Virus record (IMG/VR): IMGVR_UViG_3300031215_000036
Location: 1-35,581 of that record
Strand: one strand, 5' to 3'
From: a virus
Length of the DNA: 35,581 bases
Below are positions 1 to 35,581 of this stretch, in pieces. A model generated the notes under the pieces. The model made no database searches. It had not been told where the DNA came from and saw only the letters and a list, made by a program, of their open reading frames with translations. Positions within the stretch are counted from its first letter, which is position 1. Each line of letters starts with the position of its first letter. The translations under genes were made by a program, and so were the position numbers.

Positions 1-1
1 C

Positions 2-94
2 TCTCCAGCATATGCAATTGCAAATCATCCCTTCAGAAATGGATATATGAGAGCACCCCTAGCGGTAGCTGTCGCCCTGTCCTTTCTCTGACTG
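2..94 (+). CDS. 3' end of an upstream gene (partial, uncertain)
   Basis: This frame is open from the left edge to a TGA at 92-94 and would give about 30 residues ending in a small hydrophobic run (APLAVAVALSFL). The other forward frames are also open for short distances, so the frame is not certain. If real, it ends 37 bases before the next start, with a promoter-like GTCCTTT box overlapping its end. No function can be assigned. Confidence 0.25.
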
Positions 95-113
95 TACTTC
101 TCAGATAGGTTAG
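78..113 (+). promoter_or_regulatory. GTCCTTT-family promoter candidate
   Basis: A TGTCCTTTCT box at 78-87 is followed, 28 bases from its start, by TAGGTTAG at 106-113, which resembles the Bacteroidota -7 element TAnnTTTG. Three other phage genes have the same box and nearly identical spacing. Transcription would begin near 118-120, shortly before the gene at 132. Confidence 0.4.
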
Positions 114-131
114 CAACACAATAATGAATCA

Positions 132-503
132 ATGAGTATCATTCAGAAGCAATTCATCTTACACATCATGAAAGAGGAAGGTGCCCGACTCAAGAGAAAT
201 CAAGGGCTGGCACTGAAGAAGAAGCTTCACTTCCGAACTGGTGAGATATTCAGTGGGCGCGATATCACGGTAAGTGCCGATGGCGCAATGAGTGCCAACC
301 TAAAGTTTCGGCACAAAAACTATCAGAGGTTCCTTGATATCAAGCGAAAAGTCAAAACCAATGATGGCAAGATCAAGAACCGAAACTATGCTATCCACAA
401 CCGATACATCTGGGGTCACATGAATAACATAGTAGATCGTGCAGCTACTGAGTTTACAAATACCATGGTTCAATTCCTCCGAAAGAATCTTAACAAAACC
501 TAA
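132..503 (+). CDS. Small basic protein upstream of the tape measure gene
   Basis: This gene encodes 123 residues, rich in Lys and Arg, with no membrane segment and no motif I recognise. It ends two bases before the tape measure start, so the two are almost certainly co-transcribed. In siphophages this position is often held by a tail assembly chaperone or minor tail protein, but the sequence itself does not show either. The residues around 80-120 look helical (IHNRYIWGHMNNIVDRAATEF). A promoter candidate ends about 19 bases upstream. Coding potential is well supported by length and packing; function is unknown. Confidence 0.75.
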   Translation: MSIIQKQFILHIMKEEGARLKRNQGLALKKKLHFRTGEIFSGRDITVSADGAMSANLKFRHKNYQRFLDIKRKVKTNDGKIKNRNYAIHNRYIWGHMNNIVDRAATEFTNTMVQFLRKNLNKT

Positions 504-505
504 TA

Positions 506-3500
506 ATGGGTAAGACTATCCGAGACGAAGACCTCTACACCACACTTCATTTTCAAGGAGATGAAGCAAGGGCTGATATGAACAAGCTGGATAGATCTGT
601 TCGTGATCTCAGCAAAAACCTTGACTATCTCAATGAGAAAGAGAAACGACTGAGAACCAGTGGTAAGAAGAATACTCAGGCTTATCGTGACCTGACCAAA
701 GAGATTGATAAGAATAAACGAGCCCTAGATAAGGCCAATACTGAGCTAGATGACTACCGCTCCAATCTGGACATTAACAAACTAGGAGTAAGAGAACTAC
801 GGGCAGAAATGACCCGATTACGTAGACTGGCTACCGATCCGCTCAACAAAGAATGGCAAAAGCATAGCCTCCAGCTGCAAAAAGTAAAGGCTCGATATGG
901 TGAGTTACAAGCCAGAGCCCAGGCGACACAGGTTACTCTGAAGGGTATGACTACTACCCTACATAGATTTTTCGGCACGGTGGCCGGGGCTATCGCCACT
1001 TTTGCCAGCATTGCATTTGGCGTCAAGAGAGCGACTGATGAGTTTGTCACATTCGATGATAAGATCACCGATGTACAAAAGACTACAGGCCTTGCACGGG
1101 CTGAAGTACTAGAACTTAACGAGGCGCTAAAAGATACCGAGGAGATTGATACCCGTACCTCTCAGGAAGGCTTGCTAGGCCTACTGCGCATTGCTGGTAA
1201 GCTGGGTATCGAAGGCAAGGAAAACCTGCTAGGCTTCACCAAAGCCAGTGATCAGATAGCCGTAGCACTGACTGAAGATCTCGGCGGTGATATCGAGCAA
1301 TCAATCAATACCGTAGGTCGGTTAGTTGAGATATTCAATGTCTCCGATGAATTCGGCATTGAGGATGGATTGCTCAAAGTAGGATCGGTGATCAATGAGC
1401 TAGGCGCTAACAGCGTGGCTAACGAAGGCAAGATTGTAGACTTCACCGATAGGGTCACCGGTATAGCCTCTGCTACTAAGATTAGCATTGCTAATATCAT
1501 GGGCATAGGTGCCGCTGCTGATATCGCAGGTCAGAGTATGGAAACATCCGGTACGGCCATCACTCAGGCCATGACGAAGATGATGACCGATACCGCTGAG
1601 TTTGCCGATCTCGCAGGTATGTCTATAGATGATTTTACCAATCTGGTCAACACAGATGCCAATGCAGCATTTCTAAAATTGCTAGAAGGTATCAAAGGCA
1701 ATGATTCGGCAGCTACCGAGTTGATCAGACGGCTCGACGGTATGGGCTTTGAAGGCACCCGCGTCACCAATGTGCTCTCTTCGTTGGCGGTCAATATCGA
1801 TATCGTCAAAGAGCAACAGGCATTGGCCAATGAAGCTTTTGAAGCGGGCACTTCCATCACTGAAGAGTTCAACATTAAAAACACCAATGCCGCTGCTGGA
1901 CTTGAAAAAGCCAAAAAGGCAGTCAACAACCTATGGGTAGTGCTTGGAGACAGGCTATATCCTGTGATTCTCGAAGGCACCAACCTATTTGGTACGCTGC
2001 TCAAGATCATCATTACCACTATCGACTTTGTGAATAAGTATAAAGTCGTCATAGGCACGGTTACCGCAGCATTAGTTGGATATAACACTGTATTGGCTCT
2101 GGCTTGGCTCAATACCAAGCGCGTTTCTCTACAGACTAGACTACTAGGGGCTGAGTTTGCTACTTATAGCGCCAGGGTCAGAATAGCGACTATCGCTACC
2201 CGTGCCTGGAATTGGGCTTTGCGTCTCAATCCTGTTGGATTGATAATTGGAGCTGTGGTCGCTTTGGGCGCAGCAATTTATATTTTCCGAAATAGAACCT
2301 CCGAAAGTACGGCAGCCCTAAGAGCTGAAGCCGATAGCCAATCTCGACTTAACAAAGTCAGAGAAACTGCTATTGAACAAATTTCGGAAGAAAAAGTGAA
2401 GACTGAATTCTTGTTAAGAATAGCAAGAGACAAAAACAGATCAGATGACGAGCGGATTTTGGCTATCAATAAGCTCAAAAAGCTAGCTCCTGATCAATTA
2501 AAATTCCTCAATCTCGAAACCATTAATACTGAAAAAGCAACCGAGGCAGTAGACAGCTATGTAGAATCATTAATCAAGAAAGCTGAAGCACAGCTATTAG
2601 TCCAGGAAATAGCTTCCATAAATACAGAAATTGAAAAGCTAAAGAGTCTTGAGGAGCAGGGCGAAAACAACCTGGGACTCTGGGAAAAAACTAAAGCATT
2701 TTTTGGCGCTAAGTGGACTCCCAAATTTCTAGAAAGTTTCAAAGAATCTCAGGCTGATATCTTCACAGAAAACCTTTCAGTACTTGAACAAAGTGCCGAA
2801 AAACTAAAATCAAAGCTATCTGGCCTTACTGAAGGATTACTGGGCACATCCACGCCCAATCCAACAGATCCTGTCACTGGCGATACTACTCCGGCAGATA
2901 TTCAGGAGGCGAGGAATCGTTATCTCCGCGAATCCAAATCTCAACTACAGCAAGAAAAATTAGCTCACCAGGAGCGTCTGAAAGAGACGGGCCTTTTTGG
3001 GAAGCAAAGGTCTGATATGACCGCTCAGGAGTTGCAAGTCTTAGCCACATTAGAAAAGATTCATCAACAAAACATTCTCGAGATTCAGAAGAAAGGACAG
3101 CAAAACCAAATAGAGTCGATCAGAGAGGAAATTGTTAAAAGAAATCAAACCGCGCTGGAGTCTGAGAATGCACGGTACCAAGAGCAGCTAAAGGGCGCAG
3201 GTCTCTTTGGCAAAGCACGGGAAAAGATGACCCGTGATGATCTGCATATTCTTTACTTATTAGAAAAAGAGCATGAAGCCAACCTGGGTAAAATTGATGC
3301 TGATGCTATCGCCAATGAGGTTGGCAGATATGAAGAGTCCTTCAAGCGACAGCTTAACAATCTCAAGACACATCACAACCAAGAGCTTCAGCAATTTCGA
3401 GGCACCAAAGAAGAGCGCGAGGCACTAATCAAAGATCAGATTCGCAAAGAAGAAGATCTCGTTAAGTATAACCTTATGCGGCTCCAAACCCTCATAGAGC

Positions 3501-4675
3501 TGACATTAGACAAAGGCTCATGGGAAGGCGTCACAGCCGACGATGTGCTGTCTGATGAAGAGTACAATTCACTAAAAGCCAAGCTTGAAGAAATCGGACT
3601 GTCTCTTTCAGAGTTAGGGATGTCAAAAGGTACTCCTGACACGCCAGATATCAAAAAGCTCGATGTAGGCGGAAATACTGACATTCTTGGATTTTCAGCT
3701 GACGACTGGGATGGCTTCTTTTCAAATCTGGATCAGACCGACGCTGGCCTCCAAAAATTCACCATGGCTATTGGAGCTATCTCCAATGCCTGGAAGATGC
3801 ACAATGACTATGTGTCCCAAGCTGAGCAGAGGCAGCTGGAGCAATTTCAGCAAAACACAGAAGCAAAGCGTAAGGCCTTAGAGTCGCAGATGAACCGTGA
3901 GTTGGCAAGAGCTAAAAAGAGTGCGAATGAGCAGGAAGCCATTCGCGAAAAATACAATAAACGTATTGGCAAACTCGACGCTGATCTTGATAAGAAAAAA
4001 GCACAGTTTGATCACAACGAAGCGCGAAGATCGAAAGAAACTGCTCTGATGGATGCAATTGTCAATACTGCTGCCGCCGTGACCAGCGTAATTGCTAATC
4101 CTATTTTCGCAGCTATTGTCGGTGCTCTTGGTGCTATTCAAATCGGGAAAATAGCCACTACTCCACTCCCGTCTATCCCCGGCCGTCAAGACGGTGGCTA
4201 CCTCGTATCCCGTGCCCAAGACCGCAAGATGTTCCGTGCCCGGTACAATCCCGAGCAGCGAGGATATGTCGACCGGCCTACCGTACTCGTAGGTGAGTCA
4301 GGCCGAGAGATGGTCTCCAGCAATGCCGCTTATCAGAATCCCACCGTGCGTCCCGTCCTCGATATGATCGATACTGCCCAGCGCAATGGCACCATCTCCA
4401 CCATCAACCTGGAGCGTATCATGACCGATCGGGATCAGATCAGAGGTACTCTTTATGGCCGACAAAATGGAGGCTATATCTCCGCCCCATCGTCCACCAT
4501 GGAGCGCACTCAGTCAGATCCGCAGGTCAAGCGATTGATCGCTGAAAACACCCGGGTCAACCGTGCCCTGTACCATCAGCTCCGCAAAGGTGTTAAAGTA
4601 GCACTGCTCGGTGAAGATGGATTCACCGAGACCAACGAAAAGCTCGATCAAATCAACGATAACGTCAACCTCTGA
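506..4675 (+). CDS. Phage tail tape measure protein
   Basis: This 1389-residue protein sets tail length and helps pass DNA through the envelope in long-tailed phages. The first 150 residues are charged and coiled-coil-like. A hydrophobic segment (about 155-172) precedes a TP901-type core containing the DKITDVQKTTGLARAEV region. More hydrophobic stretches lie near 505-535 and 575-595 (NPVGLIIGAVVALGAAIYIF). A long coiled-coil section with two internally similar stretches follows: KETGLFGKQRSDMTAQEL and KGAGLFGKAREKMTRDDL. The C-terminal part has an Ala/Ile-rich membrane-like run near 1180-1215. It is the largest gene in the window and its stop shares one base with the next ATG. The family call is confident from architecture and position. 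Confidence 0.93.
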   Translation: MGKTIRDEDLYTTLHFQGDEARADMNKLDRSVRDLSKNLDYLNEKEKRLRTSGKKNTQAYRDLTKEIDKNKRALDKANTELDDYRSNLDINKLGVRELRAEMTRLRRLATDPLNKEWQKHSLQLQKVKARYGELQARAQATQVTLKGMTTTLHRFFGTVAGAIATFASIAFGVKRATDEFVTFDDKITDVQKTTGLARAEVLELNEALKDTEEIDTRTSQEGLLGLLRIAGKLGIEGKENLLGFTKASDQIAVALTEDLGGDIEQSINTVGRLVEIFNVSDEFGIEDGLLKVGSVINELGANSVANEGKIVDFTDRVTGIASATKISIANIMGIGAAADIAGQSMETSGTAITQAMTKMMTDTAEFADLAGMSIDDFTNLVNTDANAAFLKLLEGIKGNDSAATELIRRLDGMGFEGTRVTNVLSSLAVNIDIVKEQQALANEAFEAGTSITEEFNIKNTNAAAGLEKAKKAVNNLWVVLGDRLYPVILEGTNLFGTLLKIIITTIDFVNKYKVVIGTVTAALVGYNTVLALAWLNTKRVSLQTRLLGAEFATYSARVRIATIATRAWNWALRLNPVGLIIGAVVALGAAIYIFRNRTSESTAALRAEADSQSRLNKVRETAIEQISEEKVKTEFLLRIARDKNRSDDERILAINKLKKLAPDQLKFLNLETINTEKATEAVDSYVESLIKKAEAQLLVQEIASINTEIEKLKSLEEQGENNLGLWEKTKAFFGAKWTPKFLESFKESQADIFTENLSVLEQSAEKLKSKLSGLTEGLLGTSTPNPTDPVTGDTTPADIQEARNRYLRESKSQLQQEKLAHQERLKETGLFGKQRSDMTAQELQVLATLEKIHQQNILEIQKKGQQNQIESIREEIVKRNQTALESENARYQEQLKGAGLFGKAREKMTRDDLHILYLLEKEHEANLGKIDADAIANEVGRYEESFKRQLNNLKTHHNQELQQFRGTKEEREALIKDQIRKEEDLVKYNLMRLQTLIELTLDKGSWEGVTADDVLSDEEYNSLKAKLEEIGLSLSELGMSKGTPDTPDIKKLDVGGNTDILGFSADDWDGFFSNLDQTDAGLQKFTMAIGAISNAWKMHNDYVSQAEQRQLEQFQQNTEAKRKALESQMNRELARAKKSANEQEAIREKYNKRIGKLDADLDKKKAQFDHNEARRSKETALMDAIVNTAAAVTSVIANPIFAAIVGALGAIQIGKIATTPLPSIPGRQDGGYLVSRAQDRKMFRARYNPEQRGYVDRPTVLVGESGREMVSSNAAYQNPTVRPVLDMIDTAQRNGTISTINLERIMTDRDQIRGTLYGRQNGGYISAPSSTMERTQSDPQVKRLIAENTRVNRALYHQLRKGVKVALLGEDGFTETNEKLDQINDNVNL

Positions 4676-6546
4676 TGCTGAAAATCCTACTCACCGGTAC
4701 CGCCCTCGATCTCCCCGCAGATGTATCTCTTAGTCTCATATATGAGAATCCGCTATTCATCAATGATCGTATTCCATCAGCTCATTCACTCACTGGTACG
4801 CTACCGCCAACTGCCAGGAATCTGAAAGCCCTGGGCTATCCTCAGCGGCTCAACAATACCCAGGCCTTCCGCGAATTCACCGGACTGTCCATCATGTTTG
4901 GTCCTGTCAAGTTGATCAATGGAGTCCTGACCGTCACCAAGTATGAAGGCGATATAGAGTATTTCATCAGGGGTGCCATCTTTGCCTCCGAGCTCAAAGC
5001 TGCCATGAATACCACCGATCAGGAAGAGACCGATTTCGGTAGTACGGGCAGTCGCTTCACTCCCAATTTTTATTTGTTGGGTGATTTTGGATACAACTAT
5101 CGAGAGCATGTAGAAGCCACCCTCGATGGCTCACAAAACACAGTCTATGGCCCTATCCGCATCAAGGATGTGATTTGGAACAAAAATCCTATTGCGCCTA
5201 CATTCGGTGGCTGGAATGCCACCAGCTACATGTACTTCAGCTACTACAATGCCAACCGTGGAGAGTTCATGCTCGGATATTACGGTTCTATCCAGACGCA
5301 TACAGTTTGCTATCCTCTCACTAAGCTGGCCTATCTGATCGATGAGATTTTTGAGGATGCTCTTGTGGCCAATCCGTTCACGGTAGGTGAGCTGCCCAAG
5401 GTCGTCCTTACATCCACCTATCATCCATCCACAATGGATATACTATTATTCACCTATCGGGGAATCCTGCTCGATAGCAACGAGCTAGATGATAGTCAGT
5501 TTATGAAACTGCAAAGCTTTGCGAGTTCGATGAAGTTCAACGACCTGCTGAAAGAAGTGCTCAAGATGTTTTGCATGAGCCTCTACGTCAAGGGCGATTC
5601 ATTCGAGCTTAAATTCAATAAGGATATACTTGAGAGCACTTCAAAGCAAAACTGGACAGGCAAGCTGATAGGGAAGCTGGCGCACTGGTATGAGCCAGCA
5701 CAGCAGTACGCCTATGGCTATGCTGGCTACACTGGTGTCGAAAAACCCTATGCTATCAGTGAGGTGGATAATATTGATGACCTGGCAGCCCTCACCGTCA
5801 CCGATGGTGATGAAAAGCAGGTATATGTGACCAATACCAATCAGCTTTTTCTATTGAAAAATCGTTTTGATGATGAGTTTACCGACTCCAGTGAAGCTGG
5901 CCTACCGGCAGAATATGAGTTTGAGACGGAGGTGCAAGATCCGGGCTTTGCCGCGGCACCAGGCACGGCACAGTCTGGCTTCAGCATGGTCAGTGAAGTC
6001 ACACCACTACCGATGAACATCCACCCCTACTGGTGGGATAACACCGGTGATCCGATACTATTTGGTCGCTGGTACGTACCTGAGTGGGACGGTGACCGCA
6101 AGCAGCGCCCGGAGAAACCCAACATCCTGCTATACCAGGGCATTCAGGACACGCTTACTGATAAAGAGTTTGGATCGGCAGGCGAAAAAGGCAAATATCC
6201 ATTTCTTACCACTCACAATGTAGACGCCTATGGCAACAGGCTTGGGGATCTTAGTCTGCACTGGGAGGGCGATGACGGATTGATGGAAAATTATCACCAG
6301 GAATTTCGAGCCTATGTCGAAAGTGATAAGCTCAAAGCCCGGGGACTGTTCAAGCTAGATACCCTCGATCTGAAATACCTCGATCTATCCGAGACGAAAA
6401 GCATCAAAGGCATTGACTGGATCATCGAGAAAGTGGAAGTCACCATCAGGCGCAATAAGATCGAGCCAGCCCGCGTCCACCTGGTCAAGGCCATTGCGGT
6501 CAGCAGCCCTAGTTCAGGCTCAGGATCTGTAGGCGGTGGACTATGA
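4675..6546 (+). CDS. Tail protein downstream of the tape measure, with Gly/Ser GGGL tail
   Basis: This 623-residue gene starts on the last base of the tape measure stop (TGATG). Its position fits a distal tail, tail-tip or baseplate component, but I recognise no diagnostic domain. The N-terminal 120 residues look like a beta-rich tail domain; the middle is rich in Tyr and Phe, and no signal peptide is seen. The last residues form a flexible tail (GSGSVGGGL), also found at the ends of three head-region proteins and inside the next large tail protein. The tail suggests a shared tag or linker used in virion assembly, which is inference. Confidence 0.8.
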   Translation: MLKILLTGTALDLPADVSLSLIYENPLFINDRIPSAHSLTGTLPPTARNLKALGYPQRLNNTQAFREFTGLSIMFGPVKLINGVLTVTKYEGDIEYFIRGAIFASELKAAMNTTDQEETDFGSTGSRFTPNFYLLGDFGYNYREHVEATLDGSQNTVYGPIRIKDVIWNKNPIAPTFGGWNATSYMYFSYYNANRGEFMLGYYGSIQTHTVCYPLTKLAYLIDEIFEDALVANPFTVGELPKVVLTSTYHPSTMDILLFTYRGILLDSNELDDSQFMKLQSFASSMKFNDLLKEVLKMFCMSLYVKGDSFELKFNKDILESTSKQNWTGKLIGKLAHWYEPAQQYAYGYAGYTGVEKPYAISEVDNIDDLAALTVTDGDEKQVYVTNTNQLFLLKNRFDDEFTDSSEAGLPAEYEFETEVQDPGFAAAPGTAQSGFSMVSEVTPLPMNIHPYWWDNTGDPILFGRWYVPEWDGDRKQRPEKPNILLYQGIQDTLTDKEFGSAGEKGKYPFLTTHNVDAYGNRLGDLSLHWEGDDGLMENYHQEFRAYVESDKLKARGLFKLDTLDLKYLDLSETKSIKGIDWIIEKVEVTIRRNKIEPARVHLVKAIAVSSPSSGSGSVGGGL

Positions 6547-6581
6547 TGTCCTTTTTGTACATATCTCAATTTCTATTTTAG
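6547..6581 (+). promoter_or_regulatory. GTCCTTT-family promoter candidate
   Basis: TGTCCTTTTT at 6547-6556 is followed by TATTTTAG at 6574-6581. The gene start lies only five bases after the second box, so a transcript from here would be leaderless or nearly so. Confidence 0.4.
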
Positions 6582-6585
6582 TAGC

Positions 6586-7014
6586 ATGACACGTAAAGAA
6601 TCCGAAAAGCTTGACGAGCTGAATGACCTGTACCAAGAGCTCACCAGAAGAGAGGAAGCACAAGGCAAAAAAATTGATAAGGTATTAGAGTCACTCACAG
6701 GAGATGAGTTGGGAAGTTATGGGGGATTGATCGCTGATCAAAAGCGAGACAATGCCTTCCGCTCATCAGTCAGCGTTCAGCTCGACACTATCGCAAAAAA
6801 TCAAAAGGCTCAATTCGAAATCAATGAGACCTACCACGAGCGCCTTACATCATTAGAAAATTTCGCCAACTTCTTCACCACCCTTGGCAAAGTCAAGCGG
6901 ACTGCATGGATCATCATAGGCGCCCTGGCCACAGGTGTCGGTTACGTTATGCTCAAAGTCCAAGGAGTACTGAAGTGGCTCACCAGCTGGCTCGATCTAC
7001 CGAGCGGCAGCTGA
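6586..7014 (+). CDS. XhlA-like coiled-coil membrane protein of the lysis block
   Basis: This 142-residue protein has a charged coiled-coil N-terminal part (about 5-90) and one membrane segment near 108-126 (AWIIIGALATGVGYVMLKV), followed by an amphipathic tail. That layout resembles XhlA-type haemolysin or holin-partner proteins, which sit beside endolysin and holin genes. The next genes are an M15 endolysin, a multi-pass membrane protein and a lipoprotein, which supports a lysis role. It could instead be a tail-anchored structural protein. A promoter candidate lies directly upstream. Confidence 0.7.
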   Translation: MTRKESEKLDELNDLYQELTRREEAQGKKIDKVLESLTGDELGSYGGLIADQKRDNAFRSSVSVQLDTIAKNQKAQFEINETYHERLTSLENFANFFTTLGKVKRTAWIIIGALATGVGYVMLKVQGVLKWLTSWLDLPSGS

Positions 7015-7050
7015 TGTCCTTTCTATAGCCTTCCTCTCAGGATAATTTGG
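7015..7050 (+). promoter_or_regulatory. GTCCTTT-family promoter candidate
   Basis: TGTCCTTTCT at 7015-7024 is followed by TAATTTGG at 7043-7050, with the same 28-base offset as the copy at 78. The endolysin ATG is at 7055, so the transcript would be close to leaderless. Confidence 0.45.
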
Positions 7051-7054
7051 CTAC

Positions 7055-7510
7055 ATGTTTAAACTCAGCCAAACATCCCATGACCGACTGATGACATGTC
7101 ATCCTGACCTGATCATGATCGTCACAGAGTCTCTCAAAGTCTCACCTGTTGATTTTGGAGTAGCCCATGGCCAGCGGCCAATAGATGAGCAAAACAAGCT
7201 CTATCAGCAAGGCCGCACTACTCCTGGTAAGATTGTCACTTACAAGGATGGTTATACTAACAAGTCTAAGCATAATTATCAGCCTAGTATGGCTGTTGAC
7301 CTATACTGCTGGCCTAGGCATATCATGTGGGACTCAGCCCATCTGTCAGTACTAGCTGGTGTGATACTATCTACTGCCAAGCGGTTGAAAGCTGAAGGTA
7401 AGATCATGCTTGATCTCCGCTGGGGCAATGACTGGGACGGTGACGGTATCCTCGTCAAAAGCGATGCTACCGAGCGATTCATTGACGAACCACATTTCGA
7501 ATTGATATGA
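7055..7510 (+). CDS. M15 family peptidase, phage endolysin
   Basis: This 151-residue protein matches the compact VanY/M15C endolysin plan, which cleaves the peptide stem of peptidoglycan at the end of infection. The N-terminal part has the family pattern VSPVDFGVAHGQRP. The zinc ligands read as H73 and D82 in SKHNYQPSMAVD and H147 in DEPHFEL, with E145 as the catalytic acid. There is no signal peptide, so a holin must release it, and the next gene fits that role. Its stop overlaps the next gene by four bases (ATGA). The start is favoured because the whole N-terminal helix of the family is present. Confidence 0.9.
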   Translation: MFKLSQTSHDRLMTCHPDLIMIVTESLKVSPVDFGVAHGQRPIDEQNKLYQQGRTTPGKIVTYKDGYTNKSKHNYQPSMAVDLYCWPRHIMWDSAHLSVLAGVILSTAKRLKAEGKIMLDLRWGNDWDGDGILVKSDATERFIDEPHFELI

Positions 7511-7815
7511 CCGTCCAGCTAATCATCGCCTACACACTGATCACCATATACATCGTATACATGGTGATCATCAGCCTGATTCATCGCAAGGGTATTAAAG
7601 GTGCTGTCTATGGAGCTGACAAGATGCTTCAGATCAACGAGGCAGTACTTTATGCAAGTATCATCACCCTGTTTGTGATCATTATCCTGAGCTGGTTTGA
7701 GACACATACACCAGATACTTATGTCGGATTTCTTGACACAGTTATCTTGTTCGGACTTGGGATCAAGGGATATAAGGAAAATAAAACCAAGCCACCAGCA
7801 GAACCAAAGCCATGA
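7507..7815 (+). CDS. Small multi-pass membrane protein, probable holin
   Basis: This 102-residue protein has three hydrophobic segments: about 3-23 (LIIAYTLITIYIVYMVIISL), 47-63 (AVLYASIITLFVIIILS) and a weaker one at 72-86. It ends in a charged, Pro-rich tail. It overlaps the endolysin stop (ATGA) and is overlapped by the lipoprotein gene downstream. Size, topology and place between endolysin and spanin make a holin the best reading. No sequence motif proves it. Confidence 0.7.
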   Translation: MTVQLIIAYTLITIYIVYMVIISLIHRKGIKGAVYGADKMLQINEAVLYASIITLFVIIILSWFETHTPDTYVGFLDTVILFGLGIKGYKENKTKPPAEPKP

Positions 7816-8294
7816 AAGCCATCATTCTCATTATTGCGGTAGCCTTACTCTCTGGCTGCTCCGCCACCTGGCATGTCAAGCAAGCCTATCGCAAGGACCC
7901 ATCACTATTTGATACCATCGTAGTACGAGTAGTCAAGCCGATGGAAGTACCCGAAGTGACGACCAACTTTGACTGTTTTGAGCTGATGAAGGCAGGCGAG
8001 ATAGTGCTCTACTCACCCGTATTGATCACCAATCCCGTCACCGGAGAGGTGAACGAAGATAGCGTCAGACTCCAACTGACTGTTGCTACAGATAGCACAG
8101 GTCAAGCTACCAGTCAGATAGCAGCTGCTATCGACTGCCCTGATGCAGAGGTCATCTATGAGACCAGGATCATTCCGCCGATTGTGGTACAACCATCATT
8201 TTGGGATAAAGCCAAATGGGGAGCTATCGGTTTTGCCATCAGTATACTCGCCTTTTTGTTGCTCAACATAATTTTACCATTCTTAAGGAAATAA
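7812..8294 (+). CDS. Lipoprotein with C-terminal membrane anchor, u-spanin candidate
   Basis: This 160-residue protein starts with a lipoprotein signal (LLSGC, lipidated Cys at residue 16) and ends with a membrane segment near 136-157 (FAISILAFLLLNIILPF) and a basic tail. An outer-membrane lipid anchor at one end and an inner-membrane anchor at the other is the plan of a unimolecular spanin, the phage protein that fuses both membranes of Gram-negative hosts after endolysin action. The roughly 115 residues between look beta-rich, as in T1 gp11-type u-spanins. It follows the holin-like gene with an ATGA overlap. Confidence 0.75.
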   Translation: MKAIILIIAVALLSGCSATWHVKQAYRKDPSLFDTIVVRVVKPMEVPEVTTNFDCFELMKAGEIVLYSPVLITNPVTGEVNEDSVRLQLTVATDSTGQATSQIAAAIDCPDAEVIYETRIIPPIVVQPSFWDKAKWGAIGFAISILAFLLLNIILPFLRK

Positions 8295-10432
8295 TGACCA
8301 TCACCCAGCAGCCATCCGAGTACAGCTTTGCCGGCAATCTTCCCGATATCCGCATTACCTCCGATGAGGAGTTGACCATATCGCTCAAGCATTACAGCAC
8401 TGGTGAAGATCTATTTGAGGAAGTATACACGCCCGATGCAGATGACAAGATCATCGTCCAGCTCCGAGAGTTCTTCGAAGGCTACCTATCGGTCAATGTG
8501 CCCGGCATCTCATTCGGATCTGTCCATCAGTCCACGGGCTATGGCCGCTTTGTAGTCACCATCGATGAGACAGAGATTGACTTCTATGTCATCTCCGGAG
8601 GCGGTAAAAATATTCCCTTCGATACTATAGGTAAGCGATTCTTCACATGGCAGCCATATACTAAGTATGTGAAGTCCGAAGATCCCGAGTTCCTTACCTT
8701 TTTTGCCAAAGTAGCCTCTCTGGCGAGAGCTAAGATTTATTACGGAGACGGAGAGAGCGTCACGGTCACCCTGGCCAGCCTACCGGCCAATCAGCTGACC
8801 ACATTTCAGGTCAGCCCCTATTTCATAGCTGCCGAGTATGCCGATCTCACCAAGATCGAAGTATGGGTAGCAGAGTTGACAGAGGGCAGCTCAGGTTCCG
8901 GATCAGGATCAGGATCTGGGGGTGGCCTGCCTTCAGGGGAGATCAGCTCACTCCAGACCTACGTTCTCACCAATGAGACATTCGACTATGACGACCTATT
9001 CCTATTCACCAATAGTATTGGAGGTATAGACACCATCCGCTTCACTGGCACCCTTGAGCAGATCGAAGAGTTCGAGATAGACCAGGCCATATTCGACCGT
9101 GAGCGCGATGAGTACTTGTCAGAGTCTGCCAGAGTCTGGAATAAAAATACCGGTGACTTCCGATCGAGACATGAGCAGCTATGGGCCCGTGATTTCTTTG
9201 GAAGTATAGCGAAGTACCGCTTCCAGTATTACCAGCTGCTCAAGATCATCACCGTCAGTACCAATCTCCCCGCAGTACGCCTCGGGCTCATCAACTACGA
9301 CTTCCAGTATGCCGAAAGCGAGCCACTTGATTATCAAGACTACTACGACTTCACCCCGCCACCCCCGCCTATTCAGCCATTGGCGATAGATGATTTGGTA
9401 GCTGAGGCTGAGGTCAATGAGATCACTTTGACATGGACGCCTTCAGATCCTGATGCTGAGTACCAGGAAGTGTACCGCGCGGAGACAGCAGATGGTCCAT
9501 ATCAATTGGTAGAGGCTATTAGCAACTCAGATCAGGAGTACCTAGATGATAGTGGGCTTGAGTATAATCAGCAATACTGTTATAAGATTGCTACCATCAA
9601 AAGAGGTTTATACGCGTTTAGCAATGTTGCTTGTGCTACCACGGCTCTGCCCAACCCCCTTCAAATTTACGGATCAGCTTTGGAATTTTGGTGGCGGAGT
9701 GATGATGTTGAGATCAACCCCGGTAATGGACTAGTAGAGCAGTTTAATGACAAGAGCACCAAAGGCAGACCTATATATCAAGCTACAGCAGCCACTCAAC
9801 CAGACAGGAAGACAGGAGGTATTGACGGCCATCCCTACATAGAGTTCCGCCTCGATGGGTTAGGCAATCTCAGCGTCACTGGGTTAGGCAATCTCAGCTC
9901 AGATATGGGAGGTGCTATCGAAGGCCCACTCTGCATCTTTTTGGTACACAAGTTCGCCCCCACAGCCAATTCTAGTGGTGCTCAGAAAGTCCACCTGGCA
10001 GACAATGATCCTACTCGTACCGTCAATAATGGAGGATTATATATTTATGATGGAGCAAGTACAGGAGATACGAAATTCTATCTGAACAGAGACGAAAAGA
10101 GCCGTATTGATCACACTCTAGGACTTGGTTATGCTTCGGAAACATTTCTTGTAAGTCTATATGCCCCACTAATTGAGGCAGATATGAAGATCTTTAAAAA
10201 TGGCTTAGACATCACACATCCTATTCAGCCATCACGCCCAGACACTGATTACGATGATATCACCAGCCTTGCCATGGGTAAACAGTCATGGAACAATCAA
10301 TCACAGCCGGAACTTGAGCACTATGAGGCATTTGCCGTAGCGGACATGGATGCCGCAAAATTCAATCAAGTGCATGATTATCTTGCGGAGAGATACCCGT
10401 CTTTAAGTATTACTAATCCAAATCTATCCTAA
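8294..10432 (+). CDS. Large tail-tip/adhesin protein with FN3 and LamG-like regions
   Basis: The start at 8294 shares a base with the upstream stop (TAATG) and gives 712 residues; a longer reading from 8216 would run through the spanin gene. The first 199 residues form one domain that ends in a Gly/Ser run at about 200-212 closing with GGGL, the same tail other proteins carry at their C-termini. A second domain follows, then a Pro run (TPPPPPIQPL). Next comes a fibronectin type III-like repeat (about 361-450, with ITLTWTPSDPDAEYQEVYR), then a concanavalin/LamG-like domain to the end (LEFWWRSDDVEINPGNG). These domains suggest host-surface binding. An earlier fusion of two genes is plausible. 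Confidence 0.8.
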   Translation: MTITQQPSEYSFAGNLPDIRITSDEELTISLKHYSTGEDLFEEVYTPDADDKIIVQLREFFEGYLSVNVPGISFGSVHQSTGYGRFVVTIDETEIDFYVISGGGKNIPFDTIGKRFFTWQPYTKYVKSEDPEFLTFFAKVASLARAKIYYGDGESVTVTLASLPANQLTTFQVSPYFIAAEYADLTKIEVWVAELTEGSSGSGSGSGSGGGLPSGEISSLQTYVLTNETFDYDDLFLFTNSIGGIDTIRFTGTLEQIEEFEIDQAIFDRERDEYLSESARVWNKNTGDFRSRHEQLWARDFFGSIAKYRFQYYQLLKIITVSTNLPAVRLGLINYDFQYAESEPLDYQDYYDFTPPPPPIQPLAIDDLVAEAEVNEITLTWTPSDPDAEYQEVYRAETADGPYQLVEAISNSDQEYLDDSGLEYNQQYCYKIATIKRGLYAFSNVACATTALPNPLQIYGSALEFWWRSDDVEINPGNGLVEQFNDKSTKGRPIYQATAATQPDRKTGGIDGHPYIEFRLDGLGNLSVTGLGNLSSDMGGAIEGPLCIFLVHKFAPTANSSGAQKVHLADNDPTRTVNNGGLYIYDGASTGDTKFYLNRDEKSRIDHTLGLGYASETFLVSLYAPLIEADMKIFKNGLDITHPIQPSRPDTDYDDITSLAMGKQSWNNQSQPELEHYEAFAVADMDAAKFNQVHDYLAERYPSLSITNPNLS

Positions 10433-10434
10433 CA

Positions 10435-11124
10435 ATGGAAGTATCATACATCATTTTCGCCGACGAATCCAAGCTCAACCTATACTGGAAAGCACTCAAT
10501 CGAGCTGTTGGGTACCCCAATGCTCGGACGTTGCAGCACTTCGATCAAGTTCAGTCTAAGGCACCCAATAGTGAACGATTTGGTGTTTTGGTTGATGGTG
10601 TCATTAGTGCCAACCTACCACAGACGCTTAGCTATCCTACCGATCAGGTCACTGCGGATCATTACTACACCGTCACTTTTGATGATGTTGAAGAATGGTA
10701 CGATCAGCCTATCGACCCTGCCGTACATCTACGCGCATGGATAGGTGACTATATGATCTGTCCAGCGGCTAGTTATCAGACCAGCCTACAGACCATAGCG
10801 GATGGCAAGCTCACCCCAGAGCAGGATGTTGTACTCGGTGGTCACTTTGGCTACATGGTCGATGGTTCGCCTTATGTAGGATCAGTTGAAGACTATAACA
10901 CCTACGCCGGAGCTACCCTATCAGGATTCGTCAAGCCTACCGGAATAGTGAGTCAGTGGGTAGATAGCGAAGGAAATATATTCTACGTGATACTAATCAA
11001 AGGACTGACCGACCACCTATCCGAGCGCGAGATTATGTATCTATTAGCCGTAGGTGAGACAGTCCCTAGCTTCACTATCTGCCGCAATGCAGCGGATGTA
11101 TTGAATCTCGTGCAGCCTGTGTGA
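10435..11124 (+). CDS. Tail-region protein of unknown function
   Basis: This 229-residue gene begins two bases after the adhesin-like gene and overlaps the next gene by one base (TGATG). I recognise no family. The sequence is mixed and beta-rich, without signal peptide or membrane helix. Its place between a probable receptor-binding protein and a hydrolase-like protein suggests a tail-fibre accessory or baseplate part, which is inference from order alone. Confidence 0.65.
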   Translation: MEVSYIIFADESKLNLYWKALNRAVGYPNARTLQHFDQVQSKAPNSERFGVLVDGVISANLPQTLSYPTDQVTADHYYTVTFDDVEEWYDQPIDPAVHLRAWIGDYMICPAASYQTSLQTIADGKLTPEQDVVLGGHFGYMVDGSPYVGSVEDYNTYAGATLSGFVKPTGIVSQWVDSEGNIFYVILIKGLTDHLSEREIMYLLAVGETVPSFTICRNAADVLNLVQPV

Positions 11125-11702
11125 TGCGCCACACGCTCTCCCATATCTCCCAGCACGAGTGCCGGATGATCAACATTGATCAGTACCGACATCCCGAGCG
11201 ATATGTGACCCAGCAGGGATGCTTCATTGCCGTACACCGTTACCACGAATGGACTGAGCCACTCAGCAACGTCAGCGCAGCTATCCGTCTATTTGACAAT
11301 AGCTTTTGGAATCATACCGCTATCGCATTGATCCGAGCAGACGGCACGATCATGGTGATGGAGTCCAATAGCAAGGGGGTAGTCTGGATGCCCTTCACAC
11401 ACTGGGCTGAGCGCTACGGAAATAAGATATGGCAGATCTATCCACCACTCAAGCCACTAGAGCTAGAGGATTACACCCGATTTCTCGGTAGAGGATATGA
11501 CTATAAGAGCCTGCTGCTATGGCAGCCGATCTATAAGACCACCGGACAGTGGCTAGGCCAAAGAGATATCGACGGCACAGGCCGCACCTACTGTACCGAG
11601 ATATTCAGCTATGCCAATGAGCTAGATCGTCCCTACCTACTCGCTACGGGTGATATCATGGAAGAGTACAGAGCATCCGGGATAGAGCCTATCATGGCGT
11701 AG
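11124..11702 (+). CDS. Permuted NlpC/P60 (YiiX-like) papain-fold protein
   Basis: The ATG at 11124 overlaps the upstream stop and gives 192 residues; a GTG one codon earlier is possible. The order of catalytic residues fits the circularly permuted NlpC/P60 group (YiiX/YycO-like). A histidine comes first in FWNHTAIAL (H64), followed by strands with polar residues (IMVMESNSKGVVWMP). The cysteine comes later in TYCTEIFSYA (C157). Such proteins are cysteine hydrolases acting on peptides, amides or lipids. In a tail module, cell-wall or envelope processing during entry is likely. It ends the rightward tail operon. Confidence 0.65.
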   Translation: MRHTLSHISQHECRMINIDQYRHPERYVTQQGCFIAVHRYHEWTEPLSNVSAAIRLFDNSFWNHTAIALIRADGTIMVMESNSKGVVWMPFTHWAERYGNKIWQIYPPLKPLELEDYTRFLGRGYDYKSLLLWQPIYKTTGQWLGQRDIDGTGRTYCTEIFSYANELDRPYLLATGDIMEEYRASGIEPIMA

Positions 11703-11721
11703 AATATTTAGGTTTTTGAAG

Positions 11722-11895
11722 CTAATACAGCTGCTTATTATCAGTTGGCTTTATCGGCTTGTGTATAATGCCGCGTCTGGTCTTTACGAGTTGATACATC
11801 TTACCGTTCTTCCCGGGATGAATGCCAAATTTGTAATCATCTCTCAAAGCAGGATGATTTTCCCCAAACCTTTTTACAATTGTAGCTCGCGTCAT
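11722..11895 (-). CDS. Small basic protein, second gene of the leftward operon
   Basis: Reverse-strand reading gives 57 residues starting MTRATIVKRFGENHPALRD and ending in NKQLY before a TAG at 11722-11724. It begins four bases after the stop of the helix-turn-helix gene, so the two form a leftward unit. It is rich in Lys, Arg and Pro and could bind nucleic acid or be a small antirepressor-like protein. I do not recognise the family. Its last bases lie 20 bases past the stop of the opposing gene. Confidence 0.5.
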   Translation of the reverse strand: MTRATIVKRFGENHPALRDDYKFGIHPGKNGKMYQLVKTRRGIIHKPIKPTDNKQLY

Positions 11896-11899
11896 GTCG

Positions 11900-12130
11900 C
11901 TAATGGCTGCTGATGTTTAATTCAAATATACACCAAATGGTATTATCTAATCTTCCATACATACCATATTTCCTAATGATGTGGTAGCTCAGGTCTGATT
12001 TATCGAAGTGACGATAGATAGTTGATTGGTTGTAGCCCGCTGCATGCGCCACTGCTGTGATGCTGCTTTTGTTGATGTCGCAATACTTATCAACAACCTT
12101 CCTTAAAATTATACCCCTGTTATTCAGCAT
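11900..12130 (-). CDS. Helix-turn-helix regulator (leftward)
   Basis: This 76-residue reverse-strand protein has a clear helix-turn-helix: ITAVAHAAGYNQSTIYRHF at about residues 24-42. Tyr, Ser and Thr at the recognition helix resemble Xre/resolvase-type readers. It is transcribed away from another small regulator at 12236, across a region with repeated TACTGCA half-sites. This is the layout of a phage CI/Cro-type switch. It starts at the ATG complementary to 12128-12130. Confidence 0.7.
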   Translation of the reverse strand: MLNNRGIILRKVVDKYCDINKSSITAVAHAAGYNQSTIYRHFDKSDLSYHIIRKYGMYGRLDNTIWCIFELNISSH

Positions 12131-12235
12131 ATTACAAATCTCTGGAAAGAGAATATGATTTTTTGCAGTATTATTTATTGCATAATTACTGCATTTACAT
12201 CATATTTGCTGCACAATTACTGTAAAAACATTGCC
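12131..12235. promoter_or_regulatory. Divergent control region with repeated TGCAGTA/TACTGCA half-sites
   Basis: The space between the leftward and rightward regulators holds TGCAGTA at 12164-12170, TACTGCA at 12187-12193 and TACTGTA at 12218-12224. The last two sit in near-identical direct repeats (ATAATTACTGCA and ACAATTACTGTA) 31 bases apart. The first pair forms an imperfect inverted repeat. The region is very AT-rich and must hold both promoters. Binding by either regulator is inference. Confidence 0.5.
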
Positions 12236-12469
12236 ATGATTAGCAAAGAACATTTGAAAACACTAAAGTCCCGTGCTCCACGAGGCTACTTCAAGCGCAT
12301 TTTGGAAAAGGTCGATGTGTCCGAGAGGACTGTTTCCAATTTTTTAATCGGGAGAAATTATCGTGAAGATATACACCTGGCTATGCTGGAAGTGATCGAG
12401 GAGCATGAGATGTGCACGCAGCATATACGAGAGAGAGAAGCTGAAGTACTTAAGACCAAAAGAGTTTAA
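12236..12469 (+). CDS. Cro/Xre-like small DNA-binding protein
   Basis: The ATG at 12236 gives 77 residues; upstream codons would run through the operator region. The protein reads as a compact helical binder: PRGYFKRILEKVDVSERTV, then SNFLIGRNYREDIHLAMLEV, where VSERTVSNFLIGR resembles a recognition helix. A charged tail follows (EREAEVLKTKRV). It is the first gene rightward of the switch and precedes a GC-rich hairpin and the replication genes, so a Cro-like or early-gene regulator role is likely. Confidence 0.65.
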   Translation: MISKEHLKTLKSRAPRGYFKRILEKVDVSERTVSNFLIGRNYREDIHLAMLEVIEEHEMCTQHIREREAEVLKTKRV

Positions 12470-12498
12470 GCCAGAGTTCACAGTCCTAGATGTCCCAT

Positions 12499-12527
12499 GG
12501 CCCCCATTCTGGCGGGGGCCAATTTTC
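12499..12527 (+). terminator. GC-rich hairpin between the Cro-like gene and the early genes
   Basis: GGCCCCC at 12499-12505 pairs with GGGGGCC at 12514-12520 across an eight-base loop, followed by AATTTTC. The stem is strong but the U-tract is short, so it may be a leaky terminator or attenuator controlling early transcription. Confidence 0.5.
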
Positions 12528-12541
12528 AAAAACTTGAGATT

Positions 12542-12760
12542 ATGATCAAAGCAAAGCAAATCTGGCTGCACAAAAAGAACAGCCTTCAGATCACCATTCT
12601 GCACAAGTCCTATGATCATGAAGATCATTGGTATGTAGGTCTCAACCTATCGGATCTCTCAGGCACCACCAATATCATGACCTGCCATATCCACAAAAAT
12701 GAATTGCTTGAATCCGACCACTGGCATCAGGCACCATCATCCACTAACCCAGAGGCTTAA
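12542..12760 (+). CDS. Small protein before the primase-helicase
   Basis: The ATG at 12542, after the hairpin, gives 72 residues; an in-frame ATG at 12497 would place the stem inside the gene. The protein is His- and Trp-rich (YDHEDHWYVGLNLSD, HIHKNELLESDHWHQ) and beta-like, and may bind metal, although no standard motif is seen. It ends three bases before the GTG of the primase-helicase and so belongs to the early operon. Confidence 0.55.
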   Translation: MIKAKQIWLHKKNSLQITILHKSYDHEDHWYVGLNLSDLSGTTNIMTCHIHKNELLESDHWHQAPSSTNPEA

Positions 12761-12763
12761 GCA

Positions 12764-15610
12764 GTGTATATAGATCAGCAGCGCATATTAGATGCCACCA
12801 ATGGCGGCCTGGACATCATTCTGGCTTACTATCCTGACGCTTATGAAGCGGTCAAAACCAAGGGTAAAAAATTCAAGCTCCGCAAAGACGAAAAGACCGC
12901 CAGTGCCACATTACGACTGCTATCCGATGGCAACTATGTTGTCACCGACTTTGGCGGTGATTCAAAGCCCCGCAATGCCATTCTCATCTGCATGGTCGAG
13001 GAAAGCCTCAGCTTCCATGACGCCATACAGAAGCTTGCCGCTGATTATAAGGTCACGCCAGAGGAGTACAACCCTGAGTTGTACAAGCCCGACATTGACA
13101 AGCGAGATGCCAAATCTGAGGAAAATGAAGGAGAGTGGTATTTCGACATTCGCAAGGGCTATACCGATTTCGAGATCAAGACAGTATTGGCGGAGAAGTC
13201 AATCCCTTATGTGAAGGATAAGGAGGCTAATGATGTCATCGACTATGACAAAGTAGCCAGGGTATTCCAGCAGTACCATTTCCACGCGCTCACATCTTAT
13301 AGCATTGTCAAAAACCGCAAGGTCACCACCATCAAGGCTACCGATAGCTACCCTATTTTCATGTGGGATGAAGGCAGCTTCAAGAAAATCTACCAGCCAT
13401 TCCACCAAGACAAAGGCTTCCGATTTATCTACTATGGCAAGCGGCCAAAGCAATTCCTTCATGGATTTCCCGCATGTCAGAAGGCTTATGATGAGCTTCA
13501 GCCAGATGCAATGCCTGAGCATGACGAGGAAGAGGCGAGCACTAAAAAAGCAACAGCCAAGCTTCCCGAGATAATGTATTGCTCCGGTGGATCTGATGCA
13601 CTCAACCTGGCCATGATCGGTTACGAGGTAGTATGGCCTAATAGTGAGACTGCCAAGCTCACCCTCAAAGAATTCAATAAGCTAAAAGGGCTCACCGACA
13701 AGGTGATCAACATCCCCGATATCGATGCTACCGGCAGGCGAGCAGCGCATCAGCTGGCCTTGGAATACCTCGAGTTGTACACACTCTACCTACCGGAATC
13801 CCTCTCCAGATACCGCGATCGGCGGGGCAACTTTTGCAAAGACGTCCGGGATTACCTCCGTTTTCACAACTGGTACGACTTCAAGCAGCTCATCAAGACA
13901 GCCCTGCCCTACCAGTTTTGGCGTGTCGAATACCTTCCCAAAAAAGGTGGTGGCTACAAGACCGCCTATTATGTTAAGAATACGAGGTTGTACAACTTCC
14001 TTGGCAAAAACGGCTTTGCCCGTCTGGAGATCGAAAATGAGAAGGACGGCTATATCTACATACAGATTGAGAACAACATAGTCCGTCAGATCAAAGCCAA
14101 TGACGTCAAAAACTATGTCCATGAGTTCCTCAAATCAAAAAAACTGGATGAGGATCTCCGAGATATGTTCTATCGCTCTACCCAGCTGGGTGATACCTCC
14201 ATGTCCAACCTTCCCATCATCGAGATTGATTTCACTGATTATGACAAGGATACTCAGTATTTCTTTTTTAAGAACTACACGATCAAAGTCACTGCTGGCA
14301 AGATCGAGGAGTTCAAGCCTGGCAAGATTGACAGGTATGTGTGGGAAGATGAGGTCATTGATCACAAGATGGAGCCTGATAAGCCTCAGTTCAAGATCAA
14401 CAAAGACAAGGATGGCCAGTGGGACATCAGTATCAAGAAAAAAGACAATCCATTCTTCAACTACCTGATCAATACATCGCGGATCCACTGGCGCAAAGAG
14501 CTTGAAGATCAGCTACAGGGCAAAAAAGCCGAAGAGCGAAATGCCTATTTGAAAAAACACCAGTTTGATATCGCCGGGCCTAACCTCTCTCCGGAGGAGC
14601 GCAAAGAGCAAAAAGCCCACTTGGTCAATAAGATTTATGCCCTGGGTTACCTATTACATCGCTATAGAGATCCCTCCAGACCATGGGCAGTCTTTGCTAT
14701 GGATAGCCGTGTCAGTGATGACGGCGAGTCTCATGGTGGGTCTGGTAAGTCGATCTGCTTTAAAGCTCCTCGATTGTTTATGAAATCGGTTACACTCGAT
14801 GGGCGAAAGCCGGATCTGACCAAGGATCAGTTTTTATATGAAAATGTCAACAGACATACAGATTACATACTCGTCGATGACGCCAACCAATACCTCAATT
14901 TTCAATTCTTTTTCTCAGCGCTGACTGGAGAACTCACCGTCAACCCTAAGAACAACAGGCGATTCGAAATGGCTTTTGAGGATGTCCCCAAGTTTGCCCT
15001 GACGTCCAATTTCGTAGTGCGCAATCTCGATAGCTCTACCGTTCGCAGGCTGCTGTACGTAGTATTCTCCGATTATTATCATAAAAATGCAAACGGCTTC
15101 TATGAGGAAGATCGCACAGTAGCCGATGAGTTCGGAAAAAACATCGTCCACAAAGATTACACAGATGACGAATGGAACGACTTCTACAGCTTCATGATCC
15201 AGTGTTGCCAGTTCTATCTCAATCACAGCAAAATCGAGCCACCGATGGACAATGTCCACAAGCGCAATCTGATATCCATCATGGGCAATGCCTTCCACGA
15301 ATGGGCCGATGTGTACTTCTCTGAAGATGCCGGCACGCTCAATGATTTTGTGATTCGCGTCGATGCATTTGAGGACTTCAAAAAAGGTACAAGATCCAAC
15401 TGGACTAGCCAAAAATTTGGCAAGGCCATCCACGCCTGGTGTGAATACTACGGCTATGAGCTCAACCCTAAAGATTACCACAATGATCAGGGCAGGATTA
15501 TCCGCAAGGTCACTAGAGACAGCCGAGATCGCGCCATGGAGATGCTCTTTATAAAAACAGTAAAAGACGTACCAGGAGACGTCAATCCACCATCTATAGC
15601 CCCATTCTGA
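12764..15610 (+). CDS. Primase-SF3 helicase fusion, phage replication protein
   Basis: This 948-residue protein starts at GTG. The N-terminal 100 residues resemble the substrate-binding part of DnaG-like phage primases (TATLRLLSDGNYVVTDFGG-type pattern). A TOPRIM-like region follows: EIMYCSGGSDALN near 270-285, then DIDATGR near 318-325. The C-terminal half is a superfamily 3 helicase. It has Walker A GGSGKS at 658-663, Walker B ILVDD at 702-706, sensor 1 around N749 (KFALTSNF) and an Arg pair (TVRRLLYVVF). It would unwind and prime phage DNA. Codons 737-754 are duplicated in a cargo gene near 20482. Confidence 0.9.
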   Translation: MYIDQQRILDATNGGLDIILAYYPDAYEAVKTKGKKFKLRKDEKTASATLRLLSDGNYVVTDFGGDSKPRNAILICMVEESLSFHDAIQKLAADYKVTPEEYNPELYKPDIDKRDAKSEENEGEWYFDIRKGYTDFEIKTVLAEKSIPYVKDKEANDVIDYDKVARVFQQYHFHALTSYSIVKNRKVTTIKATDSYPIFMWDEGSFKKIYQPFHQDKGFRFIYYGKRPKQFLHGFPACQKAYDELQPDAMPEHDEEEASTKKATAKLPEIMYCSGGSDALNLAMIGYEVVWPNSETAKLTLKEFNKLKGLTDKVINIPDIDATGRRAAHQLALEYLELYTLYLPESLSRYRDRRGNFCKDVRDYLRFHNWYDFKQLIKTALPYQFWRVEYLPKKGGGYKTAYYVKNTRLYNFLGKNGFARLEIENEKDGYIYIQIENNIVRQIKANDVKNYVHEFLKSKKLDEDLRDMFYRSTQLGDTSMSNLPIIEIDFTDYDKDTQYFFFKNYTIKVTAGKIEEFKPGKIDRYVWEDEVIDHKMEPDKPQFKINKDKDGQWDISIKKKDNPFFNYLINTSRIHWRKELEDQLQGKKAEERNAYLKKHQFDIAGPNLSPEERKEQKAHLVNKIYALGYLLHRYRDPSRPWAVFAMDSRVSDDGESHGGSGKSICFKAPRLFMKSVTLDGRKPDLTKDQFLYENVNRHTDYILVDDANQYLNFQFFFSALTGELTVNPKNNRRFEMAFEDVPKFALTSNFVVRNLDSSTVRRLLYVVFSDYYHKNANGFYEEDRTVADEFGKNIVHKDYTDDEWNDFYSFMIQCCQFYLNHSKIEPPMDNVHKRNLISIMGNAFHEWADVYFSEDAGTLNDFVIRVDAFEDFKKGTRSNWTSQKFGKAIHAWCEYYGYELNPKDYHNDQGRIIRKVTRDSRDRAMEMLFIKTVKDVPGDVNPPSIAPF

Positions 15611-15611
15611 T

Positions 15612-15899
15612 ATGAAACCTACCGAAATCAACATCTTCGACCGCCGATACATCCAGTGCCAGTACTTCTCCCATTTTCGCTTCGAAGATGGCAAGCGCCG
15701 CATGGATATGCCTTTCTGGGTACGATGTGCAGAGAGTGGAGTAGTCCACCTCATTCAGTATCACATCAGCAACGATACTGAGGTCAAGTGGCTCATGAGC
15801 CTTATTGAGGATGGCATGGTCTACATGCGATCTATAGATCATGCGCTGACACTTCCCAATGCCGAAAAGCTCAACGAAAAAACCACGCAGCATGCCTAA
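15612..15899 (+). CDS. Early-region protein of unknown function
   Basis: This 95-residue gene starts directly after the primase-helicase stop (TGATATG) and overlaps the next gene by eight bases. It has a beta-rich N-terminus (EINIFDRRYIQCQYFSHFRF) and no recognised motif. Tight packing in the early operon supports that it is expressed. It may be a small accessory replication or DNA-binding protein, but nothing in the sequence shows this. Confidence 0.6.
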   Translation: MKPTEINIFDRRYIQCQYFSHFRFEDGKRRMDMPFWVRCAESGVVHLIQYHISNDTEVKWLMSLIEDGMVYMRSIDHALTLPNAEKLNEKTTQHA

Positions 15900-16230
15900 G
15901 GAGACGACCATATTCACCGAAGCGCCCAAGTGTACGCTATGCCAGGATCGGCCAGCTGAGAAAAAGCAAAATGGCCGCTATAAAGATCGCTGCGAGCACT
16001 GCCTCAAGTATTTTAACAATGCCGGTGAGCCTTTCATTATTTATAAGACCACCTATGTCATGCGCCACCCAAAGGGCAAGGAGCATTGGTTTTGTTTCTT
16101 CGAAAACCACTGCTGCTCTGCCCCCATAGGTTATGGCAAGTACAAAGATCTACCGCTCAATGAAGTCCTTAAGTCCCTAGAAGAGTCCGGGCATATCATA
16201 GTAGACATCCATCCACCTGTAATGATCTGA
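15892..16230 (+). CDS. Small zinc-ribbon-like protein
   Basis: The ATG at 15892 overlaps the upstream stop and gives 112 residues. Two Cys pairs near the start, CTLC and CEHC about 22 residues apart, form a likely zinc ribbon; further Cys and His residues follow (HWFCFFENHCC). Such small treble-clef or ribbon proteins are common in phage early regions and often bind nucleic acid. The next gene starts two bases later. Function beyond metal binding is unknown. Confidence 0.65.
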   Translation: MPKETTIFTEAPKCTLCQDRPAEKKQNGRYKDRCEHCLKYFNNAGEPFIIYKTTYVMRHPKGKEHWFCFFENHCCSAPIGYGKYKDLPLNEVLKSLEESGHIIVDIHPPVMI

Positions 16231-16232
16231 TT

Positions 16233-16910
16233 ATGAAAATCCCAAAAAACATACTGCTTCTAGTCATCGCCCTGGTCATGCTCAACAATGTCGAGCACCT
16301 GGCACTCGTCCACTACACCATTGCACAGCGGCCATTCCCGATATTGGCTTTTGATTGGGTCAACAAAGCCCACAGCACACTTGTAGTCATCATTTTCGAG
16401 ATCGTCATTATCACCTTCGTACTCGCAGGTAAGAAAGGATTCTCGATATTCTTCACATGGTGCCTATTCATCCTCAGCATGATCTACTACGATGCACCAG
16501 GTTTGATGATCAGCGCCCGGCATCAGGATCTGGTAGCCGCCACCGTCTATAGCACCATCTACAGCATCAGCATTTACATGTTCAGTGAGATGCTCGCACA
16601 GTGGTACCATGAGCAGCGCATGGATCAGTTCGCACAAAAAAAGATTGATGGCCTTCGTGCAGACCTATCGGAAGCTCGTGAAGGATTGAAGCAATCAGCA
16701 ACAACAATCACCAAGCTTGAAGCAAGTCAGATCGAGTTGCAGCAGCTGCGCGTACAGCTGAAGCAGTACGAAAAAGAAAAGCAGGTAGCTCGAGAGCGGC
16801 TTACCTGCCCATTCTGCCACACATTTCAAGCGGAGACCGAAGGTCAGCTCAGGAGCCACAAGGGGCACTGCCCCGACAACCCAAAGAATTTATCATCTAA
16901 CAAACAATAA
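16233..16910 (+). CDS. Four-helix membrane protein with coiled coil and C2H2-like zinc finger
   Basis: This 225-residue protein begins with up to four membrane segments (about 5-22, 45-65, 70-88 and 100-122). They are followed by a cytoplasmic-type coiled coil (about 130-185, LRADLSEAREGLKQSA). It ends in a zinc-finger-like motif, CPFCHTF then RSHKGHC. This joins a membrane anchor to a probable nucleic-acid or protein-binding finger. In an early phage operon it might tether replication complexes to the membrane or take part in superinfection exclusion. Both ideas are inference. Confidence 0.7.
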   Translation: MKIPKNILLLVIALVMLNNVEHLALVHYTIAQRPFPILAFDWVNKAHSTLVVIIFEIVIITFVLAGKKGFSIFFTWCLFILSMIYYDAPGLMISARHQDLVAATVYSTIYSISIYMFSEMLAQWYHEQRMDQFAQKKIDGLRADLSEAREGLKQSATTITKLEASQIELQQLRVQLKQYEKEKQVARERLTCPFCHTFQAETEGQLRSHKGHCPDNPKNLSSNKQ

Positions 16911-16912
16911 TC

Positions 16913-17338
16913 ATGGAACAAACAACAGCCAATCCCCAATCAAAAACCACCTCAGCCGGCGCGGAAGCTACTCCCGTACCGCCCACCGCTGGCGCAAGCG
17001 TCTCGCTTGTGCCCTCACCTAACCTCCTAAGCCCCCTTATAGAAAATCTCGACGCTCTCAACATCCATTATACATGGGATCCCGAGTTCGAAGACGAAGG
17101 CTTACTGGTTATTAACAGCAAGCAGCACATAGGCAAGCACCATTACATAGGGATGACCATCAATAAGACCACTGGCGCCCTTGTAGAAATCGAATTTGAA
17201 TATGCCGCACTCAGGGTCTACGAATATTGCTATGGCAGGCTACCACAGGAAGCAATAGAAGAAATAATGGAATACGAACCTGGTAGCCCAGAGCAATTAA
17301 CAGTTGTCAAATCAGTAGCCAAAAGCATCCAATCATGA
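16913..17338 (+). CDS. Early protein with REP-derived N-terminal peptide
   Basis: This gene encodes 141 residues. The first 40 are low-complexity Thr/Pro/Ala/Ser and include AGASVSLVP at 26-34, which is the in-frame translation of a REP-like hairpin at 16989-17013. The remaining hundred residues form a compact acidic domain (HYTWDPEFEDEGLLVINS) with no recognised family. An identical REP peptide occurs in the glycosyltransferase-like protein at 29441. The REP probably inserted at the gene start without breaking the frame. Confidence 0.6.
   Translation: MEQTTANPQSKTTSAGAEATPVPPTAGASVSLVPSPNLLSPLIENLDALNIHYTWDPEFEDEGLLVINSKQHIGKHHYIGMTINKTTGALVEIEFEYAALRVYEYCYGRLPQEAIEEIMEYEPGSPEQLTVVKSVAKSIQS
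16963..17013. repeat. REP-like composite element (copy 1, inside a gene)
   Basis: A type-B motif (GGAAGCTACTCCCGT, 16963-16977) is followed by a type-A hairpin. Its arms are GGCGCAAGCG at 16991-17000 and CGCTTGTGCC at 17004-17013, with loop TCT. Five related hairpins occur in the window. Confidence 0.75.
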
Positions 17339-17351
17339 AAGCGCTAACGAC

Positions 17352-17669
17352 ATGATCTACCTCATCTCATCCATCATCTACATCCTCGGACTAGCGTTGT
17401 ACAAGCTACTATTACTCCTTGCCTGGCTAGTCTACCTCGTGACCCGGTCACTGACCTCTGTGCTGCAGTTCCATCGCAGTAGTGTGAGCCAAGACTGCAG
17501 GGCAGAGTGGCAGCTGCTCTTTATCGAAAAAAGAGTCACCGCCACTTCACCACGAGATCCTGAGGAAGAGGGTATCCCCAGCTGTACTTGCCAGGATCCG
17601 GGCTACTGCCATATCTGGTGCATCGCCAAGCATCGCTATACCAAAGCCGAAAACGGTATACGATCATGA
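17352..17669 (+). CDS. Membrane-anchored Cys-rich small protein
   Basis: This 105-residue gene has a long hydrophobic N-terminus (about 2-36, LISSIIYILGLALYKLLLLL). A short soluble part follows with Cys and His residues in CTCQDPGYCHIWC near 82-95, which could hold a metal. It overlaps the next gene by four bases (ATGA). Function is unknown; position in the early operon is the only context. Confidence 0.6.
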   Translation: MIYLISSIIYILGLALYKLLLLLAWLVYLVTRSLTSVLQFHRSSVSQDCRAEWQLLFIEKRVTATSPRDPEEEGIPSCTCQDPGYCHIWCIAKHRYTKAENGIRS

Positions 17670-17851
17670 AAAAGCCACCCTATACCCTTATGGAGTTGAC
17701 CTGGCTTGTCCGAGAGTCAGAGGACTACACCTTCCTCAAGCGCGTCAACATGGTCATTGTCGATTACCTCGATCGGTACACCTACGCCCAGCGCAAGGCC
17801 CTCAATGATATGATCCTTTTCCAGTACAATCAACTTACCCGACAGTTATGA
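17666..17851 (+). CDS. Small helical early protein
   Basis: The ATG at 17666 overlaps the upstream stop (ATGA) and gives 61 residues; a longer in-frame reading would run through the upstream gene. It looks all-helical (TLMELTWLVRESEDYTFLKR) and Tyr-rich. Its stop overlaps the following ATG by four bases. No family recognised. Confidence 0.6.
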   Translation: MKKPPYTLMELTWLVRESEDYTFLKRVNMVIVDYLDRYTYAQRKALNDMILFQYNQLTRQL

Positions 17852-18225
17852 TTCTCTCCTTCAAACCACAATTCGTAAAGCCAATAAAAGCGGGCACCAA
17901 GATTCACACCATTCGCAAAGATCCGCATGGCCGATGGAATCCAGGTCGAAAGATTCACTTTGCCACAGGGGTTCGTACCAAGCATTATGAGCAGTTCCGT
18001 TCCGGAGTGTGTGTTTCTACACAAGAGATCTATATCAAGTGGTGTAGCAGACATGGGCACTGGATGGGCGATACACTCACCTTTGTTGATGGTACGGCCG
18101 TCAAGTCTGATATCATCGAGCAGATAGCTATCAACGATGGCTTTGAATCCGTCCAAGACTTCTTCGCATGGTTCTCTGAGGACTTCTCAGGCAAGATTAT
18201 CCACTTCACCGACTTAAGGTATTGA
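17848..18225 (+). CDS. ASCH/PUA-like domain protein
   Basis: This 125-residue protein opens with ILSFKPQFVKPIKAGTKIHT followed by IRKD, the N-terminal pattern of ASCH domains, a PUA-like fold linked to RNA or modified-base binding and common in phages. A later segment, YIKWCSRHGHWMGDTLTFVD, and a helical C-terminus follow. It is coupled to its upstream neighbour by an ATGA overlap. A role in RNA or nucleotide handling early in infection is plausible. Confidence 0.65.
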   Translation: MILSFKPQFVKPIKAGTKIHTIRKDPHGRWNPGRKIHFATGVRTKHYEQFRSGVCVSTQEIYIKWCSRHGHWMGDTLTFVDGTAVKSDIIEQIAINDGFESVQDFFAWFSEDFSGKIIHFTDLRY

Positions 18226-18227
18226 TC

Positions 18228-18752
18228 ATGATCCTCTCCCAAGCATTAGACATAGCCAACCGTGTCCGCGACCAGCTCGCACCCCATTGCCAGCAGATCG
18301 AGATCGCAGGCAGCATCCGCCGCAAGCGACCAGAGGTCAAGGATATCGAGATAGTAGCCATCCCCAAGCCCTACGACGTAGGCCTGTTTGCATCAGGTAT
18401 CGCCACCATCGTACAGCAGTGGCCCAAGGTAAAGGGAGAGCTCCCCTGCAAGTATACCCAGCGCATCATCCTACCGGAAAAAATCAAGCTCGACCTGTTC
18501 TTCGCAGAGCCCGGCAACTGGGGACTGATCTACGCCATCCGTACCGGCTCAGCAGACTACAGTCACAAAGTCCTCGCCCACTCATGGGTAGTAAAAGGCT
18601 ACCATAGTAAAGGCGGATGGTTACACAAGAGCGGCCGTCCCATCGCCGTACCTACAGAGGAGCACCTCTTCAAGCTCTGCGGCCTCACCTACAGAGATCC
18701 CGAGAATCGAGAGCACTACGAAAGCCTCCAGCAGTTCATAACCAACCTATGA
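18228..18752 (+). CDS. DNA polymerase beta-type nucleotidyltransferase
   Basis: The ATG at 18228 gives 174 residues. The nucleotidyltransferase signature is clear: the GS pair in EIAGSIRRKRPEVKDIEIVA (G28-S29), acidic residues D39 and E41, and the third carboxylate D89 in IKLDLFF. A later stretch, GNWGLIYAIRTGSADYSHKV, matches phage Pol X-like proteins. It lacks the 8-kDa and fingers domains of full-length Pol X, so it is a minimal form that may extend DNA ends or gaps, or transfer single nucleotides. It overlaps the next gene by four bases. Confidence 0.8.
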   Translation: MILSQALDIANRVRDQLAPHCQQIEIAGSIRRKRPEVKDIEIVAIPKPYDVGLFASGIATIVQQWPKVKGELPCKYTQRIILPEKIKLDLFFAEPGNWGLIYAIRTGSADYSHKVLAHSWVVKGYHSKGGWLHKSGRPIAVPTEEHLFKLCGLTYRDPENREHYESLQQFITNL

Positions 18753-18922
18753 AAAAATACACCCCACAACAAATCATCAATGCGATCCGAGATAGCAATA
18801 CCCGGCAAGAGCTCCGCCACGTCAATGAAGCAGTGGCCGCCATAAAAAAAGAGTACAACCTGACCGACCTCAAAAAATTTCAAAACACCATCAGGTGCCG
18901 CTTCGATGATCTGAGGTATTAG
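18749..18922 (+). CDS. Small helical protein ending the early operon
   Basis: The ATG overlaps the upstream stop (ATGA) and gives 57 residues (MKKYTPQQIINAIRDSNTRQ...), mostly helical and basic. It is the last gene with phage-like base composition before the AT-rich cargo. The first attC-like site begins seven bases after its TAG. Function unknown. Confidence 0.55.
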   Translation: MKKYTPQQIINAIRDSNTRQELRHVNEAVAAIKKEYNLTDLKKFQNTIRCRFDDLRY

Positions 18923-18928
18923 AGGGTA

Positions 18929-19000
18929 TCTAACTACCAGATATGAGGCGTGAGCGTTGATTTAGTGCGGCTGGGAAATGCCTTCATATCGTATGTTAGA
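18929..19000 (+). other. attC-like recombination site 1
   Basis: The 72-bp imperfect palindrome begins with TCTAAC (18929-18934) and ends with GTTAGA (18995-19000). Inner arms GATATGAGGC (18940-18949) and GCCTTCATATC (18980-18990) pair with one unpaired base, a hallmark of attC single-strand sites. It marks the boundary between phage early genes and AT-rich cargo. Confidence 0.6.
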
Positions 19001-19054
19001 TTTTCGGGCGGTCAAATAGCACTATTCTTAATTATAGATTGCACTAAATAAAGA

Positions 19055-19123
19055 ATATCTAATATTTATTAGATATAATTAAGAAAGTTCTTTTATACTA
19101 ATCTAATCTATATTAGATTAGTA
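19055..19123. promoter_or_regulatory. Paired palindromic operators upstream of the first cargo genes
   Basis: Two palindromes share the core ATCTAATNNNNATTAGAT. One is at 19055-19076 (9-bp arms) and the other at 19096-19123 (perfect 12-bp arms). Their centres are 44 bp apart, about four helical turns, so dimers could bind on the same face. They lie 34 bases before the gene at 19157, which is followed by a small helix-turn-helix gene. Confidence 0.6.
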
Positions 19124-19156
19124 TTATAATTAATTGAAACACTAAAAAACAAAGAC

Positions 19157-19582
19157 ATGAAAAGTTATGTGATTTTAAACTCTCAATCTGAAAAATTTAT
19201 GACTTACGATTTTAAGCCAGTAGATTTAAATGAAGCAGAAATATATGACGATATTAAATACGCAAAAAAACAAATAGGAAACGCTGGAGATGATTTTTGT
19301 AAAGTAATTGATATTGAAGATGCGGAAATTGAGATAGAAAAAATAAAAGGTGCAAAAAAAGAGCTTAATGATTTAGGCGGCATAAACTATTCTGCTCTAA
19401 AATATGGACAAAAATTCAAGGTTCTACATAAAGGATGGGAAGGGAAAACATTTACTCATCAGCCAGAAAAAGGTATATCAAGACAAAATAGAGTTACTCT
19501 TTATGAGTTTGAAAATTATGAAGGTGTTGTAACTAGTATATCTATGCAGATAGCAAGGGGTCTGAAAGTTGAGTTAATATGA
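19157..19582 (+). CDS. Cargo protein of unknown function
   Basis: This 141-residue protein uses AT-rich codons unlike the phage genes. The N-terminal half is acidic and helical (KSYVILNSQSEKFMTYDFK, then DDIKYAKKQIGNAGDD). The C-terminal half looks like a small SH3-type beta barrel (YSALKYGQKFKVLHKGWEGK). It overlaps the following helix-turn-helix gene by four bases, the usual arrangement of a two-gene toxin-antitoxin or regulator pair. Toxicity cannot be read from the sequence. Confidence 0.6.
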   Translation: MKSYVILNSQSEKFMTYDFKPVDLNEAEIYDDIKYAKKQIGNAGDDFCKVIDIEDAEIEIEKIKGAKKELNDLGGINYSALKYGQKFKVLHKGWEGKTFTHQPEKGISRQNRVTLYEFENYEGVVTSISMQIARGLKVELI

Positions 19583-19764
19583 CTACACGCCAAAAACTAA
19601 AATCCTACGGACTCGACTATCACAAGATAGCCGAGTTCTTCGGGTATAATTCCAACACTTTTTCAGCAACAAGCTCAAGAAATAGAATCGAAGAGGGTGT
19701 TTTGAAAGTTGTTGAACACATTAAGGCAATGGAAGATCAAGGCACACAAGAGCCTGAAATCTAA
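19579..19764 (+). CDS. Small Xre-like helix-turn-helix protein (cargo unit A)
   Basis: This 61-residue protein has an Xre-type fold: DYHKIAEFFGYNSNTFSATS as the helix-turn-helix, and a second helix in RIEEGVLKVVEHIKAMED. It ends in DQGTQEPEI, almost the same tail as the regulator at 20742. Its TAA stop lies inside the CTAAC box at 19761. The paired palindromes upstream of the operon are the obvious candidate targets for autoregulation, which is inference. Confidence 0.65.
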   Translation: MTTRQKLKSYGLDYHKIAEFFGYNSNTFSATSSRNRIEEGVLKVVEHIKAMEDQGTQEPEI

Positions 19765-19985
19765 CTGAATAATATAAAAAGCGTTTTGATGATTTTTATG
19801 TATTGTTATATAATGTGTGGCGAGTACCGTGAGAGTAAGGCTAACCCCCTTATGCACGTAAAGCGAAAGGCTAACAAGCCAACACTCCTTAATCTATGCA
19901 AAAAGACCTTGTTGGGCATGGCGATGGCGGTCGATATCATCGGGGGAACGGGCGTGGAAAGCCACATATTTTATAAAGTGTTAGC
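19760..19985 (+). other. attC-like site 2, long and partly degenerate
   Basis: TCTAAC at 19760-19765 and GTTAGC at 19980-19985 frame a GC-richer gene-free stretch. Inside it, TATATAATGTGTGGC (19807-19821) pairs with GCCACATATTTTATA (19961-19975) at 13 of 15 positions. GGCTAAC occurs twice more within. At 226 bp it is longer than a usual attC and may contain a nested or decayed site. Confidence 0.4.
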
Positions 19986-20037
19986 GACCAAAAACGCTTA
20001 AACTTTGAATTAATTAATAACTTAAATAGATAAACAA

Positions 20038-20280
20038 ATGAAACTATTTAAAACACTTAAAAGCTATACATTATATACTTTGTTATTAGCCTTTTTGGTT
20101 TCTTGTAGCAATACTGTTGAGGAAAAACAAGTAATTAATGAGAATTTTAATCACCAACTTTATAATCTTAAAGGAGGTTGGCAATATACAACAGTAGAAT
20201 TTGAAGGACACACTTACCTTTGTAATTCTAATGGTGGAATTATACATGTAGAATCTTGTAAATGTAAAAATGGCTTATAA
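20038..20280 (+). CDS. Small lipoprotein (cargo unit B)
   Basis: This 80-residue protein has a lipoprotein signal ending in LAFLVSC, lipidated Cys near residue 23. A short domain with four more Cys or His residues follows (HTYLCNSN, ESCKCKNG). It stands alone between two attC-like sites, as a one-gene cassette would. Its TAA stop falls within TATAACG, the start of site 3. Envelope-located; function unknown. Confidence 0.65.
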   Translation: MKLFKTLKSYTLYTLLLAFLVSCSNTVEEKQVINENFNHQLYNLKGGWQYTTVEFEGHTYLCNSNGGIIHVESCKCKNGL

Positions 20281-20330
20281 CGACTCAGATATGCGGTGCA
20301 AGCGCAGCGCCGTAACTCATATCGTTTGTG
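20276..20330 (+). other. attC-like recombination site 3
   Basis: The 55-bp palindrome runs from TTATAACG to CGTTTGTG. AACG (20279-20282) pairs with CGTT (20323-20326), and ATATG (20289-20293) with CATAT (20318-20322). There is a bulged pentamer in the left arm and a GC-rich tip (CGGTGC and GCGCCG). Confidence 0.5.
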
Positions 20331-20421
20331 AAGAAATTATATAATATATTCATTGTGCATTAGTAGGATATATAATATATCTGTTATATCTTTGATTCAT
20401 CAAACACTAACAAATACGATT

Positions 20422-20745
20422 ATGAAACGAGTTAACAGATTCCAGAAAATCAAAGAAAATCAAACTAAAGTAGCTTCAATAGCCTTTGAGGATGTCCCGA
20501 AGTTTGCCCTGACGTCCAATTTCGTAGTGCGCAATCACTTTAAAAACAAGAAAATGGAAACTTACAGCGTACAAATCAAGGGTCAGTAAAAGCATATTTC
20601 AGGAAACAGCTTTGAAAATAAAACAAAATCTCAAGTAAATGCAATCATTGAAAGATACTGGGATGAAGATTACCCAAAACCTCAATTTAATGGGGAATCT
20701 TGGGAGCTTAATAACGATCAGTATATCAGAATTGAAAAAGCATGA
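20422..20745 (+). pseudogene. Chimeric cargo gene with helicase fragment and in-frame stop
   Basis: Translation from ATG 20422 gives MKRVNRFQKIKENQTKVASI, then 18 residues identical to the phage helicase (AFEDVPKFALTSNFVVRN), then a new stretch, and a TAA at 20587-20589. The same frame stays open past that stop for 51 codons (ISGNSFENKTKSQVNAIIER...) and ends in an ATGA overlap with the next regulator. The likely history is an intact gene disrupted by a 55-bp insertion and a nonsense change. Two alternatives are a short 55-residue product, or a second start at 20554 that also meets the TAA. Confidence 0.6.
20482..20536 (+). repeat. 55-bp copy of the phage helicase sensor-1 segment
   Basis: The segment matches 14972-15026 at 53 of 55 bases. 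Both differences (GCT/GCC and CCC/CCG) are silent third positions, and the reading frame is kept, so 18 residues are identical. It lies in AT-rich cargo about 5.5 kb from the source gene. Confidence 0.95.
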
Positions 20746-20969
20746 CTGAACACGAAAAATTCAATAAACTACTGAATCAGTTAGGAGATCGAAAAGACCT
20801 AGCTAATTGCTTAGGCGTTAGTATTGGAAATGTACATAACCTACTAAAACCTAGTCGTGATTTACCCACATGGGCAAAGGCTATGCTCTACGTGCAAAAG
20901 CGTTGGCAAAACAAAAACGGTGAAGAACCGGATCAGCCAGATCAAGGCACTCAAGAGCCTGAAAGCTAA
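20742..20969 (+). CDS. Small Xre-like helix-turn-helix protein (cargo unit C)
   Basis: This 75-residue protein contains a helix-turn-helix, LGDRKDLANCLGVSIGNVHN. The C-terminus is Asp/Glu/Gln-rich and ends in DQGTQEPES, matching the regulator at 19579 in both protein and DNA. It overlaps the end of the broken gene upstream (ATGA), so it was once its translation partner. The TAA stop lies inside GCTAAC of the next attC-like site. An antitoxin or autoregulator role is plausible. Confidence 0.65.
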   Translation: MTEHEKFNKLLNQLGDRKDLANCLGVSIGNVHNLLKPSRDLPTWAKAMLYVQKRWQNKNGEEPDQPDQGTQEPES

Positions 20970-21026
20970 CGAATGGTGGTATGTTATCTCCATCCTGAAA
21001 GGTGGTGGAATATACCACATGTTAGC
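20965..21026 (+). other. attC-like recombination site 4
   Basis: GCTAAC (20965-20970) and GTTAGC (21021-21026) close a 62-bp palindrome. The left arm GAATGGTGGTAT pairs with ATACCACAT, with GA and G unpaired, the bulge pattern expected for attC. A further GCGTTGGC follows at 21043. It lies directly upstream of the CRISPR-like operon. Confidence 0.65.
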
Positions 21027-21089
21027 CATCTGGTTGTTTTTAGCGTTGGCAAAAATGCCTTTTGAGCGTAGAATTTTAAAATTTAATAT

Positions 21090-21752
21090 ATGAAACATAC
21101 ATGTGAACAGATTTATGAAATTGGAGCTAAAAACAAGGTTTACGGCTCTGAAAAAGGTATTTGTCGAATAACAGGCAAAGAAAGTGTAGGCTTGCAGTTT
21201 AATAAATGGGTAAAGGATACTTTCAATGACCATGACCGACTTTATCCAGGAACAATTATCTCGAATGAAGCAATGTTTTGTTTCGATGAAGCTTCTGAGA
21301 TAGTTCAGCGAAAAACTGGAAGAGATAAACTTCAAAGATTCAGAACATACTCGCATATAATTAAAGATGGTGAGTGGCACTGTATTACAAAAGCAGATAA
21401 ACCTCAAATTCTACAGTTAATTGTTGAAGGTGCTGAAATGGTTTGCTTAACCGAAACTGGACAGAAACACGTGCTTTTTAAGCATAAAACGGGCATGTGG
21501 CAGCTCAATGAGTTGCATGTAAAACCCAATGTTGAATTACTCGGATTGCTGCATTATCACATGTGCGAATTACTTGCTTACCAATTTTCACAAGCTGAAA
21601 TTATTACAGGAGATTATAAATCAAATCGTATTTTAAAAGCAGGTTTAGAAAATTGGCAAAAACACGAAAACACAATTAAAGAATACCGGGGGAGTGGAAT
21701 ATTTGACTTTACGGCATTCATGTTATTCACCGATAAAAACTATTTAAAATGA
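21090..21752 (+). CDS. csf1: Csf1-like protein (Cas8-type) of a type IV-B CRISPR-Cas complex
   Basis: This 220-residue protein is the first gene of the operon. It carries features I associate with Csf1: an N-terminal ICRITGK segment, DTFNDHDRLYPGTIISNEA, QRFRTYSHII and a later CLTETGQKHVLFKHKTGMWQ. Csf1 is the small Cas8-like subunit of type IV complexes. Csf1 proteins usually carry a zinc-finger-like Cys cluster, but here only single Cys residues (5, 25, 64, 98, 119) are seen and no CxxC pair. Its stop overlaps the next ATG. The call depends partly on the gene order that follows. Confidence 0.7.
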   Translation: MKHTCEQIYEIGAKNKVYGSEKGICRITGKESVGLQFNKWVKDTFNDHDRLYPGTIISNEAMFCFDEASEIVQRKTGRDKLQRFRTYSHIIKDGEWHCITKADKPQILQLIVEGAEMVCLTETGQKHVLFKHKTGMWQLNELHVKPNVELLGLLHYHMCELLAYQFSQAEIITGDYKSNRILKAGLENWQKHENTIKEYRGSGIFDFTAFMLFTDKNYLK

Positions 21753-22102
21753 AAGTATCACAAGAATTAGTTGCTGAAAACCTATTATGGGGACTTTGGC
21801 GAAGTATTACAGAGGATTACAAATGCCGGTATCCTAGTGAAATTTGGGAGCATTACGAAAATGCTTTACGTTCGGCAAGCTATACCGATAGTTTGAAAGT
21901 ATTCTTAACCAATTTTCAACGCCGAATACCTATTGATATTCAAGCACAATACAATAAAGATATTCTTTCTGTTGTAGAAGCTGGCGAAGATGATACGATA
22001 TTGAACTGGTTAAGAACAGAAACAACTTACCTAACCATGTTGGTTAGGCTAAGAAATCAAGAAAGAAAAGAATCCATTAAATTTCAAAACGGAGAATTAT
22101 GA
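21749..22102 (+). CDS. cas11: Cas11-like small subunit
   Basis: This 117-residue protein appears to be nearly all helix (LVAENLLWGLWRSITEDYKC, TDSLKVFLTNFQRR, ILNWLRTETTYLTMLVRLRN). That size, fold type and position, between csf1 and csf2 and coupled to both by ATGA overlaps, fit the Cas11 small subunit that lines the belly of type IV-B filaments. Small subunits diverge fast, so the call is by context rather than motif. Confidence 0.6.
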   Translation: MKVSQELVAENLLWGLWRSITEDYKCRYPSEIWEHYENALRSASYTDSLKVFLTNFQRRIPIDIQAQYNKDILSVVEAGEDDTILNWLRTETTYLTMLVRLRNQERKESIKFQNGEL

Positions 22103-23001
22103 AAACCTATGTTTTACAAGGAACTTGCACTGCTTTAAGTTCAATAAGCCACAATGGAGGCGAAAAAAACGGAACGATTGTTCAGTTGCGACGCGAAAAA
22201 TTTGTACAGCCAAAAGGCAAAGTTGTTGAAGTACCTGTAATTTCAGGTAACAGTATTAGAGGTAAAATAAGAGACCTTGCCGCAATTGACATTCTTACTA
22301 AAGCCGATGGTATAAAAGTTCAGGTAGATGCCGACAACTTCAACTTATTATTTTCAGGCGGCTCACTCGAAAGTACAGGAGGGAAAAACCTTGATATTGA
22401 AAAAGTACGCCAAATGCGTAAGGACATACCAATGATTTCAGTTTTAGGATGCTCAATAGGGAATGTAATTGTGCCTGGCAAAGTTGATATTGGTAAGATG
22501 ATTCCGATTTGTAAGGAAACACTTCATCTAATACCTGAAAAATTTCACGGAAAGTCAGAAATTAAAACGATTTGGGAGTATTGTCAGGTTGAAATGAATA
22601 CACGTAAAGATGACACTAAGGACGAGAATAAGCGTGAGTTTATTAAAAAAGAAGCCTTGACCGAAGATTTGCGAGGCGGTCAAATGATGTATCACATTGA
22701 AACGCTTGTGGCTGGAACACGATTTTATTGGAAAATTTGTTTACGAGACACTACTGATATTGAAAATGGAGCTTTCCTTTCAATTTTACAAAGCTGGGCG
22801 GCTCAAAGTTCACAGGTTGGCGGCAATGGACGTGTTGGTCATGGACGTTTGAAAGTTGATTTAACCGAAACATCGGTGGTTGATTCTGAAATAAAGTTTG
22901 AAAACTCCGACTTTGTTAAATACATCGACAAAGCTACAGATGCAAAAAAAGACGTGACTAATTACTTTGAAAAAGGATTATCGAAACAACTTTTTGAGTA
23001 A
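22099..23001 (+). CDS. csf2: Csf2 (Cas7) RAMP backbone protein, type IV-B CRISPR-Cas
   Basis: This 300-residue RAMP protein has the Cas7/Csm3 start: a first strand (YVLQGTCTALSSISHNGG) and VPVISGNSIRGKIRD at 45-59. The Gly-rich loop QVGGNGRVGHGR is at 239-250. Cas7 subunits coat guide RNA and form the backbone. The acidic stretch DTKDENKREFIKKEALTED could be a thumb loop. The gene overlaps cas11 upstream by four bases and shares one base with the CysH-like gene downstream (TAATG). This is the most secure CRISPR-type call in the operon. Confidence 0.85.
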   Translation: MKTYVLQGTCTALSSISHNGGEKNGTIVQLRREKFVQPKGKVVEVPVISGNSIRGKIRDLAAIDILTKADGIKVQVDADNFNLLFSGGSLESTGGKNLDIEKVRQMRKDIPMISVLGCSIGNVIVPGKVDIGKMIPICKETLHLIPEKFHGKSEIKTIWEYCQVEMNTRKDDTKDENKREFIKKEALTEDLRGGQMMYHIETLVAGTRFYWKICLRDTTDIENGAFLSILQSWAAQSSQVGGNGRVGHGRLKVDLTETSVVDSEIKFENSDFVKYIDKATDAKKDVTNYFEKGLSKQLFE

Positions 23002-23666
23002 TGGATAAAAAAACAGCTTTCCTTTATGCCCAATTAAAACCTTATAAAGCCCTTGTAAATAAAACAAGTGGTTTTATAAAATGGGCATTAGAACGTATTG
23101 AAAATCCTTACGTAGCGTGTTCTTTCGGGAAAGATAGCGCTGTAATGCTCCATCTAATTATGCAACAAGCACCTGATATTAAAATTCGTTTTATTAGGTG
23201 GAATTTTGAAACTGAATTTATTGATAATTACGATGAAGTTATATCCGCATGGGGAGAGTTAAATTTAGAACAAGTTGAATTTAGTCGTGAATTTTTATCC
23301 GATAAAAGAAAAGATAGGTATGATACGGTAGGGCATGACAGTTATTTTATAGGGCTTAGAAAAGATGAAAGTGTTGCTCGTAGAATTACTCTAAAAAAGC
23401 ATGGCATGTTTTTCAAAAACAAAGCAGATATGATTCGTATTTCGCCACTTGCAGATTGGAATGAAAAAGATATAGCTGCTTACATGTACGCAAACTACCT
23501 TCCAATACTCAATACCTATTTAGAGCATGGTAGCCAGTCGAGAACTGCAAGTAGGATACCTCGTGAAGATTTTGGTATCCGCCAATCTTTTTTAACCGAT
23601 TTAAAACAACGTGATTTTTCATCTTACCAAAAATTAATTAATCATTTTCCAGAAATAATATCATGA
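23001..23666 (+). CDS. cysH: CysH/PAPS-reductase-like ATP-pyrophosphatase of the CRISPR operon
   Basis: This 221-residue protein carries the PP-loop SFGKDS at 41-46, which binds and splits ATP to AMP and pyrophosphate. It also has YFIGLRKDES with a following Arg pair and PLADWNEKDIAAYMYANYLP, as in PAPS-reductase relatives. The C-terminal redox Cys motif of true PAPS reductases is absent, so sulfate reduction is unlikely. CysH-like genes are a known companion of type IV-B loci, but their substrate is unknown; adenylation or thiolation of RNA or a nucleotide is possible. It is coupled to csf2 and csf3 by overlaps. Confidence 0.82.
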   Translation: MDKKTAFLYAQLKPYKALVNKTSGFIKWALERIENPYVACSFGKDSAVMLHLIMQQAPDIKIRFIRWNFETEFIDNYDEVISAWGELNLEQVEFSREFLSDKRKDRYDTVGHDSYFIGLRKDESVARRITLKKHGMFFKNKADMIRISPLADWNEKDIAAYMYANYLPILNTYLEHGSQSRTASRIPREDFGIRQSFLTDLKQRDFSSYQKLINHFPEIIS

Positions 23667-24322
23667 ACAAACCATTTAGAAATCTAAGAATAAGAGCCTA
23701 TTTAAAAACAGGCGTAATAAGCGACCAATACTTACCGCTCGACGGAATACTATACTACCACTTAGTACGCAGTGAAATGGGAGAGGAAGTAATAACAAAG
23801 AGCCGTGAAAGCAGTGTAAGGCAAGGGGCAAACATAACACTACCTATTCAGAAGTCTGGACCTAAAAACGACTTATGGTTTTATGCCTGCTCATTCGCTC
23901 AATTTCCCGAATCGGTTGTTGAAGATTCAAGCTTTAAAGTAAAATCGGGTGATTGGCTAAAGCACAGCCAACACTTTAAAGCAAATAATAAGATTGATAT
24001 ACAGCGAGGTAAATTCAAAAACGCACATATAAAGCTTTATTATAGGCATTGTGAGTATATTGACTGGTATTGTGTTGGATGGCCTGATAAGCTTACTGAA
24101 TTGCTACAATTCTGTACCAATCTGGGTAAAAATTCAGGCGATGGATGGGGAGAAGTATTAAGATGGGAAGTAATTGAATGGCCTGAAGATTGGAGCGTGA
24201 GAGGTCATGGTAACAAGCTAATGCGCAACGTCCCTCTAAAACAAGACGGTAATGGAATTATGTACGGAATGCGACCAAGCTACTGGAATCCAAGGCACAT
24301 TGCTGTTTGTAAGTTACCGTGA
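23663..24322 (+). CDS. csf3: Csf3 (Cas5) RAMP protein, type IV-B CRISPR-Cas
   Basis: This 219-residue protein has LPLDGIL at 24-30, which I associate with Csf3. The RAMP Gly-rich segment is LGKNSGDGWGEVLRWEV at about 154-170. Cas5-type subunits cap the 5' handle of the guide RNA. It is the last gene of the operon, overlapping the CysH-like gene by four bases and ending 12 bases before a perfect 15-bp hairpin. No Cas6-type processing enzyme or DinG helicase follows, as expected for subtype IV-B and not IV-A. Confidence 0.78.
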   Translation: MNKPFRNLRIRAYLKTGVISDQYLPLDGILYYHLVRSEMGEEVITKSRESSVRQGANITLPIQKSGPKNDLWFYACSFAQFPESVVEDSSFKVKSGDWLKHSQHFKANNKIDIQRGKFKNAHIKLYYRHCEYIDWYCVGWPDKLTELLQFCTNLGKNSGDGWGEVLRWEVIEWPEDWSVRGHGNKLMRNVPLKQDGNGIMYGMRPSYWNPRHIAVCKLP

Positions 24323-24334
24323 GCGTTGGAAAAG

Positions 24335-24373
24335 AAAGCAAAGAGTGCCTTTTTCGGCACTCTTTGCTTTGTG
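24335..24373 (+). terminator. Strong hairpin ending the CRISPR-like operon
   Basis: Perfect 15-bp arms lie at 24335-24349 (AAAGCAAAGAGTGCC) and 24356-24370, with loop TTTTTC. The right arm itself ends in CTTT; on the other strand the stem is followed by CTTTT, so it could stop transcription both ways. GCGTTGG flanks it on both sides. Confidence 0.65.
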
Positions 24374-24414
24374 CGTTGGAGAAATGCCGGGTCGGCAAGG
24401 AAAAAACAACTTGT

Positions 24415-24546
24415 GGCTAACGGTATATGTATAAGGTGTGTAGCCTTGATAGGCAACTAATTAAGCAAATGAGCAAAAACTTAAATAAGAACAATAACTA
24501 ATTAAATATTAACCAAGTGGCTATACACTTTATACGGTGTTATTCC
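24415..24546 (+). other. attC-like recombination site 5
   Basis: GGCTAACGG at 24415-24423 and GTGTTATTCC at 24537-24546 frame arms GTATAAGGTGTGTAGCC (24429-24445) and GGCTATACACTTTATAC (24519-24535). These pair at 15 of 17 positions. It follows the CRISPR-like operon, so sites 4 and 5 enclose it. GTTAGCCAC at 24990 also matches the left end and may be an alternative outer partner. Confidence 0.5.
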
Positions 24547-24553
24547 CACAGCT

Positions 24554-24616
24554 GGCGCACGCGTGTCGCGTGTGCCTTATCCACTCCAGCCTCCATCTGA
24601 CGCGGGAGTTACTTCC
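24554..24616. repeat. REP-like composite element (copy 2)
   Basis: The type-A hairpin has arms GGCGCACGCG (24554-24563) and CGCGTGTGCC (24567-24576) around TGT. The type-B motif GGGAGTTACTTCC is at 24604-24616. It lies in gene-free DNA directly after site 5. Confidence 0.75.
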
Positions 24617-24662
24617 GTGCCCCTATATCCATCATGACCGAGCTTTGTCCGTCATCTACACA

Positions 24663-25027
24663 GTTACAAAGCATTCACCCCACCATTGCACTATCCCCAC
24701 ATTTCCCCCACAAAGGACCTTTGGTGGCTTTCTCCCTTCCAACCCTCTATCCATTTTATTCATTATTTTTTGTAACTCTGTAACAGAAATAAGAAAACTA
24801 TATAATACCCCTTGAAATACAGGCTATTATACGGTTACAAACCATCTAATATTTTTGTAACAAAAAGAGCTTGGTTACAAAAAGTTTGTAACCAGACAGC
24901 CTACCTCATTTCGGTTACAAAATTGACCCCTCGCAGTTACAGATTTTCACCCCCCTTTTGTATCGGACTAATCATTTGGATGTCAATACGTTAGCCACTT
25001 CTGGTTACTTAGTTACATGGTTACAAA
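24663..25027. repeat. Iteron-like cluster of GTTAC/GTAAC repeats
   Basis: About 12 copies of GTTAC-type repeats occur in both orientations: 24663, 24771, 24779, 24833, 24856, 24873, 24885, 24913, 24936, 25003, 25012 and 25019. The full form GGTTACAAA is seen at 24833, 24873, 24913 and 25019. At 24873-24893 two copies form a perfect inverted repeat with 9-bp arms and a 3-base spacer. The stretch holds no convincing gene. It could be a replication origin, a partition or packaging site, or a regulator-binding array. Confidence 0.75.
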
Positions 25028-25075
25028 AAATAATGCACTTACTTCAGCTATCGCCTCACCACTGCATTTAGATAC

Positions 25076-25108
25076 TTTTGCCGTAATCGTGCGAATATTG
25101 TATTTTAG
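25076..25108 (+). promoter_or_regulatory. Bacteroidota-type promoter before the head region
   Basis: TTTTG at 25076-25080 is followed after 20 bases by TATTTTAG at 25101-25108, close to the -33 TTTG and -7 TAnnTTTG consensus. The gene start at 25129 leaves a short leader. Confidence 0.5.
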
Positions 25109-25128
25109 AGGGAAACAACCGCCTCTCT

Positions 25129-25725
25129 ATGAATATCTTCCTACCCATTCACAAGCCGCTACTCCGGGCCTATCTCACCCACCTGTTTGAGGAGATTGAC
25201 AATCCCCCGTGGATCAAGCTCTACAAAGTCTCAGCCCTAAGCGACTTTGGCAATGCCTGCATATCATTTATCCGATACTCGCATAAGCCCATCAACACCC
25301 CAGAGCCAGGAGGCAAGTTCTACAGCGATCATCCTGATGAATCATGGGTCTGCTTGCTATTGCCTAAGCTCGACCGCTTGGCTAGTGCGCCCAATTATCA
25401 CCTGTACTACTCTGCCGAAGATGTCAAGCGGCTCAATAGTCTCCTGCAGGTTGTATTCAACATCGACTTTGACCAGTATTATCTCGCTGGCAAAAAAGCG
25501 GGCGAAAAGCAGAAAGACATCATCATGTCCTTCGTAATCTCGCGCAAGTTGACCAGCTTGGTAGCGGACGTAGAGACGTTGAAAAAGCGGCAGTACCGAC
25601 AGGAGCTGAAGCTATTCAATGAGCGCGTGATGAAGTTGATTGACCTGGCCTATCGCCGACATGAGAAAGTGACCTATGTAGGACAGACCCTTGACATCAA
25701 TTTAGATAAAATAATCTTTTCGTAA
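25129..25725 (+). CDS. Conserved-looking phage protein next to the repeat array
   Basis: This 198-residue gene has phage-like codon use, marking return to the phage backbone. The N-terminal 120 residues look globular and mixed (YLTHLFEEIDNPPWIKLYKV); the C-terminal 60 are basic and helical (VADVETLKKRQYRQELKL). I recognise no family. It is the first gene after the GTTAC repeat array, and the basic C-terminus would allow DNA binding, so it is a candidate reader of that array; this is inference. Confidence 0.65.
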   Translation: MNIFLPIHKPLLRAYLTHLFEEIDNPPWIKLYKVSALSDFGNACISFIRYSHKPINTPEPGGKFYSDHPDESWVCLLLPKLDRLASAPNYHLYYSAEDVKRLNSLLQVVFNIDFDQYYLAGKKAGEKQKDIIMSFVISRKLTSLVADVETLKKRQYRQELKLFNERVMKLIDLAYRRHEKVTYVGQTLDINLDKIIFS

Positions 25726-25742
25726 ATAACCGATTTTCACCC

Positions 25743-26165
25743 GTGAAACAGCTAATCGACAATATCAAAGCCATCCACTACGTCAAGCTCTCTGATATCA
25801 CCAGCCTTGATATCAATCTCGTAGGCCTTGCCATATTAGATGCACCCTTGCACCTACTAGATATCGGTCATGGTTCCACAGCCTCCATCACTAGGGCCCC
25901 TACAGATTCAGGCATCCGATACACCACTAGCGTCAATATAGTGATGAAGTCCCAGCTGCTAATCAAAGATCAGTTTCTCTTAGTACTCTCACTTACTGAT
26001 GGAGATCAGCTGCTCGTAGGTGATACGGACCTACCCATTAGCTATTCAGAGGCCCATCTATTGGCGGGTAAGGATATCAGTATCGAGCATGTGGGCCACA
26101 GATACCCGCCTACAGTAGCATTGGCTACCGGATCAGGCTCAGGATCTGGCGGTGGCGGCCTCTGA
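25743..26165 (+). CDS. Small head-region protein with GGGL tail
   Basis: This 140-residue gene starts at GTG and appears beta-rich (TSVNIVMKSQLLIKDQFLLVLSL). It ends in GSGSGSGGGGL, the tail shared with the capsid candidate, the gene after it and a tail protein. It precedes the head protease, which suggests a structural or decoration protein. No family recognised. Confidence 0.65.
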   Translation: MKQLIDNIKAIHYVKLSDITSLDINLVGLAILDAPLHLLDIGHGSTASITRAPTDSGIRYTTSVNIVMKSQLLIKDQFLLVLSLTDGDQLLVGDTDLPISYSEAHLLAGKDISIEHVGHRYPPTVALATGSGSGSGGGGL

Positions 26166-26180
26166 TTTCGCCCGTTTCTC

Positions 26181-26215
26181 AGTCCTTTCTACACATTTTC
26201 ACCTTACTATCATTG
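26181..26215 (+). promoter_or_regulatory. GTCCTTT-family promoter candidate
   Basis: AGTCCTTTCT at 26181-26190 is followed 27 bases from its start by TATCATTG at 26208-26215. It stands in the 70-base gap before the head protease gene. Confidence 0.4.
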
Positions 26216-26235
26216 CTTAAGCGAAAAATTAAGCG

Positions 26236-27156
26236 ATGCACCTTTCAGCCAATTGGCAATTTCTACTTATGAACCAGATCCTTCGGGGCACATTCTTTAT
26301 GCAGCCCCGATTGGCGATCGGCATGCGCGATCAGGTACAGCAGATCCTTACCGGTCAGATCAGCGATGTGCAAGATCGTACACCTTATAGTATAAGCCTA
26401 TCTCGCCCTGCCGGGCAAATACAAGCCGCTACCGACGATCACGCCAGCAGTATCTACGATCAAGCCGAGGAAGGATCCATTGCAGTATTTTCTATCGCAG
26501 GTACCATGCTCAAGTATGGCACCCTATGCGATTATGGCACAGCCGAGATCGCAGGCTTTATGCTAGAGGCCATTTATCATAAGAATATTTCCGGCATTGT
26601 CGTCGATATGGATACCGGAGGTGGATCAGTTTCCGCCATCGCGCCTATCCTACAAGTTAGGAAAGAAGCGCGAAGGCTCAATAAGCCATTTGTAGCATCA
26701 TTCGATATGTGCTGCAGTGCCGGTGTTTATGCCATCAGCGATGCTGATCTCATTGTAGCCAACAATAACGTCTCTGCTGAATATGGATCTATAGGCGTTA
26801 TGATGTCATTCGTTGATGTCATCCCTCATTATGAAAAAGAGGGCTTCAAATTCCACAGCATCTATGCCGATCAGTCAGATCACAAAAATCAGGAATTCGA
26901 GCTAGCCCTAGAAGGCAAGTACGAGGGAATCAGGCAAAACATGCTCAATCCACTGGCCCTCCAGTTTCAGGATCATGTCAGGAAAAGCCGCGCAGGTAAG
27001 CTCGATGAATCCGCCAAAGGCATCCTCAATGGCAAAGTCTACTTCGCAGAGGAAGCCAAGAAGTACGGACTTATCGATGAAATAGGCGATCTATCACTCG
27101 CCATAGAGAGAGCACATCAGCTCGCACAATCACGCAAATTTTTATCACAATCATAA
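26236..27156 (+). CDS. S49 (SppA-like) head maturation protease
   Basis: This 306-residue protein has the single-domain S49/ClpP fold used by many phages to mature the capsid. The oxyanion region reads DTGGGSVSA near 126-134. The nucleophile is S161 in MCCSAGVYAISDAD, and K217 in SDHKNQEF fits the general base of the Ser-Lys pair. VSAEYGSIGVMMSFVD is the usual segment between them. It lies directly upstream of the capsid candidate, which has a long charged N-terminal region that could be its substrate. Starts at 26236 or 26269 are both possible. Confidence 0.88.
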   Translation: MHLSANWQFLLMNQILRGTFFMQPRLAIGMRDQVQQILTGQISDVQDRTPYSISLSRPAGQIQAATDDHASSIYDQAEEGSIAVFSIAGTMLKYGTLCDYGTAEIAGFMLEAIYHKNISGIVVDMDTGGGSVSAIAPILQVRKEARRLNKPFVASFDMCCSAGVYAISDADLIVANNNVSAEYGSIGVMMSFVDVIPHYEKEGFKFHSIYADQSDHKNQEFELALEGKYEGIRQNMLNPLALQFQDHVRKSRAGKLDESAKGILNGKVYFAEEAKKYGLIDEIGDLSLAIERAHQLAQSRKFLSQS

Positions 27157-27169
27157 ATTTTAACTGCTC

Positions 27170-28762
27170 ATGAAAAAAATGGCTGCCATTATCCTCTCTT
27201 TCCTCGGGATTCCCGAGTTCACTAAGAAGGATGGCATACCCTCTCTTACGAAAGAGCAGCAGTCTAAGGTTGAAGCTACCTTTGGCAAAGAGTTCGCAGA
27301 CAAGTTCTCCGATTATCTCGCCAAAGGTGACTCTGAAGATGAGGACTCGGAGACCCAGGCGGTTGCTGAGCTTATCTCTGCCCTTACAGCTGCTCAGCAA
27401 TCTAGCGCCACAGCGTTAGAGTCCAAGTTTCAGGCTAAGATCGACACGTTGGTGACTACCAATACCGCCCTTCAGCATCAAATAGCCGCGTTGGCTGATG
27501 CTGATGAGGAAGATCCTATCCCTGAGATGTCGGCGGATATCCCCCGTCAGGCTGACAAGCCTGTCATTATGAGGGTGGATATGCGCATGCCGCATTACAA
27601 TGCAATAGGTCACTTCCTAAAAAGTGGTCACATGCGAGAAGTGGAAGCTACTACCATTGATGTCGCAGATTTGGCCACTGAGTTTGGTACATATCTAAGC
27701 CAGGGAAGGAATAACCTCGATGAAGTTCGCGCTTTATTTCAGGGCTTCACCTCAGCTGATATGTTCACCTCCAAGATGGCCGTGACTGAGTGGCGCGCTT
27801 TTCAGAGTTTGATCACTTCGATCTCTCAGCAGTTTACGCCGAAGTGGACACCAAGTGGGAATACGAAGTTCCAACCTCTGACAGTCCGCAACAGGAGACA
27901 CAAGATCAACGTGCCCATCATTCCGGCAGAAGTGCTTGAGTCTTATATGCTGCACATGTACGATGAAGGTTTGGCTCCTGACCAGATGCCGATCACCAAG
28001 TACATCTGGAACAACCTGGTATATCCTCAGCTCATGCAGGATATCGAGTTGCGAATGATCTGGAAAGGTAAGTTCGTCGAGAAGGACTGGAGTACAGTCA
28101 CTAGCGGTGATGCTGGTGGATCGCCTGAGGATTCCATGGATGGTATCGAGAGTATCCTCGTGGACAATAAGGCCGCCAATGCGAAAAAAATCAACTACTT
28201 CTCAGAAGCTGATGATTTTGATTTCACTACGGCTACTACTGCTGAGATGTTAGAGTTCACTAAGAACTTTGTGGATTGGCTCGCTCCTATATTCCGCTCT
28301 AGCGCCATGGATATTGGATGCTCAGATGAGTTTTACAAAGCCTACAAGAGAGCTTACAAGGATAAGTGGGGTGCAGGCTCTGATAAGTCTGACAATCCTC
28401 GCTTTGGATCTGACAACATCGACTTCTCTATGCACACATTGAGGAAAGTTGATGGTATGTATGGCTCACCGATCTTATTTGCTACTCCCAAAACGAACCT
28501 GATCAAGCTTCGCCACAAAAATGATGTGCCTCGTGTCATCTCTGATGTGCAAAAGCAGGATTACGAAGTTCGTCTATTCGGTGAGTACTGGTTAGGCGGT
28601 GGATTTGCTTATGGTGAGGCTGTTTTTGCAGCGGTTCCTGACGGATACGATCCTAAGGCGAAGATCACTGAGATCTACGATGCGCATACCACTTACCAGC
28701 AAAATAAAGGTACCGTACCTGCTGGCTCTGCTGCTAGTGGATCAGCTGGAGGCGGTCTGTAA
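27170..28762 (+). CDS. Probable major capsid protein with N-terminal scaffold-like region
   Basis: This 530-residue gene follows the head protease by 13 bases. The first 125 residues are charged and helical (SDYLAKGDSEDEDSETQAVA, LTAAQQSSATALESKFQAKI), like the delta or scaffold part removed from HK97-type capsids. The remaining 400 residues contain a large mixed domain (PIIPAEVLESYMLHMYDEGL, YPQLMQDIELRMIWKGKF) with a capsid-like feel. It ends in GSAGGGL, the shared tail. Position after an S49 protease is the main support; the fold cannot be proven by eye. Confidence 0.75.
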   Translation: MKKMAAIILSFLGIPEFTKKDGIPSLTKEQQSKVEATFGKEFADKFSDYLAKGDSEDEDSETQAVAELISALTAAQQSSATALESKFQAKIDTLVTTNTALQHQIAALADADEEDPIPEMSADIPRQADKPVIMRVDMRMPHYNAIGHFLKSGHMREVEATTIDVADLATEFGTYLSQGRNNLDEVRALFQGFTSADMFTSKMAVTEWRAFQSLITSISQQFTPKWTPSGNTKFQPLTVRNRRHKINVPIIPAEVLESYMLHMYDEGLAPDQMPITKYIWNNLVYPQLMQDIELRMIWKGKFVEKDWSTVTSGDAGGSPEDSMDGIESILVDNKAANAKKINYFSEADDFDFTTATTAEMLEFTKNFVDWLAPIFRSSAMDIGCSDEFYKAYKRAYKDKWGAGSDKSDNPRFGSDNIDFSMHTLRKVDGMYGSPILFATPKTNLIKLRHKNDVPRVISDVQKQDYEVRLFGEYWLGGGFAYGEAVFAAVPDGYDPKAKITEIYDAHTTYQQNKGTVPAGSAASGSAGGGL

Positions 28763-28781
28763 TCTTTAAATTTTTCTGATC

Positions 28782-29372
28782 ATGACATATACCAAAGTAT
28801 CCATAAGAAAAGCTGCAGGCGGGGGCGCTGGCACCCCTGTCGCTAAAGATCCCAACGTGATTTTTGTTCGCGTTCGTGATCTGGCTACTGATGCCAATGG
28901 AGTAGTGACCGGATTCCCTACGCGTGATGCTCAGGGTATTCTGAGTACTGCTAGTTTCACGATGAAGGATGGCGAGAAAGCTCAGGCTGTGTACATCACG
29001 CCTAACACCATCAATCGGTTTGACAATTCTGAGGGTGATCCTGACAAGGCAGGCTGGACGCAAAACTTCCAGGGAGAGCATCCCGGTGATGAGCGACCCT
29101 TCGCTGAGTGGTTGCAAAACAATCTCAACGAGGACTTCATCATCGTCTCCAAAGAATGCTCCGATAGCTCCGGCAATCGTGTTCACGGCACCCCTTGCAA
29201 CCCTATGAAGCTCCAGGCCGAAGGCCAGGACAATAATGAGGGAAAGATGAGCACACTCACTTTCGCCTCTGTGCAGCGCGGCAAGTACAAGGCTATGCAC
29301 TATGTGCATGACCTTCCTGCAGTCGCTGATGACTATGTAGAAGGATCAGGCTCTTCAGGCGGTGGCCTGTAG
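28782..29372 (+). CDS. Head-associated protein with GGGL tail
   Basis: This 196-residue protein lies 19 bases after the capsid candidate and ends in EGSGSSGGGL. It begins with a Gly-rich arm (KAAGGGAGTPVAKDPNVIFV) followed by a beta-rich body. Size and place suggest a decoration, head-completion or second coat protein. A strong terminator 18 bases downstream closes the head operon. Confidence 0.7.
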   Translation: MTYTKVSIRKAAGGGAGTPVAKDPNVIFVRVRDLATDANGVVTGFPTRDAQGILSTASFTMKDGEKAQAVYITPNTINRFDNSEGDPDKAGWTQNFQGEHPGDERPFAEWLQNNLNEDFIIVSKECSDSSGNRVHGTPCNPMKLQAEGQDNNEGKMSTLTFASVQRGKYKAMHYVHDLPAVADDYVEGSGSSGGGL

Positions 29373-29390
29373 ACTCTGGTTGTTGTTTTA

Positions 29391-29419
29391 GGAGTGCTTA
29401 CGGGCACTCCTTTTTTTTT
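29391..29419 (+). terminator. Rho-independent terminator after the head genes
   Basis: GGAGTGC at 29391-29397 pairs with GCACTCC at 29404-29410 and is followed by nine T residues. A canonical terminator. Confidence 0.9.
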
Positions 29420-29440
29420 CATCCTTTTTACCCCATTATT

Positions 29441-30409
29441 ATGGCTAATAAAAAATCCGCCAGCAAAGACGCTGGCACTGATGACAAGAAAGTCACCAAA
29501 AAATCCAACACTACCGATCAGGTCAAAGCTTTATGCAAAGAAAATGATCAAAACCCCGCCGATGCAGCAAGTGCAGCAGCTGGTCTAGAATCTACTAAAG
29601 TTGAGGCTGGCGCAAGCGTCTCGCTTGTGCCCAAATCTGCCGAAGAATCTGAGGCTGATCCACTTTTCATCGTCATCCCTTACAAGGAAAAGGCCGCATC
29701 AGGAGATGAATTAAAGTACGCCCTGCGTGCCTGGTACAAGTTTGCTGAAGGGCGCATCCAGATCGTCATCATTGGCGATAAGCCCGCTTGGGCTTCTGAT
29801 GTTATCCACATCTCGCACAAGAGTACTTCACCCAATCCACAGGTCGATGTAGCACAGAAGATGCTCCTGGCTTGTGAGTCAGAGTTGATCCCTGAGTTTT
29901 TCATCTGGACCAACGATGACATCTATCCAGTAGCCCGTGTCAATATGACACTGCTCGATCTGCATACGGCCATGGGTCGTCTCAAGCAGCGCGGCGCTCC
30001 TGGTGGCGTTTATTGCGCCAATGCATCACGTACATTATCCGCATTACGCAAGGCTGGAGTAGCTGCTCCCTGGGATTACGCTACCCATACACCGGTAGTA
30101 TTCTGGAAAGAGCCGCTCTCCGAGATCATCCATCAGTTCAAGGCTGACAACGACGGCTACCTGGTGAGTACATTGTACTTCAACTTGGTGTATCGCGGTG
30201 ATCGCCCTATACTTGTAGACAATGGTATCAATGAGGGTCATCCCGGTACTCGTCAGTACATCGCCAGTGCTTTCAAGAGAGTGGCAGCTGCCATCCTCGC
30301 CCGGGCCTTTGATGAGCGGATCTTTATCAACAATGATGATAAAGGCTGGCCATCAGTAGAGCCATTTTTGAAAAAGCTATTTTCCAAGAAGTCCGCCTTT
30401 GAGAAGTAA
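29441..30409 (+). CDS. Glycosyltransferase-like protein with REP-derived linker
   Basis: This 322-residue protein has a Lys-rich, low-complexity start, then AGASVSLVP at 56-64 translated from a REP hairpin. A nucleotide-sugar transferase-like domain follows: LFIVIPYKEKAA as the first strand, IQIVIIGDKP, and the acidic metal motif FIWTNDDIYPV with D159 and D160. Downstream, APWDYATHTPVVFW resembles Stealth-type or other sugar-phosphate and glycosyl transferases. In a head module it might modify the virion or the host surface. It sits between two strong terminators, so it is probably expressed on its own. Confidence 0.65.
   Translation: MANKKSASKDAGTDDKKVTKKSNTTDQVKALCKENDQNPADAASAAAGLESTKVEAGASVSLVPKSAEESEADPLFIVIPYKEKAASGDELKYALRAWYKFAEGRIQIVIIGDKPAWASDVIHISHKSTSPNPQVDVAQKMLLACESELIPEFFIWTNDDIYPVARVNMTLLDLHTAMGRLKQRGAPGGVYCANASRTLSALRKAGVAAPWDYATHTPVVFWKEPLSEIIHQFKADNDGYLVSTLYFNLVYRGDRPILVDNGINEGHPGTRQYIASAFKRVAAAILARAFDERIFINNDDKGWPSVEPFLKKLFSKKSAFEK
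29606..29631. repeat. REP-like hairpin (copy 3, inside a gene)
   Basis: GGCGCAAGCG (29609-29618) and CGCTTGTGCC (29622-29631) flank TCT, identical to copy 1 over 27 bases including GCT before it and C after it. It is read in frame as AGASVSLVP. Confidence 0.8.
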
Positions 30410-30438
30410 CTTTTTCATAGCCCCCGCATTTTACAAAC

Positions 30439-30466
30439 CCCCGTGCCCACAGCACAGGGGTTTTTT
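30439..30466 (+). terminator. Rho-independent terminator after the glycosyltransferase-like gene
   Basis: CCCCGTGC (30439-30446) pairs with GCAC-A-GGGG (30452-30460) with one bulged base, followed by six T residues. Confidence 0.85.
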
Positions 30467-30497
30467 ATCTGATCCTCCATCGTCATTGCGCACAGCT

Positions 30498-30551
30498 GGC
30501 GCGCGTGTGTCACGCGTGCCCAATATTAGTACTGCCGAGGAAGTTACTTCC
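30498..30551. repeat. REP-like composite element (copy 4)
   Basis: Type-A arms GGCGCGCGTG (30498-30507) and CACGCGTGCC (30511-30520) surround TGT, and type-B GGAAGTTACTTCC lies at 30539-30551. It overlaps the likely start of the next gene. Confidence 0.75.
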
Positions 30552-31019
30552 GTGCCTTCATCCTTCCGCCAAGACTGGCCATTCCTCTCAGCCCCCGACT
30601 GCCCCCCTGAGCTCAAGATCCTCGCCAGTGATAAAATCAACACTTACCAGCAATACACATCGCACCATCAGCAGCTCTTCGATGCATCCACCGCACAGGA
30701 CCAGTTCTCCACAGTGCGGGATCTGGTAGAGTCCTTCATCGAAAATCGGATCATACATCGAGAGTTCGAGTATTTCAAAGAGCACGGTCATGTGCTCGGA
30801 TTGCACCCCATTTTCAAAGAATATGCCGCCCTTCGACAGCTGCGAAGACTCTCACCTATCGAGCTATTCAAGCAAAAGGAGCGACTAGAGCACAACATCT
30901 GGCGTACCGGCAAAAAACTTAACGACAAAGGTCAGGAGCATCTCCGGATCTCCCGCACCAAGTCCATCCAGCAAAAGGAACGACAGCTTGCCGAGATCAA
31001 TAGACTATTGAATCTCTAA
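30516..31019 (+). CDS. Helical packaging-region protein, start uncertain
   Basis: The frame is open from further upstream, but that part holds the terminator. The usable starts are GTG 30516 (167 residues) or GTG 30552, both in or beside a REP element. The body is charged and helical (FIENRIIHREFEYFKEHGHV, LSPIELFKQKERLEHNIWRT), ending in a coiled-coil-like stretch. No family recognised. The REP may have replaced the original start. The TAA stop is followed by C, forming TCTAAC, like the cargo genes. Confidence 0.55.
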   Translation: MPNISTAEEVTSVPSSFRQDWPFLSAPDCPPELKILASDKINTYQQYTSHHQQLFDASTAQDQFSTVRDLVESFIENRIIHREFEYFKEHGHVLGLHPIFKEYAALRQLRRLSPIELFKQKERLEHNIWRTGKKLNDKGQEHLRISRTKSIQQKERQLAEINRLLNL

Positions 31020-31046
31020 CAAATTCCCTCACAACTGGCTGATGCT

Positions 31047-31069
31047 GGCGCGCGTCTGTGACGCGTGTC
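31047..31069. repeat. REP-like hairpin (copy 5)
   Basis: GGCGCGCGTC (31047-31056) and GACGCGTGTC (31060-31069) flank TGT. It directly precedes the tandem 56-bp repeats. Confidence 0.7.
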
Positions 31070-31235
31070 TACGCCATGGTTCGTGTCTCACAAACCATAA
31101 TACAGAGGATTTTAAAGGAAATACCTACGCCATGGTTCGTGTCTCACTAACCATAATACAGAGGATTTTAAAGGAAATACCTACGCCATGGTTCGTGTCT
31201 CACTAACCATAATACAGGGATTTTAAAGGAAATAC
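31069..31235. repeat. Three tandem 56-bp palindromic repeats
   Basis: Units lie at 31069-31124, 31125-31180 and 31181-31235 (the last lacks one base). They differ only at one A/T position and one deletion. Each contains a hairpin: ATGGTTCGTG, loop TCT, then CACTAACCAT. There are no unique spacers between units, so this is not a CRISPR array. Confidence 0.9.
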
Positions 31236-31265
31236 AAAATAAATCAATCTTTTTGTGCAAAACGC

Positions 31266-31322
31266 TTGTTTACCCAAAATAAAGAGTTATATTTGTAGTG
31301 AAGTTAGCAACGAAGCTACTTC
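31266..31322 (+). promoter_or_regulatory. Cargo promoter with palindrome in the leader
   Basis: TTG at 31266-31268 and TATATTTG at 31288-31295 match the Bacteroidota -33 and -7 elements with a 19-base spacing. Just downstream, GAAGTTAGC (31300-31308) pairs with GCTACTTC (31315-31322), a type-B REP-like palindrome in the leader. Confidence 0.65.
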
Positions 31323-31336
31323 GAAAAATAAAAGAC

Positions 31337-31669
31337 ATGACTTATACAGTAAAAAACAAACAGCACGAACAAGACAATATTAGTTTTATTGACGTGACTT
31401 CTGCAAAAGAAGAATTACCTTCTTTTTTGGATTATAAAAAAGTTTTAGAACATTCTTTAAAGAGCAAAAATATCACAAGCGAAAAAGACATTAAAAGCCT
31501 TTGTGATGGCGGAGACCATTTAGAGCCTTATTTTAGCGAAAATACAGCAGCTTACGAATGTGCAATGTATGTTGAATACACTCCATTTGTAACAATAGAC
31601 GATGAAGGCGAAGAGGTTGAAAAAACTTTGGACTTTGATTCTGAAACCGAAGAATACGAACTTTTTTAA
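31337..31669 (+). CDS. Acidic cargo protein in the late region
   Basis: The ATG at 31337 lies after the -7 element and gives 110 residues; an in-frame GTG at 31298 is too close to the promoter. It is AT-rich and acidic, ending in a Glu/Asp run (IDDEGEEVEKTLDFDSETEE). No motif is recognised. It is followed one base later by a second small gene, suggesting a two-gene cassette. Its acidity would suit a DNA mimic or antitoxin, but nothing proves this. Confidence 0.55.
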   Translation: MTYTVKNKQHEQDNISFIDVTSAKEELPSFLDYKKVLEHSLKSKNITSEKDIKSLCDGGDHLEPYFSENTAAYECAMYVEYTPFVTIDDEGEEVEKTLDFDSETEEYELF

Positions 31670-31670
31670 C

Positions 31671-31871
31671 ATGGCATTCTGGTTTTTAAATAAAGAGACA
31701 AACACCGCTAAAATATACGGCGGTGTTTCTGCTCTCTTAAAGCACGAAGACATTGAGCCAACTCATAAAAGTAAATTGCAAGAAAACTTCTCACGTAAGA
31801 AATTAAACGCATTCGAGGATGATGTATATAGAATTGAACGTTGTGAAGTATTAACAACGAAATCCAAATAA
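31671..31871 (+). CDS. Small basic cargo protein
   Basis: The ATG at 31671 follows the upstream TAA by one base and gives 66 residues. It is basic and aromatic (AFWFLNKETNTAKIYGGVSA), the opposite in charge to its neighbour, as in some toxin-antitoxin pairs. The stop overlaps the left end of an attC-like site (ATCCAAATAAG). Function unknown. Confidence 0.5.
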   Translation: MAFWFLNKETNTAKIYGGVSALLKHEDIEPTHKSKLQENFSRKKLNAFEDDVYRIERCEVLTTKSK

Positions 31872-31975
31872 GTTTGAAAAACTTAAAGCGGGCGGGGCTT
31901 TGCTTTTTTTTTGTTCCAATTACCTACGAACTTAAATACGAGAGCTAAACCCCGCTTGCTACTAACGTGTTGGAT
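31863..31975 (+). other. attC-like recombination site 6
   Basis: ATCCAA at 31863-31868 and GTTGGAT at 31969-31975 form the ends; the right end fits GTTRRRY exactly. Inner arms AAGCGGGCGGGG (31887-31898) and CCCCGCTT (31950-31957) pair with bulges. It closes the small late cargo unit. Confidence 0.55.
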
Positions 31976-32021
31976 ATGGGTTGATTATCTACGACTTAAT
32001 AAAACTAAACTTCGATAAACC

Positions 32022-32234
32022 ATGGGAACAAAAATGAACAAGGAATCTTATCAAAAATTAATTGATGAAGACTTAGAATGGCTTAATCAACAGCCTAGAA
32101 CTTTGGAAAGAATGCACATTGCGGATATTGTCAAAGAATCAATTGATTTTCACTACCCTAAACCAGTAGATAATTTACCTATATCTGGTGTTGTTGTGCC
32201 GAAGGGTACCTCAACCGATGGCGCGCGTCTGTGA
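32022..32234 (+). CDS. Small cargo protein truncated by a REP element
   Basis: This 70-residue reading (or 66 from the ATG at 32034) is helical at first (YQKLIDEDLEWLNQQPRTLE). Its last codons and TGA stop come from REP copy 6 at 32220, so the natural C-terminus has probably been replaced. It lies between attC-like site 6 and the small terminase gene. The family is not recognised; part of an antitoxin-like protein is possible. Confidence 0.45.
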   Translation: MGTKMNKESYQKLIDEDLEWLNQQPRTLERMHIADIVKESIDFHYPKPVDNLPISGVVVPKGTSTDGARL

Positions 32235-32242
32235 CGCGTGTC
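32220..32242. repeat. REP-like hairpin (copy 6)
   Basis: GGCGCGCGTC (32220-32229) and GACGCGTGTC (32233-32242) around TGT match copy 5. It ends 38 bases before the terminase small subunit start and supplies the stop of the upstream gene. Confidence 0.7.
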
Positions 32243-32280
32243 CTTCCTCTAATCATACACTTCAACCACATTTGTACCAC

Positions 32281-33213
32281 ATGAAGCAACTGATCAATCT
32301 ATCAGACGAGCACAAAGAAACCTTAGAAAAACTCTCCGCCCTCGGTCTATCTCATACCGAGATGGCCACCTACCTTAGTTTCGATCAGCAGCTTTTCACA
32401 GAGGCCGCTTCCGATCCCGATAGCAACATTGCCTACCACATCCACCGTGGTAAGCTCATGTCCATGGTCAATGAGCAGATGGCATTGCTCACAGATGCGT
32501 GGCAGGGAGATGTACCAGCATCCACACAGCTAGCCAATATCCGCCGCAACCGTGGCTGGGAGACCAGCAAGCTCGACATCTTCGGAGCTATAGCCGATAA
32601 GAAACTCATGGAGAGTCTCGAAGACTACATCCAGAGTGGCAATATCAATAAGCTCAGCGCTGAGGAAGCCATCTATATCGAAGCGCTCACCTTGTTCAAT
32701 TCCTTGAGCCGCAAGTATGGCAGGCGCAATACCATCCAGTTCTTTACTCAAGCCCCCTTCAATCTCAAGTATGCCCGTGCCTCAGAGATGTACGACGAAG
32801 CGGTCAATCTCTTCTATCGAGATCGTATCATTGAGAAAAAAGCCCTTCGGCACAAGAAGGCCGAGCAACTCGACGAAGCAGCCCTGATCGTCCGGGACAA
32901 TGCCCAGTCCTCTAAAGATTGGGAGATCTACGGTAAGTTACTCATGGCATCTTCCAAGCTCCAGGAGCTTGACAAGCCCGATGTAGAGAAGCTGCCTGTA
33001 GAGCTATATCAAAAGCCCATCAGGGTCTACAGCCTCGATACCGAGACCATCGGATTACCCAAGATCGACCGGCAGGATCTCGCCACACAGATCGAACTAC
33101 TCGATATCCCCGAGCGTGAAAAAATCCGACTAAAATCAGACGCCCTGCTGGGGCCATTTAACATAACCGAGCGACTAAATGAGCTGGAGGAAGAAAGTAA
33201 ATCCGAAGAGTAG
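32281..33213 (+). CDS. Probable terminase small subunit
   Basis: The ATG at 32281 gives 310 residues; longer readings pass through the REP hairpin. The N-terminus has a helix-turn-helix-like segment (LSALGLSHTEMATYLSFDQQ), as in small terminases that bind the packaging site. A long helical region and a charged tail (NELEEESKSEE) follow. It overlaps the large terminase start by 35 bases. At 310 residues it is long for the family, so it may have an added assembly domain. Confidence 0.65.
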   Translation: MKQLINLSDEHKETLEKLSALGLSHTEMATYLSFDQQLFTEAASDPDSNIAYHIHRGKLMSMVNEQMALLTDAWQGDVPASTQLANIRRNRGWETSKLDIFGAIADKKLMESLEDYIQSGNINKLSAEEAIYIEALTLFNSLSRKYGRRNTIQFFTQAPFNLKYARASEMYDEAVNLFYRDRIIEKKALRHKKAEQLDEAALIVRDNAQSSKDWEIYGKLLMASSKLQELDKPDVEKLPVELYQKPIRVYSLDTETIGLPKIDRQDLATQIELLDIPEREKIRLKSDALLGPFNITERLNELEEESKSEE

Positions 33214-34936
33214 CCAGGTCAATCCATCCTTTGCCAATTGGTTTTCCCAGCTGTGCATGATGATCATGCCCAAGTACCTCTATGTCATTGCCGGTAGGGG
33301 CTCATCCAAGACTACCGACATCCAGGTAGAGCGACTCATCGAGATGGCCTACGATATGCCCGGAGCTCCAGTAGTCTGGGTCTCCGATACCTATGCCAAT
33401 CTTCAAAAAAATGTCCTAAATACTGTCATGGAGGGTCTTGCACTCAAGGGTTATCACAAGGATATACACTATGTCGTTGAGAAGGCTCCTCCAAAGTATT
33501 CTGAGGCAGAAAAAGAAGATCTACCCACAGGCATCAAAGAGCACTTCTGGAAGCCTTACAATCAGCTAGCCAGCTACAAACATACCCTCATCTTCTTCAC
33601 GGGGCTTAATCTTACGTATGCTAGTCTCGACCGTCCGGCTTCATTAGCAGGACGCAACTATGTCCATATCTTTGGTGATGAAGCCAAGTACTTCCGCGAA
33701 GATCGCATTGCCAATCTCTTGAAGGCCGTTCGTGGATACCGTGTGAAGTACGGGGGCAGTGTCTTCTATCGTGGGCATACCTTCACTACCGATATGCCCG
33801 ATACCAGCCGTATCGGTGAGTACGACTGGATTCTCAAGCAAGGCAAAAAGATGTCCGCCTCAGCCATAGCCCTGGTCTTGAAGCTCGCCATTGTCGTCAA
33901 CGAATCCCTACAGGAGTACCTGGTAGCCTGCGAAGAAGCCAATACCGAAGAGCAGATCAAGAAGCACCGCGTCTGGAAGAGATGGATCGAGCGATGGATA
34001 GCCGCCCGCATGCACAAGGCATCACAGACATTCTTTTTCATCGCCAGCAGCTTCGTCAATGCCGACATCCTCACCCCCGAGTACTTCGCCAATGAGTTTG
34101 AGTCGGATTTCTCTGATGTCAAGACTGCCATTCTCAGCATGAAGCCATCACTTGAGTCTGGTGAGCGCTTCTATGCCAATTTGAATGAGCGCCATTTCTA
34201 TCGCACTGGTGTCGATCCTGTGGCCGCTGCACATTTCGGATTGACCGATGCGGAAGACTGCCGCATCCTCAAGCATCACAATAGCAACCGTGCCATTGAC
34301 GCAGGAGCCGATTTCGGCAATATGATCAGCCTCACACTAGCCCAGGAGTCTGGCAAGACCTATCGTTGTACCAAGTTCATCTATACCCTCTCTCCTGAGT
34401 GGATCAGAGACCTGGCAGACAAGTTCCTTGACTTCTACAAGCCACATAGAGAGAAAGTGCTCAACCTATACTACGATCGAGCAGCCAACAATTATCACAA
34501 AGCAAAGCAGGACCTTGCCAATCAGCTGAAGAAAGCCATCGAGTACCGTCCTGAGCCAGGCAATGAAGACAAGCTCATCGCCACAGGGTGGAAAGTCGTA
34601 CTGATGAGTGAAGGTCAGGGCAACATTGGTCAAAATGAAGAGTACAACTTTATGCAAGAGCTACTCTCCGGCAATAATCGAAAGCTCCCCAATATCCAGA
34701 TTGATTATTTCGCGTGCAAGGCTCTACGTTGCAGTTTAGAGTTAACCAAGACACGCAAAAATCAAAAGGGCTTCATCGTCAAAGATAAAAGCTCCGAGAA
34801 GCTACCGATCCACCGGCTGCCCTTAGAGTCTACCAACGCCTCCGACAGCTTCAAGTACCTCTTGATGCGACGATCATGGCGCAGACTGGTAGCCTCCAGA
34901 TCAAAGCCCTACACCGGCTCTACGAGTGTGATTTAA
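33179..34936 (+). CDS. terL: Terminase large subunit
   Basis: This 585-residue packaging motor has the ATPase part with Walker A AGRGSSKTT at 38-46 and Walker B HIFGDEAKY (D167, E168). It is followed by an RNase H-like nuclease with Asp residues D374 and D378 in AIDAGADFG, D433 in LYYDRAANN and a late Asp in NASDSFKYL. It cuts and pumps phage DNA into the prohead. It ends at a TAA within GATTTAAAGG, at the left end of an attC-like palindrome where AT-rich cargo begins. The portal gene expected next is not in the window. Confidence 0.93.
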   Translation: MSWRKKVNPKSSQVNPSFANWFSQLCMMIMPKYLYVIAGRGSSKTTDIQVERLIEMAYDMPGAPVVWVSDTYANLQKNVLNTVMEGLALKGYHKDIHYVVEKAPPKYSEAEKEDLPTGIKEHFWKPYNQLASYKHTLIFFTGLNLTYASLDRPASLAGRNYVHIFGDEAKYFREDRIANLLKAVRGYRVKYGGSVFYRGHTFTTDMPDTSRIGEYDWILKQGKKMSASAIALVLKLAIVVNESLQEYLVACEEANTEEQIKKHRVWKRWIERWIAARMHKASQTFFFIASSFVNADILTPEYFANEFESDFSDVKTAILSMKPSLESGERFYANLNERHFYRTGVDPVAAAHFGLTDAEDCRILKHHNSNRAIDAGADFGNMISLTLAQESGKTYRCTKFIYTLSPEWIRDLADKFLDFYKPHREKVLNLYYDRAANNYHKAKQDLANQLKKAIEYRPEPGNEDKLIATGWKVVLMSEGQGNIGQNEEYNFMQELLSGNNRKLPNIQIDYFACKALRCSLELTKTRKNQKGFIVKDKSSEKLPIHRLPLESTNASDSFKYLLMRRSWRRLVASRSKPYTGSTSVI

Positions 34937-35060
34937 AGGTTTTTATATAAAACGGGAGGGATGTAAAAGCATTATTTTGGGTTAGGAAATTACCAAAATT
35001 GAAACTCGAAGGCTAAAGTAGAATGACATAACCCGACTTTTTTATATACTGTGTTAACTA
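34930..35060 (+). other. attC-like recombination site 7
   Basis: TATATAAAACGGG (34944-34956) and the ATGT at 34961 pair with ACATAACCCG (35026-35035) and TTTTTTATATA ending at 35048. GTTAACT at 35053-35059 fits the right-end consensus GTTRRRY closely. The left box is degenerate (TTTAAA). It joins the terminase gene to the next cargo gene. Confidence 0.45.
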
Positions 35061-35086
35061 CTGTTATTTTTTTCGAGCGTTGGCAA

Positions 35087-35533
35087 ATGGCTGACGATAG
35101 GAAGACAAATATTTATAAAGTTATGGAAATAGAGAAAATAATATACGATACCACCAGAGAAATATATAGTGTTGAAGATAAATTAAGTATTGCTACTGTT
35201 TTTATATTCTGCGATAAAATAGGAAGTGTTCAAATGGCTGAATTACTTTATACAGATAACCACGAAAAATTGGTTAAAAATCTAAATTTAAAATATGTTG
35301 ATTTTGATGTTGATTTTTCTATAAGATTTGATAATAAAAATGTGAACAATAGTTTTTATAAAACACTCGAAAAGGTAAGAGAAAAAGAAGATGCAAATGG
35401 TTACTACAAAGCATTATTTAATAAAGACCCTTATGCACTTATAATAGCTGATATAGTGAATTACAATTTTGATAAGGTAGAATTTAAAAAGTTTACTAAA
35501 AAAGTTAACGAACAATTATCACTTTGCTTTTAG
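35087..35533 (+). CDS. AT-rich cargo protein of unknown function
   Basis: The ATG at 35087 gives 148 residues; ATG 35123 is an alternative start. It is rich in Lys, Asp, Asn and Phe, helical at the start (YKVMEIEKIIYDTTREIYSV), with no signal peptide or recognised motif. Its low GC content contrasts sharply with the terminase gene. Flanking palindromes suggest it is a single-gene cassette. TAACGTGTTG 16 bases downstream resembles the end of site 6, so another site may begin there. Confidence 0.55.
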   Translation: MADDRKTNIYKVMEIEKIIYDTTREIYSVEDKLSIATVFIFCDKIGSVQMAELLYTDNHEKLVKNLNLKYVDFDVDFSIRFDNKNVNNSFYKTLEKVREKEDANGYYKALFNKDPYALIIADIVNYNFDKVEFKKFTKKVNEQLSLCF

Positions 35534-35581
35534 CGTAATAATGATAACGTGTTGAAGGCAAAAAAATAATTGTAGTTAACG

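What the first reader, a model, noticed from the sequence alone, without database searches (positions are those of the whole stretch)
21090..24322. Array-less type IV-B CRISPR-Cas operon with CysH-like gene inside a Bacteroidota phage
The order csf1-cas11-csf2-cysH-csf3 with every gene overlapping its neighbour fits subtype IV-B. Csf2 and Csf3 RAMP motifs and the CysH PP-loop are directly visible. From general knowledge, IV-B loci are mainly described on plasmids of other phyla; a copy between phage replication and head genes would extend their range. It could be used in conflict with plasmids or rival phages, or borrow guide RNAs from the host.
Basis: partly seen in the sequence, partly recalled or inferred. 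Interest (0 to 1): 0.92.

Follow-up and report, generated by a model that had tools for sequence, protein, structure and literature searches.

The report
Phage CRISPR operon with swappable enzyme
A virus of Bacteroidota bacteria carries a guide-less type IV-B CRISPR complex, and in related phages the enzyme gene in the middle of that operon is replaced by an RNA-methyltransferase-like gene, which suggests that the complex chemically modifies nucleic acids rather than cutting them.

Summary
In detail: window 21090-24322 is a complete array-less type IV-B operon, csf1-cas11-csf2-cysH-csf3, with overlapping frames (PADLOC E-values 1.6e-6, 2.2e-20, 2.9e-69 and 8.5e-44 for Csf1, Cas11, Csf2 and Csf3; CysH matches PAPS_reduct at 4.5e-15). 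The contig is a Bacteroidota phage: its terminase relatives are Bacteroidota phages almost throughout. Phage-borne IV-B is not new (Skermania phage SPI1, Bathyarchaeia Fuxivirus).

What is unusual came from the relatives. About 30 more loci show a Cas core under strong purifying selection, while the gene between csf2 and csf3 is exchanged. Five loci carry a ~155-aa class I SAM methyltransferase of the Trm5/TYW2/Trm1 kind instead of cysH. In the core tree these fall in at least three separate places, and no locus has both. One phage adds an IbrA/IbrB-like pair; two others have a diverged CysH. I found no report of this.

Best reading: IV-B is an RNA-loaded platform that delivers a nucleotide-modifying enzyme, with interchangeable chemistry, in conflicts with the host or rival elements. 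The exchange is shown; the biochemistry is inferred. Integron attC-like palindromes nearby suggest, without proving, that it travels as a gene cassette.

The parts
21090..21752 (+). csf1 (large subunit, 220 aa)
   Evidence: PADLOC typeIV_Cas8 1.6e-6; conserved in 10 relatives; dN/dS about 0.06-0.08 against close relatives
21749..22102 (+). cas11 (small subunit, 117 aa)
   Evidence: PADLOC typeIV_Cas11 2.2e-20; dN/dS 0.07-0.10
22099..23001 (+). csf2 (Cas7 backbone, 300 aa)
   Evidence: PADLOC typeIV_Cas7 2.9e-69; NCBIfam cas7_csf2 6.6e-25; dN/dS 0.02-0.05
23001..23666 (+). cysH-like PP-loop ATPase (221 aa) in the exchangeable accessory position
   Evidence: PF01507 4.5e-15; SFGKDS PP-loop, no conserved Cys; AF2 pLDDT 89.8 and PAPS reductase/CysD/tRNA thiolase fold; homology to L013 stops at 23008 and resumes at 23663
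23663..24322 (+). csf3 (Cas5, 219 aa)
   Evidence: PADLOC typeIV_Cas5 8.5e-44; NCBIfam cas5_csf3 2.8e-17
20964..21027 (+). attC-like palindrome just upstream of the operon; its right end (GTTAGCC) is where homology to L013 begins
   Evidence: AGCTAAC...GTTAGCC; bottom-strand fold z = -4.0; homology border
18928..19001 (+). attC-like palindrome at the left border of the low-GC island
   Evidence: ATCTAAC...GTTAGAT, matching RYYYAAC/GTTRRRY; 0 in 10 shuffles at score 11 or more, observed 14; bottom-strand fold z = -2.5
24414..24543 (+). possible degenerate attC-like site downstream of csf3 (weak)
   Evidence: GGCTAACGG is where homology to L013 ends; the fold is not significant, z = -0.5
24337..24371 (+). 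perfect palindrome after csf3, a possible terminator
   Evidence: AAAGCAAAGAGTGCC-TTTTTC-GGCACTCTTTGCTTT read directly from the sequence

Best explanation
The operon is a phage-borne, array-less type IV-B CRISPR-Cas effector module. Csf2 and Cas11 build an RNA-binding filament capped by Csf3 and Csf1. It loads short RNAs not encoded by the phage as an array, from host or rival elements. The protein encoded between csf2 and csf3 is the enzymatic output and chemically modifies nucleic acid held in, or recognised by, the complex. In the window this enzyme is a PP-loop ATPase without the catalytic cysteine (CysH-like, probably adenylating its substrate). In sister phages a Trm5/TYW2/Trm1-like methyltransferase does a comparable job. 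The system is used in conflict with host RNA-guided defences or competing elements, and changing the enzyme lets it escape counter-adaptation or resistant substrates. Shown here: gene content, phage context, purifying selection on the core, repeated exchange, and mutual exclusivity of MTase and CysH. Inferred: complex assembly (from the Mycobacterium IV-B structure), the RNA cargo, the modification chemistry and the role in conflict.
For: All five proteins identified. The published IV-B complex binds about 55-60-nt non-CRISPR RNAs (PMC7937560). Core tree: the MTase position arises in at least three places, (L003,L013), L010 (sister of cysH-bearing L009, support 100) and L011 (sister of cysH-bearing L012, support 98). 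A fifth, partly deleted MTase locus, L092, lies far from these in the Csf3 tree. Window/L013 nucleotide homology breaks exactly at cysH (23008 to 23663). MTase reading frames overlap csf2 and csf3 in the close relatives, as cysH does. MTase fold is confident (pLDDT 83; class I MTases including TYW2 3a27). The MTase was found only in this position in IMG/VR; 395 Bacteroidota genomes gave one strong hit, also in the position, and three weak ones; phage and plasmid collections gave none. CysH evolves faster than the core (dN/dS 0.25-0.32 against 0.02-0.10). Its fold neighbours include tRNA-modifying PP-loop enzymes (NcsA, TtuA, TilS). An IbrA/IbrB-like pair sits in the same position in L005 and after csf3 in a Natrinema plasmid.
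Against: No substrate, guide or activity is known. The MTase and CysH share no recognisable similarity, so a common purpose is inferred only from position and exclusivity. In L092 the MTase is intact although cas11 and csf2 are missing, so it may act without the complex, or the locus is decaying or misassembled. CysH-like proteins of IV-B have been called inactivated (PMC11656645). Counts are small (five MTase loci), and some cysH loci were found with a CysH query. dS values near or above 1 make dN/dS approximate.
Confidence: 0.42

Rival explanations
1. Guide-RNA sponge: the Csf complex soaks up host small RNAs (crRNAs, Argonaute guides) without sequence preference and so blinds RNA-guided defences. 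The accessory protein only stabilises or marks the captured RNA.
For: The Mycobacterium IV-B complex binds heterogeneous short RNAs rather than crRNAs, and a sponge role has been proposed (PMC7937560, PMC8175902). No array lies in the window.
Against: It does not explain why an enzyme gene is kept yet exchanged for an unrelated enzyme, or why several loci lie beside packaging and head genes, which are usually expressed late.
Confidence: 0.25
2. Borrowed-guide interference: the complex uses crRNAs from host arrays and represses rival phages or plasmids by binding their DNA, as IV-A does.
For: IV-A silences plasmid genes without cleavage and acquires spacers in trans (PMC11656645). Fuxivirus IV-B has a mini-array (PMC10848311).
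Against: No array or mini-array near this operon or in the loci examined (up to about 20 kb each). The studied IV-B complex ignored co-expressed crRNAs.
Confidence: 0.15
3. Passenger genes: cysH, the MTase and IbrAB are independent cargo (for example anti-restriction or metabolic genes) that happen to insert between csf2 and csf3 and have no functional link to the complex.
For: Phages gain small genes readily. Extra unrelated ORFs also sit between csf1 and cas11 in L003, L008 and L013. The MTase survives without csf2 in L092.
Against: Every complete window-clade locus examined has CysH or the MTase here, never both. MTase relatives were not found elsewhere. Frames overlap their neighbours. CysH association is near-universal in published IV-B (PMC7937560, PMC8175902).
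Confidence: 0.18

Closest known systems
Type IV-B CRISPR-Cas (Mycobacterium sp. JS623; Rhodococcus, Thermococcus and other plasmids)
   Same: csf1, cas11, csf2, csf3 and a cysH-like gene; no array, adaptation genes, cas6 or nuclease in the operon
   Different: Phage-borne in Bacteroidota; cysH lies between csf2 and csf3 instead of after csf3; Csf2 is only about 29-34% identical to plasmid copies; sister phages replace cysH by a methyltransferase
Skermania phage SPI1 (KR011061) orf40-44
   Same: Phage with a named host whose record shows the IV-B genes, annotated as hypothetical proteins
   Different: Actinobacterial host; canonical order csf2-csf3-cysH; 34% identity in Csf2
Fuxivirus IV-B of Bathyarchaeia viruses (PMC10848311)
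   Same: Virus-encoded IV-B with CysH-like gene
   Different: Archaeal virus, cysH next to csf3 at the end of the locus, one-spacer mini-array present
TYW2/Trm5/Trm1 tRNA methyltransferases
   Same: Class I SAM fold, YAG-G motif, D-x-D-[SAP]-Y motif resembling Trm1 in the accessory-position MTase
   Different: About 155 aa with no separate RNA-binding domain; only weak sequence similarity; substrate unknown
Phage CALINs (attC clusters without integrase, PMC9892861)
   Same: Phage-carried cassettes bounded by attC-like palindromes
   Different: Here a five-gene operon; only two of the proposed sites are strong; no integrase in the contig

Membership tests
Type IV-B CRISPR-Cas | Type IV core csf1, csf2, csf3 | tested here: met
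   PADLOC and NCBIfam matches
Type IV-B CRISPR-Cas | cas11 small subunit gene | tested here: met
   PADLOC Cas11_1_IV 2.2e-20
Type IV-B CRISPR-Cas | cysH-like accessory gene in the operon, without the reductase's catalytic Cys | tested here: met
   PF01507 4.5e-15; the only Cys (C40) is not conserved and the alignment has no C-terminal Cys
Type IV-B CRISPR-Cas | No CRISPR array and no adaptation genes, cas6, dinG or cas10 in the locus | tested here: met
   No array-like repeats; all five operon ORFs are accounted for. Window ORFs outside the operon were not scanned against PADLOC
Type IV-B CRISPR-Cas | Canonical order csf1-cas11-csf2-csf3-cysH (usual, not strictly defining) | tested here: not met
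   cysH lies between csf2 and csf3; canonical in L054, L055, L058, L060, L062-L064 and SPI1
Type IV-B CRISPR-Cas | Assembly of an RNA-containing Csf complex | not testable with these tools
   Needs purification; known to me only for Mycobacterium (PMC7937560)
Class I SAM methyltransferase (accessory position of L003, L010, L011, L013, L092) | Rossmann MTase fold with SAM motif I and acidic end of strand 2 | tested here: met
   AF2 pLDDT 83 and Foldseek to class I MTases at E about 1e-7; motifs aligned
Trm5/TYW2/Trm1 tRNA methyltransferases | Family-level sequence match over the curated threshold | tested here: not met
   TRM5-TYW2 and TRM matches below Pfam cut-offs; only L011 passes a cut-off, that of RrnaAD. 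Resemblance, not membership
Integron gene cassette / CALIN | attC sites with RYYYAAC...GTTRRRY ends and foldable bottom strand | tested here: inconclusive
   18928-19001 meets the motif (z -2.5); 20964-21027 folds well (z -4.0) but deviates from the motif; 24414-24543 does not fold significantly
Integron gene cassette / CALIN | Integron integrase gene (required for a complete integron, absent by definition in a CALIN) | tested here: not met
   No PF00589 match in the window: not a complete integron, compatible with a CALIN

The most novel reading that the evidence does not exclude
Type IV-B CRISPR is a general RNA-loaded delivery platform for nucleic-acid-modifying enzymes, with interchangeable chemistry in one position: PP-loop adenylation (CysH), SAM methylation (Trm5/TYW2-like) or an IbrA/IbrB-like pair. 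It would be a CRISPR-derived analogue of guide-RNA-directed RNA modification, spread between phages of Bacteroidota, possibly as integron-type gene cassettes.
Probability: 0.28. Interest if true: 0.88.

Novelty: new variant of a known kind. Interest (0 to 1): 0.7.

Why it matters
The function of type IV-B, and especially of its near-universal CysH-like protein, is an open question in CRISPR biology. A natural series of near-identical Csf cores, each paired with a different enzyme, is the comparison needed to test it: the accessory position becomes the experimental variable. A methyltransferase in place of CysH points to nucleic-acid modification as the output and argues against a pure sponge or a pure binding repressor. 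The loci also show IV-B moving among otherwise dissimilar Bacteroidota phages, inserted at different sites (terminase/portal, lysis, recombination genes).

Tried and rejected
CRISPR array or mini-array: none in the window or in 28 other loci; the 56-nt tandem repeat at 31069-31235 is a plain tandem repeat. Known RNA family or tRNA near the operon: none. Conserved non-coding guide RNA: homology outside the genes is limited to about 70 nt upstream and 100 nt downstream, shared essentially with L013 only, so rejected as a general guide. Misassembly: a second record is co-linear and an independent MAG carries the operon in another context. Pfam/PHROGs annotation of the 12764-18922 genes as replication: no support. 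Empty-site comparison: the nearest phage by head protease (L073, 50%) has a different variable block at the corresponding place, so no clean empty site was obtained. Phage integrase: no tyrosine recombinase in the window. MTase as a widespread phage gene: not found in phage or plasmid collections. Key type IV surveys (gkz1197, Moya-Beltran 2021) were not held, so prior mention of an MTase variant cannot be fully excluded; the 2025 classification does not mention methyltransferase.
Full report
1. The observation. Five + strand ORFs at 21090-21752, 21749-22102, 22099-23001, 23001-23666 and 23663-24322 overlap end to end. PADLOC profiles identify them as Csf1 (1.6e-6), Cas11 (2.2e-20), Csf2 (2.9e-69) and Csf3 (8.5e-44). 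NCBIfam agrees for Csf2 and Csf3, though below its strict cut-offs. The fourth ORF matches PAPS reductase PF01507 at 4.5e-15. No CRISPR array, tRNA or Rfam match lies around it.

2. Context. The record is an IMG/VR virus contig of 35,581 bases with tape measure, endolysin and head maturation protease genes. ORF 33179-34936 has relatives in 48 phage records, nearly all of Bacteroidota (Flavobacterium, Cellulophaga, Porphyromonas, Polaribacter, Bacteroides); its homologue in L012 matches terminase large subunit. The operon lies in a low-GC island (33-37% against about 43-52% in most of the contig) with positive GC skew, about 19.0-24.4 kb. A second IMG/VR record (L002) is identical and co-linear. 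The closest genomic relative is in a Bacteroidales MAG (L013, 89% in Csf2). In a sample of 395 Bacteroidota genomes two had clear IV-B Csf2.

3. Relatives and the accessory position. Scans with Csf2, Csf3, Csf1 and CysH gave about 30 further viral or Bacteroidota loci (annotated). Apart from distant matches to terminase, tape-measure and a few other proteins, the other window genes are not shared with these phages, and the insertion sites differ: between terminase and portal (L010), beside terminase (L008, L012), beside portal (L053), next to recombination genes (L013). So the operon moves between phages. Core identities reach 80-90%, yet the gene between csf2 and csf3 changes: CysH in the window, L007, L008, L009, L021 and others; a diverged CysH (about 30% identity) in L004 and L012; an IbrA/IbrB-like pair (DUF3440 PAPS reductase plus ParB-like) followed by CysH in L005; and a ~155-aa methyltransferase in L003, L010, L011, L013 and the partly deleted L092. 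Nucleotide homology between the window and L013 stops at 23008 and resumes at 23663, the limits of cysH.

4. Tree test. A maximum-likelihood tree of the concatenated Csf1, Cas11, Csf2 and Csf3 places the methyltransferase loci in three separate positions: (L003,L013), L010 beside cysH-bearing L009 (100) and L011 beside cysH-bearing L012 (98). L092 branches far from these in the Csf3 tree. No locus has both the methyltransferase and CysH. The counts are small, and loci found with the CysH query cannot be used for frequencies.

5. What the accessory proteins are. The methyltransferase alignment keeps the SAM motif (YAG-G or FAGTG), the acidic strand-2 end and a D-x-D-[SAP]-Y motif. Profile search finds TYW2/PH0793 at 2e-4 and Trm1 weakly. 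Pfam gives weak TRM5-TYW2, RrnaAD and TRM matches, mostly below cut-off. The AF2 model is confident (pLDDT 82.8) and matches class I methyltransferases including TYW2 3a27. Assignment to RNA methylation is therefore a resemblance, not a membership. In IMG/VR this protein was found only in this position; 395 Bacteroidota genomes gave only the L013 genome strongly plus three weak hits; phages and plasmids gave nothing. The A2 scan missed L092, so it is not exhaustive. The window CysH keeps the PP-loop SFGKDS but no conserved cysteine; its model (pLDDT 89.8) matches PAPS reductase, FAD synthase, CysD and the tRNA-modifying PP-loop enzymes NcsA, TtuA and TilS.

6. Selection. Approximate dN/dS against close relatives is 0.02-0.10 for the four core genes, about 0.12 for the methyltransferase and 0.25-0.32 for CysH. 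dS is near or above 1, so these are rough, but the contrast is large: a conserved platform and a fast-changing, exchangeable enzyme.

7. Mechanism. Known: the Mycobacterium IV-B complex forms a Csf2-Cas11 filament on non-CRISPR RNAs of about 55-60 nt (PMC7937560), and a role of CasCysH in AMPylating bound nucleic acid has been proposed (PMC8175902). The replacement of CysH by a methyltransferase fits a model in which the accessory enzyme modifies nucleic acid presented by the complex. The sponge and borrowed-guide models do not need an exchangeable enzyme. Passenger genes remain possible, mainly because L092 keeps the methyltransferase without csf2.

8. Mobility. Two palindromes resemble integron attC sites: 18928-19001 (ATCTAAC...GTTAGAT, fitting the consensus) and 20964-21027; their bottom strands fold better than shuffles (z -2.5 and -4.0). 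Homology to L013 starts at the GTTAGCC of the second and ends at a GGCTAACGG after csf3; L013 has a strong attC-like site there (z -2.6), while the window's own downstream site does not fold significantly (z -0.5). My detector recovers three attC-like sites in the CALIN region of phage TJE1 but also gives probable false hits in AT-rich DNA. Phage-borne attC clusters are established (PMC9892861). I regard cassette carriage as plausible, not proven.

9. Novelty. IV-B in viruses is known (Fuxivirus, PMC10848311; Skermania phage SPI1). Papers I could read, including the 2025 classification (PMC12669027), do not mention a methyltransferase in the CysH position. The main type IV surveys were not held. 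Hence: new variant of a known kind, with a testable lead on the unsolved function of IV-B.

Noticed in passing
window 31046-32240: A second low-GC insert is bordered on both sides by the same 22-nt palindrome TGGCGCGCGTCTGTGACGCGTG (third, near-identical copy at 30497-30518; none expected by chance) and contains a 56-nt x 3 tandem repeat (31069-31235).
   Followed up: partly
window 19734-19765 and 20939-20970: Two small HTH-type ORFs (19579-19764 and 20742-20969) end in nearly the same 32-nt sequence, AGATCAAGGCACNCAAGAGCCTGAAANCTAAC, as if from similar cassettes.
   Followed up: partly
window 35503-35581: A strong attC-like palindrome (AGTTAACG...AGTTAACG) at the very end of the contig.
   Followed up: no
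window 20038-20280: An 80-aa predicted lipoprotein (LVSC, lipobox-like) alone in the low-GC island; could be a surface-exclusion factor.
   Followed up: no
L083 2380-3054: A solitary csf1 (77% identical to the window's) with no other csf genes on the fetched part of the contig.
   Followed up: partly
L092 5890-7516: A truncated csf1 runs directly into an intact methyltransferase and csf3, with cas11 and csf2 missing: deletion or assembly collapse.
   Followed up: partly
L026 (KR011061) 4840-8473: Skermania phage SPI1 carries a IV-B locus annotated as hypothetical proteins; it could serve as an experimental model.
   Followed up: yes
L061 6710-8784: A Natrinema plasmid IV-B locus is followed by an IbrA/IbrB-like pair, the same kind of pair that sits inside the operon of phage L005.
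   Followed up: partly
L013 9391-9675, L008 3207-3554, L003 2138-2554: Extra small ORFs, some resembling HTH or zinc-finger proteins, are inserted between csf1 and cas11 in several phages, a second variable position in the operon.
   Followed up: no
L106, L107, L110, L059: More distant loci have enlarged Csf2 proteins (about 400-480 aa), in one case (L059) with a Cas11-profile match, suggesting Csf2-Cas11 fusions.
   Followed up: no
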